A stretch of 64,000 nucleotides of DNA. Source: Methylovulum sp. Lineage in GTDB: Bacteria > Pseudomonadota > Gammaproteobacteria > Methylococcales > Methylomonadaceae. The notes beneath the pieces are model-generated. The model saw only the letters and a program-made list of their open reading frames with translations, had not been told where the DNA came from and did not search any database. Positions 1-64,000 of this stretch are shown piece by piece. Location: assembly GCA_028712695.1 (NCBI GenBank), contig JAQTQZ010000008.1:58224-122223 (forward strand). The letters are read 5' to 3'. A program made the translations under genes and the position numbers. Numbering within the stretch: position 1 is the stretch's first letter; the number at the start of each line of letters is the position of its first letter.

Positions 1-392
1 GTTTGGGCACCTGCATCGAGCAACTCATAACTTTTAGGATGAATAAGTTGCAATGGCAAAGCGTAAGCCAAATCTGAGCGCTGTTGTTTAGATTGCTGAT
101 TAATGCGGATCTCGAAATTTTTACCATCCAACTGAATGCCCAGATGGCGATTTCCACCATTGGCTTGCCTTGTGTCGGCAGAAACAATCAGATGCTGTTG
201 TTCCACATTAATGACTGACTTTATCGATGGGGAACGAAAAGACTTAGCCCGGCCTAAAATGTAAATGGCTTCGAGAATGGCGCTTTTACCACTGCCATTT
301 TCACCAAAAAGAAAATTGATCGTTGGCGAAGGTGTGATCGATAGCTTGTTAATATTTCTGACATGGTAAATATCCAGTTTCAGCAAACTCAT
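1..392 (-). CDS. recF: RecF, DNA replication/repair ATPase (N-terminal part, cut by window start)
   Basis: This is the first ~130 residues of RecF, the SMC-like ATPase that loads RecA at gapped DNA with RecO and RecR. Translating the reverse strand from the ATG at 392 gives MSLLKLDIYHVRNINKL followed by a Walker A loop GENGSGKS, which is the expected RecF N-terminus. The rest lies outside the window. It is the last gene of the dnaA-dnaN-recF order, with only 9 nt between the dnaN stop and its start, so it is probably co-transcribed with dnaN. It is missing from the ORF track because it has no stop inside the window. Confidence 0.93.
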   Translation of the reverse strand, partial: MSLLKLDIYHVRNINKLSITPSPTINFLFGENGSGKSAILEAIYILGRAKSFRSPSIKSVINVEQQHLIVSADTRQANGGNRHLGIQLDGKNFEIRINQQSKQQRSDLAYALPLQLIHPKSYELLDAGAQ

Positions 393-401
393 GACCAGAC
401 A

Positions 402-1502
402 CTACAACCTCATAGGCATAACAATAAATTTGTAACCGCACTCATTAGGCTCATCAATAAAACAACTGCTGGCATTGCTTGCTATCGTCAATACAGCCAG
501 TTCAGAATCCAGATTTGTCACCGCATCTAATAAATATTGGGCATTAAAAGCAATGGATAAGGGCTCACCGGTATATTCAATGGAAAGCTCTTCTTCGGCC
601 TCATCGTGTTCAGGATTATGCGTGCTGATCCTCAAGCTACCAGATGCTATATCCAAGGTGACCCCTTTGAATTTTTCATTGGATAAAATGGCAACGCGGG
701 TCAAAGCTTCTTTTAAGTGTGTTTTCTGGATATGGATTTGATTGAAGAATTCTTGCTGGAAAACTTTACTGAAGTCCGGATATTTTGAATCCACTAATTT
801 TGCCGAAAAAATCAGGTTCTTAATAAAAATCCTTATGTTGTTGGCAGAAAATTCAACTTTTAACTCAATCTCAGGGTCATCGAGCAAGCGGCTTAGTTCC
901 AATACGCCTTTTCTTGGCAAAATGATTCTGGCTTCAAACCCCGTTGCTTGTTCCAATTGGTCTTCATAAATCGACAGTCGATGCCCATCTGAGGCAACCA
1001 GTTTTAATTTGCTGTTGGAAATATTAAGCAGTAAGCCGTTTAAGTAATACCGCACATCTTGGTTAGCCATACAAAATGTTGTTTTATCCAAGGCTTTTTT
1101 AAATTTTCCGGCATTGATGAAAAAATGGCTTTCCAAATTCGATTCAGAAAACTCAGGGTAATTATCTGCCGGTAAACAACTTAAAGAAAAGCGACTGCGA
1201 TTGGATAGGATCTTGATCTTATCCCCTTGTTGTTCAAATTTTATTTCCGCACCATTAGGCAATAGCCGACAAATATCTAAAAACTTTCTAGCAGGAACAG
1301 TAATTGTCCCTGATGTTGCGGTGGCAATATCTATTTTTGCAATGATTTGAATTTCAAGATCTGTGCCCGTTAATGTTAATTGATCATTTTCTATAACGAT
1401 TAGCACATTAGCAAGAATAGGCATGGTTTGCCGTTTTTCTATGACACTAACAATTTGTTGTAAAGGGCTTAAAAGGGATTCTCTATTAATAATAAATTTC
1501 AT
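402..1502 (-). CDS. dnaN: DNA polymerase III subunit beta (sliding clamp)
   Basis: The 366-residue protein is the dimeric ring clamp that tethers Pol III to DNA, and its length is standard. The start MKFIINRESLLSPLQQI and the ending FIVMPMRL are typical of gammaproteobacterial DnaN. Three topologically equivalent domains fit the length. It sits between the probable origin spacer (upstream) and recF (9 nt downstream). No frameshift or truncation is seen. Confidence 0.97.
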   Translation of the reverse strand: MKFIINRESLLSPLQQIVSVIEKRQTMPILANVLIVIENDQLTLTGTDLEIQIIAKIDIATATSGTITVPARKFLDICRLLPNGAEIKFEQQGDKIKILSNRSRFSLSCLPADNYPEFSESNLESHFFINAGKFKKALDKTTFCMANQDVRYYLNGLLLNISNSKLKLVASDGHRLSIYEDQLEQATGFEARIILPRKGVLELSRLLDDPEIELKVEFSANNIRIFIKNLIFSAKLVDSKYPDFSKVFQQEFFNQIHIQKTHLKEALTRVAILSNEKFKGVTLDIASGSLRISTHNPEHDEAEEELSIEYTGEPLSIAFNAQYLLDAVTNLDSELAVLTIASNASSCFIDEPNECGYKFIVMPMRL

Positions 1503-1970
1503 AGCTTATTTATCTTATTACTATTATGGTGAGTGAAGTCTGTGTAAAACAGTATTTTTATATTAAAAATCAATTTGTTATGTTGTTAATAGGAGTCACA
1601 GAAAGGTTGTGGATTAGCTGTGTTTAATTTACCTTCTAAAAGATAATATTTTTTATACACAAAAATATCCCCAGAAAAGACGCCCTTTGCACACATACTT
1701 ATCCACAAGCTGAAAAATCAAAAATGCCTTTAATTTAAGGATCACTAATAACAATATAAATTATATTTTTATTAAACTTATTATTATTAAGCATAAAAAA
1801 ATCGGGTAAAAGCCAATATACTTATTGTTTTTCAATTAGTTAGATTAAATTTAACGTTGTATTTTAACTGTGGGTATGCTGTGGATAACTAAAGATGCTT
1901 AGTTGGCGCTTTTTTTATACACAGAGTAACGCACAGAAAAGACGAGGATTATGCACAATGTTATCAACAG
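1503..1970. other. oriC: Probable chromosomal origin oriC in the dnaA-dnaN spacer
   Basis: This 468-bp AT-rich spacer holds a cluster of DnaA-box-like 9-mers. Perfect TTATNCACA matches are at 1653-1661 (TTATACACA), 1699-1707 (TTATCCACA), 1880-1888 (TGTGGATAA, minus strand), 1915-1923 (TTATACACA) and 1949-1957 (TTATGCACA). One-mismatch boxes are at 1608-1616 (TGTGGATTA) and 1961-1969 (TTATCAACA). The AT-rich stretch around 1720-1860 could be the unwinding element. The recF-dnaN-dnaA | rpmH context supports an origin. The same spacer must also carry the dnaN promoter. Confidence 0.78.
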
Positions 1971-3287
1971 TTAGTGTGATAAGGTTCTTAGCAGATTGGA
2001 ATAATCTTCGGCAATCTTATGGTCTGTTTCTTTTAATTCACTAATTCGCTTACAGGCGTTAATTACGGTTGTGTGATCACGGCCGCCAAATGCATTACCT
2101 ATTTCGGGAAAACTATGTGATGTTAATTCCCGTGCTAAACACATGGCTATTTGCCGGGGTCTGGTAACGGTCTGTTTTCTATTTTTTGACGACAAATCCG
2201 TGATGCGGATTTTGTAATAGTCAGCAACCGTTTTTTGAATATTATCTATATTGACTAACTTGTCTTGTAACGATAACAAATCGTGCAAGGCTTCTTTGGT
2301 GAATTCAGTAGTGATTTCCCTACCGGTAAATTGTGCGTTAGCAATAACCCGGCGTAATGCACCTTCAAGATCCCGGACATTGGACGGTATTTTTTTGGCA
2401 ATAAAAAAAGCGACTTCTTGCGCGAGTTCCACATTAACTAGGGCGGCCTTTTTCATTAAAATAGCCGCCCTAGTTTCCATATCGGGAGGCTCTATCGAAA
2501 CAGGCAATCCCCAACCAAACCTTGATTTTAAACGGTCTTCAAGGCCGACAATTTCTTTGGGATACTTATCGCACGTCAAGATAACCTGATGCTTTTTTTC
2601 TAAAAGCGTATTGAAGGTATGGAAAAACTCTTCTTGAGACCGTTCTTTGCCGGCAAAAAATTGGATGTCATCAATCAAAAGCACGTCAATCGCTCGATAA
2701 AAGGCTTTAAACGAATCGATGGTATTTTGTTGCAAGGCCTTAACCATATCCTGGACGAATTTTTCAGAGTGCAGGTAAACAATATTAGCTGAAGGGTTTT
2801 TGTCAAAAACTGCATTACCTATTGCGTGCATCAAATGGGTTTTACCTAAACCGGAACTTCCGTAAATAAGTAGCGGGTTGTATGCCTTACCACTGTTTTC
2901 CGATACTTGAACTGATGCCGCCCGTGCTAGCTGATTGGATTTACCTTCCACGAAATTATCAAAGGTAAATGCCTTGTTGAGAAAATTTGGGCTGGATTTT
3001 TTGGCTTCAGCAACTTTAACCGTATTTATGGCAGCAGGTGCGGGTGATTTTCTGGAACCTATTTCCAGATTTAATGTTAAGCCGCCATTAGAAAATTCTT
3101 CGATAGAAGCGACAATTTTTGCAAAATAATGTTGTTTGACCCAGTCCAAAACAAACCGGTTAGGGGCCAGCAATTTAATTTGATCATCGGTTTCTATGGC
3201 CTGTAGTGGGCGTATCCAAGTACTAAAATCTGTGGTCGAGATTTCGTTTTCAAGTTTCGCAAGGCAGTTATCCCAAATTGAGCTCAT
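1971..3287 (-). CDS. dnaA: Chromosomal replication initiator DnaA
   Basis: The 438-residue protein is the AAA+ initiator that binds DnaA boxes and melts oriC. The N-terminal domain I begins [13 protein letters not shown]. The Walker A motif GSSGLGKTH lies near residue 145 and Walker B LLIDDIQF near 207. The C-terminal domain IV ends with the DNA-binding signature [12 protein letters not shown]. It is transcribed away from rpmH, and its stop abuts the DnaA-box array at 1961-1969, so autoregulation and origin function may share that region. Confidence 0.98.
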
Positions 3288-3454
3288 TGAATTAGATAAG
3301 ATATTGATTTGTGTAATAAAGAGAATAATGCATATCTGCCACTATACAGTAATAAAACATTACGCTACAGAATTGACAGGGCGGGTGGTTTATTTTATCA
3401 TCCGTAGTCTTTTTTATCCGTTTTTGATAACGCTCATACAGTCAGGTTTTAGTC

Positions 3455-3589
3455 ATGAAAAGAACATACCAACCCAGTAAAATTAAACGCGTCAGAACAC
3501 ATGGCTTCCGTGCCAGAATGGCAACAGTCGGTGGCCGTAGGGTTTTAAATGCCCGCAGAGCAAAAGGACGCGCTAAATTAACCGTTTAG
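3455..3589 (+). CDS. rpmH: 50S ribosomal protein L34
   Basis: This 44-residue ORF is too short for the ORF track. It reads [18 protein letters not shown] and ends [12 protein letters not shown], the canonical very basic L34 of the large ribosomal subunit. The ATG at 3455 is the only sensible start. It is divergent from dnaA and 11 nt upstream of rnpA, the near-universal bacterial order, and is presumably the first gene of the rpmH-rnpA-yidD-yidC-mnmE operon. Confidence 0.97.
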
Positions 3590-3600
3590 TAGTCTATTGT

Positions 3601-3966
3601 GTGGCTGATAACGATTATAGTTTTCCTCCACGGTTGCGGTTAAAAAAACCGGCTGAATATCAAAAAGTTTTTGCTAAGCCTGTAAAGTCAAGTGATCAGT
3701 ATTTTACCCTGTTAGCCATCAGGAACGATTTAGACCATCCTCGGTTAGGCTTAGCGATCGCCAAAAAAAATATCAAAAAGGCGGTGCATAGGAACCTGAT
3801 TAAACGTACTGTCCGGGAAAACTTCAGGCTGCAACTTAATTTAGGTAATATCGATATTGTTGTCTTGGCTCGCCGGGAAGCTGTCGATGCGCCACTGGAA
3901 TCATTAAGAAAGTCATTGGAAAAGCACTGGCTCAAATTGGTAACCCGATGCGCTTCATGCTCATAG
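3601..3966 (+). CDS. rnpA: Ribonuclease P protein component
   Basis: The 121-residue basic protein is the cofactor of RNase P RNA in tRNA 5' maturation. The start is GTG at 3601. The sequence has the family's [17 protein letters not shown] opening and the RNR-like signature [14 protein letters not shown] near residues 62-75. It follows rpmH by 11 nt, and its 3' end overlaps the yidD start by 19 nt, suggesting translational coupling. Confidence 0.95.
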
Positions 3967-4181
3967 CAATTATAAAGTTTTATAAATACTTTATTAGTCC
4001 CTTGCTTGGGTCTAACTGTCGTTTTTATCCAAGCTGTTCAAGTTATTCCTTAGAAGCACTTCAGCGCCATGGCGCTGTTGCTGGCAGCTACCTCACTCTC
4101 AAAAGATTATTAAAATGCCACCCTTTTCATGAAGGGGGCATAGATCCTGTTCCAGAAAAATTGGGTAATAAGAATGGATAA
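3948..4181 (+). CDS. yidD: Membrane protein insertion efficiency factor YidD
   Basis: The 77-residue protein belongs to the YidD family (UPF0161), a small amphipathic membrane-associated factor that helps YidC-dependent insertion. The conserved core [20 protein letters not shown] with its paired cysteines is intact, as is the later [13 protein letters not shown] motif. It overlaps rnpA by 19 nt and yidC by 8 nt, the usual tight packing of this operon. Confidence 0.95.
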
Positions 4182-5898
4182 TATAAGATTTGTACTAATT
4201 GTTGTTTTTGCAATGCTGATTATTCTGCTGATGCAGGCTTGGCAACTGGATTATGGTCCAAAACCTGAAGTCGTAGCAGTAACTATGCCAGAAGCCGTTA
4301 GTGCCATTAAAGAAGATTTACCGAATACCTCTGAAACAGCTACTGCACAAGCCGAAACGACTGGGCAAAACACTAATGCGGTAGCCGCAGTAATTTCCCC
4401 TACGGCATCAAACAAAATCATCACTATAAAAACAGACGTTATCACGCTTGAAATCGATACTCAAGGCGGCACTATCCGTAATTTGGATTTACTGGACTAT
4501 CCCGTACAAAAAGATAACTCGGTTGTCAATATGCTGCGCAACTTAGTCGGTTTATCTGTTTCTGAAAAAGATCACTCTCCTGTAAGACTATTCAATAGCG
4601 ATCCAGAAAAACTATTTGTCGCCCAGAGCGGCCTGATTGCTGGCAGCGGTTCTGCTGCGGCTGCCAATCATTACACTATATTTAATAGTGAAGCGGACAG
4701 TTACACCTTACAGCCAGGGCAGGCCAGTTTGACCGTGCCGTTGACTTGGACTGATAACAACGGGCTGGTTATTACCAAAGAATACACATTTAAACGTGGC
4801 AGCTATGAAATAGCCTTAGCACAAAACGTCCAGAACAATTCCGGTAACGCGTGGGCGGGACGGCAATACAGCCAGCTACTACGGATACCCAACACGCAAA
4901 ACAAGGGTAACCTGCTGACAGGTGGCATGAGAGCTTATGATGGTGGGGTGATTTATACCCAAAAGGATAAGTACCAAAAAATAAGTTTTGATGATATGGC
5001 TAACGAAACGCTGGATGTTGCTACTGAAGGCGGATGGGCGGCAATGATCCAACATTACTTTGCTTCGGCGTGGATTCCACCAGCGGATCAGGAAAACCAT
5101 TTTTACACCAAGTCACTTAAAGATGACCAATTCGTTATCGGTTCCTATTCGCCTTCGGTGATTATTGCCGCGAATTCATCCGGACAGTTTGTGTCACAGT
5201 TATTTGCCGGCCCTAAAATCCAGCCGGTTATGGAAAAGATAGCGACCGGTCTTGAGCTGACGGTTGATTACAGTGTACTGACGTTTATTGGCAAGCCGAT
5301 TTACTGGCTACTAAACCAGATCCATAATCTGGCGGGTAACTGGGGCATTGCAATTATTGGCGTAACGCTGTGTATAAAACTGCTGTTTTTCCCGTTGTCG
5401 CAGGCCAGTTTCAAATCAATGGCAAAAATGCGTAAAATTCAGCCGCGCCTTAAAGAATTGCAAGAGCGTTTTAAGGACGATCGCCAACGGTTTAACACCG
5501 AAATGATGGCCATGTACAAGAAGGAAAAAGTTAACCCGCTCGGCGGCTGTTTGCCAGTGTTGGTGCAGATTCCGGTCTTTATGTCCCTTTATTGGGTATT
5601 AAGTGAAACGGTTGAGTTCCGGCAAGCCCCTTTCATGTTATGGATACAGGATTTATCAGTAGAAGATCCTTTTTATATCTTGCCGCTGATTATGGGGGCG
5701 ACGATGAAAATTCAACAAAGCCTCAATCCGGCACCGATAGACCCTATCCAAGCAAAAGTCATGCGGATGTTCCCTATCGTCTTTACCGTCTTTTTCCTGT
5801 TTTTCCCTGCGGGTCTAGTTTTATATTGGGTGGTCAACAACACCCTGTCTATTATTCAGCAATGGTACATCACCAAATCGATTGCTGAACAAAAATAA
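4174..5898 (+). CDS. yidC: Membrane protein insertase YidC
   Basis: The 574-residue insertase places proteins into the inner membrane, alone or with SecYEG. It has an N-terminal signal anchor (residues 1-20, [17 protein letters not shown]), a large periplasmic beta domain of about residues 60-350, and the conserved five-helix Oxa1 core from about residue 370, including [20 protein letters not shown]. Length and architecture match the Gram-negative form. It overlaps yidD by 8 nt. Confidence 0.97.
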
Positions 5899-5902
5899 GA
5901 TT

Positions 5903-7249
5903 TTGAGTGGACATTGCAACTTCGACACTATTGCCGCCATTGCGACCCCGCCAGGCAATGGCGGGGTCGGTATTGTCCGTGTCTCAGGAAGCTTAGTCCC
6001 TACGCTTATAAGGCAACTGCTCAACAAAGAATTACCCCCCCGCTACGCCAGTTATTCATCATTCATAGATGCTAACGGTGCTGTCATAGACTCAGGCATA
6101 GCCCTCTACTTTCCTGCCCCCTCCTCTTACACCGGCGAAGACATATTGGAACTGCAAGGGCATGGCGGTTCGGTCGTGTTGAATATGTTGTTGCGGCGGG
6201 TATTAGCGCTAGGTGCGCGCCTGGCCAATCCAGGCGAATTTACCGAACGGGCGTTTCTCAACGACAAACTCGACTTAGCTCAAGCGGAAGCGGTTGCCGA
6301 TTTGATTTCCGCCACCACCGAACAATCGGTGCGCTCTGCACAAAAATCAATGCAAGGCGTATTTTCCTCACAAATTAACGAACTCGTTGAAAACCTTACT
6401 GAACTGAGAACTTATGTTGAAGCCGCTATCGATTTTGTCGATGAAGAAATAGATTTTTTAACCGATGGCGTGGTGGAAAAACGCGTTGTCAATTTGTTGC
6501 ACAACCTAGAAAAAATCCAACAAACCGCACACCAAGGTTGCTTATTGCGTGACGGCATGACAGTCGTGCTTGCCGGAAAACCAAACGCTGGAAAATCCAG
6601 TTTGCTAAATGCCCTAGCGGGGCATGAAGCGGCTATCGTCAACGACATCGCCGGGACTACCCGCGACGTACTCAGAGAACGCATCCAGCTTGATGGTATG
6701 CCGCTACATATTATTGACACCGCCGGGCTAAGAGAAAGTGACAATCCGGTCGAACAGGAAGGTATCCGCCGCGCCCGTGCAGAAATCGACAAAGCCGACA
6801 AAATTCTGTTGCTGATTGATGCCAGAGAATCTGAACCGCAAGAATTGTTGGACAGCTTGCCCGCCCATCTTGATGTGACCCGTGTCTATAACAAAATAGA
6901 TTTGTTAGGATTGGCATCGTCAATAATTGAAACAGCACAAGGCACCCAAATCCGCTTATCGGTTAAAACCGGTGAAGGCATGGATTTGTTGGTCCAGCAT
7001 CTCAAACAAAGCGTCGGTTATAACGATGCGGCAGACAATGTTTTTATTGCCCGTACCCGCCATTTGGAAGCGTTAAAAACAGCCCATGAATTTATCGGGT
7101 CTGCATTAAATCAACTGCAAATTAAAGCGGGGGAATTAGTGGCAGAAGATTTACGCCAAGCGCAACTAAGTCTCGCTGAAATTACTGGGGAGTTCACTTC
7201 GGATGATTTACTTGGAAAAATATTTTCCAGTTTCTGCGTAGGGAAGTGA
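5903..7249 (+). CDS. mnmE: tRNA-5-carboxymethylaminomethyl-U34 synthesis GTPase MnmE
   Basis: This GTPase acts with MnmG to modify the wobble uridine of certain tRNAs. The [15 protein letters not shown] opening, G1 loop [11 protein letters not shown]3 DTAG, and the C-terminal FCVGK with its catalytic cysteine are all visible. There is no ATG near the conserved N-terminus. The ORF track starts at TTG 5882, inside yidC; I prefer the TTG at 5903, which gives [13 protein letters not shown], close to the usual family start (448 aa). The full ORF would be 455 aa. It is the last gene of the block. Confidence 0.95.
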
Positions 7250-7289
7250 AGGTGTAAAGCAATAATAAACAACAGGCAAATAAAGGGCA

Positions 7290-7930
7290 GATTCAACGCC
7301 AAAGTGCAACCTTAGTCATCCACGGTTTTTATTGTGATCAGCAAAAAAAGACCTCATGCGGTGTTTTAAAATTGGGTGTTTTTCGAGGACGATGCTTGGG
7401 TCTATGTAGGAGCCGTCATCGCTTATGTCTTCAAAACTGCAAAGTATTGCCTAATCAAGCCATTGGCATTTTCGTTTAAACCGTGTTCCCATGAGCGATA
7501 GGGAGGCGAAATAGGCGCCCGCGCTCAACTCCCGCTTATTTTCTTGTGCCCCGTAAACCTTTTACCGTTCTGTGGTAACCCGTTAAAGTCTTACCCAGAT
7601 AGGGCTACAGCAAGAGGATAGTGGGTTTGGTAACAACTTCAGTGTGTTTGCTTGCCACCTTATCAAGGTAAATTTGGATGACCGGGCCACTAGCCTTACT
7701 AAGGCGTCATAGTTTGCCGGTCTCTGTCGCAGTTTTCCAATCGCCAATACGAGCCGTTTGCGCTAGGGTTTTAGGGCGTCCGTCTATACGATGCGGTTTC
7801 TAATCTGGCCTCGCTTATTTGGTCGGATAGGCTAATAAACGTGTTCATGACTGATATGGGTTTTCAATAGTCCAACGACTTGTTAGAAGAGAAACTACCC
7901 GCAAAACTAAAAGGGAGGTGCCAAGTAACG
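7290..7930 (-). pseudogene. Decayed IS30-family transposase remnant
   Basis: No intact ORF spans this stretch. Reverse-strand translation in shifting frames gives recognisable IS30-type pieces in order: KTHISHEHVY near 7845-7875, then RIGDWKTATETGKL, then KVASKHTEVVTKPTI, PYLGKTLT, ENKRELSAGAYFA, NENANGLIRQYF and KTPHEVFF. Several stops and at least two frame changes separate them, so the gene is long dead. No terminal inverted repeats were identified. It separates the conserved origin block from the metal/arsenic cluster. Limits are approximate. Confidence 0.72.
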
Positions 7931-8170
7931 GATGCGCCTGAGTAAGGCCATACCCTCTATACATGACAAAAAATTGGGAGTGGGTGGGACTTGTGGTTTT
8001 CAATATAATCTGGGCTACGCCATTTTGACCAATATTCCATAACCTTGCCTATGACACGTTAAAAAACCAGCAGTCCCAGTCAGGTTAATCACAGGCTATT
8101 TGAATGGGGTGCAAGCGGTGGGCCGGACGCCAGATTGGAAGCAGGTTGTGATTTGGAACCAAAATATTTT

Positions 8171-8198
8171 TGTAAGGTTTCAAGCCTTACTTACGACT
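8171..8198 (+). promoter_or_regulatory. Putative ECF-type promoter P1 (TGTAAGG-N16-CGACT)
   Basis: TGTAAGG at 8171-8177 and CGACT at 8194-8198 are separated by 16 nt. The same pair recurs with a 15-nt spacer at 11367 and 15279, each upstream of a unit in this cluster. An ECF sigma gene lies within the unit that this copy would drive. It is 36 nt upstream of the PiT start codon. Assignment to that sigma factor is inference. Confidence 0.5.
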
Positions 8199-8234
8199 TA
8201 TGTTTATTTCCAATTTAGACCAAGGAGTGCTTCC

Positions 8235-9055
8235 ATGCTCATGAGCCTTTTATTTATCAGCGTTTGCTTTTTGGCTTACAGCAACGCTGACAATGATAAT
8301 TTCAAAGGTGTTGTGAGTTTATTTGGCAGCGGCACCACCCATTACCGCTGTGCTTTGTCTTGGACGACACTGGCAACATTGGCGGGTTTGATTGCTGCTT
8401 TGTTTTTGGCACAAGCCTTGATAGTCAAGTTTTCCGGTAAAGGCGTAGCGCCAGGCGACTTGGCCCATGCCCTGCCGTTCACGATCTCCGTCACTGGCAG
8501 CACGTTATTGTATACATTACCGATATGGGAATTAATGCCGCAACCACTAAGGCAATGCGCGTTGACCGGTAGGATGGCTGCGCTGAACGGAATACCGAGA
8601 TGATTTTGGGGTTTGACTTTGACCGCCTGCATTTTTGCAGCACCGACGCAGTCTGCTTTGTGCGGGGCCTTAACGATACGCCGAAAATAACGGCGTTATT
8701 ATTGGCACCCGGTGTTACAGCACAAGGGATTATTACAGTCGCCTTGGCAATGTTGCCGGGCGGGTTATTTAGTGCCCGGCGGGTCGCAGAAACCATCAGC
8801 CATAAAATTACCCCCATCACGCATGGCCAAGGACTGTTAGCCAATTTAGTGACGGCATTGCCAGTGATTTTTGCCAGTAAATTGGGGATGCCGGTGTCGG
8901 TCAGCTATGTTTCTGTTGGCTCTTTGTCCGGCATTGGTTTGGTAAGCGGTAAGGCCGATACCGGCGTAATCGGATCCATTGTATTAACCTTATCCTACGC
9001 AGCCATTTGTGCCGCTGCACTTTATTACGTCGCCATTGGCGCCTCTCTTCAATAA
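8235..9055 (+). pseudogene. PiT-family inorganic phosphate transporter, frameshifted and internally deleted
   Basis: The 5' half begins at ATG 8235 behind a good AGGAG site, with FLAYSNADNDNFKGVVSLFGSGTT, the PiT signature region (family usually NGANDNFKG), and ends at a stop at 8603. The 3' half, in another frame (8600-9055), resumes at FVRGLNDTPKITALLL, the second PiT signature, and continues through membrane segments to the C-terminus. About 100 central residues expected in the family are missing. PiT proteins carry phosphate and can admit arsenate. Each half alone is unlikely to work. It is followed 20 nt later by arsM. Confidence 0.75.
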
Positions 9056-9075
9056 CTAAAAACTCGAGACAACTC

Positions 9076-10119
9076 ATGACTACCAGCATCGAAATCAGCG
9101 AATCAGTCCGCCATTACTACAGCCAAGTCCTCCAATCCAGCGATGATCTAAAAACCAGCGCTTGTTGCAGCATCGACGCGATGCCCGCTCATTTAAAAGT
9201 CTTGTTGGCTGGTGTGCATCCGGAAGTCCTGGAACGTTTTTATGGTTGTGGTTCACCGCTACCGCCAGCCTTGGAAGGAAAGACCGTACTGGATCTGGGT
9301 TGTGGCACGGGCCGCGACTGCTATTTGCTCTCTAAATTGGTCGGCCCGACCGGACAAGTGATCGGCGTGGATATGACGCTGGAACAATTGGAAGTGGCTG
9401 TACGCCACCGGAGCTGGCATGCCGAACGCTTCGGTTACGGCAATGTTGAGTTCATGCACGGCCACATTGAAAATTTGGCTACGGTGGGCATTGCCGATAA
9501 CAGCATCGACGTGGTTGTGTCCAATTGCGTGATCAACCTGTCGCCAGAAAAACCCAAGGTATTGGCGGAAATATTCCGGGTGCTAAAACCGGGCGGGGAA
9601 TTATATTTTTCCGACGTGTTTGCCGACCGCCGGATTCCTGCCGAACTGCGGCAAGACCCTATATTGCTGGGCGAATGCTTGGGCGGTGCCTTGTATTGGG
9701 AAGATTTCCGACGGATATTGCATGAGCTGGGCTGTCCGGATGTGCGTGCCGTCAAACACAATCCAATCAGTCTTGACGACGCGGAAGTGGTTGCCAAAAT
9801 CGGTATGGTCAAGTTCAATTCGGTAACCGTCCGCGCCTTCAAGATGCCGCTGGAAGACCGTTGCGAGGATTATGGACAGGTCGCGGTTTATTTGGGCACC
9901 ATCGACCAACATCCGCATGGTTTCGATTTGGACGACCACCATCATTTTGAAGCAGGCCGACCATTACGGGTATGCGGTAACACAGCCGATATGTTGGCCG
10001 CCAGCCGCTATGGCGAGCACTTCCAAGTTTGGGGTGATAAATCCCGCCATTTTGGTTTGTTCGATTGCGTATCGGGCTCTAGCAGCGAAGCCGCTATGGC
10101 AGATGGGACATGTTGCTGA
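9076..10119 (+). CDS. arsM: ArsM-type arsenite S-adenosylmethionine methyltransferase
   Basis: The 347-residue SAM methyltransferase has the class I motif DLGCGTGRDCYLL near residue 75. The cysteines expected in ArsM are present: an N-terminal SACC pair near 32, Cys in SNCVINLSPEK, and Cys in GECLGGALYWEDF. A CC pair ends the protein. ArsM methylates trivalent arsenic; versions paired with ArsS make dimethylarsenicals for arsenosugar synthesis, and arsS is in this cluster at 13996. The ORF track starts at 9007 inside the upstream gene; I chose ATG 9076, which gives the natural MTTSIEISESVRHYYS start. It overlaps the sigma factor by 10 nt. Confidence 0.85.
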   Translation: MTTSIEISESVRHYYSQVLQSSDDLKTSACCSIDAMPAHLKVLLAGVHPEVLERFYGCGSPLPPALEGKTVLDLGCGTGRDCYLLSKLVGPTGQVIGVDMTLEQLEVAVRHRSWHAERFGYGNVEFMHGHIENLATVGIADNSIDVVVSNCVINLSPEKPKVLAEIFRVLKPGGELYFSDVFADRRIPAELRQDPILLGECLGGALYWEDFRRILHELGCPDVRAVKHNPISLDDAEVVAKIGMVKFNSVTVRAFKMPLEDRCEDYGQVAVYLGTIDQHPHGFDLDDHHHFEAGRPLRVCGNTADMLAASRYGEHFQVWGDKSRHFGLFDCVSGSSSEAAMADGTCC

Positions 10120-10745
10120 GCAAAGGAACAAAATCCACTTCCAATCAGTTGACTGAAGCCCTGCTGGCGGAACACCGCCCCGTGCTGTTCCGTTACGCGC
10201 TGTTGCAATTGCGCGATAACGAACTGGCTGACGATGCTGTGCAGGAAACCTTGCTGGCGGCGTGGCAAACGGCATCAAGTTTCGAAGGCAAGGCGGGACT
10301 GAGAACGTGGCTGGTTGGCATTTTGAAACACAAAATTGCCGACCATTGGCGCCGTACCGTCCGTGAGGTTGTCACCTCGGACTTCGACTCGGTCGATAAT
10401 GAAGAGGGTGAAGCGGGCGAGGGCGACGAAAATGACTTTTTCATGAGTGACGGTCATTGGAATAGCGGCCCTACGTCTTGGAACGACCCGGAAGCCGCGC
10501 TTAACCAACAAGAGTTCTGGGCCATCTATGAAGCCTGCCAAAATAATTTGCCGCCAAAAATGGCCAAGGTGTTCATGCTGCGTGAGCTGGTCGGTTTGGA
10601 GACCGACGAAGTGTGTCGGGAAACCGGCCTCAGCGATGCTAATTACTGGGTGACCATGCACCGCGCCCGGTTACGGTTACGTGAATGTCTGGAAACCCGC
10701 TGGTTCAATCAATCAAAAGCAAAAAAGGAGAAGCGTCATGCGTAA
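10110..10745 (+). CDS. ECF-type RNA polymerase sigma factor
   Basis: The 211-residue protein has sigma-70 region 2 at about residues 15-85 (LFRYALLQLRDNELADDAVQETLLAAWQ) and region 4 at about 145-200 (FMLRELVGLETDEVCRETGLSDANYWV). They are joined by an acidic linker (EEGEAGEGDEND), with no regions 1.1 or 3. It overlaps arsM upstream by 10 nt and the putative anti-sigma downstream by 8 nt. ECF sigma factors commonly accompany hvf/buf metallophore operons. The repeated TGTAAGG/CGACT elements in this cluster are its likely promoters, including the one for its own unit. Confidence 0.92.
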   Translation: MLLSKGTKSTSNQLTEALLAEHRPVLFRYALLQLRDNELADDAVQETLLAAWQTASSFEGKAGLRTWLVGILKHKIADHWRRTVREVVTSDFDSVDNEEGEAGEGDENDFFMSDGHWNSGPTSWNDPEAALNQQEFWAIYEACQNNLPPKMAKVFMLRELVGLETDEVCRETGLSDANYWVTMHRARLRLRECLETRWFNQSKAKKEKRHA

Positions 10746-10938
10746 TTGCCGCGAAATTACTGCTCTGGTGTCCCAGGGCATGGACAAGAAACTCAGCTTT
10801 GGTGAACGGCTGGCGATTGGTTTTCATGTGATGATGTGTTCGCACTGCCGAAACTTTCAGAGCCAGTCCCAGTTCATGCGCAAGGCGGCCCGGCGCTATA
10901 CTGGACAATTACAAAATCGCCCGGATAAAAAACCGTAA
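10738..10938 (+). CDS. Small zinc-finger (zf-HC2-like) anti-sigma factor
   Basis: The 66-residue protein has C4, then a His and CSHC spaced as in a zinc-binding anti-sigma domain (FHVMMCSHCRNFQ, residues 29-41). It has no membrane segment, so it would act as a soluble anti-sigma factor. The ORF track begins at 10681 inside the sigma gene; the real start is ATG 10738 after the AAGGAG site, overlapping the sigma stop by 8 nt. The overlap implies matched production of the pair. Metal or oxidant sensing through the zinc site is inference. Confidence 0.82.
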   Translation: MRNCREITALVSQGMDKKLSFGERLAIGFHVMMCSHCRNFQSQSQFMRKAARRYTGQLQNRPDKKP

Positions 10939-10950
10939 CGCAAAAAGCCA

Positions 10951-11175
10951 ATGATGAGCAAAATCCTATTGGAATCGACACTAACTTGCCCGGAATGCGG
11001 TCATCGTAAAACTGAGACGATGCCCATTAATGCGTGCCAGTGGTATTACGAATGCCAGGGCTGTCATCATTTGTTGAAACCGAAACCCGGTGATTGTTGC
11101 GTCTTTTGCTCCTATGGCAACTTTGCCTGCCCGCCCATTCAATTGCATGGCAAACAATCTGGTTGTTGCGGGTAA
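10951..11175 (+). CDS. GDCCVxC-domain small cysteine-rich protein
   Basis: The 74-residue protein has an N-terminal CPECGH knuckle, a CQGCHH pair and the family hallmark KPGDCCVFCSYG followed by CPPIQ. It is a known family of small proteins in which one hallmark Cys is selenocysteine in some species; here all positions are Cys codons and no in-frame TGA is seen. Function is unknown; zinc or thiophilic metal binding is likely from the 11 cysteines. It lies 12 nt after the anti-sigma gene and ends that unit. Confidence 0.8.
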   Translation: MMSKILLESTLTCPECGHRKTETMPINACQWYYECQGCHHLLKPKPGDCCVFCSYGNFACPPIQLHGKQSGCCG

Positions 11176-11366
11176 GTTTGTCCTTTGACCAACTTGCAAT
11201 AATGCTAAGGTTTACCGACAACATGACCGCGAGTCCTCAAAGGATTGCGGTCGTCCAGTGCAGAGCATTCCCAAACACTGGTGCCAATCATGCTGATTGA
11301 CGGGCCACCAGAAACTTTACCGGCAAAGTACCGGAATCAATCCAAACTAAAAAAGTCGAAAAAAAG

Positions 11367-11393
11367 TGTAAGGAATCCAAGCCAAGCCCGACT
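11367..11393 (+). promoter_or_regulatory. Putative ECF-type promoter P2 upstream of hvfA
   Basis: TGTAAGG (11367-11373), a 15-nt spacer, then CGACT (11389-11393), 63 nt before the hvfA start. Spacer length and both blocks match the copy at 15279 exactly. It is well placed to drive hvfABCX-arsS. Confidence 0.55.
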
Positions 11394-11456
11394 GATGGGG
11401 TAGGAAGGCTGTTTTGGCTTTCCTTCACGACCCCTTAACCTACTTTGGAGCATTTC

Positions 11457-11786
11457 ATGAACAAAAAAAACTTATCCCTGACTTTAGGTACTGCATTGGT
11501 TTCAACATTGATGAGCGCGGCACCTGCCATCCAAGCCGGTGAAAACCCATTTGCAATGTCAAGCGTCAATACTGCGCAACACGTAGCGGCGGCTGACGAA
11601 AAAATGAACGAAGGCGGATGCAGCGGCAGCAAACTGAAAGAAGGCAAATGCGGCGAAGGCAAGTGCGGTGCCAACAAAATGAAAGACATGAAAGGTGTGG
11701 AAGGCGGTTGCAGCGGAAAAATGCCAGAAGGTGGCTGTAGCGGTAAGATGCCAGAAGGCGGTTGCAGCGGCAAAGTAGCCGAATAA
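11457..11786 (+). CDS. hvfA: HvfA-type precursor of an MNIO-modified, cysteine-rich RiPP metallophore
   Basis: The 109-residue precursor starts at ATG 11457 behind a TTTGGAG site. A Sec signal peptide (MNKKNLSLTLGTALVST...AIQA) is followed by a short linker and a core with six cysteines: four EGGCSG units and two adjacent EGKCG units, ending in tandem KMPEGGCSG repeats. EGKCG-type cysteines in HvfA peptides are converted by the HvfB/HvfC enzymes to oxazolone/thioamide groups that bind copper. The next three genes are hvfB, hvfC and hvfX. The mix of EGKCG and EGGCSG is noteworthy. A large antisense ORF is only the repeat shadow. Confidence 0.88.
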   Translation: MNKKNLSLTLGTALVSTLMSAAPAIQAGENPFAMSSVNTAQHVAAADEKMNEGGCSGSKLKEGKCGEGKCGANKMKDMKGVEGGCSGKMPEGGCSGKMPEGGCSGKVAE

Positions 11787-11802
11787 GCTGGAGCGGCAGC
11801 CG

Positions 11803-12675
11803 ATGACTACAACCCATCCTTTCGGCCTGATCGGTGCCGGTTTAGGTTTGCGGCGCGCGTTGTTGCCCGCGTTGCAAACAAGCGTACCGGACAGTATCAA
11901 CTTTTTTGAAGTGTCACCGGAAAATTGGGTCGGTGTCGGCGGCCATCTAGGCAAGCTGTTCCGTAGTCTGACCGAGCGCCATCGTTTCGTGGCGCACGGT
12001 TTGGCGCTGTCGTTGGGCGGCCCTGCGCCGCTGGACACCGCATTTTTACGCGAACTAAAACAGTTTCTCGATTATCACGATTTTGCTTTGTACACCGAGC
12101 ACTTGAGTTTTTGCAGCGATGAAGGGCATTTTTATGACTTATACCCGATTCCATTTACTGAGCAGGCGGTCAAGCATGTCGCCGGTCGCCTCCGTCGGGC
12201 ACAAGATATTCTGGAACGTCCCATTGCTTTGGAGAACGCATCTTACTATGTCCAGCCGCCGCAGGCGGAAATGGACGAGCTGAATTTCATCAACGCCGTA
12301 TTGAGCGAAGCCGATTGCCACCTGCATCTGGATGTCAACAACATCTACGTCAACAGTGTCAATCACGGTTACGACCCGGTTAACTTTTTACGCGGGTTGC
12401 CCGGCGAGCGTATCGTGTACGGGCATGTCGCCGGCCACGACTTGGAGCCATCAGGGTTGATCATCGACACCCACGGCCAGAATACCATAGCGCCGGTGTG
12501 GGACTTGCTGGCTGAAGCCTACCGCTGCTTTGGGCTGTTTCCGACATTAGTGGAACGCGACAGCAACATCCCGCCACTCGCCGAATTACTGGTTGAAGTG
12601 GAACAGATCCACACCCTACAGCAGCATCATGTGGATTGCCTTGGCACACAAAACATCAGCGAGGCGGCGGCATGA
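11803..12675 (+). CDS. hvfB: HvfB-type MNIO iron enzyme, RiPP maturase (DUF692)
   Basis: The 290-residue TIM-barrel multinuclear non-heme iron oxidase modifies core cysteines of its cognate precursor. Family metal ligands appear in order: VAHGLALSLGG near residue 65, TEHLSF near 98, ALENASYY near 142, LDVNNIYVNSVNHG near 176, YGHVAGH near 206, DTHG near 222 and VERDSNIPP near 246. It begins 16 nt after hvfA and its stop overlaps hvfC by 4 nt (ATGA). Substrate assignment to HvfA rests on adjacency. Confidence 0.93.
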   Translation: MTTTHPFGLIGAGLGLRRALLPALQTSVPDSINFFEVSPENWVGVGGHLGKLFRSLTERHRFVAHGLALSLGGPAPLDTAFLRELKQFLDYHDFALYTEHLSFCSDEGHFYDLYPIPFTEQAVKHVAGRLRRAQDILERPIALENASYYVQPPQAEMDELNFINAVLSEADCHLHLDVNNIYVNSVNHGYDPVNFLRGLPGERIVYGHVAGHDLEPSGLIIDTHGQNTIAPVWDLLAEAYRCFGLFPTLVERDSNIPPLAELLVEVEQIHTLQQHHVDCLGTQNISEAAA

Positions 12676-13430
12676 ACAACCCACCAGCATTCCAACAAAT
12701 GCAACGGCAATTTTTGACTTATTTGCGTCAGCCGCAAACGGACAGTGCACCAGCAGGCTTCGCGCCCGAACGGTTAGCTGTTTATGCCGATCTGCTCTAC
12801 AACAAGTTTGACGAAAGCCTGGGCGCATGTTTTCCTGTCATACACAGCATTCTGGATAAGGATGGTTGGCGATCATTGTTATTGGATTTTATCGCCGGAC
12901 ATCGGTGCCTATCACCGTACTACCGGGAGATACCTGACGAATTTGTGCAGTATTTGCATCAGGAACGTAAGTGTCCCGATGACCTGCCGTTTCTGTCCGA
13001 ACTGGCGCATTTCGAATGGGTGGAATTGCAGCTATCAATCGCTGAAGCCGGGCCGGTGGCGTCCGAGCCGCTGGCCGAAACGCAATTACTATCCGGCGTA
13101 CCGGTGTTTGTGCCGGTCATACAATTGTTGCATTACCATTGGCCGGTACAAGACATTAGCGCCGCTTTCCAGCCCAAGGAAGCACCCGCGACTACGACCC
13201 ATATCCTCGGTTTCCGTGATAGCGACGACAATGTACGTTTTATCGCCCTAAATCAGGCCACGGCACAACTGATCATGTTGTTAAACAACGGCCTGACCGG
13301 ACAACAGGCCTTGCAGTCGATGAAAGGTGAACTAACCGATACGCAATTTTTTGAATTAACCCTATTCGGTCAAGGCATTTTGGCCGACTTGCATCAGCAT
13401 GGTGCGATTGTCAATGTCCTCCCCGCATAA
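12672..13430 (+). CDS. hvfC: HvfC-type RiPP maturation partner (DUF2063)
   Basis: The 252-residue protein has the N-terminal DNA-binding-named DUF2063 domain (FQQMQRQFLTYLRQP, ERLAVYADLLYNKFDESLGACFPVI) and a C-terminal recognition-element-like domain (about residues 170-245). In MNIO systems this partner presents the leader peptide to the maturase. The track start at 12636 lies inside hvfB; ATG 12672 gives the ATGA overlap and a natural N-terminus. Confidence 0.9.
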   Translation: MNNPPAFQQMQRQFLTYLRQPQTDSAPAGFAPERLAVYADLLYNKFDESLGACFPVIHSILDKDGWRSLLLDFIAGHRCLSPYYREIPDEFVQYLHQERKCPDDLPFLSELAHFEWVELQLSIAEAGPVASEPLAETQLLSGVPVFVPVIQLLHYHWPVQDISAAFQPKEAPATTTHILGFRDSDDNVRFIALNQATAQLIMLLNNGLTGQQALQSMKGELTDTQFFELTLFGQGILADLHQHGAIVNVLPA

Positions 13431-13447
13431 ACTTTGGAACCTGTCCC

Positions 13448-13993
13448 ATGAATGACTCCGCCACATCCCATCACGATGATTGCTCCGCTTGCATGCTTTC
13501 ATCGCGCATCCAACAGATAGGCGATATGCCCGGCAAACTTTCCCGCTGGTTCGACGACAACGCCGCCAGCTTAGCTCCGGTTTTTATACGCTTGCTGCTA
13601 GCCTATGAATTTGGCGAGGCGGGTCTGGAAAAACTCCATGGCGACAACTTTTTTGCCGATTTGACTTTCCCGTTCCCCTTCAATTTACTGCCCGCCGATT
13701 TCAATTGGAACTTATCCATGGGATTGGAAATTATTGCCCCTATCGCATTGGTTTTGGGCGTGATGACCCGTTTTTTCAGCGTGGCATTGATGGTGTTGAC
13801 TGTAGTGGCGATTGCCGCTGTGCATTGGCCTGCCGAATGGCACAGCCTGGGCGAATTGTGGAAAGGCTATGCCATCACCAATGAAGGCTACGGTAATTTC
13901 AAATTGCCGCTGATGTATTTGTTAATGTTGACAACATTGATGTTCAGCGGCGCGGGGCGATTAAGCGTTGACGGCTGGTTATCCAAGAGTTAA
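13448..13993 (+). CDS. hvfX: HvfX/DoxX-family membrane protein of the RiPP operon
   Basis: The 181-residue DoxX-family protein has about four membrane segments (about residues 39-52, 81-102, 105-120 and 150-170). The N-terminal cytoplasmic segment carries DDCSACML. DoxX members of hvf/buf operons are thought to help maturation or copper handling at the inner membrane. It lies 17 nt after hvfC and 2 nt before arsS. Confidence 0.83.
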   Translation: MNDSATSHHDDCSACMLSSRIQQIGDMPGKLSRWFDDNAASLAPVFIRLLLAYEFGEAGLEKLHGDNFFADLTFPFPFNLLPADFNWNLSMGLEIIAPIALVLGVMTRFFSVALMVLTVVAIAAVHWPAEWHSLGELWKGYAITNEGYGNFKLPLMYLLMLTTLMFSGAGRLSVDGWLSKS

Positions 13994-13995
13994 GC

Positions 13996-14976
13996 ATGCA
14001 CGACACTAAACCCCTACTAGCCCACAGCGATTTTCCGGCCATTTTCCGCAAGCCGCTGGAAATCCTGCAAATCAACCTCGGTTATTTATGTAATCTCAGT
14101 TGTGTGCATTGCCACGTTAACGCCGGCCCGAAACGCACCGAATCGATGAGCCGGGAAACCATTGCGCACGTTTTGGCACTGGCTGATGCCGCCAATATCC
14201 ACACGCTGGATCTGACTGGCGGCGCACCGGAAATGCACCCTGATTTCCGTTATCTGGTGCGGACAGCACGCGACCGGGGTATCGACGTCATTGACCGTTG
14301 CAATTTGACCATTCTCGAAGCCCCAGGCTATGAGGGGCTAGGCGAGTTTCTAGCGGCGCAACAGGTAGAAATTGTCGCGTCATTGCCTTGTTATTTAGAA
14401 GAAAATGTCGATAAACAGCGCGGCAAGGGCGTATTCAAGGATAGCCTAAGCGCTTTGCAACGTCTCAACCGGTTAGGCTACGGTCAGCCAAACAGCGGAC
14501 TGAAGCTTAATCTGGTTTATAACCCGCAAGGTGCGGTGTTGCCGCCCGACCAGCACAATCTGGAACAGGCGTATAAACAACACCTCGAACAACACTACGG
14601 CATCGTTTTCAACCGCCTATTTGCCGTCGCCAACATGCCGATCCAGCGGTTCGGCAGCACGTTGGTCAGCCAGGGCTGCTTTGATACTTATCTGAACTTA
14701 CTGAAAGACAGCTTTCGCGCCGAGAACCTCGACAACTTGATGTGCCTGGACACCCTCAGCATCGACTGGCAAGGCTATGTCTACGATTGCGATTTCAACC
14801 AGATGCTGGCACTGCCGCTGAGAGCGGTTGCCAAACCCCAAGTGCATGTCGGTGACTTGAATTTGGATTTGTTAAACAACGCACCGGTCGCCACTGCCGC
14901 CCATTGCTACGGCTGCACCGCCGGACAAGGCAGCAGTTGTGGCGGTGCACTGGATGCCACCCGCGTCGATTGTTGA
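13996..14976 (+). CDS. arsS: Arsenosugar biosynthesis radical SAM protein ArsS
   Basis: The 326-residue radical SAM enzyme has the cluster motif CNLSCVHC near residue 34 with the family continuation HVNAGPKRTE, the GGAPEMHPDFRYLV segment and a C-terminal Cys-rich DUF3641 region ending GCTAGQGSSCGG. ArsS is proposed to transfer the 5'-deoxyadenosyl group to dimethylated arsenic, giving dimethylarsinoyl-deoxyadenosine, the arsenosugar precursor. It starts 2 nt after hvfX, so it appears to be transcribed with the RiPP operon, while its partner arsM is 4 kb upstream. Confidence 0.93.
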   Translation: MHDTKPLLAHSDFPAIFRKPLEILQINLGYLCNLSCVHCHVNAGPKRTESMSRETIAHVLALADAANIHTLDLTGGAPEMHPDFRYLVRTARDRGIDVIDRCNLTILEAPGYEGLGEFLAAQQVEIVASLPCYLEENVDKQRGKGVFKDSLSALQRLNRLGYGQPNSGLKLNLVYNPQGAVLPPDQHNLEQAYKQHLEQHYGIVFNRLFAVANMPIQRFGSTLVSQGCFDTYLNLLKDSFRAENLDNLMCLDTLSIDWQGYVYDCDFNQMLALPLRAVAKPQVHVGDLNLDLLNNAPVATAAHCYGCTAGQGSSCGGALDATRVDC

Positions 14977-15111
14977 AATTCTCTGCCGCAATAACCTGAG
15001 AGCATGTTTTATTAAAGGGCACCAAAACCAATATCAATTACGGCTGGATGGTCAATAGCAGCCGTTAGGCATGCAGTAACGTGTAAAGCAGACCTAGAGC
15101 CGCCCTACTTA

Positions 15112-15125
15112 CAAGCCAAGGCTTG
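15112..15125. repeat. Degenerate copy of the CCTAGG-type palindrome
   Basis: CAAGCCAAGGCTTG is nearly palindromic and resembles the cores at 18705 and 30677, with AA replacing the central TA. The following ACCCACTACTTATT resembles sequence downstream of the 18 kb copy. It is probably a worn member of the same family. Confidence 0.4.
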
Positions 15126-15166
15126 CACCCCATCCCCACCGGTTAACCCACTACTTATTAACGTGC

Positions 15167-15235
15167 CCCGACGCAATACGTCGGGCCATTAAGTCCGTTG
15201 CGTTGTGCTTGATGCGCCTCGCCCTATTTTGGGCG
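15167..15235. other. Two short hairpins between arsS and promoter P3
   Basis: CCCGACG-CAATA-CGTCGGG spans 15167-15185, and CGCCC-TATTTT-GGGCG spans 15220-15235. Neither is followed by a clear T-run, so termination of the arsS transcript here is possible but not certain. Nothing else gene-like is visible in the 14977-15278 spacer. Confidence 0.4.
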
Positions 15236-15278
15236 GGGGACAAACTCGTCTATGGGTATCTCTTTTAGCTGAGCGATT

Positions 15279-15305
15279 TGTAAGGAAAGATTCGGTAACG
15301 CGACT
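15279..15305 (+). promoter_or_regulatory. Putative ECF-type promoter P3 upstream of the TVP38-oxidoreductase unit
   Basis: TGTAAGG (15279-15285), 15 nt, then CGACT (15301-15305), identical in blocks and spacing to P2. It is 33 nt before a 27-codon ORF and 113 nt before the fusion gene. Confidence 0.55.
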
Positions 15306-15337
15306 AAAATGTGTACTAACCTTAACGGAAATTTAAC

Positions 15338-15421
15338 ATGTCCAATCAAACAGTCACGATCAAAAATACCGGCACTGCCGGTTCACCCATTTGCTTAACC
15401 GCTGTCGGGAGCAAGGTATGA
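15338..15421 (+). CDS. 27-residue short ORF translationally coupled to the next gene (hypothetical)
   Basis: ATG 15338 opens a 27-codon frame reading MSNQTVTIKNTGTAGSPICL and ending VGSKV. Its TGA overlaps the ATG of the TVP38-oxidoreductase gene by 4 nt (ATGA), and the next gene's GGGAGCAAGG ribosome site lies inside it. It would be the first reading frame on a transcript from P3. I do not recognise the peptide. It may be a regulatory leader, a small functional peptide with one Cys, or a remnant. The Shine-Dalgarno site upstream (CGGAAA) is weak. Confidence 0.35.
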   Translation: MSNQTVTIKNTGTAGSPICLTAVGSKV

Positions 15422-17565
15422 AAACATCCAGAATCGTTTTGTTAGTGCTGATTGCGGTATTGGTCGTGGTGTTTTTTGCGTTCGACCTGCAACAGTATCT
15501 GACGTTGGAAAGCTTAAAATCTCAGCAGGCCGCGATAAATGGCTATCGCCTGCAACACCCGACATTGGCTATCCTGTCGTATGCCGTGCTGTATGTCGCT
15601 GTGACGGGTCTGTCATTGCCCGGTGCAGCCGTGATGACGCTGGCTGGTGGTGCGGTGTTTGGCCTGTTTTGGGGAACCCTCATCGTGTCGTTTGCATCAA
15701 GCATAGGGGCGACCTTAGCTTTTCTGGCGGCGCGGTTCTTGTTGCGCGATTGGGTTAAAGCGAAATTCAGTACGCGCTTGCAGGCTATTGATGAAGGCGT
15801 GAATCGTGAGGGTGGTTTTTATTTGTTTACCTTGCGCCTGGTGCCAGTGTTTCCCTTTTTTATGATCAATCTGGCGATGGGATTGACCCCGATCACAGTC
15901 AGGACGTTTTATTGGGTCAGCCAGATAGGCATGTTGGCGGGCACTGTCGTCTATGTGAATGCAGGCACCCAGTTAGCAAAAATCGATTCGTTGTCCGGTA
16001 TTTTGTCGCCTGCATTAATAGGCTCGTTTGCCTTGCTGGGCGTGTTCCCGCTGTTAGCCAAAAAACTGCTCGACATGGACAAGCAACGCAAAGTTTATGC
16101 GCGTTGGACTAAGCCTGCGCACTTCGATAACAATCTGGTGGTCATTGGTGCCGGTGCAGGCGGTTTGGTCACGGCCTATATCGCTGCCGCCGTGCAGGCG
16201 AAAGTCACCTTGATCGAGAAACATAAAATGGGCGGGGATTGCCTGAATACCGGCTGTGTGCCGTCCAAGGCGCTGATTCGGTCAGCCAAGTTTTTGTCGC
16301 ATATCAAACGCGCCCAAGAATTTGGCATCAAACAAGCCGCCGCCGATTTTGATTTCGCCGAAGTGATGGAACGGGTGCAACAGGTCATTAAAACTGTCGA
16401 ACCGCATGATTCTATCGAACGTTATACTGAGCTGGGCGTTGATGTCATTCAGGGCACGGCCAAAATTGTCTCGCCTTGGGAAGTCGAAGTGACTACGGCT
16501 GAGGGTGTCAAGACGCTCGTTACCCGCTCAATTGTCATCGCCGCTGGCGCCCGGCCTTTCGTACCGCCGATTCCGGGCATCGAACAGGCCGGTTATCTGA
16601 CTTCGGACACGGTCTGGAATCTGCGGGCGTTACCGGCGCGTCTGCTGGTCTTGGGTGGCGGCCCTATCGGTTGCGAGTTGGCGCAGACCTTCGCCCGCTT
16701 GGGCAGCCAGGTGACACAGGTGGAAATGGCGCCGCGCATCATGGTGCGTGAGGATGCGGACGTGTCGGCAGCGGTTATGGCGCGCTTTAGCCAAGAAGGC
16801 ATTGATGTGCGGGTCAACCATACCGCCAAGCAATTCGTCATCGAAAATGGCGAGAAAATCTTGCTGGCGGAATTCCAGGGGCAGACGGTCAGGATTGGCT
16901 TCGATCAAGTGCTGGTGGCTATCGGCCGCGCGGCGAATGTCGATGGTTATGGCGTTAAGGAATTGGGCATAGGATTGTCGCCTCGCAACACCATAGGCAC
17001 TAACGCCTTTCAGCAAACCAATTACCCCAATATTTTCGCGGTCGGCGATGTCGCAGGCCCCTATCAGTTTACCCATACCGCCGCACATCAGGCTTGGTAT
17101 GCGGCGGTCAACGCCTTGTTCGGCCAGTTTAAGAAATTCCGCACCGATTATTCGGTGATCCCCTGGGCCACCTTTACCGATCCGGAAGTCGCCAGGGTTG
17201 GCTTGAATGAACAGGATGCCAATGCCCAAGGCATTGCTTACGAAGTTTCAATTTATGGCATAGATGATCTGGATAGGGCGATTGCCGATAGTGAGGCGCA
17301 CGGTTTCGTCAAAGTGCTGACCCAGCCTGGCAAAGATAAAATCCTCGGCGTCACTATCGTCGGCGAACATGCTGGCGACTTGCTGGCCGAATTCGTGCTG
17401 GCGATGAAACACGGTCTCGGCCTGAATAAGATTTTGGGTACGATCCACACTTATCCGACCCTGGCCGAAGCCAACAAATATGCAGCCGGAGTCTGGAAAC
17501 GCGCCCATGCGCCGCAGAAATTATTGGCATGGGTGGGGCGCTTTCATTCTTGGCAACGTAATTGA
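15418..17565 (+). CDS. TVP38/TMEM64 membrane domain fused to a class I flavoprotein disulfide reductase
   Basis: The 715-residue fusion starts at ATG 15418; the track start at 15391 is an upstream TTG. Residues 1-230 form a TVP38/TMEM64 (SNARE-associated, DedA-like) membrane domain with the GLSLPGAAVMTLAGGAVFG segment. Residues ~240-700 form an FAD/NAD(P)H oxidoreductase with the dinucleotide loop VVIGAGAGGLVTAY, the redox-active CLNTGC and the second fold VLGGGPIGCELA. The C-terminal domain contains GTIHTYPTLAEANKYAA. It lacks the terminal Cys pair of mercuric reductases, so the substrate is unknown. The context suggests arsenic, copper or RiPP redox work. Confidence 0.88.
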   Translation: MKTSRIVLLVLIAVLVVVFFAFDLQQYLTLESLKSQQAAINGYRLQHPTLAILSYAVLYVAVTGLSLPGAAVMTLAGGAVFGLFWGTLIVSFASSIGATLAFLAARFLLRDWVKAKFSTRLQAIDEGVNREGGFYLFTLRLVPVFPFFMINLAMGLTPITVRTFYWVSQIGMLAGTVVYVNAGTQLAKIDSLSGILSPALIGSFALLGVFPLLAKKLLDMDKQRKVYARWTKPAHFDNNLVVIGAGAGGLVTAYIAAAVQAKVTLIEKHKMGGDCLNTGCVPSKALIRSAKFLSHIKRAQEFGIKQAAADFDFAEVMERVQQVIKTVEPHDSIERYTELGVDVIQGTAKIVSPWEVEVTTAEGVKTLVTRSIVIAAGARPFVPPIPGIEQAGYLTSDTVWNLRALPARLLVLGGGPIGCELAQTFARLGSQVTQVEMAPRIMVREDADVSAAVMARFSQEGIDVRVNHTAKQFVIENGEKILLAEFQGQTVRIGFDQVLVAIGRAANVDGYGVKELGIGLSPRNTIGTNAFQQTNYPNIFAVGDVAGPYQFTHTAAHQAWYAAVNALFGQFKKFRTDYSVIPWATFTDPEVARVGLNEQDANAQGIAYEVSIYGIDDLDRAIADSEAHGFVKVLTQPGKDKILGVTIVGEHAGDLLAEFVLAMKHGLGLNKILGTIHTYPTLAEANKYAAGVWKRAHAPQKLLAWVGRFHSWQRN

Positions 17566-17607
17566 CAGAACCGTACCGTATAAACTGGATCGCTGAACAT
17601 CTTGAAT

Positions 17608-18531
17608 ATGAACATCCGCAATATAGACCTCAATCTGTTACATGTTTTTGTCACCGTATATAAATTTAAAAGCATTACCCTGGCTGCGGAAGAATTGCAT
17701 CTTTCGCAACCTGCGGTCAGTAATGCCATCAAACGGTTAAACAGTGTCTTAAAGACAACGCTTTTTATTAAAAATAGCCGCTACATTGAGCCCACCCATC
17801 AAGCGGATGCGTTGTATGTCGATGTTAAATGTTGTTTGGACAGAATAGAGTCCGCTATCGCGGAACAGAGTGATTTTGATCCGGAAATATCCGACCGCAC
17901 TTTCCATATTGCAACCACAAACTACGGCGAGATCCTTTTTTTTACCGTACTCATCCCTTATCTTCAGCGTCATGCCCCTAACATAAAAATCATCAAAGCG
18001 CCGCTGACCGATGATTTCAGCCAAAGCCTACGGAACGGGCAAATAGATTGTTGTTTGTTTTATGATCATGCTATCGATAACGGCATACAAAAAGAATTTT
18101 TGTGTTCAGATCCGTTGGTATTGGTCACCGGCCTCCAACATGCCTCACTGCCGGATGAATTGACGTTCGATGACATGGCAGAGCTTGACTTCATTAGTTT
18201 TAATAATGAATACGACGACTTTAATTTGGTGTTTTCCTCCTTTAAACACACCGCCCATTTTCCTGTTCCACGCTTTAGGGTGGCGACTATGTGGACTGCT
18301 TTTTTTATTGTTTCCACCTCGGAGTTGGTGCTTGTCACCCCGCTTTTATACGCAAAATTACTTGAAAAACACCTGCCGATTAAAATCCATACCCTCACTA
18401 ATGTTGAAAATATTGAGATGAACCTTTATTGGGGGGACTCTATGGCGCAAGATGCAGGCCATCAGTGGTTTAGGGCATTGATCAAAGAGCTATTCCTCAC
18501 AGACAAAAATCAACTGCGCAAAAAAAACTAG
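17608..18531 (+). CDS. LysR-family transcriptional regulator
   Basis: The 307-residue regulator has an N-terminal winged helix (NIDLNLLHVFVTVYK, LAAEELHLSQPAVSNAIKRL) and a periplasmic-binding-protein-like effector domain from about residue 90. It follows the fusion gene by 42 nt on the same strand. I chose ATG 17608 over the TTG at 17602. The target is unknown; LysR proteins often act on adjacent genes, here the fusion gene or the downstream copper cluster. Confidence 0.9.
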   Translation: MNIRNIDLNLLHVFVTVYKFKSITLAAEELHLSQPAVSNAIKRLNSVLKTTLFIKNSRYIEPTHQADALYVDVKCCLDRIESAIAEQSDFDPEISDRTFHIATTNYGEILFFTVLIPYLQRHAPNIKIIKAPLTDDFSQSLRNGQIDCCLFYDHAIDNGIQKEFLCSDPLVLVTGLQHASLPDELTFDDMAELDFISFNNEYDDFNLVFSSFKHTAHFPVPRFRVATMWTAFFIVSTSELVLVTPLLYAKLLEKHLPIKIHTLTNVENIEMNLYWGDSMAQDAGHQWFRALIKELFLTDKNQLRKKN

Positions 18532-18678
18532 CTGGCAGCCGTCAACCAAAACAGTTGCAACTCAATTTTTACCCGATAGCGCTAAAGATTGCCGAACCGA
18601 CGTTTGGCCACACCCCGTATTTCACCTAAATAATCACCTTTTCTTGGTTTGCGCCCTAGCGCAGCCTTATCCTTATCG

Positions 18679-18785
18679 GTAGTGGGTTAAATCTGGTGGC
18701 TGGAGTACAAGCCTAGGCTTGTACAGGCGCAAACCTAGGTTTGCACTCCACATTACGAACTAAAATTACAGATTTAACCTACTAC
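18679..18785. repeat. MITE-like element with 17-bp terminal inverted repeats and two CCTAGG palindromes
   Basis: GTAGTGGGTTAAATCTG at 18679-18695 is the reverse complement, with one mismatch, of 18769-18785. Inside are the perfect palindromes GTACAAGCCTAGGCTTGTAC (18705-18724) and GCAAACCTAGGTTTGC (18729-18744). No ORF is present. The 30.6 kb element carries the same kind of palindrome. Confidence 0.6.
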
Positions 18786-19053
18786 CTCCTTATCTTTAGG
18801 CTAAGTTTTTGCCCCGTGGCCTAACTACGAAGCCCTCCTAGATCCTGTTACAAATCGGCGTTTTTACAAAAATAGCTGGATACAAGTTGCTTAAATAGAC
18901 AATCAGCACGCCACCGCGAAAACTTTTTGAAAATACCTTGCTTCTATTGCGGCTATTGATCCAAATGACCCATAAAACAGCTGCGCTATTTCCTTATAAA
19001 AATTAATGCAATAGGACTGGTTTTCGCTTTATGTGCAGTGATTCATTTATATT

Positions 19054-19072
19054 ATGAATGAATATCATTCAT
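19054..19072. promoter_or_regulatory. Inverted-repeat operator candidate ATGAATGA-N3-TCATTCAT
   Basis: A perfect 8-bp inverted repeat with a 3-bp centre sits about 400 bp upstream of the multicopper oxidase. It resembles a dimeric regulator site, with some likeness to Fur-type boxes. The bound regulator is unknown. Confidence 0.35.
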
Positions 19073-19468
19073 CCTTATAAATTCCTAGCGTATTAAATCT
19101 GGTGTATAAAGTTCCCGGTTGACAGTAAAAAAACAGTGGACTGGGTCACATTTTTAAAAGAAATAAGCCTCAATACAGTTATGTCCTCCCTTTGATGGAC
19201 GCAACCGTCCCCTGATTATGTGTGATAACTCCCAGCGATTGAATCCTATGCCTGCGTAATGGAAGCGAGGGGATGCTTTGGCTGTGGAATTTGCGCGTAA
19301 TTTAGGGCGTTAGGTTCAATGGTAAAACGCAATCTTTGTCATTAGTGGTTTCTTGCGATGATCCAGTAAACCCTCTGCGAATCGGTGTCAACTTGATGAA
19401 AATTTTAGCCAGAATCAGCTCAACCGATTATTGAAACGTGTTTTTAAGATAATTTGAGGAAGGAAAAG

Positions 19469-21190
19469 ATGATAAAAACAAGAAGGGGTATTTTAAAAGC
19501 GGGGGTGGCGGCATTGACCGTCCCTTCCGTATTTGGTGGCGTCATGCTGCCCCGCTCTGCCCAAGCGCAGCTTTGCCGCGCCACGGGCATCAGGAGTCCG
19601 GGCACGGAGCCAGCCAGTCCGCCGGTCACGCCTTATACAGAGCCATTGTATGTGCCTGATGCAATGCAGCCGATCAATCCTTCAGCTTTGGCGACTCCGC
19701 CAGATCCGAACCGGCATCAACGTTTTGATGAATTTCAGCCCCAAAAATTTTACGAACAACGGATTACTGAAGGCGTCTGGAATTATCATTCGCAATTATC
19801 GGCATTAACACCTGCACAAGGCGGCGCCCCCGCAGGCACAGGCTCCTTAGCCTGGCTGTATGACGGTAGCACGCCCGGAAGGACACTTGTGGCACGTTAT
19901 GGCGAGCCGGTTTTTGTCCGTCGGCATAACTTATTGCCCACCTCAGACCAGGTTGAAATGCCAATTGGTTATCCTGCCATTAGCACGCATTTGCATAACG
20001 CGCACACGGCCTCGGAAAGCGATGGTTATCCGATGGACTTTATCGTACCCGGCCAGTTCTGGGACCACCATTATGCAATGATGTATGCGCGTAACGACCC
20101 TAACGAAGCGTTGGGTAGCCTTTGGTATCACGATCACATGATCGACTTCACGGCGACCAACGTTTATGCCGGTTTGTCGGGGATGGCGATTTTTTACGAT
20201 CATCTTGATACGGGGAATGAAAAGGACAGTCTTGGAACAGCCTTGCGCTTGCCGGGCAATTTGCGTTTTGGCGGCACGCCCGGCAATGCCAATGGCTATG
20301 ACATTTCATTGATCCTGCATGACGTGCGCTTTAGCCAAAACGGCAACCCTTCTTACAATGTTTTTGATACTGACGGCCATTTAGGTGATTTGATCACTGT
20401 CAACCGCAAGGTTATGCCTTATCTGAATGTCGAACGGCGGAAATACCGCTTCCGCATCTATGACGGCGGCCCTTCGCGTTTTTATGAATTGGGGCTGAGC
20501 GACAACAGCAATTTCTTTATCATTTCAAACGACGGCAACTTGCTGGAAGAGCCGGTCGATGCGACCAGCATCGTTGTAGGCCCGGCCAATAGGCAAGATG
20601 TCATCATCGACTTTTCCCGTTATAGCCCAGGCGCTACCGTCGAACTGTTGAATATCATGGAGCAGCTTAACGGCCAAGGCCCTACAGGCCGTAGGCTGGA
20701 AGGCCCGGACCGCATGAAGGTGATGCAGTTCCGGATTATCGACAGCAATGTTGATGACACCAGCCGTATACCCGATTTTCTGCGCAAATTACCAAAAATA
20801 AATTTGCGGGAAGTGGTTGCCGAACGCGAATGGGTATTCGATCACGATATGGGCTTATGGACATTAAACGGCAGCTTCATGGACCCAACCGTCATTTCGG
20901 CCGCACCTAAACAAGGGACGGCAGAAATTTGGAATTTCAGAAATGCCGGCAGTTCATGGGCGCACCCTTGCCATGTCCATTTTGAAGAATTCCAAGTGCT
21001 GGAATGGAACGGTAGAAAACCAACCGGCGTATTGCGTTCCAGAAAAGATGTCGCGACTTTGGGCCCTAATGACCATGTCAGAGCGTTCTATCGCTTCGAT
21101 GATTTTGTCGGACGCTACGTCATCCATTGCCATAACAACGTGCATGAAGACAATGCCATGATGGCGCGCTGGGATGTGACTCCGGGCTAA
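19469..21190 (+). CDS. Tat-exported multicopper oxidase
   Basis: The 573-residue oxidase has an N-terminal Tat-like signal (KTRRGILKAG, cleavage near PRSAQA). All four copper-ligand motifs are present: HLHNAH near residue 172, WYHDHM near 220, HPCHVHFEEF near 495, and HCHNNVHEDNAMM near the C-terminus, which supplies the type 1 Cys, His and axial Met. Such enzymes couple oxidation of Cu(I), Mn(II), bilirubin or phenols to oxygen reduction. ATG 19469 follows a strong purine-rich ribosome site; the track's TTG at 19454 is inside that site. It heads the cluster with SCO-like, unknown, QC and Cus genes. Confidence 0.92.
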   Translation: MIKTRRGILKAGVAALTVPSVFGGVMLPRSAQAQLCRATGIRSPGTEPASPPVTPYTEPLYVPDAMQPINPSALATPPDPNRHQRFDEFQPQKFYEQRITEGVWNYHSQLSALTPAQGGAPAGTGSLAWLYDGSTPGRTLVARYGEPVFVRRHNLLPTSDQVEMPIGYPAISTHLHNAHTASESDGYPMDFIVPGQFWDHHYAMMYARNDPNEALGSLWYHDHMIDFTATNVYAGLSGMAIFYDHLDTGNEKDSLGTALRLPGNLRFGGTPGNANGYDISLILHDVRFSQNGNPSYNVFDTDGHLGDLITVNRKVMPYLNVERRKYRFRIYDGGPSRFYELGLSDNSNFFIISNDGNLLEEPVDATSIVVGPANRQDVIIDFSRYSPGATVELLNIMEQLNGQGPTGRRLEGPDRMKVMQFRIIDSNVDDTSRIPDFLRKLPKINLREVVAEREWVFDHDMGLWTLNGSFMDPTVISAAPKQGTAEIWNFRNAGSSWAHPCHVHFEEFQVLEWNGRKPTGVLRSRKDVATLGPNDHVRAFYRFDDFVGRYVIHCHNNVHEDNAMMARWDVTPG

Positions 21191-21244
21191 TACAGGCAAA
21201 AGCAACGACATAAACCATTATTTTGGATTCAAGGAGTCTATTTT

Positions 21245-21871
21245 ATGAAAACTAGAAGAGCATTTATCGCTTCTGCCGCTATGGTATTGCCGGCAGCGGC
21301 TTTTGCGGCAACAGGGTCAAAGGCCCTGGAGGAAAGCCCTGTATTTAAAGCGTGCCCCCGCGCATCCGGTGGGCCGACCGCACACCGCTTCCCTAAAATT
21401 ATCGTCCAAGACCAGCACAAGCAAAAAGCTTGGTTTTATGAAGAGTTGGTCGACAACAAATTGGTCTTGATCAATTTCACTTCCGTACAGGGCGAACAGC
21501 ATTACCCTATCCTGAACAATCTAGTGAAAGTCCAGGCGATGTTGGAAGACCGGTTGGGCAAAGACGTGCATATGTATACAATCACTACCGCGCCGCACAA
21601 GGACACCCCGGACAGTTTAAAAAAACTGGCCGATGCGCACGGTGCCAAATGGCAATTCCTGACCGGACAACCCGATGATATTCGTGAGCTTCTGAGTGTT
21701 TTCAGCGTGCATGGCCTGATTAATGGCAATTCATGGGTGGGCAATGAAAAAACGGGGCGTTGGTTATCCAAAGCCGTTCGCCAGCATCCGCTTTATATTG
21801 CGGAAGCTGTCGCACGGCTTAGTACGGGTAAGCACTACAAGCCGTTTTTGGTCGATATGCATAGCGTGTAA
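21245..21871 (+). CDS. SCO1/SenC-like thioredoxin-fold protein lacking the copper-binding CxxxC
   Basis: The 208-residue exported protein has a signal MKTRRAFIASAAMVLPAAAFA (partly Tat-like). The fold is recognisable by NKLVLINFTS and by DVHMYTITTAPHKDTPDSLKKLADAHGAKWQFLTG, which align with SCO proteins. Where SCO has CxxxCP, this protein has VQGEQHYP, so both copper-binding cysteines are absent. The usual copper transfer chemistry is therefore unlikely. It sits between the multicopper oxidase (54 nt) and the 641-residue unknown (12 nt). Confidence 0.78.
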   Translation: MKTRRAFIASAAMVLPAAAFAATGSKALEESPVFKACPRASGGPTAHRFPKIIVQDQHKQKAWFYEELVDNKLVLINFTSVQGEQHYPILNNLVKVQAMLEDRLGKDVHMYTITTAPHKDTPDSLKKLADAHGAKWQFLTGQPDDIRELLSVFSVHGLINGNSWVGNEKTGRWLSKAVRQHPLYIAEAVARLSTGKHYKPFLVDMHSV

Positions 21872-21883
21872 GAGGAATCAGCA

Positions 21884-23809
21884 ATGAAACTAACATTAAA
21901 CAAACAATTCGCTGGCGCCTCAGGATTGGTTCTGGGCTTAAGTCTTGCATCGGTCGCCTTGGCTGATCATCCGGGCACCCAGCCCCGTCCAGGGCCGTCG
22001 ATACAAACCTTATCAGCAGACGGTATGACCACGACAGTGGTTACGCCTGAAGGCCATTTTCCGCCGCAGGATATTGTGGCAAATCCGCCTGGCAGTAACT
22101 TCCTGATGACGGTCTACGAAAATGCCCGTGATTTTAACGGTGACGAAATGCCAAATACGTTGCCGTCGACACCTGATGGCCGGTACAACCTGCATGACGG
22201 CCCCGTATTGACTGAAACAATCAACCAAACTAATCCGTCGGAAGACTTGGATAAAGTGATTGATAACCTTGAATACGTTGTGAAATATCATAAGCCTGTC
22301 AATCTTCGTATGCTTAATACCGGTATCGATATTTTGGAAGGCAACCACATTCGGAACCGGGCTTACAGCGGATTTCCAATGTTGCATTACACTGGCCCGA
22401 ACAAGATCAAAAAGGTAATCCCTATTTGTCAGGACGCTCCGTGCCATAATCCTTTAGCGCCCGGCGATGTTGTGATTGGCGGCAATGTTGATGTCGACAT
22501 GGTTTACTGGGATCAACACATCGAAGCCGATACGGCTTTCGTTGATCCATCGGCAGTCCAGGAAGTGCCATGGACGGTCACCTATCATGTCAATATCCTG
22601 CATGGTGGTATGGAAGATTTTTCGCCGATGGTGATGCTGTTTGACCAGAATGCGGACCATACCCGTGGGCCGTTCCATGTCTCGATGGACCAAAGTTATT
22701 TCCCTATGCTTAAGGAGGGTACGCGCTATACCGTCAAAATCAAGCAGACGAAAGGCAAGTATTTCAACTTGACCTACACGTGGGGCTGGCGTATACATCC
22801 ACCACGCGTGCAGGTGGTTGAAAATGCCCTTAAAACCACGCCTGATGGGACTACCTTGCCGCAACATGAAATCAATGTGTTCGGCATAAACCCAAGAGGC
22901 AGCGAAGCCAATAAACTGGCGGCCATTGCGATGATTGGTGACCTTTCTCCAGCCAAACGGATGTGGAATTTGCTACGGGAGATCAGAAATTCGAATATGG
23001 GCTCGAAAAAACTGGCCCTGCAAGTTGCAGAGCTTAGGGCGGCTTATTTGGATTGGTCTGACCGCACTAAATTGCCTGCCGGTGTCACTGCCGATCCGAA
23101 TGCGAATATCACCTTGTTCTACGTCAACAATACCATTTATGGAAGCAGTCATGGGCTTCAAGGTGAGGGTAGCGGACAAGGGCCGGCCAGTTACAAAGGG
23201 ATCTCCCCCAATGGCGCCAGAGACTGGCATATTCGTCCGTATAACTACAAAGTGACTTTATACAATGGGGATCATTTTCCTCATGGCTACATGAATGTGG
23301 ATTTCGGCGGTTCACGGGGTTGGGAAAACCAATTCCAGTTCACTGATCCGACCACTGCATTGGCACCACAGCCGCATACTGGGCCGTCTGTAATCGAAGG
23401 TAGCGAAACCACCATTACGGACAATTTGCTTTTGGACACTACGCCTAATCCGGCTAAGCAATCACTGGCTATCGATCCGATAACGGGTGAGCACATTGTG
23501 ACCAACGACAAGATTCTCCCGATGAACACCGGTGGAACCGAAGAGTTTTTGCAACAATCACCCCGTAATGCGGATGTCAATGCCGATCCACAACTGGGTT
23601 CTGGTTGTTTCTTCACTTTCGGCCGCAACCACGCTTGGCCAAATGCGGGCGGCCCATGGGGCAGTATCATGGTGCCGCCAGTCGCACTAGACGGTACGCC
23701 TGGCATGCACAAAGTCGATATTACTTATAATTTCGAGCCTAGCATGAGGTTGCGTGTTTATCAGTTTGATCCATTGCACCATGAACAAGCGATTTTTTCA
23801 CTGCACTAA
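21884..23809 (+). CDS. Large secreted protein of unknown function in the multicopper oxidase operon
   Basis: The 641-residue protein has a clear Sec signal peptide (ends ASVALA, residues 1-27) and no further membrane segment. I do not recognise the family. It is rich in His, Trp, Asp and Gly, with motifs such as NILHGGMEDFSPMV, FNLTYTWGWRIHPPRVQVVENA and GDHFPHGYMNVDFGGS, and contains a possible disulfide pair in CQDAPC. Repeated His-containing loops make metal or cofactor binding plausible. It starts 12 nt after the SCO-like gene, so it probably works with the oxidase in the periplasm or at the cell surface. Confidence 0.7.
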   Translation: MKLTLNKQFAGASGLVLGLSLASVALADHPGTQPRPGPSIQTLSADGMTTTVVTPEGHFPPQDIVANPPGSNFLMTVYENARDFNGDEMPNTLPSTPDGRYNLHDGPVLTETINQTNPSEDLDKVIDNLEYVVKYHKPVNLRMLNTGIDILEGNHIRNRAYSGFPMLHYTGPNKIKKVIPICQDAPCHNPLAPGDVVIGGNVDVDMVYWDQHIEADTAFVDPSAVQEVPWTVTYHVNILHGGMEDFSPMVMLFDQNADHTRGPFHVSMDQSYFPMLKEGTRYTVKIKQTKGKYFNLTYTWGWRIHPPRVQVVENALKTTPDGTTLPQHEINVFGINPRGSEANKLAAIAMIGDLSPAKRMWNLLREIRNSNMGSKKLALQVAELRAAYLDWSDRTKLPAGVTADPNANITLFYVNNTIYGSSHGLQGEGSGQGPASYKGISPNGARDWHIRPYNYKVTLYNGDHFPHGYMNVDFGGSRGWENQFQFTDPTTALAPQPHTGPSVIEGSETTITDNLLLDTTPNPAKQSLAIDPITGEHIVTNDKILPMNTGGTEEFLQQSPRNADVNADPQLGSGCFFTFGRNHAWPNAGGPWGSIMVPPVALDGTPGMHKVDITYNFEPSMRLRVYQFDPLHHEQAIFSLH

Positions 23810-23935
23810 GGCATGACGGTCGTTTAAGGAAGCGCGGAATAAATCCATCGGGATTTTGTGAAGCAGAGACCCGGGTCAAACGCAGTTTGTCCCGGGTTAT
23901 CTTTAAAAGGGTTAAGGCCGTCCATCTTGCAGGTG

Positions 23936-24847
23936 ATGGACAGCATTGGGAGTTTTTGTCTGTTTAGCAATAAAATTTGGTGTTGCTTGGTGCTGTTGTG
24001 CGGATTTTTTGAGAAAGCCACGGCGGCTACCGAAACTGCCGCGGCATATGCCGCATGCCCGCAAGCTAGCGGGATGCAGCCAGAAGTAAAGGGCGAAAGG
24101 GCTTTAGCAAGCAATGACAAACTGGGCGGGCCGGAACTTAAGCCTATCCCACAATATTACGGTTATCGGGTTATTGCCCGTTATCCGCATGATGTTGGGG
24201 CTTTTACCGAAGGATTGACGTTTTACAACGGCCGCTTATTTGAAAGCACCGGACAATGGGGGCAATCGAGTCTTCGGGAACTTGATCTACAACAAGGCAG
24301 GATAAAGCAGCAGGTAAAACTATCACGTTACGATTTTGGTGAAGGGTTGACCGTGCTCAACAATTATTTGGTCCAGCTGACCTGGAAATCTGGCGAAGCC
24401 TTTATCTATCAGCCGGACACCCTAAAGCAAGTTAGCCAGTTCGGTTATGAAGGCGAAGGTTGGGGTGTTGCAGCGGGCAATGGCCAATTGGTCGTCAGTA
24501 ACGGTTCTGCACAGCTACAGTTTTTTGACACAGAAAATTTCAACGTAGTCCGCAGGCTGACCGTAACAGACCGTAAGCATGAAATAGCAGGATTAAATGA
24601 GCTTGAATTTGCCGAAGGCGCTATTTTTGCTAACGTTTGGCCCAGCAATTGTATTGCCGAAATCGACCCTGCGACGGGTCAGGTCTTAGGCTGGTTGGAT
24701 TTGGCTGGTTTGGCACACAGCCAAAAAGGGTTATCTGAAATGTCAGTCCTAAATGGCATGGCTTATAATGCTGAAACAAAACATTGGCTGGTTACTGGGA
24801 AGAATTGGCCTTATTTCTATGAAATAACCTTACAGCGGACGTACTGA
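23936..24847 (+). CDS. Glutaminyl-peptide cyclotransferase (plant-type beta-propeller QC)
   Basis: The protein (303 aa from ATG 23936) is a secreted QC of the papaya/bacterial type, which turns N-terminal Gln into pyroglutamate. The PHDVGAFTEGLTFYNGRLFESTGQWGQSSLRELDL segment, AGLNELEFAEGAIFANVWPS and VTGKNWPYFYEI are family hallmarks. A hydrophobic signal (FCLFSNKIWCCLVLLCGFF) follows the chosen start; the track begins at an upstream TTG, 23858. Its place between the secreted unknown and the Cus genes suggests it matures an exported protein of this cluster. Confidence 0.87.
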   Translation: MDSIGSFCLFSNKIWCCLVLLCGFFEKATAATETAAAYAACPQASGMQPEVKGERALASNDKLGGPELKPIPQYYGYRVIARYPHDVGAFTEGLTFYNGRLFESTGQWGQSSLRELDLQQGRIKQQVKLSRYDFGEGLTVLNNYLVQLTWKSGEAFIYQPDTLKQVSQFGYEGEGWGVAAGNGQLVVSNGSAQLQFFDTENFNVVRRLTVTDRKHEIAGLNELEFAEGAIFANVWPSNCIAEIDPATGQVLGWLDLAGLAHSQKGLSEMSVLNGMAYNAETKHWLVTGKNWPYFYEITLQRTY

Positions 24848-24852
24848 CATAT

Positions 24853-26127
24853 ATGACTTTAAATAAGAAAATCATCATTGCTGCCGTGGCAATCGGCTTG
24901 ATCGGCTTGATCTTAGGATACCCTACCGAGCAGGGCGAACCCATGCCCTTAAGTGTTGCTCGGCAACCTACCGCGCCGTTACCGGCCAGTCCAGTGCCGA
25001 CAGAAGACTATTACGTGTGTCCGATGCACCCGGAAATTATTGCCCACGAACCTGGTAACTGCCCAATTTGTGCCATGGAATTGGTAAAAAAACAAGGGGG
25101 TGGTGCTGTGGTGCATAATCATGGGGATTACCCCACCGTGCAGTTGTCTTCTACAGTGGTCCACAACCTTGGTGTGCGCACCGCGAAAGTGACGCTTGGC
25201 GAGATGCGGCAACACATTGAAACGCTGGGCAAAATTACCCGCATCGATACTGCAGCCAAACATATCCTTACGCCGCCAATTGATGGCCGGCTGGTTTATA
25301 TCGCCGACAAGTACGAGGGCGACGAGATCCAGCAAGGCGAACTGCTTTTTAGCGTCGCTTCAGAGGCACTGTTCGAACAGGAACGCCGCTATCAAGAAGC
25401 GGCTTTGGCAGGGGATCATGCGACCACCAACACGATGTTGGCGGAATTAAGCCGACAAGGCATTGACCCCGAACAGATAGCCAAACTTGAAGCGGGCGGA
25501 AAACCGGAATTTCCGGCCGAAGTGCATGCCCAGGAAGAGGCGTATGTTTTTGCCCGGCGCGGTGCAGTGGGCGAGACGGTCAACACCGGCTTTACGGTGT
25601 TTAATTTAGGCGGCAATAACCGGATCGTGGAAGTGACTGCGGAAATTTTCGAGCGGCAATGGGGACAGGTTGAAGAAGACCAGGCCGCGCGTATGTCGGT
25701 GCGCGGACTACCGGGGACAATTTTTGAAGGCCGCGTCATTAGGGTTGAACCCCCAGTCGGCTACACCACCCGTTCCTTGGAAGTCCGGCTTAAATTTAAG
25801 ACTGATCATCCAGAGTTGTCGCAAAGCATGTTTGCACATATCAATATTCTCGGCACGGCCCGCAAGGACATATTGATGGTGCCTAGCGATTCGGTGATCA
25901 GGACGAGTACGGGCGAACATGTGGTGGTGTTGCGTGAAGATGGGTTATATCAACCGGTGTCCGTCGTTGCAGGCGAAGATGCGGCCGGTATGACCGAGAT
26001 CCGCTCCGGCCTTGGCGAGGGGACGACTGTTGTGGTTTCAGGCCAGTTTCTGATTGATTCGGAAAGTAATCTGCAGGCGGAGTTCCGGCGTATGTCCGCT
26101 ACACCACCTCATGCACAGGATCATTGA
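24853..26127 (+). CDS. cusB: CusB-type RND efflux periplasmic adaptor with heavy-metal-binding domain
   Basis: The 424-residue adaptor has an N-terminal membrane anchor (residues 6-24) and then the heavy-metal-binding motif YYVCPMHPEI...GNCPICAMEL (about residues 53-78), seen in CusB/CzcB-like proteins for Cu or Ag. The hairpin, lipoyl and beta-barrel adaptor domains follow. It begins 5 nt after the QC stop and is followed by its pump gene. No outer-membrane TolC/CusC partner is encoded nearby. Confidence 0.9.
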   Translation: MTLNKKIIIAAVAIGLIGLILGYPTEQGEPMPLSVARQPTAPLPASPVPTEDYYVCPMHPEIIAHEPGNCPICAMELVKKQGGGAVVHNHGDYPTVQLSSTVVHNLGVRTAKVTLGEMRQHIETLGKITRIDTAAKHILTPPIDGRLVYIADKYEGDEIQQGELLFSVASEALFEQERRYQEAALAGDHATTNTMLAELSRQGIDPEQIAKLEAGGKPEFPAEVHAQEEAYVFARRGAVGETVNTGFTVFNLGGNNRIVEVTAEIFERQWGQVEEDQAARMSVRGLPGTIFEGRVIRVEPPVGYTTRSLEVRLKFKTDHPELSQSMFAHINILGTARKDILMVPSDSVIRTSTGEHVVVLREDGLYQPVSVVAGEDAAGMTEIRSGLGEGTTVVVSGQFLIDSESNLQAEFRRMSATPPHAQDH

Positions 26128-26132
26128 ATAAT

Positions 26133-29100
26133 ATGATTACTGCACTGATACGTTGGTCTATCCAGCACCGTCTGCTCGTGCTATTCGCCTCGTCAATCCT
26201 CTGTCTGGCGGGCGTTTTTTCTGTCCGGACGATGCCGCTGGACGCACTGCCTGATTTGTCCGATGTCCAGGTGGTCATCCGCACCAACTATGCCGGTCAA
26301 GCACCCCAGCTCATCGAAGACCAGATAACCTATCCATTATCCACCGCAATGTTGTCGGTGCCAGGCGCCACGGCAGTCCGTGGCTATTCTTTTTTCGGCG
26401 ACTCTTATGTCTATGTGATTTTTTCTGATGCGACCGATTTATATTGGGCGCGGTCACGGGTCTTGGAAGCCTTGAACCAGATTTCAGGCCAGTTGCCGGC
26501 AGGCACCCAACCTAAGCTTGGCCCCGATGCCACCGGTTTAGGCTGGGTTTACGAATATGCGCTGGTTGACCGTTCCAAAACCCACGATTTGGCCGAATTG
26601 AAAAGCCTACAGGACTGGTTTTTAAAATATGAATTGCAGACAGTGCCCGGTGTTTCCGAAGTCGCTACGGTTGGCGGCATGGTCAAACAATATCAGGTGG
26701 AAATCGATCCGGATAAATTACGGGGTTACTACCTGACGCTGGCAAATGTCCGCCAGGCCATTGCCGAGTCCAATGCCGATCAAAGCAGTTCCGCGTTGGA
26801 GATGGCAGAAGCCGAATATCCCGTCAGGATAAAAGGTTATATAAAAAGTATTGATGATGTCGGTTTGATCAGCGTACCGACATTAAAGCGGCGGCTGTCC
26901 ATCTCTTCGGTGCTGCTTGGCGATATAGCCAGAAGTATCCATCTGGGGCCGGCTGAGCGTCGGGGAGTGGCCGATCTTGACGGTGAAGGCGAAGTGGTGG
27001 GGGGCATTATTGTGATGCGTTCGGGCGAGAATGCCCTAGCGACAATCGAAGCCGTCCAAGCCAAGTTACAAACCCTGAAACAAAGCTTGCCGGAAGGGGT
27101 TGAATTGGTTGAAACCTATAACCGCGCGGCGTTGATTAAGCGCGCAGTCAATACCCTGAGCCAGCGCCTGTTGGAAGAATTGGCGGTGGTGATTTTGGTT
27201 TGTGCGTTGTTTTTATATAACTTCCGCTCATCGATGGTGATCTTGGTCAGTTTGCCTATCGGCATCTTGACCGCGTTCTCCATCATGCGGCTCCAAGGGA
27301 TCAATGCCAATATCATGTCTTTGGGCGGCGTGGCGATTGCGATTGGGGCGATGGTCGATGCGGCGGTGGTGATGATTGAAAATGTGCATAAACACATCGA
27401 ACGCTTAGGCGAGCCAGCGGATGCCGGAAACGGCACCGCACCCGATAGCCGCAAGCGCCTACAGGCCATACAAGATGCCGCCTCAGAAGTGGGGGCGCCG
27501 CTGTTTGTCTCGCTATTGGTGATAACGCTCAGCTTTTTGCCAATTCTGGCATTGGAAGGGCAAGAAGCCAAATTGTTTGCGCCGCTGGCTTATACCAAAA
27601 CCTATGCGATGGCGGCGGCGGCTGGGTTGTCGATTACCTTGGTGCCGGCGTTAATGGCCTACTTTATTAGGGGGACTATCCACAAGGAAACGGACAATCC
27701 CCTGAACCGGGGCTTGATGGCTGTTTACCGGCCTGTGCTTGAAGCGGTCTTGCACCATCCCCGTTTGAGCATTGCCGTCGTAGTGCTGGTATTGGTTTCG
27801 GCATCATGGCCGCTAAGCCAGTTAGGCAGCGAATTTATGCCGGAAATGGATGAGGGGGATTTGCTGTATATGCCAACCACTTTGCCCGCCATTTCCATAG
27901 GCAAAGCCCGCGAGTTGTTGCAGCAAACAGATCGCCTGATTAAAACAGTCCCCGAAGTGGAAAGGGTGTTCGGCAAGGTCGGACGGGCAGAGACGGCAAC
28001 CGATCCGGCTCCCTTGATGATGATAGAAACGGTGGTCAAGCTCAAACCGAAGGCGCAATGGCGTGAGGGCATGACGCTGGAGACCCTAAAGAAGGAATTG
28101 GACGGGCTCTTACAAATTCCTAGCCTCCGTAATGCTTGGCTGATGCCGGTTCGGGCGCGTATCGACATGCAATCGACGGGGATCAACACCCCTGTAGGCA
28201 TTAAGATTAGCGGGCCTAAAATAGAGACAATCCAGCAATTGGGTCAACAGGTCGAAGCGGTTTTGCATGCGGTTGCCGGTACGAAAACCGTTTATTCGGA
28301 ACGCGCCTTCGGTGCCCGTTATATCGATGTCGATATTGACCGCTACGCCATCGCCCACTACGGCCTGAGTATCGCTGAAGTGGAAGAGGCAGCCAGCATC
28401 GCCATAGGCGGAAAAAATGTGACCTATACCGTGGAGGGACGGGAGCGTTATCCGGTCAACTTAAGGTATCCGAGGGATTTGCGCGATTCGATCACTAAAT
28501 TGAAAGAACTGCCGATTATTGCCACTGAGGATACCTTCATTCAACTGCAGGATATTGCTGAAATCCAGCTAGCCGACGGGTCGCCGGTGATAAAAAGTGA
28601 GAATGCCAGGCTTAACGGCTGGGTTTACATCACGACCGACGGTCGTGATGTCGGCTCTTATGTCGAAGCGGCTAAAGCCGCATTGGATAAGCAAGTGCAG
28701 TTACCGGCCGGTTATACGTTATCGTGGGCGGGGCACTATGTCGATATGGAACGGGTGCGGCAGCGGATGCTTTACATCATCCCTGTCACGGTGCTGGTAA
28801 TCGCCATTTTGCTTTATCTGGCGTTCCAAAACAGCATGGAAACCTTGATGGTCATGTTTGCGATACCGTTGGCGCTGGTTGGCGGCATCTGGTTTTTGTG
28901 GCTATTGGGGTTTCATTTATCCGTCGCATCGGCCGTGGGCTTTATCGCCTTGGCAGGGGTGGCGACGGAATTTGGCGTGGTCATGGTCATTTATTTAAGG
29001 GAAGCGGTGCGCAGTGATGCGCCGCTGACCGAAGCGGCGTTACGCGCTGCGGTGATCAAAGGGGCGGCACAACGGGTCCGGCCTAAAGCCATGACGGTTG

Positions 29101-29297
29101 CGGTTATTGTCATTGGCTTGCTGCCGATATTATTGGGATCAAGTGCAGGTTCCGAAGCCATGCAACGCATTGCCGCACCGATGATAGGCGGCATGGTCAC
29201 CGCGCCATTGGTATCTATGCTATTGATCCCATTGATGTATTTTGTTTGGTGTAAAAAGGGTTTGCGATTAACAAAAAATAAGGGTTTAGGGGAATGA
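26133..29297 (+). CDS. cusA: CusA/CzcA-type heavy-metal RND efflux pump
   Basis: The 1054-residue inner-membrane proton antiporter has the full HME-RND layout. The first helix (LLVLFASSILCLAGVF) is followed by the porter loop with DLSDVQV, a cluster of helices around residues 340-540, a second porter loop and final helices around 870-1040. The ending PLVSMLLIPLMYF is typical. Copper or silver is the likely substrate given the adaptor and neighbours. I prefer ATG 26133 (MITALIRWSIQ) to the overlapping TTG 26124. Confidence 0.93.
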   Translation: MITALIRWSIQHRLLVLFASSILCLAGVFSVRTMPLDALPDLSDVQVVIRTNYAGQAPQLIEDQITYPLSTAMLSVPGATAVRGYSFFGDSYVYVIFSDATDLYWARSRVLEALNQISGQLPAGTQPKLGPDATGLGWVYEYALVDRSKTHDLAELKSLQDWFLKYELQTVPGVSEVATVGGMVKQYQVEIDPDKLRGYYLTLANVRQAIAESNADQSSSALEMAEAEYPVRIKGYIKSIDDVGLISVPTLKRRLSISSVLLGDIARSIHLGPAERRGVADLDGEGEVVGGIIVMRSGENALATIEAVQAKLQTLKQSLPEGVELVETYNRAALIKRAVNTLSQRLLEELAVVILVCALFLYNFRSSMVILVSLPIGILTAFSIMRLQGINANIMSLGGVAIAIGAMVDAAVVMIENVHKHIERLGEPADAGNGTAPDSRKRLQAIQDAASEVGAPLFVSLLVITLSFLPILALEGQEAKLFAPLAYTKTYAMAAAAGLSITLVPALMAYFIRGTIHKETDNPLNRGLMAVYRPVLEAVLHHPRLSIAVVVLVLVSASWPLSQLGSEFMPEMDEGDLLYMPTTLPAISIGKARELLQQTDRLIKTVPEVERVFGKVGRAETATDPAPLMMIETVVKLKPKAQWREGMTLETLKKELDGLLQIPSLRNAWLMPVRARIDMQSTGINTPVGIKISGPKIETIQQLGQQVEAVLHAVAGTKTVYSERAFGARYIDVDIDRYAIAHYGLSIAEVEEAASIAIGGKNVTYTVEGRERYPVNLRYPRDLRDSITKLKELPIIATEDTFIQLQDIAEIQLADGSPVIKSENARLNGWVYITTDGRDVGSYVEAAKAALDKQVQLPAGYTLSWAGHYVDMERVRQRMLYIIPVTVLVIAILLYLAFQNSMETLMVMFAIPLALVGGIWFLWLLGFHLSVASAVGFIALAGVATEFGVVMVIYLREAVRSDAPLTEAALRAAVIKGAAQRVRPKAMTVAVIVIGLLPILLGSSAGSEAMQRIAAPMIGGMVTAPLVSMLLIPLMYFVWCKKGLRLTKNKGLGE

Positions 29298-29980
29298 AAA
29301 AAGATTTTTTCCGCGCGATAAAATTATTATTAGCATCCGGTTTGCTGGCGTTTCTGGTGGCCTGTTCCGGTCAACCGGCGCTTATAAAACAACCGGCAGA
29401 ACCAACAACTTTTCAAGAAGGCGTTTTTTATCAAAAATTAGACCCGCCGCTGCCAGTGGCTACACAAGATGGGCGGGTCGATGTCGTCGAAGTGTTTTTT
29501 TATGCGTGTCCGCATTGCAACAAGTTGGAGCCTAAAATCAAGGACTGGCTAAAGGATAAGCAAGATAAGGTCAATTTCAGTCGGGTGCCAGCCGTCATGG
29601 GGCCAACCTGGGTTGATCAGGCAAAAGCCTATTATGTCGCCGAGAAGCTGGGTATCTTGGAGACGGCCCATCCGGCTTTATTGAAGTCTATCCATAACGA
29701 TGGCAAGCAGTATTACAACGAGTATTCGTTGTTGGAGTTTTTTTTGGGGCAGGGTGTTACGGAGCAGGCATTTATCGATGCTTACAATTCGCCCGAAGTT
29801 GCTGAAAAAGTGAGCCAGGCCCGGGTGCTGACAGTGCAGTATGGCTTAAGGGGCGTACCGGCGATGATCATTAACGGACGCTATAAGACCGCCCAGTATT
29901 TCACGGGAAGCCAAGAGAAAATGCTAGAAGTTGTGGATAGTTTGATTGCCATGGAAATGAATAAGGCGGCAGTGCACTAA
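29294..29980 (+). CDS. DsbA-like thiol:disulfide oxidoreductase lipoprotein
   Basis: The 228-residue protein has a lipoprotein signal with lipobox LVAC (Cys24). The thioredoxin/DsbA fold has active site FFYACPHCNKLEP and the cis-proline loop GVPAMIING. Tethering to the membrane is unusual among DsbA proteins but known. It overlaps the cusA stop by 4 nt (ATGA), so it is translationally coupled and may make disulfides in the exported proteins of this cluster. Confidence 0.88.
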   Translation: MKKDFFRAIKLLLASGLLAFLVACSGQPALIKQPAEPTTFQEGVFYQKLDPPLPVATQDGRVDVVEVFFYACPHCNKLEPKIKDWLKDKQDKVNFSRVPAVMGPTWVDQAKAYYVAEKLGILETAHPALLKSIHNDGKQYYNEYSLLEFFLGQGVTEQAFIDAYNSPEVAEKVSQARVLTVQYGLRGVPAMIINGRYKTAQYFTGSQEKMLEVVDSLIAMEMNKAAVH

Positions 29981-30051
29981 ACGGGTGGGTTCATGCCTGC
30001 CAAACAGGTGTACCCGATTGTTTAATTACAATTAGTTGGAGAGGAAAAATT

Positions 30052-30519
30052 ATGTTGCTGAAAAAAACACTTAAAAATGTGGGCATAGGGGCTTCTTTGG
30101 TTGCGTTGTTAACCACTGCGGCCGTTGTTAGGGCGGATGCTTACACCCCTTTTGCGGCAAAATTGCCCGCGAAACAGGTGTCCGTTAAAACCGCAAACCT
30201 TATCGACGTGGAAGCCGAAACGTGGCCGGGTTTTTCCCGCTCCTTTGAGATTTTATTGGACGGCATCCAAGTGCCTAAAAACACCACGGAAGCCAGCGCT
30301 TGCGAGCAGGAATTGGCGGAACACGCCGTCGCTTTTGTGAAGGATTTTTTAGCGGGTGCTAAAGATATTATGATCATCGATATGAAAATGGAAAATTCCG
30401 GACAACAAACCGCCAAGGCCGATATAGAAACCAGCAAAGGGAGCCTCACTCAAGCGCTGCTCAGCAAGGGCATGGCCCGTCCGGATACTGTGGCGCCAGA
30501 CACCGCTTGGTGCCAATAA
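30052..30519 (+). CDS. Secreted staphylococcal-nuclease-like (OB-fold) protein, probably non-catalytic
   Basis: The 155-residue protein has a Sec signal (ends AVVRA). The mature part follows the thermonuclease pattern: LIDVEAETWPGFSRSFEILLDGIQVPK, CEQELAEHAVAFVKDFLAGAK and GSLTQALLSKGMARP. Residues that would hold the nuclease Arg and Glu (usual RLxGIDxPE) read ILLDGIQVPK, so activity is doubtful. It lies 71 nt after the DsbA-like gene with a GGAGAGG ribosome site. Confidence 0.6.
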   Translation: MLLKKTLKNVGIGASLVALLTTAAVVRADAYTPFAAKLPAKQVSVKTANLIDVEAETWPGFSRSFEILLDGIQVPKNTTEASACEQELAEHAVAFVKDFLAGAKDIMIIDMKMENSGQQTAKADIETSKGSLTQALLSKGMARPDTVAPDTAWCQ

Positions 30520-30570
30520 GCAGCGGTTTTGCAACAGAATGCCCGGTCTTGTTGTTTTACTGGAGTATCC

Positions 30571-30774
30571 TAAAAAGGCTCTATATGGGTTTTAAGGTCT
30601 TTTCAAGCCAGCTCCTCAAAGGTAAAAATAAGGGAGAAAAATGGGTATTTTGGCCTATAAACTTGCTGATATTGGAGTACAAACCTAGGTTTGTACGCCA
30701 ATAAATGACATTTGAAGCTTTTGGTGCCCATCATTCAAAAAGACCCTAAAACCCATATTGAGCCTCTAAAAATA
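30571..30774. repeat. ~204-bp MITE-like element with terminal inverted repeats
   Basis: The left end AGGCTCTATATGGGTTTTAA is repeated inverted at the right end as AGGCTCAATATGGGTTTTAG (reverse complement of 30745-30764). The repeats extend about 30 bp with few mismatches. The centre carries the perfect palindrome GTACAAACCTAGGTTTGTAC (30677-30696). No ORF. It fills the gap between the SNase-like and cytochrome genes. Confidence 0.62.
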
Positions 30775-30819
30775 GGCGCTCGGCTATCCACAAAACTTAA
30801 AGATCAATAAAACAAAATT

Positions 30820-31227
30820 ATGAAGCAGCTTCTACACGCATTGAAATTGACAGGAATGCTTGTTCTGCCCTTAATGTCCGGCTGTTCCTCAGAAAGCAAA
30901 ACGACCGGATTCTGGGAGGAAATGCAAAAAGAGGCGCCTATCAATACAGGCCCGCAACGCACCGGCGAACAGGTTTACCATTACCGTTGCGAAGCCTGCC
31001 ATGGCAAAAACACCCAAGGTGCACCAATGCCTGGCGATCAGTATGAATGGGGGATACGGGCGCAAAAAGGGATGGATGTGCTGATGGATCATAGCCTCAA
31101 TGGTTTTAAACAAACCATGCCGCCACGGGGTGGTTGTTTGGACTGCAGTGACGAAGAATTGCACAGCGCGTTGATGTATATGCTGAATCAAGATGAAATC
31201 CATTTTCTGGACAACACCAAGCCATAG
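30820..31227 (+). CDS. c5-type monohaem cytochrome c lipoprotein
   Basis: The 135-residue protein has a signal peptide with lipobox MSGC and one haem site CEACH near residue 57. The TMPPRGGCLDCSDEEL segment supplies the Met ligand and the extra Cys pair typical of cytochrome c5/c555. It would be an electron carrier anchored in the periplasmic membrane. It could accept electrons from the multicopper oxidase cluster or serve terminal oxidases; that link is inference. Confidence 0.88.
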   Translation: MKQLLHALKLTGMLVLPLMSGCSSESKTTGFWEEMQKEAPINTGPQRTGEQVYHYRCEACHGKNTQGAPMPGDQYEWGIRAQKGMDVLMDHSLNGFKQTMPPRGGCLDCSDEELHSALMYMLNQDEIHFLDNTKP

Positions 31228-31258
31228 TGTGTTAAACGGTCAAGCTTTCGGTTTTTGT

Positions 31259-31283
31259 GTAGGGTACGCATCGCGTACCCTAC
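31259..31283. repeat. GTAGGGTACGC-ATC-GCGTACCCTAC hairpin repeat
   Basis: A perfect 11-bp stem with a 3-nt loop. It follows a TTAAACGGTCAAG...CGGTTTTTGTGTAG block that recurs near 39562; hairpin relatives lie at 48382 and 59682. It may also end convergent transcripts, since it lies between a plus and a minus gene. Confidence 0.55.
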
Positions 31284-31361
31284 GGTAATTTGCAAAAGTT
31301 GATAACGTGGAGCGTAATCCTAACGACATAGTGGCCTGTAAATACTGAAGCACCGGTGTTT

Positions 31362-34300
31362 TCAACAATTCCATCCCCCGCCATTGCGCAACATGTCGGC
31401 AAAGGCGTCTGCGGGCACCGGTTTACAAAAATAATAGCCCTGAATCTCATCGCATTGCCGCTCAAGCAGGAAGTCAAGTTGGGTCTGCGTTTCCACTCCT
31501 TCCGCGATAGTTTTAAAGCCTAGGCTTTTGGCTAGGCTAATAATTGCAGTCACGATAGCTTCATCTCCAGGAGAATTGCCTAAGGCATCCACAAAAGACT
31601 GGTCGACTTTAAGTTTGTCAATTTTAAAGCGCTTCAAATAGCTAAGCGATGAGTAGCCTGTGCCGAAATCATCTATCGAGAGTGAGATGCCTAAGCTGCG
31701 TAGTTTATTTAGCAAGCCGATCATCCGCATTGAGTTTTCCATGGCAATGCCTTCGGTTATTTCCAATTCGAGCATAGCGGGGTCAAGCTTGGATTCGCAC
31801 AGTAATTGCGCAACTTTGTCGTAGAGGGCGTCATGGCGGAACTGAGTGACTGACAAGTTGACTGCAACCGGCACGATAGCCAGCCCGGCAGACTGCCAGG
31901 CGGTAAGCTGGCGAATGGCGGTTTGTAGCACCCAGTCCCCTATCTCAATGATAAGGCCGCTTTCTTCCGCAATAGGAATAAATTGCCCAGGTGGCACCAT
32001 GCCTTTTTGCGGATGCAACCAACGTATCAACGCCTCGGCCCCAATGATTTTTAAGGTTTTTGCATCGACCTGCGGTTGATAATATAAAAGCAGTTGCCCT
32101 TGCTCTAAAGCCAGGCGAAGTTCACTTTCGATCTGTAGTTTTAGGCTGACTTGTTCATGCAGTTGTCGGGTGAAAAATTGGAAATTGTTGCGGCCATTTT
32201 GTTTGGCCCGGAACAGGGCGGCATCGGCGGCTTGGGTAAGCTGTTCGAAATTAGCGCCATCCTGTGGAAATAAGGCGATACCGACGCTCGCAGTCAGGGA
32301 AACACGCTGGTTTGCGATGATAAAAGGCTGGGCAACGATTTCCAGCACTTTTTTTGCCACATGCGCCGTCCCTTCCAAATCCGCGTCGGGCAGTAACAGG
32401 ATAAATTCGTCGCCCCCTTGTCGGCACAGGGTGTCATCGGGGCGGAGTTGGCTGGCCAGGCGGACTGACAGTTCTTTGAGCAGATGGTCGCCATTGTCAG
32501 AGCCTAACGAGTCATTGATGATGTTGAACCGGTCAAGGTCAATATATATCAGCGCAAGGCCACCGTCGGCCCTTAATGAACCGCTTATTGCCAGCTCCGT
32601 GCGGTCACGCAGCAGGGTACGGTTGGGCAGCTTGGTCAGCGGGTCGAAATTGCTGAGGAACTGGATAAGCTCGTCCGTGGCCTTCTGTTCGGTAAGGTCG
32701 CTCATGATGGCGATATGGTGGACAATCTGGCCATTCTGGTCGCGGACAACGCTGATGGAGAGCCGTTGTGGAAAAATATCGCCATTTTTACGGCAATTGG
32801 TGACTTCGCCCCGCCAATATCCGCTGTTCAGGATATCACTCCACATGGCCTTATAAAACAACTCGTCATGTCGCTTTGTGGAGATAAAATTGGGGTTATT
32901 GCCCATTATTTCTTCCGCCTTATAACCGCTCATTTCACAGTAAGCCGGATTCACGGCAACAATTTTGTTGTTGGCATCGGTGATTAAAATACCTTCCCGG
33001 CTTGACTCAAACACTTGGGCATTGAGGCGTAATTGTTGTTCTGCCGCGATACGTGAAGTGACATCGTATGCCAACATAATTTCCGCCGCCCGGCCTTCAA
33101 AATTCAATGGGTGCCGGCTGATTTCAACCCAGATCAGGCTGGCGTCTTTTCTGCGGTGCTTCAAGACCACCGTGTGGTTGAAAAAATCAATAGTCAGCAT
33201 TCCCGCTTGCAACCCAGACACATCTGCCGCTGGCCAAAGGTCGGTAAGGGTCATGCTAAGGAAGGCCTCAAGCGTGTAACCGTAATGTCTGATAGCGGCG
33301 CTGTTTACGGCGAGGAAAGCCAGCGTGTCCAAGTCATAAACCCACATCGGCACGGGATTGGCATCGAACAGCAGATGGTAGCGTTCCTCACCTTCGCGTA
33401 AGGTTGTCTCGGTCTGTTTGCGTTCGGTGATGTCCTGGATAGTGCCTTCTATTGATACGGCTTGCTTGTCTGATGAAGCGCCGTACCTCAGCTCACCTTG
33501 CGCTTCGAGCACACGGACGCTGCCATCCGGCAATAGGATCCTGAATTCGAGTGCAGATGCGTCCTTTCCTTCCCCCCAGCGTTTGATTTGTATTTGCACA
33601 ATCTGCCGGTCTTCGGGATGGATAAGTTTTAAGAATGCTTCAAAGGTATGGTCAAAGCTGTCAGGCGTAATTTGATGGAGGCGGTAGGTTTCGTCAGACC
33701 AGATGATCTTATTGCTACGGAGGTCAATACGCCAACTCCCAATCCGGGCAATACGCTGGGAATCGGACAGCATTTGCTCCTTGCTGCGCAGGGCGGCTTC
33801 TGAGGCCAGGCGTTGGACTTCATGATCCCGGTTGTCCAGCGCAAAGCTCATATCGTCTGCCATCTCGGTGAGCAAACGTATCGCATCTGCATCAAAGGCA
33901 TCTGTTTCGGTATGGTAAAGGTTAAATACCGCAAAGGGACTGGCATTGCGTTGAATAGGAAAAGCGGCGGCAGAACCCCAGCCGAAGCGTTTTACCTGCG
34001 CGTGCCAAGGACGGGTTAATGAGGTTGTAAAATAGTCATTGGCAATGATTGCACGGTTTTCGCGTAATGCGGTGCCGGCCAGCCCGCAGCCTTCCGGGAC
34101 AGCCCCGTTTGAAGAAATAATGAGCCCATCCAGATAGTCCACTCCAGTACCGTAGGCGCTTATTGGTAAAATCAATGCGCTGGATTCTTCCAGTTTGCCT
34201 ATCCATGCCATGGTCATGCCGCCATACTGCACGGCATTCTGGCAGACCATAGAAAACAAGTCCGTTTCATTACCCATATGGACGATGGCTTGGTTGGTTT

Positions 34301-35735
34301 CGCTAAGGGCCTGATAGAGGTCTGTCAACCGTTGGATACGCTGGCAGGCTTTTTTTTGTTCCGTCAAATCATGTAAAACAGCAATGAAACGCTTGCCGTC
34401 TATCCGGTGAGCCCTTATTTCCACAGGAAACTCGCTGCCGTTTTTACGGACATGCAGCCATTCTCCCCGATGCCGTGGAACGCTCATCAGCCAGCTAATG
34501 GCGGGTTCCAAGCGTTGGCGTTCCTTCTTCGCCAGTAAATCGGGCAGCCGCAGCTTAAGCAGTTCATCAGCGCTATAACCCAGCATGTTAAGCACTGCGG
34601 GATTCGCGTTAACTAGGGTTAAGTCGGCGTCCAGTATCAGCACCCCATCCCCATCCAAATCAAACAGTTGCCGAAAATAGCGATGGGCCCGGTTACGCTG
34701 GCTTGCCTGTAACCAGACCAAAACACTTAGTAATAAGGTGATAGTGCACCCTGTGATGGCCACCCAAACCGCTTTATCCTTAGATGGCACACGTGCTTCG
34801 AAAGCCGGTGTCGTCGCCATTAGCAGCGTCCACGGATGGTCGCCGACCATGATTTGACGGTGGGTTTTAAGGCCACTAGAACGTAGTATGTCCTGATTGA
34901 GCTGACCGTCTGAACGGTACAATCGGGTTTTTCCCAATTTGGGCTCGCCATCATGGATTTCAATGAGCACGTCCGGGTCGAATTCGCCGCGCAGTCCAGC
35001 CATCAAATCATTAATGCGGAAAGGCACATCCACCCAGCCAGTAATCGTTGTGCTTTGATCCGTTTTCTTATCGGGTTTTATGCCATTGCGATAAATGGGC
35101 AGGTACATTACGAAACCTATTGAGTCAGGTTTCCCTAAGTCTTGGATTAGCGTGAAGTGGTCAGTGACCGCCACTTCACCGGTTTCGGCCGAACGTTCCA
35201 ACGCAACAGCGGCTTCCGGGACGGTTAAGATATCGTAGCCTAACGCCTTAGTGTTTTCTTCCGAAGGTTCCATGAACACGATAGGCGCATAACGGTCACG
35301 CTTGCCTTCCGGCATGATGCGGTAATCAGGAAAACCTTGCTTGCGGATTGCCCGTTCATGCTTGCTCTTGTCGGCTTCAGGCACTACCAGCACTAAGCCA
35401 ATGCCTTGTATGCCCGGGGTTTTTTCCTGTATTTGCAGATCTTGGATGTAAGTCCGAAATTCAGTGCGGGTAATGAGCCGGGAACCTTCGAAATACCCTT
35501 TAACGCCGCGCATGACCACTTCATAGGCGACGATACGGTTGACGATATTATGGGCAATTTGATCCACAACAACACCCAACCCAGTTTGCAGGTCTTTCGT
35601 CATCTGTTGTTGCGCGTCACGCCACAAACTGACCGTGACGCCACAACCACCGCACAGGACTAGCGCGGAGATCAGCCACGGCCTAAGCAGTGATCCTGAA
35701 AAACGCGAATAGAATTTATTAATTGGGAAAATCAT
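31362..35735 (-). CDS. CHASE-PAS-GAF-PAS-PAS-PAS-GGDEF-EAL cyclic-di-GMP signalling protein
   Basis: This 1457-residue membrane sensor has a first helix (residues 18-33), a periplasmic CHASE domain (about 60-300), a second helix (about 325-343), then PAS (355-455), GAF (475-630) and three more PAS domains (650-1010) with PAC-type ends. The GGDEF domain (about 1025-1185) has an intact CRQGGDEF. The EAL domain (about 1195-1450) has EALIRWLHP and DDFGTGYSSLSYLKRF. Both catalytic motifs look active, so it could both make and degrade c-di-GMP. The periplasmic ligand is unknown. Confidence 0.93.
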   Translation of the reverse strand: MIFPINKFYSRFSGSLLRPWLISALVLCGGCGVTVSLWRDAQQQMTKDLQTGLGVVVDQIAHNIVNRIVAYEVVMRGVKGYFEGSRLITRTEFRTYIQDLQIQEKTPGIQGIGLVLVVPEADKSKHERAIRKQGFPDYRIMPEGKRDRYAPIVFMEPSEENTKALGYDILTVPEAAVALERSAETGEVAVTDHFTLIQDLGKPDSIGFVMYLPIYRNGIKPDKKTDQSTTITGWVDVPFRINDLMAGLRGEFDPDVLIEIHDGEPKLGKTRLYRSDGQLNQDILRSSGLKTHRQIMVGDHPWTLLMATTPAFEARVPSKDKAVWVAITGCTITLLLSVLVWLQASQRNRAHRYFRQLFDLDGDGVLILDADLTLVNANPAVLNMLGYSADELLKLRLPDLLAKKERQRLEPAISWLMSVPRHRGEWLHVRKNGSEFPVEIRAHRIDGKRFIAVLHDLTEQKKACQRIQRLTDLYQALSETNQAIVHMGNETDLFSMVCQNAVQYGGMTMAWIGKLEESSALILPISAYGTGVDYLDGLIISSNGAVPEGCGLAGTALRENRAIIANDYFTTSLTRPWHAQVKRFGWGSAAAFPIQRNASPFAVFNLYHTETDAFDADAIRLLTEMADDMSFALDNRDHEVQRLASEAALRSKEQMLSDSQRIARIGSWRIDLRSNKIIWSDETYRLHQITPDSFDHTFEAFLKLIHPEDRQIVQIQIKRWGEGKDASALEFRILLPDGSVRVLEAQGELRYGASSDKQAVSIEGTIQDITERKQTETTLREGEERYHLLFDANPVPMWVYDLDTLAFLAVNSAAIRHYGYTLEAFLSMTLTDLWPAADVSGLQAGMLTIDFFNHTVVLKHRRKDASLIWVEISRHPLNFEGRAAEIMLAYDVTSRIAAEQQLRLNAQVFESSREGILITDANNKIVAVNPAYCEMSGYKAEEIMGNNPNFISTKRHDELFYKAMWSDILNSGYWRGEVTNCRKNGDIFPQRLSISVVRDQNGQIVHHIAIMSDLTEQKATDELIQFLSNFDPLTKLPNRTLLRDRTELAISGSLRADGGLALIYIDLDRFNIINDSLGSDNGDHLLKELSVRLASQLRPDDTLCRQGGDEFILLLPDADLEGTAHVAKKVLEIVAQPFIIANQRVSLTASVGIALFPQDGANFEQLTQAADAALFRAKQNGRNNFQFFTRQLHEQVSLKLQIESELRLALEQGQLLLYYQPQVDAKTLKIIGAEALIRWLHPQKGMVPPGQFIPIAEESGLIIEIGDWVLQTAIRQLTAWQSAGLAIVPVAVNLSVTQFRHDALYDKVAQLLCESKLDPAMLELEITEGIAMENSMRMIGLLNKLRSLGISLSIDDFGTGYSSLSYLKRFKIDKLKVDQSFVDALGNSPGDEAIVTAIISLAKSLGFKTIAEGVETQTQLDFLLERQCDEIQGYYFCKPVPADAFADMLRNGGGWNC

Positions 35736-35849
35736 TTCGCTGCTACCTAGCTTTTGAGTATTCGCACGCCGATATCCCCTTGCCTACTGGTCGGATCTGG
35801 ACACTAAATTATAGACTATAAGTCAGCAAGGGCATCAGGGGCTGTGCCT

Positions 35850-37400
35850 TCAGTCCTCAACACAGAGCCACTTTGCCGCTAAAAACACTAACGCCATTAG
35901 TGCGTAGGCCGCCGACCATTCCCACGCGGGCGTTAAAGACAGCGCCGTGTCGCCAGCTGTCCAGCGGTAAGAATGGATCAGTCCGCAAGCCGATAATAAA
36001 CTGGCCGAGCCGCTCCACAATGCCGCGTTAACAAATTGCCGTTCAATGATGGCGACCGTCAATGCCGCCAAAATCATCGCGGTAAAAATAAACCCTTGCT
36101 CCAGTGCAAATGCCCCGTTTATCCAAATGTCCGCTTGCTGGAAACGTGCCAGCATCGTCTCGGAAAAAGCGGGCATAGGCGCGCCGCCATAATCCGCCGC
36201 ACGGACACCGCTTTTCGCCATGAACGCCCCCCACGCGGCAATGCCCGGCAGCAAGCCCATCACCACTGCCGGTGCATGGCTTTTGGGCGTTTCCTGAAAC
36301 GCTTGCGCGGCAATCACAATGCCTATCCATAACACAATCGCCATCCCCGCATCGACCGGAACCGCCCAGACGATATAGGACAAACCGCCGGTCAAACAAA
36401 CCAGCGTGATGAAGGTACCGTTCAAGATCGAATAACCGGCACGGGCACCCATGGCTTTCCAGCCTGGATGGCCGATGTAAATAGTGGTCGGGAAGCAGGA
36501 GCCGAACAGGCTGGCGGCTAAGGTGCCGATGCCGTTGACTGCCAATGAGGATTGCGTCGGGTAACTGTCGCCCGCCGCTTCGGCGGACTCGATGTTTTGC
36601 AAGGAGCCCATGACATTAAACAGCCCCATCGGGATGATGACTGACAAATAACTTAGGCTATGTTCCGAAGTTAGTGCCGCGAGCAAATCGCCGATGACCG
36701 GCACCGGCAAATACACGCCCAGTTCGTTGTCGGGCAATTCCCCGACCGGCGCCAAACCCATCAGCCACGATAGCAACACGCCCAACACCACCGCCACCAG
36801 GCCGCCCGGAATATTGCCGCGAAACCGCAGCTTGCCGAAATAGACCAATAAAATCACGCCCAACGTCACCAGCCCGACCACCGGATGGGCGTAAGTGCGG
36901 AACAAAAAGCCAAGGGAAATGAAGGTTAGGGCGATGCCCGACAAGGTGGACAATAAGGCGGCGCGGGGGGTGACGCGCCTTAATTTCTCGACGACGAATG
37001 AACCGCCGAATTCAATCAGCCCCGAACCAAAACAGGCCAACAGGCCCGCTTGCCAGGCAATCGTTTCGGGGTTTGTTGCACCGGCCGCTTCTGCCAGCAG
37101 TTTGGCGGGCAGCATCACCAGAAAAATATAGGCGAATAATGACACCGTGTTGATGCCGTAAGGCAAGGCGCAAATGTCGTTGCGCCCTGTTGCCGCCGCC
37201 AATTGCTTGGCTTGGTAAGCATAAAAAATATTGCCGACCAGTAAGGAAACGGCGGCGCCGGGCAAGATGTGCCGATAGGTCAAATCGTCCGAAAAGCCCA
37301 GCACATGCCGGCATAAGCCCACGATAACCAGCAATTGCACCAAGTTGTCCAAAGCGAGGCCAAAGAAGCCGTCAATGTCGGCGCGTACAAACCATTTCAT
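35850..37400 (-). CDS. NCS2-type xanthine/uracil permease-like transporter
   Basis: The 516-residue integral membrane protein has about 12-14 hydrophobic segments and NCS2-like features including GLALDNLVQLLVIVGLC at the start and NDICALPYGINTVS. Members move purines, pyrimidines or related anions with protons; the substrate cannot be told from sequence. It stands alone, 115 nt from the signalling gene, with an IS982 remnant just upstream. Confidence 0.75.
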   Translation of the reverse strand: MKWFVRADIDGFFGLALDNLVQLLVIVGLCRHVLGFSDDLTYRHILPGAAVSLLVGNIFYAYQAKQLAAATGRNDICALPYGINTVSLFAYIFLVMLPAKLLAEAAGATNPETIAWQAGLLACFGSGLIEFGGSFVVEKLRRVTPRAALLSTLSGIALTFISLGFLFRTYAHPVVGLVTLGVILLVYFGKLRFRGNIPGGLVAVVLGVLLSWLMGLAPVGELPDNELGVYLPVPVIGDLLAALTSEHSLSYLSVIIPMGLFNVMGSLQNIESAEAAGDSYPTQSSLAVNGIGTLAASLFGSCFPTTIYIGHPGWKAMGARAGYSILNGTFITLVCLTGGLSYIVWAVPVDAGMAIVLWIGIVIAAQAFQETPKSHAPAVVMGLLPGIAAWGAFMAKSGVRAADYGGAPMPAFSETMLARFQQADIWINGAFALEQGFIFTAMILAALTVAIIERQFVNAALWSGSASLLSACGLIHSYRWTAGDTALSLTPAWEWSAAYALMALVFLAAKWLCVED

Positions 37401-37452
37401 AGTGAAATCCTGATTCTAAAACAACTTGGGTTTGGTATAAATTAAGCAATGA

Positions 37453-37677
37453 TCAAAACATTGCCCTAGCCGGATGGGATTGCTTTGTCATCGGACACCG
37501 GCAATAGGCAATGATGCCAGCGATAAAGCCGATGACAAAGTTAAATCAGGGAGGTGGGATGTGTTCGATTTGGCAAAGCGACTTCAATTTGTTGAAAACG
37601 GCCTCAATCAGGGGATGGCTGTGCAGGTGACGGCAGAAATCATCTGCTAGGCAAAACAGTTTGCTTAAATTCTCCAT
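37453..37677 (-). pseudogene. IS982-family transposase remnant with an internal deletion
   Basis: Reverse-strand ATG at 37677 opens MENLSKLFCLADDFCRH, the IS982-type N-terminus. It runs in frame directly into LIEAVFNKLKSLCQIEH, which belongs near the C-terminus, so the catalytic middle is gone. After an in-frame TGA (37546-37548) the same frame continues FNFVIGFIAGIIAYC, the family's C-terminal helix. It spans about 75 codons where ~290 would be expected. Too short for the ORF track. Confidence 0.7.
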
Positions 37678-37803
37678 AAGCGTCCCTTGGCGGCATTTCA
37701 ATTTGTTTGTGCAAACAATATATTACGCCAAAAAGTCGGTGTTCGCCCGTTGTCCGTTTATCCCAACTTAGGTTAATTGAGCCCTGCCGCTTAGTCCACA
37801 CGC

Positions 37804-37842
37804 ATAAAAAACCCTTACCTGGAAACTCCGGGTAAGGGTTTG
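37804..37842 (-). terminator. Rho-independent terminator of the smbP-like gene
   Basis: On the minus strand, AACCCTTACC and GGTAAGGGTT form a 10-bp stem with a short GC-flanked loop, followed directly by a T6 run. It lies about 50 nt after the stop of the SmbP-like gene. Confidence 0.85.
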
Positions 37843-37893
37843 GTTTACGCTACCTATTTAAAATAGCGTATGACAGCGCCGCAGCCTTTTAGA

Positions 37894-38283
37894 TTAATGG
37901 CTTGATGCGTAGAGCTGTTGAATCGTTTTATATCGGTTAACGGCATCGGCTAAAGCCACTTTAGCCGCTTCCACGTCATTTTTCAGGAGTGCCGAACGCA
38001 CTTGTTTCAAAACATTACTGGCTTGGTTACGTTTTACGTCCAGCACGTTATTGGCAATATCTTTTTGCAACTGGCGGGCATCGCTGACCATATCAATCAA
38101 TGTTTCGTTGTTAGTGCCGTTGTTCAGCGCGGATTGGGCCTCTTCAACTTTAGCCAAGGTATTGTTGATTGCCGCTTTAACCTCTTCATATGAGGGATTG
38201 GCGACGGCAAGGACATTTGACGAGAGGGCCGCCAAGGACAGCGCGATGACAGAAGAGACTAAAATTTTTTTGCAGGTGTTCAT
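37894..38283 (-). CDS. smbP: Small secreted helical protein, SmbP-like
   Basis: The 129-residue protein starts at ATG 38283, with GTGAGG upstream; the track start at 38328 is further out. A Sec signal ends NVLA (about residue 25). The mature ~100 residues are strongly alpha-helical with Ala/Lys/Glu/Asn periodicity (AAINNTLAKVEEAQSALNNG) and resemble SmbP, a small periplasmic copper-induced metal-binding protein. It has few His or Met residues, so metal binding is uncertain. Two operator-like repeats lie upstream, shared with the divergent marR-type gene. Confidence 0.6.
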   Translation of the reverse strand: MNTCKKILVSSVIALSLAALSSNVLAVANPSYEEVKAAINNTLAKVEEAQSALNNGTNNETLIDMVSDARQLQKDIANNVLDVKRNQASNVLKQVRSALLKNDVEAAKVALADAVNRYKTIQQLYASSH

Positions 38284-38394
38284 AGGACATGACCTCACAG
38301 TAGAAATAAAAGGGGTGATACCCAACAATCAACCTTGTGCGTTTAGCTAAGGATTATTTAGGTTAATTACTAGGACGGGTAAATTCTAGCAGAT

Positions 38395-38414
38395 TTAGTT
38401 CTAATTAAAACTAA
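38395..38414. promoter_or_regulatory. Operator-like repeat O1 (TTAGTTCTAATTAAAACTAA)
   Basis: An imperfect inverted repeat sharing TTCTAATTAAAAC exactly with O3 at 38641. It is one of three copies between the divergent smbP-like and MarR genes. Confidence 0.6.
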
Positions 38415-38416
38415 TT

Positions 38417-38434
38417 TTGTTCTAGTAAGAACTA
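38417..38434. promoter_or_regulatory. Operator-like repeat O2 (TTGTTCTAGTAAGAACTA)
   Basis: Contains the inverted repeat GTTCT-AGTA-AGAAC-like arms and lies one helical turn-pair from O1, so two regulator dimers could bind side by side upstream of the smbP-like gene. Confidence 0.6.
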
Positions 38435-38640
38435 TTTTTAATTACCTAGCGTTTTTATTGGTATTTATTATCTATTAATTTTTAAAAATTATATATTTAT
38501 CAATGGATTAAGATTTACTATGGGCGGACTTCTTAAGATAGCAACTAACAGCATTGGCAATACAACAGCCGCAAGCAGTGCGGAATCGACAGGTTGTCCA
38601 GTATTTCTGATAGCCAACCGTTAAAAATAACGGTATTGTT

Positions 38641-38660
38641 TTGTTCTAATTAAAACGATT
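38641..38660. promoter_or_regulatory. Operator-like repeat O3 at the MarR start (TTGTTCTAATTAAAACGATT)
   Basis: Ends 12 nt before the marR-type ATG, where a bound repressor would block initiation. It supports autoregulation plus control of the divergent gene. Confidence 0.6.
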
Positions 38661-38672
38661 GATTTGAATAAA

Positions 38673-39143
38673 ATGGATACGCCGACCACTTTTCCAACCG
38701 TGCTGCGTGAGTTGTTGCGGACGCATCAAGCTTTTCTGGCCTATGCTGCCCGTCATGTCCACAAACTTGACCTTACTTTGCCGCAGTTCGACATCATTAT
38801 TACGCTGGGCAACACCCCTGGGATGCCCTACAAGATACTGGGTGAAAAAACGTTAATCACCAAAGGGACGCTAACAGGCGTGATTAGCCGTCTTGAGGAC
38901 AAAGGGCTCGTCCAACGTGTTGCTTCAGAAACGGATGGACGCAGCCAGATTATCCGCTTGACGGAAGCTGGCAATGCTTTGTTCGAGCGCACTTTTCCTG
39001 AGCATTTGTTGTTTATTGGCCAATTATTTACTGATTATTCCCCAGAAGATATTGATGCGCTTGAAGCCGCTCTAAAGCGCTTGCACCAAGCCGCCACATC
39101 GGCGCGTAACAAGGCCGGTGCCAACGGGCAGGAAACCGCGTAG
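38673..39143 (+). CDS. MarR-family transcriptional regulator
   Basis: The 156-residue winged-helix repressor has the recognition region LGEKTLITKGTLTGVISRLEDKGLV and the wing ETDGRSQIIRLTEAG, typical of MarR. ATG 38673 is preferred over the TTG at 38664. It overlaps no gene and is divergent from the smbP-like gene. The three repeats O1-O3 are its likely binding sites. The inducing ligand is unknown; no Cys is present, so direct thiol sensing is unlikely. Confidence 0.92.
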   Translation: MDTPTTFPTVLRELLRTHQAFLAYAARHVHKLDLTLPQFDIIITLGNTPGMPYKILGEKTLITKGTLTGVISRLEDKGLVQRVASETDGRSQIIRLTEAGNALFERTFPEHLLFIGQLFTDYSPEDIDALEAALKRLHQAATSARNKAGANGQETA

Positions 39144-39190
39144 CCCTTGTCCTTCCTCTATCGGATTTATCAAGTATACGGAACCCCGTC

Positions 39191-39553
39191 ATGTCAGACC
39201 TGAACGATCCTAGGGTGTTTTTTGCCGCCGAACGCACGCTGTTGGCATGGAACCGCACGAGCCTCACCTTAATGGCATTTGGTTTTGTCATCGAACGGTT
39301 CGGCTTGTTTTTGCACGTGCTTTTGCCAAAACAGGATATCAGCATGCCATTCTGGATTGGTGTGGGCTTTATTGTTTTAGGGGCATTGGCTGTATTGATA
39401 GCGTCCCTGCAATACCGACGGGTGCTCTTTACGCTTAAACCTATCGAAATACCTAAAGGATACTGGGCTGGTTTTGGCATATTTGTAAGCCTTGTGGTCG
39501 CCGCACTGGGTATTGCACTTGCTGTTTACTTGTTTGTCGATGCTAAGCTTTAA
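39191..39553 (+). CDS. DUF202 (YidH-type) small membrane protein
   Basis: The 120-residue protein has the DUF202 opening DPRVFFAAERTLLAWNRTSLTLMAFGF and three membrane segments (about 25-42, 55-75 and 95-117). Function is unknown. It lies 47 nt after the MarR gene on the same strand and is probably co-transcribed with it. Confidence 0.87.
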   Translation: MSDLNDPRVFFAAERTLLAWNRTSLTLMAFGFVIERFGLFLHVLLPKQDISMPFWIGVGFIVLGALAVLIASLQYRRVLFTLKPIEIPKGYWAGFGIFVSLVVAALGIALAVYLFVDAKL

Positions 39554-39655
39554 GCGATATACTTTAAACGGTCAAGTTCTCGGTTTTTTGTGTAGATACC
39601 GTCTTAAAACCCAACAGCCTCAGACCTTATTTGACAATTGATTAAGCAACACATC

Positions 39656-40642
39656 ATGAAACCCATTTTTGCAGACCGCGCCGCGATAGACCGCGCCGCT
39701 GATTTATTAAAGCAGGGGCGGCTAGTCGCTTTCCCTACCGAAACAGTCTACGGCCTAGGTGCCGATGCCAGTAACCCCGAAGCCGTGCAGCGCATTTTTG
39801 CCGCCAAAGGCCGGCCTAGCGACCATCCGCTGATTGTGCATATTGCCGATGCGGTGGCGATGGCGGATTGGGCGGCAGTTATCCCGGATGCCGCACGGCA
39901 ATTGGCGCTACACTTTTGGCCCGGGCCGCTGGCATTGGTCTTGAAAAAAAAAACTTGGGTGCCGCTGGCGGTCACGGGCGGGCAAGATACGGTGGCGTTG
40001 CGGGTGCCTAACCATCCGGTCGCGTTGCGGTTATTGCAAGCATTCGGCGGTGGCATTGCCGCACCGTCCGCCAACCGCTTTTGCCGGATCAGCCCTACTC
40101 AAGCCGTACATGTGGAAGATGAACTTGGCGACACGGTGGATATGATCTTGGATGGCGGTGCCTGCCAAGTGGGCGTGGAATCGACGATTGTGGACTTAAG
40201 CGGCGCCCAGCCCCGATTACTAAGGCCAGGGCAGATCAGCCGGACGGCTATCGAAGCCGTTTTACAGACTGACCTGCTGGTGCCGCAAGCGGCAGGCCAA
40301 TCGATATTACGTGCGCCGGGCATGATGGCTGTGCATTACGCGCCGGTGACCACCGCCCTGTTGTGCGCTGCCGGACAGGTGCAAGGACAAATCCAAAGCC
40401 TGACCGCTGACGGCAAAAGAATCGGCGTTTTGGCTTATCATGCCCATATCGCCGAAAACGCACAAATCAGGGTTATCCGGATGCCTGAACAGGCGGATGA
40501 GTATGCCCAAGCGCTGTATGCGTCATTGCGTGAACTGGACCGCCTGCAACTGGACAGCATTCTGGTGGAGCAGCCGCCCGATACGGAAGCGTGGCGGGCG
40601 ATCAATGACCGGTTGGGGAAAGCGACGGTAGGCTTAACGTGA
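39656..40642 (+). CDS. tsaC: L-threonylcarbamoyladenylate synthase, Sua5 type
   Basis: The 328-residue enzyme makes threonylcarbamoyl-AMP for the t6A37 modification of tRNA. The YrdC domain (residues 1-200) has FPTETVYGLGADA, KGRPSDHPLIVH and the SANRFCRISPTQA segment. A C-terminal Sua5 domain follows a linker containing LRAPGMMAVHYAP. The longer two-domain form distinguishes it from short TsaC. ATG 39656 is chosen over the TTG at 39638. Confidence 0.94.
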   Translation: MKPIFADRAAIDRAADLLKQGRLVAFPTETVYGLGADASNPEAVQRIFAAKGRPSDHPLIVHIADAVAMADWAAVIPDAARQLALHFWPGPLALVLKKKTWVPLAVTGGQDTVALRVPNHPVALRLLQAFGGGIAAPSANRFCRISPTQAVHVEDELGDTVDMILDGGACQVGVESTIVDLSGAQPRLLRPGQISRTAIEAVLQTDLLVPQAAGQSILRAPGMMAVHYAPVTTALLCAAGQVQGQIQSLTADGKRIGVLAYHAHIAENAQIRVIRMPEQADEYAQALYASLRELDRLQLDSILVEQPPDTEAWRAINDRLGKATVGLT

Positions 40643-40792
40643 CTCACACGCTGGCGCATGGCAATGAAATAGCAGGCTCTTCTGGGGGCTGTTTTTAAAT
40701 GCCAACATATCATTAAGGATTGACGAATTTATCCTACATGGCATTATCAAGGTAATTTTTATTACCGTTGCGTGTTAAGCACAGGATTGTTC

Positions 40793-42730
40793 ATGTCAAA
40801 CCACAGTATTTACCCAGTAAAGCCCGATATAGCCGCGCAGGCGCATATCACCACCGCCACTTACCAGACCCTTTACCGTGAGTCGGTTGAGCAACCGGAA
40901 GCCTTTTGGGCGGAACAGGCCGGGCAGTTTTTGACTTGGCAGCAACCTTGGCATACGGTGCTGGATTATGATTATCCGGCCGCCCATATCCGCTGGTTTG
41001 AAGGCGGTAAGCTGAATGTCAGCGTCAATTGCCTGGACCGGCATCTGGAAACCCGTGGTGACCAAGTGGCGATTATCTGGGAAGGAGACAGCCCCGCCGA
41101 AGTCCAAAAAATCACCTACCGGCAACTTCACGAGCAAGTCTGCAAATTCGCCAATGTCCTGAAAAATCAGGGCGTTAAAAAAGGCGACCATGTTTGTATT
41201 TATCTGCCGATGATTCCTGAAGCGGCCACCGTGATGTTGGCTTGCACCCGTATTGGCGCAGTGCATTCAATCGTATTCGGCGGCTTTTCGGCAGAATCGT
41301 TAAAAGACCGTATCCTCGATGCCGACTGCCGTTATTTGGTTTGTGCCGATGAAGGCTACCGTGGCGGCAAGACCGTCGCGCTAAAAACCAATGTCGATAA
41401 GGCGGCGGCCAACTGCCCCAATCTTGCCAAAGTGCTGGTGATAAAGAACACCGGCAACGCTATTGCTTGGCATGACACCCGCGATGCGTGGTATCACGAG
41501 CTGATGGCGGAGGCCAGCAGCGACTGCCCGGCGGAACTGATGGATGCCGAAGACCCGTTATTCATTCTGTACACCTCCGGCTCGACCGGCAAACCGAAAG
41601 GCGTCCAGCATACCACCGGCGGTTATCTGCTTTATGCGGCAATGACGCATAAATATGTGTTCGATTATCAGGACGGTGACGTTTACTGGTGCACCGCTGA
41701 CATCGGTTGGATCACCGGCCATTCCTATGTGATTTACGGGCCGTTATGCAATGGCGCAACCACACTGATGTTTGAAGGCGTCCCCACTTATCCCGAAGCC
41801 GACCGTTGCTGGCGCATCATCGACAAGCACCAGGTGAACATTTTTTACACGGCACCGACGGCAATCCGTGCGCTGATGGCGCAGGGCGATGATTTTGTCA
41901 GCCGCACCGAACGCACCAGCCTGCGTATTTTGGGCAGTGTCGGCGAGCCGATCAATTCGGAAGCGTGGGAATGGTATTACCACATTGTCGGTAATGAACG
42001 CTGCCCGATTGTCGACACTTGGTGGCAGACAGAAACGGGTGGCATCCTGATTACCCCGCTGCCCGGCGCGACCGAGTTAAAGCCCGGTTCGGCAACACGG
42101 CCATTTTTCGGCATAAAACCGGAAATTATCGATACTAAAGGCGCGGTCTTGGAAGGCGCAGCGGAAGGCTTGCTGGTGTTAAGCCACCCGTGGCCTGGAC
42201 AAGCCCGCACGGTCTACGGCGACCATCAACGGTTTATCGACACGTATTTTAAAAGCTATCCGGGCTATTATTTCTCTGGTGACGGGGCGCGCCGCGATGA
42301 AGACGGCTATTTCTGGATCACTGGGCGGGTTGATGATGTGCTGAATGTTTCCGGCCACCGGATGGGCACGGCAGAAATCGAAAGCGCGCTGGATTTGCAT
42401 GAACATGTCGCAGAATCGGCGGTGGTGGGCTATCCGCATGACATCAAAGGGCAGGGGATTTATGCGTATGTCACGTTAAAAGCGGGCATCAGGCCAACTG
42501 ACGCGATGAAAAAAGAACTGATTCTGTTGGTCAGAAATGAAATTGGCGCGATAGCCACGATTGATAAAATCCAATGGGTGGCAAGTCTGCCAAAAACCCG
42601 TTCCGGCAAAATCATGCGCCGGATTCTGCGCAAAGTCGCCGCCAATGAGCTGGATACGTTGGGCGATACCTCAACCCTAGCTGACCCCGCCGTGGTTGAA
42701 GATATTATTGCTAATCGGGTTAATGGCTGA
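40793..42730 (+). CDS. acs: Acetyl-CoA synthetase (AMP-forming)
   Basis: The 645-residue enzyme activates acetate to acetyl-CoA through acetyl-AMP. It has the P-loop-like [11 protein letters not shown], the WWQTETGG aromatic motif, [23 protein letters not shown] and the C-terminal [11 protein letters not shown] with the lysine normally acetylated to switch the enzyme off. Length is standard. The ORF track extends 7 codons upstream to a GTG; ATG 40793 gives the usual N-terminus. Confidence 0.96.
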
Positions 42731-42746
42731 GTGCTTGCAAGCCACC

Positions 42747-42788
42747 AAAGGTAGCCTTGAGGGTGCTGTGGGCGCTCAAGGCTACTTT
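42747..42788. terminator. Bidirectional terminator-like hairpin between acs and slyD
   Basis: AAAGGTAGCCTTGAG pairs with CTCAAGGCTACTTT around a 13-nt loop, between two convergent genes. The T-run is short, so strength is uncertain. Confidence 0.7.
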
Positions 42789-42792
42789 AGGA

Positions 42793-43272
42793 TTAATGCT
42801 GGCAACCCTCGCCATGGACATGGCCATGGTTGAGCTCGTCTGGGCTAGCGGGCCTGACCTCAATAATTTCCACGTCAAATGTTAGCGGTACGCCTGCCAA
42901 AGGATGGTTGCCGTCGATAGTAATATCATCGCCGTCGATGGCAACAATGGTGACAACGCCAGGGCCTTCGCTGACATCGGCATGGAATTGCATGCCGACT
43001 TCAATCACATCAATGCCTTCGAACATTTCGCGGGCAATGACTTGTAAGCGGTCTTCCATAAATTCGCCGTAAGCATCTTCAGCCGGAATACGCACAGTAA
43101 ATTGCTCACCGGTGGCTTTGCCATGCAGGGCTTGTTCCAAGCCGGAAATGATGTTGCCGTTGCCGTGTAAATACATCAGTGGCGCATTGCCGACCGAGCT
43201 GTCTATCACCTCGCCTTCATCATTCGTCAGTGTATAGTGGATAGAAACCGCCATATTGTCTGCTACTTTCAT
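42793..43272 (-). CDS. slyD: FKBP-type peptidyl-prolyl isomerase, SlyD type
   Basis: The 159-residue protein has the FKBP domain split by an IF insert: VSIHYTLTNDEGEVIDSS, GNGNIISGLEQALHG, EDAYGE and DGNHPLAGVPLTFDVEI. A short His-containing tail (HGHVHGEGCQH) can bind nickel-type metals, though it is shorter than in Escherichia coli SlyD. It is a cytoplasmic folding catalyst and metallochaperone. It stands alone. Confidence 0.93.
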   Translation of the reverse strand: MKVADNMAVSIHYTLTNDEGEVIDSSVGNAPLMYLHGNGNIISGLEQALHGKATGEQFTVRIPAEDAYGEFMEDRLQVIAREMFEGIDVIEVGMQFHADVSEGPGVVTIVAIDGDDITIDGNHPLAGVPLTFDVEIIEVRPASPDELNHGHVHGEGCQH

Positions 43273-43420
43273 GGTAAAACCTTCTGAGTGCTAAAAAAGC
43301 GGACTATGATATAGATTTACTAAAGGCTTGTCTGAAAAATACGCCATTCACCCTGAAATCAGCGCTTAAGCAAGTTGCTGATGGCATCTTTTTTCCCGAA
43401 TAAGTTAAAACAGCCGCAGA

Positions 43421-44563
43421 TCACCCACTAATGCCCCAAGCTTTTTGCCACCACGATTTATTTAATTGATAAGCCAGTAACACGGGGACGGCTAACGCCA
43501 ACGCATAAACCGCACAAGAATAAGACCATGCAAGCAAGACGGGTAGCCAGCGTGGTGGTGGCGACAAAGCAGCACTCATGTTTGCGGAGATAAAAACCTT
43601 GTTTGCGCCGTCAGTCAATAACACCCCCGTTAACGTCTTACATAGCCCTAGCCATAAAACGCAAGCAAGCAAGGCATAAATTATCAGCGTGCTGGCCAAC
43701 AAATTAAGTGGGCGTCGGTGCGGGATAGCACCCAGCAACAACCACACTAACGGTAATACTAATGTAATTGATGTGGCGTCCCCAAAATGCGCACCCCATG
43801 TGCGCAGTCGTCCAGGGACTTGGTCTGGCATCAAAATTTGGGTGTTAATGTCCCATGCGGAAAGGTCGCGCCAATTCAATGAGGCGTGTACGCGCTTGAA
43901 AGTCGCTTGCAGCAAGCCATCGTCAACTCTTCCTAACAAAGGCATAAGCACCGGATCGAGCAATAACCACCAGAGAACCATTGCCGGAACACCCCAGAGC
44001 AGCAACCGGACAACGAAAGCGATGCCAAACTGGCGGAATATTGTTGTAGGGAAAGGGGGGCTGATGACTGCTAACCATAGCAAAAACATCCCCAGCACGG
44101 CGATGTTCAAACCCCAGGTGCCAACATAAAGGTGGATAAAATTAAAAGACAACGGATCAAGTGTTTGCCCCAAGTACAACAAAGCGATCAAGCGCATGAT
44201 ATTGAACGCTTGGATGCTTATACAGGCAAGCGCCAGCCCCGTTATTTTAGCGGGCCAAGATGAGGGATAAGCCAAGATAGCGGCGCACAGCACACAAACA
44301 AGCGGCAACGCACTGCAAGACTCGACAACTTCCAAGGTGAAGCTGCCGCCCAAGCCCAGTTGTGCACCGTACACATCGGCCCGCGCGTCAAACACGGATA
44401 CCGCCTGCCACACTAACTGGGCCAGAAATTCGCCAAGCCCGTGGGAAAAATGCCCTCCCGCCTCGGTTGCCAACATGCCGAAACCCAATGCGGCCCATGA
44501 TGCGAATCGTATCAAGAAACCGGATAGCATCGGAATCCGCGTTGCGATAAGGGGGGCGGTCAT
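43421..44563 (-). CDS. Exosortase/archaeosortase-family membrane transpeptidase
   Basis: The protein (380 aa from ATG 44563; a GTG at 44584 is an alternative start) has about eight membrane segments. The catalytic motifs are visible: Cys in VVESCSALPL, Arg in FNIMRLIALLYLG and His in FIHLYVGTWGLN. Exosortases cut and anchor proteins with C-terminal sorting signals. The core resembles the shorter exosortase H type with a C-terminal extension. No substrate with a recognisable CTERM tail was found in this window. Confidence 0.78.
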   Translation of the reverse strand: MTAPLIATRIPMLSGFLIRFASWAALGFGMLATEAGGHFSHGLGEFLAQLVWQAVSVFDARADVYGAQLGLGGSFTLEVVESCSALPLVCVLCAAILAYPSSWPAKITGLALACISIQAFNIMRLIALLYLGQTLDPLSFNFIHLYVGTWGLNIAVLGMFLLWLAVISPPFPTTIFRQFGIAFVVRLLLWGVPAMVLWWLLLDPVLMPLLGRVDDGLLQATFKRVHASLNWRDLSAWDINTQILMPDQVPGRLRTWGAHFGDATSITLVLPLVWLLLGAIPHRRPLNLLASTLIIYALLACVLWLGLCKTLTGVLLTDGANKVFISANMSAALSPPPRWLPVLLAWSYSCAVYALALAVPVLLAYQLNKSWWQKAWGISG

Positions 44564-44643
44564 TGCTTGCACCCGCCTATACACCGGTAACCCATTAAAG
44601 CCTGATGATGACCGGTACAGGGACGTTGCCTAACCCAAGCCAT

Positions 44644-44916
44644 TTACCGTCGCGTCAGCTCGTCGCTGCTGAGTTGTCCGTCTTGATTGACATCGAGCCT
44701 AGAAAATTTTTTCGCCGCTTTATGCCGCTCTTTACCTGGCTGAAATTCTTCAGGCGACAACACACCGTTATTATCGGCGTCGTGCTTGTTGAATTTTTGT
44801 TGTTGGGCTGCCGCGCGTTCAGTTTGCACCCCTAGTTCGGTGTTGTCTGTATCGGCTTGGGCGGGGATGGCGGCGGTCAACGCCACTAGGGTTATGATTT
44901 TTGCTAGCGTGTTCAT
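44644..44916 (-). CDS. Small secreted EF-hand protein
   Basis: The 90-residue protein has a signal peptide (ends IPAQA) and two EF-hand loops, DADNNGVLSPEEF and DVNQDGQLSSDEL, each with ligands suited to calcium. Several such small periplasmic proteins occur in methylotrophs; their roles are unclear. It is 59 nt downstream of the exosortase start, on the same strand. Confidence 0.87.
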   Translation of the reverse strand: MNTLAKIITLVALTAAIPAQADTDNTELGVQTERAAAQQQKFNKHDADNNGVLSPEEFQPGKERHKAAKKFSRLDVNQDGQLSSDELTRR

Positions 44917-44965
44917 AGGGTAAAGTCTCTCGATAAAAAGGTGATTACGGATGAAAGGGGTGGCT

Positions 44966-44996
44966 GTTGTACCCTCTAGGGCATAAAGGGTACAAC
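44966..44996. other. Hairpin GTTGTACCCT / AGGGTACAAC
   Basis: A perfect 10-bp stem just after the stop of the 333-residue secreted protein. It may terminate that gene's transcript, though no T-run follows on the minus strand. Confidence 0.45.
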
Positions 44997-45005
44997 CTAC
45001 TGTTT

Positions 45006-46007
45006 TTATTTAAGCGGCAAATCCCTGACAAACACCGTTTCTGCGCCAGCTTTTGTGGCATCCAGATTGCTGGGGGCACCAACAGGCGCAGGTGGGTTGT
45101 AATTAACAATTTCTTTTTGTTGTGCCAGGCTAACGCCGACCATCAAACCGTTGGTGGCCAAGCTGGCAAGGCTCCCGAAAATAGGTGCATCCGTTGCAGA
45201 CTTAGCCAGCCGATGGTTGAAACCGGCAAGGCGCATGATGCGTACGGTTTTGCCTGCGGGTACGGTGATGGGGTAACCATCAACAAAGTCATCATTTCCG
45301 GTGGCGGGCGTGTGTGCCACGTCCAGCAAAGGTGTCACCGCCGCACCGGTTTGGAAACGGCCAAAACTGTTGACCACATCCGAAGGGATTGTTTGGTAAC
45401 TGACAAACCAAGTGTCGGCATTTTCGACCGCCGTATTGCCGCTGCTGCTGGCGTGGATAGCGGTGTTGGAATCGGAACCCAAGTTACAGTCATAGGTGGC
45501 GGTGACGCTGATGGGGGCAGCGGTGGGGTTGGTAAAGCTGTCCACCATGCGCAACGCATACGTGTCATTAGCCAGCGCGGTCGGATGGAAATAGAACTGG
45601 CGCTGCACGTTTAGGCCGGAAAGCGTTGCCGGATCGGTGGTCAATGTTGTGCCGGTGTAATCGACAATCCCGTCCGGGTCTTTGTAAGCGGTGCCGGCAA
45701 TGGACAGCACATGGCAGCCATCGTACGCATCGCTAGGGGTGGCAACGCCTGCCTCTGTGGAAACAGCCGCCGTATAACTCGCTTCCGTCATGCCAAAACC
45801 GAGCGCCCCCAAAACACCAGAGGTGCTAGAACTAGCATCAAATTGGTCACTGATTTGCCCGACAATGAAAGCGTTGGTGGCAGTAATATTAACTGCAGCC
45901 GCCTGTGCACGGCTGGCGATGCCAGCACCCGCCAGCATAAACGCCCCCATTGCGGTCGCGCCAAGATTTAAGCGTAATGATTCAAAGCTCGTTTTTTTTG
46001 TAGTCAT
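45006..46007 (-). CDS. Secreted protein of unknown function (333 aa)
   Basis: A signal peptide (AMGAFMLAGAGIASRAQA) is followed by a Thr/Ala/Asn-rich, probably beta-rich mature part. I do not recognise a domain. Two or three cysteines (DGCHVL, ATYDCNLG) could form a disulfide. The C-terminus lacks a sorting signal. A TTTG tetranucleotide repeat lies just upstream of its ribosome site. Its proximity to an exosortase and a sulfotransferase suggests a cell-surface role, but nothing proves it. Confidence 0.6.
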   Translation of the reverse strand: MTTKKTSFESLRLNLGATAMGAFMLAGAGIASRAQAAAVNITATNAFIVGQISDQFDASSSTSGVLGALGFGMTEASYTAAVSTEAGVATPSDAYDGCHVLSIAGTAYKDPDGIVDYTGTTLTTDPATLSGLNVQRQFYFHPTALANDTYALRMVDSFTNPTAAPISVTATYDCNLGSDSNTAIHASSSGNTAVENADTWFVSYQTIPSDVVNSFGRFQTGAAVTPLLDVAHTPATGNDDFVDGYPITVPAGKTVRIMRLAGFNHRLAKSATDAPIFGSLASLATNGLMVGVSLAQQKEIVNYNPPAPVGAPSNLDATKAGAETVFVRDLPLK

Positions 46008-46018
46008 AGCGTTAAGCC

Positions 46019-46034
46019 TTTGTTTGTTTGTTTG
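46019..46034. repeat. Tetranucleotide tract (TTTG)x4
   Basis: Four TTTG units sit immediately upstream of the AAAGG ribosome site of the 333-residue secreted gene, read as CAAA repeats on that strand. Slippage there could alter expression; only four units makes this weak. Confidence 0.6.
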
Positions 46035-46119
46035 TTTTTAGGAAAAATGCGAGTGAAGTTTAAAGGTTAAATGTTAAGGTTTAAAAAATTATGCCATAAT
46101 TTTGAGAGAAAGCCTTTGG

Positions 46120-48333
46120 TTAGTGCATATCTGCTGCGGCAAGCTGCGTAAACAAAGGCGTTAGGGGATCATTGTAACCCCGCCATTTTTCCACCGACTT
46201 TTGATAGAGCGGTTGCCGCACCTGCGAAACACTGGCGGTGCGCACCAGATTATCGTTGCGGTGAAAGTCCAGGCAAGCAGGAGCCCAAGGCAAACCGATG
46301 AAGTCCAACAGCCGGCGGATTTGCGCTTCCGGATCGGTCACCAGCTGTTCGTAATCTACCGTCAATATCGGCACCGGCAACACCGCTTGCCAATGGCGCA
46401 TGATGCGTTTGTGCTGCATCAAGCGTGTGGCGATGTGGTCTTGATGGCAGGCCCACTGGATTTGGCCGAACTGGGTCATCCAACACGAGACGGCAATGTC
46501 GCGCGGATCGCGGCGCACATAAATTAGCTTGGCATTGGGGAACAATGTCGTCAGCCAACCGAGCTGGCTGTAATTGTCAGGCATTTTGTCGACAATCCGC
46601 CTGATGTCGGTACGTCCGCTTTTAAGGCGCAATTTTGCCAATTTATCCAAATGCCACGCGGCGCTGGTTTGCACCGCTACGGGGGTAAGGTCGGCCAGGC
46701 AATCCAGTGATGTGCTTTCGGGGTTGCCCATCAACCACGGCAGACGGCTAAACCCGCGCATGGCGAACGGGCATTCGCCCACGCCCAACACGTGCGGATG
46801 GCTGGCAAGGATTTGCTCGGTCAACGTGGTGCCCGAACGTGGCATACCGACCACAAAAACGGGCACCGCGCTGTCGTCACCAAAACCAGCAGTACGGCGG
46901 AAAAAATCTGTGCTGTAAGTTTCTATCAGGGCGGTGATGTGCCGCTCGTAGTCTTCCGGGTCATAATCCCAACCCCGTTGGGTTTTGTATCGCCAATATA
47001 AGGCGTTGCCTTGTTCGACATGTTGGGCGGCGGCGGCGTAGTCTTTAATGCCGTCATAGTAATAGGCCAAACCGTTGTGCAACGAGGCCCGCGCACCGTC
47101 ACGCAACAGCGGGTCTTGTAATAAAGCCAGCATCCGTGTGCTGTCATCTGCGCCCAGTTTACCCCGAAGGCTAGTGGCAAGGCCGTTTAGTGCGGCGATA
47201 TTGCTGGGATTTTGCACCAAGGCACGGCGTTGTGCCGCTTCGGCTTCTTGCATTTTTCCAGCCGATGCCAGTACACCACCCATTTTTGCATGGATGCCAG
47301 CGATTTCTGGCCGTAACGCCGCCGCCGTTTGGTAATGGCGTAGTGCGCCGTCAGCATCGCCATTTTCCCAAAGTGCCTGCGCGATGCCGAGATGGGCTTC
47401 ATAATGGTCAGGCGCACGTTCCAGAATGTCTTCCAATGCCGTCTGGGCTTTTTCTTCCTGTTTTTGTTCCAGCCATATCAGTGCCAAGGTGACTTGGTTT
47501 TCAATGTTGTCCGGCTCAATTTCCAACGCTTGGCATAACCACGCTTCAGCCTGCGCCAAATCGCCGGTTTCTAGCCAAACTTTACCGATATTGCCGCGCA
47601 ACGTCGCCGACTGCGGCATGTGTTGATAGGCGGTGGCATAGGCATCCATGGCTTCTTCCAGCTGTTCCATCGCTATCAGGCAACGCCCCAAGTTCATATA
47701 GGCCGTGCCGTCTTCCGGCGTGAGCCCAACCGCGCATTGGCAATGTTCTAACGCTTTATGCCATTGCCCCAAGGCCAACAATAGCGGCCCTAAATTGGTA
47801 TGGGCATGTGCATCGTCAGGATTTTTTCGTAACGCTTGCTGGTAAGCGTCCCGCGCTTCCTGCAACCGCCCCAATTCACGCAGGGCATCGGCGCGTAACC
47901 CGTGTAAGCGCCCGTCTTGCGGCGCCTGTTTGAGCGCCTGTTGGAACGTGGCAAGGGCTTCATCCGGTTGTTTAAGTTGCAACAGGCAACAGCCCAAGTT
48001 GATACGGGCAGGGACGTAATCAGGGTTTAATTCCAACGCCTTGCGGCAACTGATTGCCCCTGCGTCAATTTGACCGGTACGCCGCAACGCTTCGCCTAAG
48101 TTGCTGTGGTAGTGTGCGGCGAGGGGTGCAAGTGCCACAGCACGGCGGAAAAATTCAATGGCTGGTGCCGCTTGTTGCTGTTGCAGCAACGCCGCACCCA
48201 GCCAATGCAGCACTTGATGATTGTTAGGCGTGGTTTTTAAGCGTTTACGGCACAGGCGTTCTGCTTGGCTAAAGCGCCCGTGTTGGAGATGGTTGAGGAT
48301 TTGTGCCGGGTTAAATGAGGAAGATTGGCGCAT
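46120..48333 (-). CDS. TPR-repeat protein with C-terminal sulfotransferase domain
   Basis: In this 737-residue protein, residues ~1-440 are about a dozen tetratricopeptide repeats (for example HYHSNLGEALRRTGQIDAGA and DDAHAHTNLGPLLLALGQW). The C-terminal third is a sulfotransferase fold with the 5'-phosphosulfate loop VVGMPRSGTTLTEQILASHP and the 3'-phosphate motif YVRRDPRDIAVSCW. It probably sulfates a surface or secreted acceptor using PAPS. No signal peptide is seen. It is on the same strand as the secreted unknown. Confidence 0.92.
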   Translation of the reverse strand: MRQSSSFNPAQILNHLQHGRFSQAERLCRKRLKTTPNNHQVLHWLGAALLQQQQAAPAIEFFRRAVALAPLAAHYHSNLGEALRRTGQIDAGAISCRKALELNPDYVPARINLGCCLLQLKQPDEALATFQQALKQAPQDGRLHGLRADALRELGRLQEARDAYQQALRKNPDDAHAHTNLGPLLLALGQWHKALEHCQCAVGLTPEDGTAYMNLGRCLIAMEQLEEAMDAYATAYQHMPQSATLRGNIGKVWLETGDLAQAEAWLCQALEIEPDNIENQVTLALIWLEQKQEEKAQTALEDILERAPDHYEAHLGIAQALWENGDADGALRHYQTAAALRPEIAGIHAKMGGVLASAGKMQEAEAAQRRALVQNPSNIAALNGLATSLRGKLGADDSTRMLALLQDPLLRDGARASLHNGLAYYYDGIKDYAAAAQHVEQGNALYWRYKTQRGWDYDPEDYERHITALIETYSTDFFRRTAGFGDDSAVPVFVVGMPRSGTTLTEQILASHPHVLGVGECPFAMRGFSRLPWLMGNPESTSLDCLADLTPVAVQTSAAWHLDKLAKLRLKSGRTDIRRIVDKMPDNYSQLGWLTTLFPNAKLIYVRRDPRDIAVSCWMTQFGQIQWACHQDHIATRLMQHKRIMRHWQAVLPVPILTVDYEQLVTDPEAQIRRLLDFIGLPWAPACLDFHRNDNLVRTASVSQVRQPLYQKSVEKWRGYNDPLTPLFTQLAAADMH

Positions 48334-48369
48334 AAGTCGTGTGGTTAATAGTTGTTGCGGACAAATTTT

Positions 48370-48404
48370 CGGTTTTTATATGCGGTAAGTATCGCGTACC
48401 GTTA
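48370..48404. repeat. Worn copy of the TCGGTTTTT...GGTACGC repeat
   Basis: TCGGTTTTTATATGCGGTAAGTATCGCGTACCG resembles the repeat at 31243-31283. A short CGGTA/TACCG hairpin remains. Confidence 0.4.
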
Positions 48405-48588
48405 ATGAAATTATGATAAAAATCAATATAAAAGGTGTGCAATGTGTCTCCTTGCTGATGTTGTTTTGATGAAACGTCAATAAATCCCGGCGGTTTAGTT
48501 GAATTCGATAGAAAAAATAATTAAAGTGGCTGACGATGTGATAATAACTACACAAAATGGCAACACATCCCAACTGAGGAGACCCCGA

Positions 48589-48990
48589 ATGAAAATAACA
48601 ACGCCCTATCAATCCTTGCTATTGATCTCTGCACTTTTAGCCAATGGCGGCGCGTTCGCCTATGATCCCGATAAAGAAAAAGACTGCAAAAAACCCCGCT
48701 TCTCTGATTTCAATCTGACGGAATATAGCGCCGCCAATGAAGTTAAGATAGCGCCCGAAACCGAATTTTTTTTCAAGTTATCGCCTTGGGTAGATCCCAG
48801 CACCATTAAAGTGACTATAAAAGGCCAGCCTATCGAATTTACCGTCGACAGCAATAGCAGCTTCCATAAAGTGACCGCCAAGTTGCCGGCTGCGTTGGCT
48901 GGACAATTCGCCAGAATTAATGCCAGCGCCAAAGCCGTTTTAGGCTGCGATAGCCAAGATGGCTGGCTGGTTAAGATAGCCGAACAATAA
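48589..48990 (+). CDS. Small secreted protein of unknown function (133 aa)
   Basis: ATG 48589 follows a TGAGGAGA ribosome site; the ORF-track start at 48499 is too early. A signal peptide (LLISALLANGGAFA) is followed by a compact beta-rich domain with two or three cysteines (EKDCKK, LGCDSQDGW) likely forming a disulfide. The segment KIAPETEFFFKLSPWVDPSTI suggests an Ig-like sandwich. No family recognised. A small CCCCTT-CAT-AAGGGG hairpin directly follows the stop. Confidence 0.65.
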   Translation: MKITTPYQSLLLISALLANGGAFAYDPDKEKDCKKPRFSDFNLTEYSAANEVKIAPETEFFFKLSPWVDPSTIKVTIKGQPIEFTVDSNSSFHKVTAKLPAALAGQFARINASAKAVLGCDSQDGWLVKIAEQ

Positions 48991-49253
48991 CCCCTTCATA
49001 AGGGGCAGGCAAACCTGTCCCTCTGCATGGACAGTCAAATTTTGTTTATGCCAAGCCTTTTTACTGGGCAGGCATCTACGCGTTTGTATCAAAATCCTGA
49101 ACCAGGTTGTTTTAGGAATCCAATTCCGTCATTTGTTGGTGCCTGGCCTAAGGCAGCGTTCCGGTGCGGGTAACAGCCAAACTTCCTGATGATTTCATTA
49201 ACCCAGAATGCCACTATGTCTTGGTAACTAAGCACCATTAATTAACAATGGTT

Positions 49254-49850
49254 TCATGTGTTTTGTAAAACTAGCAGCCGGTTATTGGCAGGCATGGCAA
49301 CATCATTGATTAATTCAAGGCCTGCGGAGGCCGCCAACAACACGATGTCTTCAAAGTCCCTTATGCCGCTTAAGCTGTTCTGGTTTTTTAGCCATTGGTC
49401 AAAGCGGGCGTTGCTGTCACTGGTGTAAGCGCCGTTATAGTTGAATGGCCCATAAATGCACACAAACGCCTTGGCATTCAGGTGAACGGCCAGGCGGTCA
49501 AACAAAACCCGCACTTCCTCCCAACGCATGATGTGCAGCGTATTGGCGGTGAATAAACCGTCAATAGTAGTGCAAGGCCATACCGCATCAATGACATCCA
49601 GCGTTAATGGCGGTTTCAGGTTGGGTATGTGCGCGTCTTCCCGCCACAAACTGATACCGGGGATATAAGCGCTTCTATCGGTCGGTTGCCATTCAAGATG
49701 CGGGAGGTGCTTGGCAAAATAACAGGCGTGTTGACCGGTGCCGCTGCCGATTTCCCAAACGGTGGCGGGCGTTGAAAAAACGCTGCTGATCACTTGCAAA
49801 ATCGGCGCTTTGTTATTTTCACAGGCCTGAGAAAAAGGTTTTTGGATCAT
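49254..49850 (-). CDS. DUF938 SAM-dependent methyltransferase
   Basis: The 198-residue class I methyltransferase fold has the SAM loop VWEIGSGTGQHACYFA and the family segments LHIMRWEEV and YGPFNYNGAYTSDSNARFD. DUF938 proteins are widespread and of unknown substrate. Divergent from the FemAB-like gene by 53 nt. Confidence 0.85.
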   Translation of the reverse strand: MIQKPFSQACENNKAPILQVISSVFSTPATVWEIGSGTGQHACYFAKHLPHLEWQPTDRSAYIPGISLWREDAHIPNLKPPLTLDVIDAVWPCTTIDGLFTANTLHIMRWEEVRVLFDRLAVHLNAKAFVCIYGPFNYNGAYTSDSNARFDQWLKNQNSLSGIRDFEDIVLLAASAGLELINDVAMPANNRLLVLQNT

Positions 49851-49903
49851 GTTTTTTGCTGGATTGATGATATTCTGTTGTTTTAACTGTACTGTTTTTA
49901 AAA

Positions 49904-51040
49904 ATGGAAGTAAAACAAATCAATGGCATGGCGCAAATTGACGGCAAGGACTGGAACCGGCTTGCCGGTGATGCTTATCCTTTTTTGCGCCATGCGTTTT
50001 TATTGGCGCTGGAGCAAAGTGGTTCGGTCTGCGCGCAAACCGGTTGGATTCCTGCGCATTTGCTGGTGATGGCTGAAGGCGAACTGGTCGCCTTTATGCC
50101 GCTGTATCTCAAACAGCATTCTTGGGGCGAATATGTGTTTGACCAGCAGTGGGCGCAAGCTTATCAACAACATGGCCTCAATTATTATCCAAAATGGCTG
50201 ACAGCTATCCCGCTGACGCCGTGCCAAGGGGCGCGCATTGTCATCAAAACCGGTATTGACCCGGTTGAAGTCACGCACACATTACTGGCTTTTATAAAAC
50301 AGCTTTCCGAACAACGGGGCATTTCATCATGGCATTGTTTGTTCCCTGCCCCGCAACAGGCTGAACAGTTACGGGCATTGGGCCTAAGCATCCGCGAGGG
50401 TGTGCAGTTTCATTGGTTTAACAGGGGTTACCGGGATTTTAATGATTTTTTGCAAACCTTGAGCGCCAGTAAACGCAAAATGCTCAAGCGCGAACGCCGC
50501 CGCGTGGAAGAGCAAGGCGTCCATTTATTGCGTATTGCAGGGGCGGAAGTCAGTGCTGCGCAATGGCAGGCATTTTTTCAGTTTTACACGATGACTTATT
50601 TAAAATGGGGCTCGCAGCCGTATTTGAATCTGGCGTTTTTTCAGCAAATAGCCGCAACTATGGGTGAACAATTATTGCTGGTGTTGGCAGTTAAGGATGA
50701 TAAATATGTGGGTGCGGCGCTGAGTTTTGTCGGTGGCGACACGATGTATGGCCGCTATTGGGGCTGTTACGAAGAATATAACAGCCTGCATTTTGAAGCC
50801 TGCTATTACCAAGGCTTGGACTATTGCATCGAACATGGCTTAAAGCGCTTTGACTCAGGCGCTCAAGGGGAGCATAAAATCTCCCGTGGCTTTGAACCCA
50901 TCACCACGTATTCCGCGCACTGGCTCAAAGATGCCGGGTTTGCCAAAGCAATCGGAGAATTTTTAGCCCAAGAACAAAAAAGCGTGCAGCTTTATAAACA
51001 GGATGCGGCTTCTTATCTGCCTTTTAAGCAGGAAATATGA
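49904..51040 (+). CDS. FemAB-like acyltransferase (DUF482, GNAT fold)
   Basis: The 378-residue protein has the DUF482 pattern: PFLRHAFLLALEQSGSV, a basic LSASKRKMLKRERRRVEEQG and FEACYYQGLDYCIEHGLKRFDSGAQGEHKISRGFEP near the end. FemAB relatives add amino acids from aminoacyl-tRNA to peptidoglycan or similar acceptors; the acceptor here is unknown. A 1.8-kb inverted-repeat element begins 2 nt after its stop. Confidence 0.87.
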   Translation: MEVKQINGMAQIDGKDWNRLAGDAYPFLRHAFLLALEQSGSVCAQTGWIPAHLLVMAEGELVAFMPLYLKQHSWGEYVFDQQWAQAYQQHGLNYYPKWLTAIPLTPCQGARIVIKTGIDPVEVTHTLLAFIKQLSEQRGISSWHCLFPAPQQAEQLRALGLSIREGVQFHWFNRGYRDFNDFLQTLSASKRKMLKRERRRVEEQGVHLLRIAGAEVSAAQWQAFFQFYTMTYLKWGSQPYLNLAFFQQIAATMGEQLLLVLAVKDDKYVGAALSFVGGDTMYGRYWGCYEEYNSLHFEACYYQGLDYCIEHGLKRFDSGAQGEHKISRGFEPITTYSAHWLKDAGFAKAIGEFLAQEQKSVQLYKQDAASYLPFKQEI

Positions 51041-51042
51041 GC

Positions 51043-51134
51043 TGTAAAACTCTGAACTTGATTTGACAATTGCCAAAATTAGTCTCAACTGCATCAGACA
51101 TTGACTGTCTCAGTTCGACCCTTTGCAGACAGAT
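51043..51134 (+). repeat. Left ~92-bp inverted repeat of the toxin-antitoxin element
   Basis: Starts TGTAAAACTCTGAACTTGA and ends GCAGACAGAT. Its reverse complement recurs at 52765-52857 with roughly 11 differences over 93 positions and one 1-nt gap. The pair encloses the three genes 51354-52593. Confidence 0.85.
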
Positions 51135-51252
51135 AGGAGTTAATGGGCAATGACAAGAACAAACAGATAAGCTGTCAGTCAAAATGTGATTAGCTTGTGT
51201 ATAGCTCATTTTTGATGTCTTCAGGCAAAATGAACACGGATATTATGAAATC

Positions 51253-51267
51253 TTTACGAAACGTAAA
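51253..51267. promoter_or_regulatory. Palindromic operator TTTACGAAACGTAAA
   Basis: Perfect 6-bp arms around AAA. It matches the second site 36 nt downstream under the consensus TWTACGWAACGTAWA, a likely autoregulatory site of the antitoxin. Confidence 0.6.
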
Positions 51268-51288
51268 CAACCCCATGAACTTAATTTT

Positions 51289-51303
51289 TATACGTAACGT
51301 ATA
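51289..51303. promoter_or_regulatory. Palindromic operator TATACGTAACGTATA
   Basis: Perfect 7-bp arms around one A. It sits at the expected -35 position relative to a TATACT -10 box at 51321-51326, so binding would block RNA polymerase. Confidence 0.65.
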
Positions 51304-51320
51304 AAAAAATGATTTTTTGC

Positions 51321-51326
51321 TATACT
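51321..51326 (+). promoter_or_regulatory. Probable -10 box (TATACT) of the toxin-antitoxin operon
   Basis: TATACT lies 28 nt upstream of the first ATG, preceded by TTTTTTGC. The -35 is weak and overlapped by the operator at 51289-51303. Confidence 0.45.
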
Positions 51327-51353
51327 AACGTTCAAATCACGAAAGAAGAGCCC

Positions 51354-51749
51354 ATGACGGCAGCTTATGACATTCAGCATTTAATTAGCGCTTGCGAAAC
51401 AGGAAGCGTTATATTCGTGACAAAGGCAGCTCAGGACGATGCTAGCGCGCATTTCAAGCTGCGCACGAATAGCGATGTTTATGCATTTATAGCTAATGGA
51501 GGTTTAGAAAATCTCAACCATATTAATACGAAAGAATGGGAAAACAATCCCAACCCTGAGACAGAAATTATGGTGGATGCTTACGACTTTTACTCAGGAA
51601 AAAAACAAGGTTATATTGCCTTCTTTTTTAATCCTAAAACACAAAAATGGATCATTAAGTCATTTAAACAGAATCTTAAACAACGCCCCAAAAATAATGC
51701 AATAGAAGAACAGTTAAAACTTGCATTCCAAATAGGAGAAACAAAATGA
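51354..51749 (+). CDS. Candidate toxin, MqsR/RelE-like, of a two-gene module
   Basis: The 131-residue protein starts at ATG 51354 behind GAAAGAAGAG. Its C-terminal part MVDAYDFYSGKKQGYIAFFF...IIKSFKQN resembles the strand pattern and ending of MqsR-type RNases, but the match is weak and the N-terminal part is not recognised. The stop overlaps the next ATG by 4 nt (ATGA), and the partner looks like an MqsA-type zinc/HTH antitoxin. The toxin role is inferred mainly from that pairing and from the operators. Confidence 0.55.
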   Translation: MTAAYDIQHLISACETGSVIFVTKAAQDDASAHFKLRTNSDVYAFIANGGLENLNHINTKEWENNPNPETEIMVDAYDFYSGKKQGYIAFFFNPKTQKWIIKSFKQNLKQRPKNNAIEEQLKLAFQIGETK

Positions 51750-52336
51750 CTAAATCATGCCCTGCTTGTGGCTCAGACTCAATTAATACTTCCGAAATAC
51801 ATAACCGTATCCATATCGCTTATGGAGATAATGATGAATATATCGAAGTTGTTGATCACTGCTTATCTTGCGGTGAAGAAGGCGATTTTTCTGATGTAAA
51901 CAATACCGAGATAAACAGGGTTCTCAATCAAGCAAAAAGACACTCGGTTTGTAATATCATTGATTTTTTGCAAGACCAGAATGTCAAGACAGCTTATCTT
52001 GAAAGGGCGTTAGAGCTTCCAGCAAGAACCGTCAATCGCTGGAAAACAAAAGAACCATCAGCATCCGGTTTAGCGCTATTGAGAATAATACGAACATATC
52101 CATGGATACTTGAAGTAGCAGATGCAGATTATGATGAAACTGTTTCAAGATCGAAATTATTGGAACAAGCTGCAAAAGACTTTTACCAAATCTGTGAAGC
52201 AAACAATTTCGATCAAAAATATAGGGTTGCTCCAGGACGTTTTGAAGCAACCATTGCCACTAAACCTGAATTCATTAAAACAACATTCACTGCTAATAAC
52301 GACAATAACATTACTGCGAATCATTGTAACTACTAA
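51746..52336 (+). CDS. MqsA-like antitoxin/regulator with zinc ribbon and HTH
   Basis: The 196-residue protein has an N-terminal zinc ribbon with CPACGSDS and HCLSCGEEGDF (residues 5-47), then a helix-turn-helix (AYLERALELPARTVNRWKTK, about 80-100) and a C-terminal ~75 residues that I do not recognise. The zinc-then-HTH order is that of MqsA, which binds palindromes in its own promoter; two palindromes lie upstream here. In E. coli the antitoxin is shorter (131 aa). Confidence 0.72.
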   Translation: MTKSCPACGSDSINTSEIHNRIHIAYGDNDEYIEVVDHCLSCGEEGDFSDVNNTEINRVLNQAKRHSVCNIIDFLQDQNVKTAYLERALELPARTVNRWKTKEPSASGLALLRIIRTYPWILEVADADYDETVSRSKLLEQAAKDFYQICEANNFDQKYRVAPGRFEATIATKPEFIKTTFTANNDNNITANHCNY

Positions 52337-52356
52337 ACATCTGGAAAAAACAAATT

Positions 52357-52593
52357 ATGGCCGAAACGACAAAAATTGAATTTACAAATAATGAGTTGCT
52401 GCGTATTTTGTTAAGAGAACAAAATATAACAGAAGGGAATTGGATATTAGCTGCCTCATTTAAGTTCGGTGCAATGAACATGGGAGAATCACCTTCCGAA
52501 GCTTCGCCTACCGCAGTGGCAACTATATCCAGAATAGCTATAGAGAGAGTGCACGATCCCTTGCCATTTTCAGTGAATGCTGCCGAGCTGTAA
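52357..52593 (+). CDS. Small hypothetical protein of the toxin-antitoxin element
   Basis: The 78-residue acidic to neutral protein begins MAETTKIEFTNNELLRILL. No family recognised and no signal or membrane segment. It starts 20 nt after the antitoxin stop and lies inside the inverted repeats, so it may be a third component of the module. Confidence 0.5.
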   Translation: MAETTKIEFTNNELLRILLREQNITEGNWILAASFKFGAMNMGESPSEASPTAVATISRIAIERVHDPLPFSVNAAEL

Positions 52594-52602
52594 TCATCTA
52601 TA

Positions 52603-52714
52603 CCCAAGGCCATAAGGTGCGCAGACTATAGGGTGCTGCCGTCAGGCGCACCGTTCGCGATCGTTGCGCCTCGCATGGCGCGGCACAACCTATAGGTGGC
52701 CGCACCTTTTTGGG
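52603..52714. repeat. Large imperfect hairpin (~112 nt) at the 3' end of the element
   Basis: CCCAA...AAGGTGCG at the left pairs with CGCACCTTTTTGGG at the right. Inside, CTATAGG pairs with CCTATAG and AGGCGCA with TTGCGCCT near the apex. It is GC-rich compared with the flanking genes. It could terminate the operon, or be an element end or structured RNA. Confidence 0.6.
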
Positions 52715-52764
52715 ATTACGGCTGGCGGCTGTAGATCAATCAGCAGACCTTCGTCAGAAAAACC

Positions 52765-52857
52765 ATCTGTCTGCTTTTGGCCGAACTGAGACCGTCAATG
52801 TTCTGATGAAGTTGAAACTAATTTTGGCAATTGCCAAATCAAGTTCAGGGTTTTACA
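52765..52857 (-). repeat. Right ~93-bp inverted repeat of the toxin-antitoxin element
   Basis: Reverse complement of 51043-51134 with about 88 percent identity by eye. It ends 20 nt before the batB stop. No target-site duplication is clear at the outer edges. Confidence 0.85.
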
Positions 52858-52877
52858 TATAAGCCTATCAGCCCCGC

Positions 52878-54761
52878 TTACCACTCATCCCCTGTCGTCT
52901 GACGGTTGCGCTGGCCGTATTGGTATTTGAATTTACGCTTTAACAAGCCAGACGGGTCATCGGGAATCCGGTTCAGCCATTGCTCATTGGCTTGTTGCTG
53001 TTCGGCGGACAATGCCTCTGCGGCGGACGCTTCTTTGGCTTTGTTGTCATCCTTGTCTTGTTGCCCGGCTTGTTGTTGGGCCGCCGCTTTTTGTTCTTCG
53101 GCTTTTTGCGCCTCCGACTTTTGTTCCTTGGTTTGTTGTGCGTCCGATTTTTGTTCTTGCGCTTTATTTTCGGCTGAGTCTTGCGGTTGCTCTGCCCCTT
53201 GTTCGTTGCCCGGACGTTCGGGCTTCTGCTCTGGCTTTTGGTTATTATCCGCTTGGTCTGATGATTCGCCCTCTTTGTCCCCGTTACCTTCTTTACCCTT
53301 TTGGCCTTTATCTTTGTTTTCGTCTTGCTGGGACTTTTCTTTGTCGTCCGGCTTGTTGTCTTTTTGTTGCTGCTGTTGTTCTTGCTGCTTTTTTTGTTTT
53401 TCCAGTTCCTTTTCTACCAACTCTTTGTTGTATTTGGCATCAACATTATCTGGGTTTTTCGCAAGGGCTTTTTCATAAGCTTTTATTGCCTCCTCTAACT
53501 TACCCGCTTGCGCTAAGGCATTGCCTTGGTTGTATAAGCCATCCCCAGATTCTGGGGGCGCCTTTTCGATGGCTTTGTTATACGCCCCCGCTTTATAGTT
53601 CGCTGCGGCTTGCCATTCTGGGTTTTCAAATAAGTTTGCCGCGTCTTCAAATTGCTTGTTCCGGTACGCCTGTTGCGCTTGCTGGTCTTTAGTCTGCCAT
53701 AAATCTTGCCATTCAAACGCATAGCTGTTTTTCGGCAGCGGCAATAACAGCAATAAAGCGAGACACAACACGCCTTTTCTAAACAGCAGCGCGGCTAAAG
53801 GCAATACTGCGATTAATAACCACGGGCCTTGGTCATTCCACACTTCCAGCCGGTAATCCTTGTTTTCTTTACCTTGGCCCTGTTGTTGCACGGGTTTGTT
53901 AACCGTTGCCAGCAAAGTTTGGATATCGGCATCATTGGCGGTGATGGTTTGATACACGCCATGGCCTGCCTGCGCCAGTTCGCGCAACTCGGCGACATTT
54001 AATTTGGGGATGACGATAGTCCCTTGCGGGTCTTTCATAAAGCCGCCGCCATTAGCCAGCGGTATCGGCGCACCATCAGCCGTGCCGACACCTAACACCG
54101 ACAACTGGAAGCTATCCAACGCGTTGATGCCGGCCTGCATTTGTCCGGCATCAACGCCGTCGGTGATTAAAACAATCTGCCCTTGTTGTTGTCCTGCTTG
54201 CTTGAACAGGTCGGCGGCTTTTGCCAACACTAAAGCGGTATTGCTGCCTTGGCTGGGCATAATGTCCGTAGTCAGCGCCGACAATTGGCTGGCTATGGTT
54301 TCAATATCCTCGGTCAACGGCGTGACGGTGAACGCATCACCGGCATAGACCAGCAACGCGGTTTGCCCATCTTTACGCTGTTTTAAAATATCGGCAATTT
54401 TGTAACGCGCCCGTATCAAACGGCTGGGTTTGACATCCTCGGCATCCATCGAACGCGACAAATCCAGCGCAAGCACTAACGCCGATGCATTTCTGAACAC
54501 TGGCGTAGGCAAACGTTGCCAGGTTGGCCCCGCCAGCGCGACTATCGCCAGCAACGCGGCCAATGTGCCTATGGCTAATGGCCAGCGGCTGGCGGTGCCG
54601 GTTTTTTCCTGCAACACGTAAGGCAACAACGCGGCATCGCACACCGAAGACCAAACCCCTCGCCGAAGTTTGCTGCGTAACAGCAACACCGCCAGTACGA
54701 TTGCCGGAATAAGGGCTAAGAGCCAAAAAGGCCGGATAAAATGAAAATCACTCAAGTTCAT
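52878..54761 (-). CDS. batB: BatB/BatC-type fusion: VWA domain plus TPR and low-complexity tail
   Basis: The protein (627 aa from ATG 54761; the track start at 54824 is inside batA) has two N-terminal membrane segments, a von Willebrand A domain with MIDAS DLSRSMD near residue 100 and VLITDGVD, another helix near 305-340, TPR repeats (GDGLYNQGNALAQAGKLEEAIKAYEKAL) and a long Gln/Lys/Glu/Asp-rich tail. It combines BatB with BatC. The start overlaps batA by 4 nt. These proteins form a MoxR-linked envelope complex implicated in stress tolerance. Confidence 0.9.
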   Translation of the reverse strand: MNLSDFHFIRPFWLLALIPAIVLAVLLLRSKLRRGVWSSVCDAALLPYVLQEKTGTASRWPLAIGTLAALLAIVALAGPTWQRLPTPVFRNASALVLALDLSRSMDAEDVKPSRLIRARYKIADILKQRKDGQTALLVYAGDAFTVTPLTEDIETIASQLSALTTDIMPSQGSNTALVLAKAADLFKQAGQQQGQIVLITDGVDAGQMQAGINALDSFQLSVLGVGTADGAPIPLANGGGFMKDPQGTIVIPKLNVAELRELAQAGHGVYQTITANDADIQTLLATVNKPVQQQGQGKENKDYRLEVWNDQGPWLLIAVLPLAALLFRKGVLCLALLLLLPLPKNSYAFEWQDLWQTKDQQAQQAYRNKQFEDAANLFENPEWQAAANYKAGAYNKAIEKAPPESGDGLYNQGNALAQAGKLEEAIKAYEKALAKNPDNVDAKYNKELVEKELEKQKKQQEQQQQQKDNKPDDKEKSQQDENKDKGQKGKEGNGDKEGESSDQADNNQKPEQKPERPGNEQGAEQPQDSAENKAQEQKSDAQQTKEQKSEAQKAEEQKAAAQQQAGQQDKDDNKAKEASAAEALSAEQQQANEQWLNRIPDDPSGLLKRKFKYQYGQRNRQTTGDEW

Positions 54762-55738
54762 GACAACCTCACACGAGCCCATACAATGACACCAGCCAAT
54801 GCCAGCGCCAAAGACAACGGCCAATAAAACAATTCACTGCGCGGCCTAAAGTATTGTTTGTCTTTTTCCACCGGTTCGAGCTTATCCAGCAGCAGATAAA
54901 TATTGTTCAGCTCGTCGGTGTTTCTGGCACGAAAATAACGCCCGCCGGTACTTTCGGCAATTTTTACCAAGGTGTCTTCATCCAGATCAACCGATGGATT
55001 GACCTTGCGGTTGCCAAAAAAACTGCGCACAACCATTTCATCGGCACCGATGCCAATCGTGTAAATTTTTAAATGTTTGGCGGCGGCAAGTTCAGCGGCT
55101 TTTAATGGCGAAATTTCACCTGCGGTATTCGCACCGTCGGTCATCAGCACCAGCACGCGGCTATTGGCATCTTGGTCGCCCAAGCGTTTGACCGCCAAAC
55201 CAATCGCATCGCCGATGGCGGTATTGTCGCCTGCGAGGCCAAGCACCGCTTCATTTAACAAGATCATGACGGTTTTTCTATCGAAGGTCAGCGGTGTTTG
55301 CAAATACGCTTGTGTACCAAACAAAATTAGCCCGATCCGGTCGCCTACCCGCCGGTTAATAAAATCGCCCGCCACCCATTTGGCGGCAGTCAAGCGGTCA
55401 ACCGGTTCTTTGTTGATAAGAAAATCCTGCGCTTCCATACTGCCTGACAAGTCCACCGCCAGCATCAGATCACGTCCGCTGATGGCTTGCTCAATCGGCT
55501 CGCCCAACCACTGCGGACGGGTGCAGGCAATCACCAGCAGCAGCCAAGCAAACGCGGCTAACAGCAGTGGCCATTGTTGCGTTTGGGAAACACGGGGTGT
55601 TTCGCCGTCCAGAAAATCGTCCAGAAACGGCACTTTTAAGGCGGCCTGTCCGATAGGTTGATGGGCCGGCATAAGCCAGCGGACTATGAGGGGTAAAGGC
55701 AGTGCCGCCAGCAGCCACGGCCATTCGAAATGAATCAT
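54758..55738 (-). CDS. batA: BatA-type VWA-domain membrane protein
   Basis: The 326-residue protein has two N-terminal membrane helices, a VWA domain with intact MIDAS VDLSGSME near residue 95 and LVLMTDGAN, and a C-terminal membrane helix (WPLSLALALAGVIVW). It overlaps both neighbours by 4 nt in the moxR operon. It probably binds partner proteins through a metal-dependent VWA surface in the periplasm. Confidence 0.92.
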   Translation of the reverse strand: MIHFEWPWLLAALPLPLIVRWLMPAHQPIGQAALKVPFLDDFLDGETPRVSQTQQWPLLLAAFAWLLLVIACTRPQWLGEPIEQAISGRDLMLAVDLSGSMEAQDFLINKEPVDRLTAAKWVAGDFINRRVGDRIGLILFGTQAYLQTPLTFDRKTVMILLNEAVLGLAGDNTAIGDAIGLAVKRLGDQDANSRVLVLMTDGANTAGEISPLKAAELAAAKHLKIYTIGIGADEMVVRSFFGNRKVNPSVDLDEDTLVKIAESTGGRYFRARNTDELNNIYLLLDKLEPVEKDKQYFRPRSELFYWPLSLALALAGVIVWARVRLS

Positions 55739-56226
55739 TTTGCGGGTTTTAATTTAGGTTGTTTGGCTTGGGCTTTAAGCCAGCGTTCACAGAGGGAAAT
55801 CAATTCAGCCAGCTCGCTATCGGTAGGCTGTGTTTTTTGATAAGGCGCATTCAGCAGACAGTGGCCGATACCGGTGCCAAACGCGGCTTCTTTAACCGAG
55901 CTGTCAAGGAATGCCAACCACGCTTGTCCGGTCAAGCCGGCAACAGCCACTCTTGGCGATAGGCTGATGGCAACCCGCCGCAATAAGGAGGAAAGCTCGC
56001 CAAGCTTTTGTAAGTTGGTTTTTTCTTTGTCCAGTTTGATGGCAAGCAGGATTTTTTTGGCGGTTTTGACCGCCGTCTTGCGCCGCAGATGTTTGTAGAG
56101 GCGATAACAAAAAAAACCGGTTAACAGGATTAACAGCGCCAATAGCCACCAGCCTATCGCCGGTGGCCACCAAGCAATGGCTTCGGGCAAATGGATGTCT
56201 CTGAGGGGCAGTGGCGTGGGTTGCAT
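55735..56226 (-). CDS. DUF4381 membrane protein of the MoxR/Bat operon
   Basis: The 163-residue protein starts with LPLRDIHLPEAIAWWPPAIGWW and a single membrane helix (LLALLILLTGFFCYRLY), the DUF4381 hallmark. The remainder is helical and cytoplasmic. It sits between the DUF58 gene (25 nt) and batA (4-nt overlap), the usual place for this family. Confidence 0.88.
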   Translation of the reverse strand: MQPTPLPLRDIHLPEAIAWWPPAIGWWLLALLILLTGFFCYRLYKHLRRKTAVKTAKKILLAIKLDKEKTNLQKLGELSSLLRRVAISLSPRVAVAGLTGQAWLAFLDSSVKEAAFGTGIGHCLLNAPYQKTQPTDSELAELISLCERWLKAQAKQPKLKPAK

Positions 56227-56251
56227 AAACGTATTTTAATGAAGTGCGGGG

Positions 56252-57148
56252 TTATTTTAAGCACAATAGCGGGTCTTCCGCCGTGCTGCATTGGATAAAC
56301 GCCAGACCGTTTTTTTTCGCCAATTGTTCCAAGTGCTGTTGGCGCTGGGCAAACCGTTGTTGATAGGCCATTAAGCGCTGGACATCGCCGCTGTCAACCA
56401 CCACATCGCGGTCATCATCGGTGAAACGGTAACGGCCTTTGGTCGGCAACTGGCTTTCCAACGGGTCATAAACAAAAATCAACACCACATCACAATGCCG
56501 CGCCAATTTCGCCAGATGGGTTTGGGCGTTATCGTTAAAACCGCGAAAATCACTGATGATATAGACCAGACTGCCGGGGCGGGCATGTTGGGTTAGCCTT
56601 GCCAAGATATGTTCCAAGGTGAACTGTTCTGTTTGGCTGCTTTTCTGCCCAACCAAGGCATTTAAAAACCGCAACACGGCATGTTTGCCATTTTGCGGCT
56701 TTAATTCTGTGCATTGTCCATCAGAAAACAATTGCCCGCCAATCCTATCGCCGTGATGCTGGGCGGCCCACGCCAATAATCCCGCCAGTTTAGCCGCCAA
56801 CACCGACTTAAACACGCCCCGCGTGGCAAAGTGCATAGACCGGCGGTTATCGACCGAAATAAACACTGGCCTTTCGCGTTCTTCCCTGAAGACTTTGGTG
56901 TACGTTTCGCCGGTACGCGCCGTGACGCGCCAGTCAATACTACGGATGTCGTCACCGGCTTGGTAGGCGCGCACTTCGTCAAATTCCATGCCGCGCCCTT
57001 TAAAGCGCGATACATAGCCGCCGCTTTGTTGCGCACGGATGGCGAGATGGTTCAATTGCAAACCCGCCGCCGGTCTGGCGAGATCCAACAAGGTTTTCAA
57101 TGAGACTGAAACCAGCCCGTTAGCTGGGGCATTCGCTTTTTTTAACAT
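56252..57148 (-). CDS. DUF58 protein of the MoxR/Bat operon
   Basis: The 298-residue protein has the DUF58 signature GMEFDEVRAYQAGDDIRSIDWRVTARTG near residues 52-80 and a degenerate VWA-like C-terminal part (SLVYIISDFRGF). It overlaps the moxR stop by 1 nt. DUF58 proteins always accompany MoxR ATPases and are presumed substrates or adaptors. Confidence 0.93.
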   Translation of the reverse strand: MLKKANAPANGLVSVSLKTLLDLARPAAGLQLNHLAIRAQQSGGYVSRFKGRGMEFDEVRAYQAGDDIRSIDWRVTARTGETYTKVFREERERPVFISVDNRRSMHFATRGVFKSVLAAKLAGLLAWAAQHHGDRIGGQLFSDGQCTELKPQNGKHAVLRFLNALVGQKSSQTEQFTLEHILARLTQHARPGSLVYIISDFRGFNDNAQTHLAKLARHCDVVLIFVYDPLESQLPTKGRYRFTDDDRDVVVDSGDVQRLMAYQQRFAQRQQHLEQLAKKNGLAFIQCSTAEDPLLCLK

Positions 57149-58140
57149 TAGGGCACAGCAATCCGGGCAATCAGTTCTTTAATGACGGTGTCGGCGTTAA
57201 TGCCTTCCGCTTCGGCCTCGTAAGATAAGATCAAGCGATGCCGCAGGACATCAAACGCCATGTCCTGAATATCCTCAGGGGCGACAAAATCACGTTGCGA
57301 CAACCACGCTTTTGCCCGTGCGCAGCGGTCTAAGGCAATGCTGGCGCGTGGGCTGGCGCCGTATTGCAACCAGCCCGCCAAATCTTGGCCATACACTTCG
57401 GGGTTACGCGTGGCGAGGACAATTTGCAATAAATAATCTTCAAGACTGTCCGCCATGTGGATAGCGAGCACTTCACTACGTGCTTCAAACAGCGTGGTTT
57501 GGCTAATCCGCTCGAATTTTTGCAACGGTTTTGCAACGCTCTGGCTGGCTTCGGCGCGGGCCAAATGCAAGATGCTTTTTTCATGTTCCGCTTTGGGGTA
57601 ATCCACTTTGACATGCAACAAAAACCGGTCTAGCTGCGCTTCCGGCAAGGGATACGTGCCTTCCTGCTCAATCGGGTTTTGGGTTGCCATCACCATAAAC
57701 AACGGCGGTAAGGGGTAAGTTGCCTGCCCGACCGTGATTTGCCGCTCCGCCATGGCTTCCAGCAACGCGGCCTGCACTTTTGCCGGCGAACGGTTGATTT
57801 CATCCGCCAAGATTAAATTATGGAATAACGGGCCTTTTTGAAATTCAAACGTGCCTTGTTGGGGACGGTATATTTCGGTGCCGGTCAAATCGGCGGGCAG
57901 TAAATCGGGCGTAAACTGCACGCGATGGAAGTCGCCTTGAATGCCTTTGCTAAGCACATTGATGGCACGGGTTTTTGCCAAACCCGGTGCGCCTTCGACC
58001 AGAATATGGCCATCCGCCAATAAGCCGATGAGCATCCTTTCCACCAGCACATCCTGACCGATAATTTGTTGGCTAATAAAATTTTTAAGCTGTACTAACG
58101 CCGTTTGCGTAACGCTTTTATTGCTACTTTGTTCTGACAT
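57148..58140 (-). CDS. moxR: MoxR-family AAA+ ATPase
   Basis: The 330-residue chaperone-like ATPase has Walker A EGAPGLAKTR near residue 55, Walker B LILADEINRSPAKVQAALLEAMAE near 110 and the sensor 1 region MVMATQNPIEQEGTYPLPEAQLDRF. It heads the moxR-DUF58-DUF4381-batA-batB operon, in which MoxR likely remodels or activates the VWA complex. Confidence 0.95.
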   Translation of the reverse strand: MSEQSSNKSVTQTALVQLKNFISQQIIGQDVLVERMLIGLLADGHILVEGAPGLAKTRAINVLSKGIQGDFHRVQFTPDLLPADLTGTEIYRPQQGTFEFQKGPLFHNLILADEINRSPAKVQAALLEAMAERQITVGQATYPLPPLFMVMATQNPIEQEGTYPLPEAQLDRFLLHVKVDYPKAEHEKSILHLARAEASQSVAKPLQKFERISQTTLFEARSEVLAIHMADSLEDYLLQIVLATRNPEVYGQDLAGWLQYGASPRASIALDRCARAKAWLSQRDFVAPEDIQDMAFDVLRHRLILSYEAEAEGINADTVIKELIARIAVP

Positions 58141-58325
58141 GAGTATTGTTTGTTATTGATTGGAGAAAAAATCTAAATTTAACAATAGCGTAATAAGCTT
58201 AACGAGAGCAAAACATATTTTCTGCCCGCCCACTCGGAAAGCAAGCGGTAGCGTTGCAAAAAACACCGCTGACGTATTACTTAACCTATTGTATCTAAAT
58301 CATTATAACGACCAGAAAACTGACT

Positions 58326-59636
58326 ATGGAATTCAACATTATCCATTTTTTTAAAGAAGAGCTGTGGCTGTTAAATGAGTCGGTATTACCTCCCTTTAAA
58401 AAAGCAATCATCAAATTGCTAAAAATAATTATATTGTCAATCCAGGGTTTTTCCACTGATCTGTGCCTCTTAAGGGCAGCGGCATTGACCCTTTATAGCC
58501 TGTTGTCGATAGTGCCGGTCATCGCCATGTTATTTGGCATTGCCAAAGGCTTCGGTTTTGAAAGCATATTGGAACAACAATTGATTGTCCAAGTGCCAAA
58601 ACAAGAAACCACTGTCTTACAACTCATCCATTTTGCGCAAAATCTTTTGGACAACACCAAAGGTGAAGTAGTTGCCGGTATTGGTATTGTCGTCCTGTTT
58701 TGGAGCGTCATTAGCGTCATCAGCAATATCGAAGAGTCATTTAACGCCATCTGGAAAACTGGCAAAAGCCGCGCCATAAGCCGGAAATTTAGCGATTATT
58801 TATCGGTGATGCTATTGGCACCGGTGGTGCTAATAACGTCCAGTAGTATTGCCGTGTTTCTGAAAACCAAGATAACCTGGCTAATAACGCTAATCCAATT
58901 GCCGGAATTTGGGACGTGGTTGGTTATTCAAGCGTTGGGCTTATCGCCTTTACTGCTAATGATAGGGTTATTTAGCTTTATCTTGATTTTTATGCCCAAC
59001 CATAAGGTCAATTACCAAGCTGGCATCATAGCCGGTATCGCCACCGGCATTTTGTACAACGTGCTCCAGTGGGCTTATCTGAGCCTACAGATTGGCGTGT
59101 CAAATTATAATGCCATTTATGGCAGTTTTGCGGCCTTGCCCTTATTTGTTATCTGGCTGCAAATCGGCTGGATGATTGTACTGTTGGGCTGCGAAGTCGC
59201 TTTTTTTATCCAGAATTATGAAAACCATCGCCATAGCAACCGGTTTGCCAATTTAAGCTTTTTCCTGAAAAAAGTCATCGCCCTGCAAATCACCCATTTG
59301 ATTGTCAAAAATTTCAGCCATTTGAACTCCCCATTAACGGTATCCGAAATAGCCACCAAACTGCTTATCCCAATCGCCGTTATCCAACCGATTTTATTAA
59401 AACTATTGGAAAGCCGGCTTATTGTCGAATTAAAAAACCACGATGACGAGATAGTCTACCAACCCGCCGTGGATATTAATATCCTAACTATTGCTTATGT
59501 CATTAACGCGCTGGAGCAGTGCGGGCATAGCTATTTGCCCAACATCCATCAGGAACGGCTGTTTATGAACGCCCTCACTAATTTCCAAAAATTGATGGCG
59601 GCTTCGGAACACAATTGTTTGTTGAAAGACCTTTGA
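58326..59636 (+). CDS. yihY: YihY/BrkB-family (UPF0761) inner-membrane protein
   Basis: The 436-residue protein has about six membrane segments and the family's RAAALTLYSLLSIVPVIAMLFGIAKGFG, AIWKTGKSRAISRKFSDYLSVMLLAP and YGSFAALPLFVIWLQIGWMIVLLGCE. A C-terminal winged-helix-like part (LTVSEIATKLLIPIAVIQPILLKLLES) matches the long family form. Once called RNase BN by mistake; its role is unknown, perhaps in lipid or envelope transport. Confidence 0.9.
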   Translation: MEFNIIHFFKEELWLLNESVLPPFKKAIIKLLKIIILSIQGFSTDLCLLRAAALTLYSLLSIVPVIAMLFGIAKGFGFESILEQQLIVQVPKQETTVLQLIHFAQNLLDNTKGEVVAGIGIVVLFWSVISVISNIEESFNAIWKTGKSRAISRKFSDYLSVMLLAPVVLITSSSIAVFLKTKITWLITLIQLPEFGTWLVIQALGLSPLLLMIGLFSFILIFMPNHKVNYQAGIIAGIATGILYNVLQWAYLSLQIGVSNYNAIYGSFAALPLFVIWLQIGWMIVLLGCEVAFFIQNYENHRHSNRFANLSFFLKKVIALQITHLIVKNFSHLNSPLTVSEIATKLLIPIAVIQPILLKLLESRLIVELKNHDDEIVYQPAVDINILTIAYVINALEQCGHSYLPNIHQERLFMNALTNFQKLMAASEHNCLLKDL

Positions 59637-59681
59637 CCGCTGTTGCCCGTGAGGATATGCCTTGGATGTCCGGGTGTAGAT

Positions 59682-59701
59682 GTAGGGTACGCACTGCGTA
59701 C
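59682..59701. repeat. GTAGGGTACGCACTGCGTAC hairpin repeat
   Basis: Member of the same family as 31259-31283, with a shortened right arm. It lies between convergent yihY and the RimK-type gene. Confidence 0.5.
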
Positions 59702-59790
59702 TTTGATAGTCCTGCAATGGGCAAGTCCACATACGACCGCCCGTCCTTAAAGGACACGCAGTCGTTCTGATTTTACAGTCCCGCGCCTTT

Positions 59791-61263
59791 TTATAAGCCT
59801 TTACTGCGGTTTTCCATGCGCCGTAAAAACTCAGCCATTATCAACCGATAAAGCTCATCACCCAGATATTGGTCTTCAATGCCGCTATCAATGCTGGGGT
59901 TGTCATTGACTTCTATCACATAACCCTTGCCATTTTTTTCTTTCACATCGACTCCATAGAAACCATCACCTATCTGTTGCGTGGCTTTTAGCGCGGCCTC
60001 CAACACGGCTTTGGGGACTTCAAAAGTAGCCATTGTCTGGAAATCACCACTGGCAGTTTGATTGGCGCTGTGCCGGTAAATTTGCCAGTGGTTTTTAACC
60101 ATATAATAACGGCAAGCATATAAGGCTTTGTTGTTAAAGACACCGATACGCCAATCAAAATCGGTGTAGAGAAATTCTTGCGCAAGCAGTAGTGCCGATT
60201 GTTTGAACAGCTCCCCCACCTTACTATCCAACTCTTGCCGGTCGTTGACTTTAACAATGCCACGGGAAAACGAACCATCCGGTATTTTAATGACGACAGG
60301 AAAACCGGACTCGACTTCCAGTTGGTCCAAATGTCCGGCATTGCCTCTGTGCAATATCCAGGTTTTTGGTGCAGGCACACGGTGGGTGCGGAACAGGTCG
60401 GCCAAATAGACTTTGTTGGTGCAACGCAGCATGGACGTGGGGTCATCAATCACCACCATGCCTTCCGCCTCGGCTTTTTTGGCAAAGCGGTATGTATAGT
60501 GGTCTATCCCCGTTGTTTCGCGGATAAATAGACCGTCAAATTCAGGCAGCCGACCAAAATCATGGCGGTCTATCAATTCCACATCGATGCCTAGTCCGGT
60601 GCCGATCTTGATGAATTTTTTCAACGCCGCACGGTTGCTGGGCGGTAATTTTTCTTCCGGATTAACCAGTATGGCAAGATCGTAACGGGCTGCTTTACGG
60701 GGCCGGCCTTTACGCCAGACTTTTTTGCTGAATTTGTCCAGCGCTTCGGCAAAAAGGGTCTGCCCGGCATCATCCAGATCACGATGTGATATGGCTTTTA
60801 AATCAGTGACTTCCCATTGTTCCCTGAAATGTAACGTGGCTTCCAGCACGGGGAAAGGAAAACGGTCAAACAACAGCCTAGCCAATTCCTGGCAAGCGGG
60901 GTCAGGCGTTGTGCCAAAATAGCTTAGCAAAGTAAATTCGCTATCTTTGTTTTGGTGTTTAAAAGCACGGGCTAAAGGCAAGGACAAATCATCCAACTGC
61001 AACCGGTAGAGCGCGTTTTTGCCCAGATCATTAAGCGCTTTAACCGAAGGGATGACATGATGGCTGCGCGCTTCGGCCAATAATGAGCAGTAATAGCCAT
61101 CGGAAAGATAGCTGTAACTGCTGCACAGATTAATGAGCCGGACACGCTCTTCCGCTTGGCCTTGCCCCGTTGCGAGATAACTTTCAAAGGTGATGACCTG
61201 ATCGCTAGGGTAATAAGGGTTCCAGTCGGAAAGCGTGTCAACAACCAGCAGAGTCCGTGCCAT
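59791..61263 (-). CDS. RimK-type ATP-grasp ligase with N-terminal RLAN domain
   Basis: In this 490-residue protein the N-terminal ~190 residues look like the RLAN domain that precedes ATP-grasp in this subfamily (YYCSLLAEARSHHVIPSVKAL). The ATP-grasp part (about 270-480) has FPVVIKIPDGSFSRGIVKV, DWRIGVFNNKALYACRYYM and the magnesium-binding VIEVNDNPSIDSG. RimK-like ligases add glutamate or other amino acids to a protein or small acceptor. The substrate here is unknown. Confidence 0.88.
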   Translation of the reverse strand: MARTLLVVDTLSDWNPYYPSDQVITFESYLATGQGQAEERVRLINLCSSYSYLSDGYYCSLLAEARSHHVIPSVKALNDLGKNALYRLQLDDLSLPLARAFKHQNKDSEFTLLSYFGTTPDPACQELARLLFDRFPFPVLEATLHFREQWEVTDLKAISHRDLDDAGQTLFAEALDKFSKKVWRKGRPRKAARYDLAILVNPEEKLPPSNRAALKKFIKIGTGLGIDVELIDRHDFGRLPEFDGLFIRETTGIDHYTYRFAKKAEAEGMVVIDDPTSMLRCTNKVYLADLFRTHRVPAPKTWILHRGNAGHLDQLEVESGFPVVIKIPDGSFSRGIVKVNDRQELDSKVGELFKQSALLLAQEFLYTDFDWRIGVFNNKALYACRYYMVKNHWQIYRHSANQTASGDFQTMATFEVPKAVLEAALKATQQIGDGFYGVDVKEKNGKGYVIEVNDNPSIDSGIEDQYLGDELYRLIMAEFLRRMENRSKGL

Positions 61264-61564
61264 AACAATGATAAGCCTTAAGGATAAATAAAATATAATT
61301 CTGGAACCAGCCCGCTTTTTTCACAAGGGATTTCTTAGGTTAAAGAAAACTATTCCAACCTGTGCGATTCATCACGATGGCGTATAAGTCGGCTTCTCCC
61401 GCCACCTTTAACGCTGATTTTTATTGCTCTCAACCTTGCCAAAGGCTGTAAACCAACAGCATCATAGTGTAATCTGCAATAGTTACAATTCCTGAAACCA
61501 CAACAACAAGACCCTTTCAATTCATATTTGGCATAACCATACACCCCTAAAAGGCGAGGAACCG
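61264..61564. other. 301-bp divergent spacer
   Basis: No gene, repeat or clear terminator is seen. It separates the divergent RimK-type and beta-propeller genes, so it should hold both promoters. A GGCGAGG ribosome site lies at the right end. Confidence 0.5.
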
Positions 61565-62971
61565 ATGAACCAGCCCTCAAACATAGTCTCCCTTAGCATA
61601 GCCTTCGCCTTAATAATGGCTGTTTGGACAATTTTTAGGAACGGCTGGGGTTCCATCAAACTTATACGCTTGCTGGCTTGGGCATTCGGTTTTTATTTCG
61701 GCCAAAAAGTGATTGATCTCGGCTTTCAGACGGTCGCGCAGGCATTGCAGCAAGACGCCCCAGAACTGGAAGGGGCGGTCATGCTTAGCCTGAAAGAATC
61801 CTCTTCCATTTACGCCATAGCCGTGACGCCAGAGGGCGACACGGCCATCACCAATGCAACATCGGGGCTGAAAGTGTGGGACATAAAAACCGGCCGGGAA
61901 CGTTGGTCGCTAGAGACTGGAGGCAGGGGGGTATTAAGCCCTTCCGGCAAGCTTTTAGCGGTGGGAGGCCATAACAAAAAAGGCCAGCGCACCGTAGAAC
62001 TGCGCAACACAGTTAGCGGGGAGTTGTTGGCAACGCTGGAAGGGGAGCCCACCACATCACAATGGGATGTGGTTTATGGCGGGTTCAGCCATAACGGCGG
62101 TTATTTTTTATTGGGCAGCCAATCCATGCAAATGGCGCTGTACCCGTTGGAAAACTTTGATAGCGGCCTTGCGGATTCGCCCCAAGCGGGCGGCAAAACC
62201 GTGGAGCCCATTATTGTGCCACGGGAAATCCACGCGGCGGGTGATGTGCATTCCTATCCCAACTTCGGCTTTAACGCCGACGACACGCGTATGTTTGTCC
62301 ATTCTTATGCCCATGGCACAGTGGAGCAGTGGTCGGTCGAAGCACAGCCGCAACAGCTTAATGCTTACCGTTTTAAAGATACTATCCAGTTTGCCCCGGC
62401 TCATTTTTCCGACGATGGCGAGATGGTCTTTAACTGCGACGACAAATACATACACCTCGCACCGACAACCGCCTCCATAAGCTCTGAGGGCCGGGCTATT
62501 GAAACGTCAGTCGAAATGGCATATGGAAGCCATCGCATTAAGTACCATTGCGCGTTGAGCCCTGATAATGAATGGTTGGCCTTCGGGGTCAGCGAACATG
62601 AAACAGGACAAAGTGACTTCATTTACACAATCAATTTATGGAAGGCGGATGGAACCCCGATTATGGGTGACACGGACACCGACTTTGTCACTGGCACTTC
62701 GGGCAAGAAAATCACCCCCCAAGTGGCCCAATTAGCCTATAGCCCAGACTCCCGCTATTTATATGTCGCGGATGACTATATGCGGTTACATATTTACGCG
62801 CTCAACGACGCGATCAAAGTGGCCGTCATTCCGTCTGACCAAATTGGCTTCGCCTCTAAATATGCCTTTTCTCCGCTGGTGGCTCCCAGTAATAAAGGCG
62901 TGCTGCTGTCCTACCACAGCGCTTCCAAAGCGGTTTGGATTCCGCTGGGTGAACCGGATGAACCACTTTAA
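61565..62971 (+). CDS. Membrane-anchored WD40/beta-propeller-like protein of unknown function
   Basis: The 468-residue protein has two N-terminal hydrophobic segments (about residues 8-22 and 34-55), then a repeat-rich domain with WD40-like units: YAIAVTPEGDTAITNATSGLKVWDIKTG, GVLSPSGKLLAVGGHN and LAYSPDSRYLYVADDYMRLHIYAL. The role is unknown; propellers usually bind partner proteins. Confidence 0.72.
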   Translation: MNQPSNIVSLSIAFALIMAVWTIFRNGWGSIKLIRLLAWAFGFYFGQKVIDLGFQTVAQALQQDAPELEGAVMLSLKESSSIYAIAVTPEGDTAITNATSGLKVWDIKTGRERWSLETGGRGVLSPSGKLLAVGGHNKKGQRTVELRNTVSGELLATLEGEPTTSQWDVVYGGFSHNGGYFLLGSQSMQMALYPLENFDSGLADSPQAGGKTVEPIIVPREIHAAGDVHSYPNFGFNADDTRMFVHSYAHGTVEQWSVEAQPQQLNAYRFKDTIQFAPAHFSDDGEMVFNCDDKYIHLAPTTASISSEGRAIETSVEMAYGSHRIKYHCALSPDNEWLAFGVSEHETGQSDFIYTINLWKADGTPIMGDTDTDFVTGTSGKKITPQVAQLAYSPDSRYLYVADDYMRLHIYALNDAIKVAVIPSDQIGFASKYAFSPLVAPSNKGVLLSYHSASKAVWIPLGEPDEPL

Positions 62972-63082
62972 AATTAACCTTATACACGCGGAAAAGCGCA
63001 TCCAAGATGTGTTTAAGCTAGCATAATCCCCATACATCGACGGCGCTGAACTTTTAAGCCAATAACTTTTCAGGTATACACC

Positions 63083-64000
63083 ATGTCCTCTAATTCCCCT
63101 TTTACCGCCCTTGATACAGAACTGTTCCCTGTCAGCTACGCAGCTGCCAGACAGCATTGGTTCAAGCAATTGGCGGCGCTGTCCAGTCCTCTTAATCATC
63201 GCCCGTATCCCTGCGCCGGTTTAGGCCCTGACGGTGAGCCGCTGGTTACCGACACGGTTTGGATAGGCCCTGAAAATGCCTCAAAGGTGTTGGTTTTGCT
63301 TGCCGGAACCCATGGTATTGAAGGCTTTGCCGGAAGCGCCATTGAAATTGACCATCTGCGCCTGATTGCTGAAGGGCACGTGCGTATTCCAGCCAACACC
63401 GCCGTGTTGATGGCTCATGCTTTAACGCCGTGGGGCTATGCCTGGCAGCGGCGCGGTGATGCCGATGGCGTTGACCTTAACCGTAATGTGGTTGATTTTA
63501 CCCAGCCGTTACCGGAAAATACCGGCTATGAACAGCTTCGACCCGCATTGTTTTTATTTGATGCCAAACAAAGGCAAGCCGCTTTCACCGAATTTACCCG
63601 TGAACAGGGCCGTGAAGCCTTTGAAAGCGCTATCAGCGCCGGACAGTACACCGACCCTGCCGGGCCTTTTTATGGCGGACACACGCCCGCCCACGGCAGG
63701 CTAGTCACTGAAGCATTGATCAGCCATTACGCCCTGCATCAACGGGATTTGGCGGTGCTTGATTTGCACACCGGCTTAGGGCCTTATGGTTATGGTGAAA
63801 TTATCTGCGACCATGCGCCGGAAAGCACAGGCGCCGCAGTTGCCAGCCGCTGGTACGGCGACTCGGTCACGTTGCCGTTGCTGGGCACATCCAGTTCCGT
63901 CCCTAAACACGGTTTGCTTGATTATGCCTGGCACCGCATCATGAATGCGCGTAGCTGCTACATCACCTTGGAATACGGCACTTACCGGACGTTTGAGCTG
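63083..64000 (+). CDS. DUF2817 (M14-like) metallopeptidase, cut by window end
   Basis: The first 306 residues of a DUF2817 protein are present with no stop before the window ends. The zinc-peptidase-like features are LAGTHGIEGFAGSAIEI, GVDLNRNVVDF and DLHTGLGPYGYGE, as in carboxypeptidase-like amidohydrolases of this family. ATG 63083 is the natural start. The substrate is unknown. Confidence 0.88.
   Translation, partial: MSSNSPFTALDTELFPVSYAAARQHWFKQLAALSSPLNHRPYPCAGLGPDGEPLVTDTVWIGPENASKVLVLLAGTHGIEGFAGSAIEIDHLRLIAEGHVRIPANTAVLMAHALTPWGYAWQRRGDADGVDLNRNVVDFTQPLPENTGYEQLRPALFLFDAKQRQAAFTEFTREQGREAFESAISAGQYTDPAGPFYGGHTPAHGRLVTEALISHYALHQRDLAVLDLHTGLGPYGYGEIICDHAPESTGAAVASRWYGDSVTLPLLGTSSSVPKHGLLDYAWHRIMNARSCYITLEYGTYRTFEL

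Follow-up and report, generated by a model that had tools for sequence, protein, structure and literature searches.

Two cysteine motif classes, EGKCG and EGGCSG, in an HvfA-type precursor from a methanotroph hvf locus

What becomes of the cysteines in a peptide precursor that sets the known modified motif EGKCG among copies of a second motif, EGGCSG? It is established that FonBC, HvfBC and NgoBC form 5-thiooxazole on EGKCG repeats (PMC12668002), and copper binding is reported for the captophorin class to which such products belong. Here, we report an analysis of an hvf locus of Methylovulum sp. (contig JAQTQZ010000008.1), whose precursor combines both motifs; the window is the whole stretch of DNA analysed, 64,000 nucleotides long.

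The hvf locus and its precursor

The genes run in the order hvfA-B-C-X, all on the + strand. The open reading frame hvfA (11457..11786) encodes an HvfA-like RiPP precursor of 109 aa and is followed after 16 nt by hvfB (11803..12675; MNIO [DUF692] RiPP maturase, 290 aa; NF003818, 401 bits, cut-off 360; PF05114), which overlaps by 4 nt with hvfC (12672..13430; DUF2063/RRE partner protein; NF050145, 248 bits, cut-off 142; PF09836 and PF22106), and then by hvfX (13448..13993; DoxX-family membrane protein; NF050144, 133 bits, cut-off 80; PF07681). HvfB, HvfC and HvfX all score above the curated NCBIfam cut-offs. HvfA matched NF050188 (E, 1.3e-6; 28.9 bits) far below the 95-bit cut-off and is homologous to, yet outside, that curated equivalog group; a Pfam scan of HvfA gave zero matches, with DUF2282 (the Buf1 bufferin domain) not found.

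From N to C terminus, HvfA comprises MNKKNLSLTLGTALVSTLMSAAPAIQA, a GENPFAM leader (NPF) and a core with six cysteines; its signal peptide was judged by eye to be of the Sec type, ending at about residue 27 (..PAIQA). Short precursors of this type are described as unstructured. The core (all on the + strand) opens with an EGGCSG unit that is conserved in the clade (unit 1, 11610..11627, Cys55), continues with the adjoining pair EGKCGEGKCG (11640..11669; unit 2, 11640-11654, Cys65; unit 3, 11655-11669, Cys70) and closes with three EGGCSG units (11700..11771; unit 4, 11700-11717, Cys85; unit 5, 11727-11744, Cys94; unit 6, 11754-11771, Cys103) at nine-residue spacing (VEGGCSG-KMPEGGCSG-KMPEGGCSG). 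These coordinates bear out the two adjacent EGKCG units among four EGGCSG units described in a sequence-only reading, and the family matches of HvfB, HvfC and HvfX above their cut-offs and of HvfA below its own agree with its view of the product as an HvfA-type precursor holding motifs of two classes. The span given there (11600-11786) covers the core of a gene that begins at 11457, and of the three near-tandem KMPEGGCSG units all share the spacing but only two the KMP prefix.

Tandem Repeats Finder returned the EGKCG pair as a 15-nt repeat (score, 51) and units 4 to 6 as a 27-nt array (2.8 copies; 79% match; score, 108). Between the opening two copies of this array there are five synonymous changes and none in the amino acids, so the repeat is maintained at the protein level. 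A chance origin was ruled out by the Tandem Repeats Finder scores and a genome pattern search, and a sequencing or annotation artefact by the same architecture in about 30 genomes.

Spread and selection of the two motif classes

The nearest relatives come from Methylobacter, Methylomonas, Methylovulum and allied methanotrophs. Precursors were sought upstream of HvfB at 148 loci. At least two Cys-Ser units were present at 34 loci (some genomes counted twice), every one with an HvfB at least 64% identical to that of the window. The clade set used below is drawn from a single clade of HvfB, found in Methylobacter, Methylomonas and allied methanotrophs, and numbers 34 unique precursors, that of the window among them; the laboratory strain Methylomonas LW13 carries one of the clade loci (L037). 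A perfect EGKCGEGKCG pair stands beside EGGCSG-type units in 30 of the 34, and the motif mix is thus not peculiar to this product, as had been supposed; the remaining four are three Methylomonas precursors with EGKCG-type cores and one (L009) with the imperfect pair EGKCSDGKCG. Among the HvfA sampled at lower-identity HvfB loci across the class, EGKCG far outnumbers every other motif, and no EGGCS repeat was seen. A common occurrence of EGGCSG among homologues would, by the sequence-only reading itself, count against that reading: the motif is common within one methanotroph clade, not across the wider family.

A tandem EGGCSG DNA pattern, strict enough to undercount since it demands GAA as the first Glu codon and perfect motifs (G016, with EGGCSA/EAGCSG, was missed), matched 8 of the 201 genomes searched in the order, each of them from the window's family, and 0 of 368 other genomes of the class, the window's gene being the sole match among 369; read backwards, it gave zero matches in the 369. 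A plasmid search returned distant relatives only (<60% identity). The EGGCSG-type precursor is characteristic of one methanotroph lineage. As EGGCSG is the rule among these related methane oxidisers, the peptide is of a known kind, in a variant form proper to the lineage; the precursor is a genuine captophorin/oxazolin variant whose EGGCSG form was not found described in the captophorin literature searched.

The EGKCGEGKCG pair is invariant in protein and varies in codons in all 30 clade precursors that hold it. Among the 115 units outside the pair in these precursors, Cys is kept in 115, Glu in 113 and Ser after Cys in 107, with positions 2 and 6 drifting among G, A, S and D. Copies compared within clade peptides, in pairs that are not independent, differ by 265 synonymous and 54 non-synonymous codon changes for Cys-Ser units and by 85 and 0 for EGKCG units. 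Both unit types are accordingly under purifying selection, and the conserved Cys, Glu and Ser with mostly synonymous copy differences mark EGGCSG as a maintained second motif, not decay. The classes also differ in arrangement: counted over all loci, near-duplicates included, all 122 GCS cysteines stand alone, never in an adjacent pair, and of 478 KCG cysteines 366 belong to such a pair. Lys before the Cys goes with Gly after it, and a preceding Gly with a following Ser; five precursors (L009, L023, L070, L074 and L137) have Cys-Ser within an adjacent pair.

Fate of the EGGCSG cysteines

Oxazolin, the product invoked by the sequence-only reading, was first described as an oxazolone-thioamide and has since been reassigned as 5-thiooxazole by two groups (PMC12668002; PMC13419390), so the chemistry of that reading has to be brought up to date. 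By analogy, the HvfB-HvfC complex would dock on the HvfA leader and oxidise cysteines to 5-thiooxazole in the cytoplasm, after which HvfA would be exported. The EGKCGEGKCG pair would be the conserved modified site and almost surely carries thiooxazole; the four isolated EGGCSG units would also be converted by an HvfB lineage able to accept Gly on the N-terminal and Ser on the C-terminal side of the Cys, a step tentatively judged the likelier outcome. Going by characterised relatives, the product would act in the periplasm as a copper binder that buffers metal present in excess. Taken whole, a captophorin (oxazolin/fontiphorin-type) RiPP locus of lineage-specific form, with EGGCSG cysteines converted too and a copper-binding product, is the reading that we hold somewhat more probable than not. 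It is favoured by the hvfA-B-C-X order with three products above their cut-offs, by copper-type genes downstream, by close HvfB that serve EGKCG-type cores, by the conservation of the Cys and of the EGGCSG form, and by Cys-Ser within pairs elsewhere. The copper-type genes (19454-29297, about 5 to 15 kb downstream of hvf) encode a multicopper oxidase, an SCO1-like protein, a CusB-like adaptor bearing a heavy-metal-binding domain and an RND pump. Against it stand the HvfA score far below the NCBIfam cut-off, the GCS units that are always single, consistent with a separate role, and two properties of FonBC: a two-repeat peptide is modified and a one-repeat FonA peptide is not, and position 5, after the Cys, where a small residue is required, accepted only Ala among the variants tried, the text being silent on Ser (PMC12668002). 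On the favourable side, FonBC tolerates Ala, Arg and Thr before the Cys as well as Ala after it (PMC12668002), so small flanking residues are allowed.

The nearest competitor, which we consider plausible but the less probable, is that HvfBC converts the pair only; with the four EGGCSG cysteines remaining thiols or forming disulphides, the metal-binding peptide would combine thiooxazole and thiol groups. The pair invariant in 30 of 34 clade precursors beside flanking units that drift at positions 2, 5 and 6, GCS units that are never adjacent, the unmodified one-repeat FonA peptide and the Buf1 bufferins, which carry modified central cysteines and a disulphide between the first and the last (PMC12452194), are all consistent with such a product. 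However, many HvfA-type precursors carry isolated EGKCG or EGACG units beside their own HvfB (their modification is putative), all six cysteines are modified in the three pairs of H. influenzae HvfA (PMC13419390), and the three Methylomonas precursors have EGKCG and EASCG replacing EGGCSG, as if the classes were interchangeable. Given the published FonBC tolerance and the Buf1 precedent, full modification is ranked somewhat above modification of the pair only. The proposal of the sequence-only reading that EGGCSG cysteines may be modified differently or left as thiols is, on the sequences compared, neither shown nor excluded: the isolated units, the one-repeat failure of FonBC and its demand for a small residue after the Cys (PMC12668002) speak for it, and the conserved Cys and motif, the close enzymes acting on EGKCG-type cores and Cys-Ser in pairs elsewhere against. 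Mass spectrometry for an EGGCSG precursor was not found in the literature searched.

The maturase HvfB is a homologue of 3BWW, to which its DVNNIYVN and DTHG segments, the MNIO metal-ligand motifs, were aligned; the ligand roles are taken from PMC13419390. In FonB, selectivity residues are Arg15, Arg16 and Phe250, the last adjoining the catalytic Asp249 and facing the residues that flank the substrate Cys (PMC12668002). Of the two marks of the Lys-Cys class of MNIO (FonB-like), the Arg pair and the Phe, the HvfB of the window shows the former (GLGLRR) and carries Ser254 at the Phe250 position, which was matched through a conserved ERD-F-N motif, the FonB sequence itself not being aligned. Counting near-duplicate loci, Phe occupies this position in 102 of the 108 HvfB aligned from outside the clade and in 16 of 35 from inside it, where Ser occupies another 16. 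In a tree made by a quick method, Ser typifies the window's subclade (14 rows; Asn in one); the sister subclade keeps Phe with the same EGGCSG precursors, except for Ser in L058, and the EGGCSG pattern is present across both. Within the Ser subclade, the three Methylomonas loci (L034, L039 and L040) place EGKCG/EASCG cores behind a near-identical leader, and since their HvfB are 81 to 87% identical to that of the window, a single lineage of enzymes handles both types of core. A change from Phe to Ser at 254 as the simple cause of EGGCSG was ruled out by the tree and the core types, because most sister enzymes keep Phe with the same precursors and EGKCG-type cores go with three enzymes that have Ser or Asn. 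Ser254 may help the turnover of Cys-Ser, but it is neither necessary for EGGCSG nor tied to it. One peptide with two natural cysteine contexts, together with related HvfB carrying Phe, Ser or Asn at the site that steers FonB selectivity and relatives with EGKCG cores, offers a ready-made experiment on the substrate tolerance of thiooxazole-forming MNIOs, an open question of the field.

Neighbouring genes and comparison with known systems

Domain scans placed four + strand genes upstream of hvfA: an arsM-like arsenite methyltransferase (9076..10119; best NCBIfam match NF008823, 203 bits, below the cut-off of 263), an ECF sigma factor that is the probable regulator (10110..10745; TIGR02943, PF04542/PF08281), a zinc-finger (zf-HC2) anti-sigma factor (10738..10938; NF052368, PF13490) and a GDCCVxC-domain protein (10951..11175; NF041374, 104.6 bits, cut-off 40). 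Downstream of hvfX are arsS, an arsenosugar-biosynthesis radical SAM protein (13996..14976, + strand; TIGR04167, 456 bits, cut-off 300), and a VTT/pyridine-nucleotide oxidoreductase fusion. Upstream of arsM, a PHO4-type phosphate transporter is split into two overlapping frames (8100-8603 and 8600-9055), perhaps a broken gene or an assembly frameshift.

The peptide might serve arsenic handling, instead of or besides copper, together with ArsM and ArsS, which we think unlikely. Of 23 clade loci with complete flanks, 9 have ArsM and/or ArsS within 4 kb of hvfB, as do several partly flanked ones (L033, L034 and L042 among the clade loci with arsM/arsS beside hvf; both genes in the window); by comparison, these genes lie near none of 20 hvf paralogues from the same family (flanks of about 6 kb, one contig shorter; the second hvf locus of the window's genome is among them) and 0 of 15 named non-clade control loci. 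However, neither gene is within 4 kb at the other 14 fully flanked loci, arsS is on another contig than hvf in two genomes (G016 and G034), copper genes are also close by, and no paper relevantly linking MNIO enzymes to arsenic, or arsenosugars to DUF692, was found in the literature searched. By the numbers the linkage is real, though only partial, and it is weakened because the loci share ancestry; if functional, it would widen the presumed roles of these peptides. In another genome of the order (G040), about 2 kb separate arsS from the gene of a more distant MNIO with 41% identity (C11:3966-4739 and 6543-7448), possibly an independent case.

More doubtful still is a division of labour in which only the pair is modified, the thiooxazoles serving copper and the EGGCSG thiols a second soft element, possibly arsenite, although such sites would fit the linked arsM and arsS. 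That EGGCSG units are degenerating EGKCG copies with no role in their own right is very improbable: they are more variable than the pair (EAGCSG, EGGCSA, EGGCSD, ESSCGA), but the selection pattern disfavours decay, with Cys in 115 and Ser in 107 of 115 units and mostly synonymous copy differences, and the motif persists in both HvfB subclades.

The preferred reading, a captophorin-type product with both motif classes converted, was set against known systems. The same genome holds a second hvf locus (G000:C79:53296-54090; L002 and L149) that shares an HvfB 57% identical to the first, HvfC and a Cys-rich precursor; that precursor has more than 12 Cys in EGACG, EGKCG and EMACG contexts, its HvfB has Phe at the selectivity site, and arsM and arsS are absent within about 6 kb. 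Precursors of this type are widespread in the window's family. In several Methylobacter, an AhpD-domain peroxidase-like gene lies between hvfA and hvfB (L045:3594-3986, L054:3594-3986 and L050:1331-1720).

With the Buf_EGKCG/oxazolin family, the locus shares a signal-peptide precursor with EGKCG and the MNIO/DUF2063/DoxX core genes (PMC12452194). Fontiphorin, gonophorin and bulbicupramide likewise have an MNIO with a DUF2063 partner and repeated five-residue Cys motifs (PMC12668002, PMC12538549), but their cores are built of EGKCG, whereas that of the window mixes EGKCG and EGGCSG. Oxazolin HvfABCX of Haemophilus influenzae shares the A-B-C-X order, the signal peptide, six core cysteines, the EGKCG pair and the HvfB, HvfC and HvfX family membership; it differs in carrying three EGKCGEGKCG pairs where the window's HvfA has one pair and four isolated EGGCSG units, and in the Phe beside the catalytic Asp that Ser replaces in the window's HvfB.
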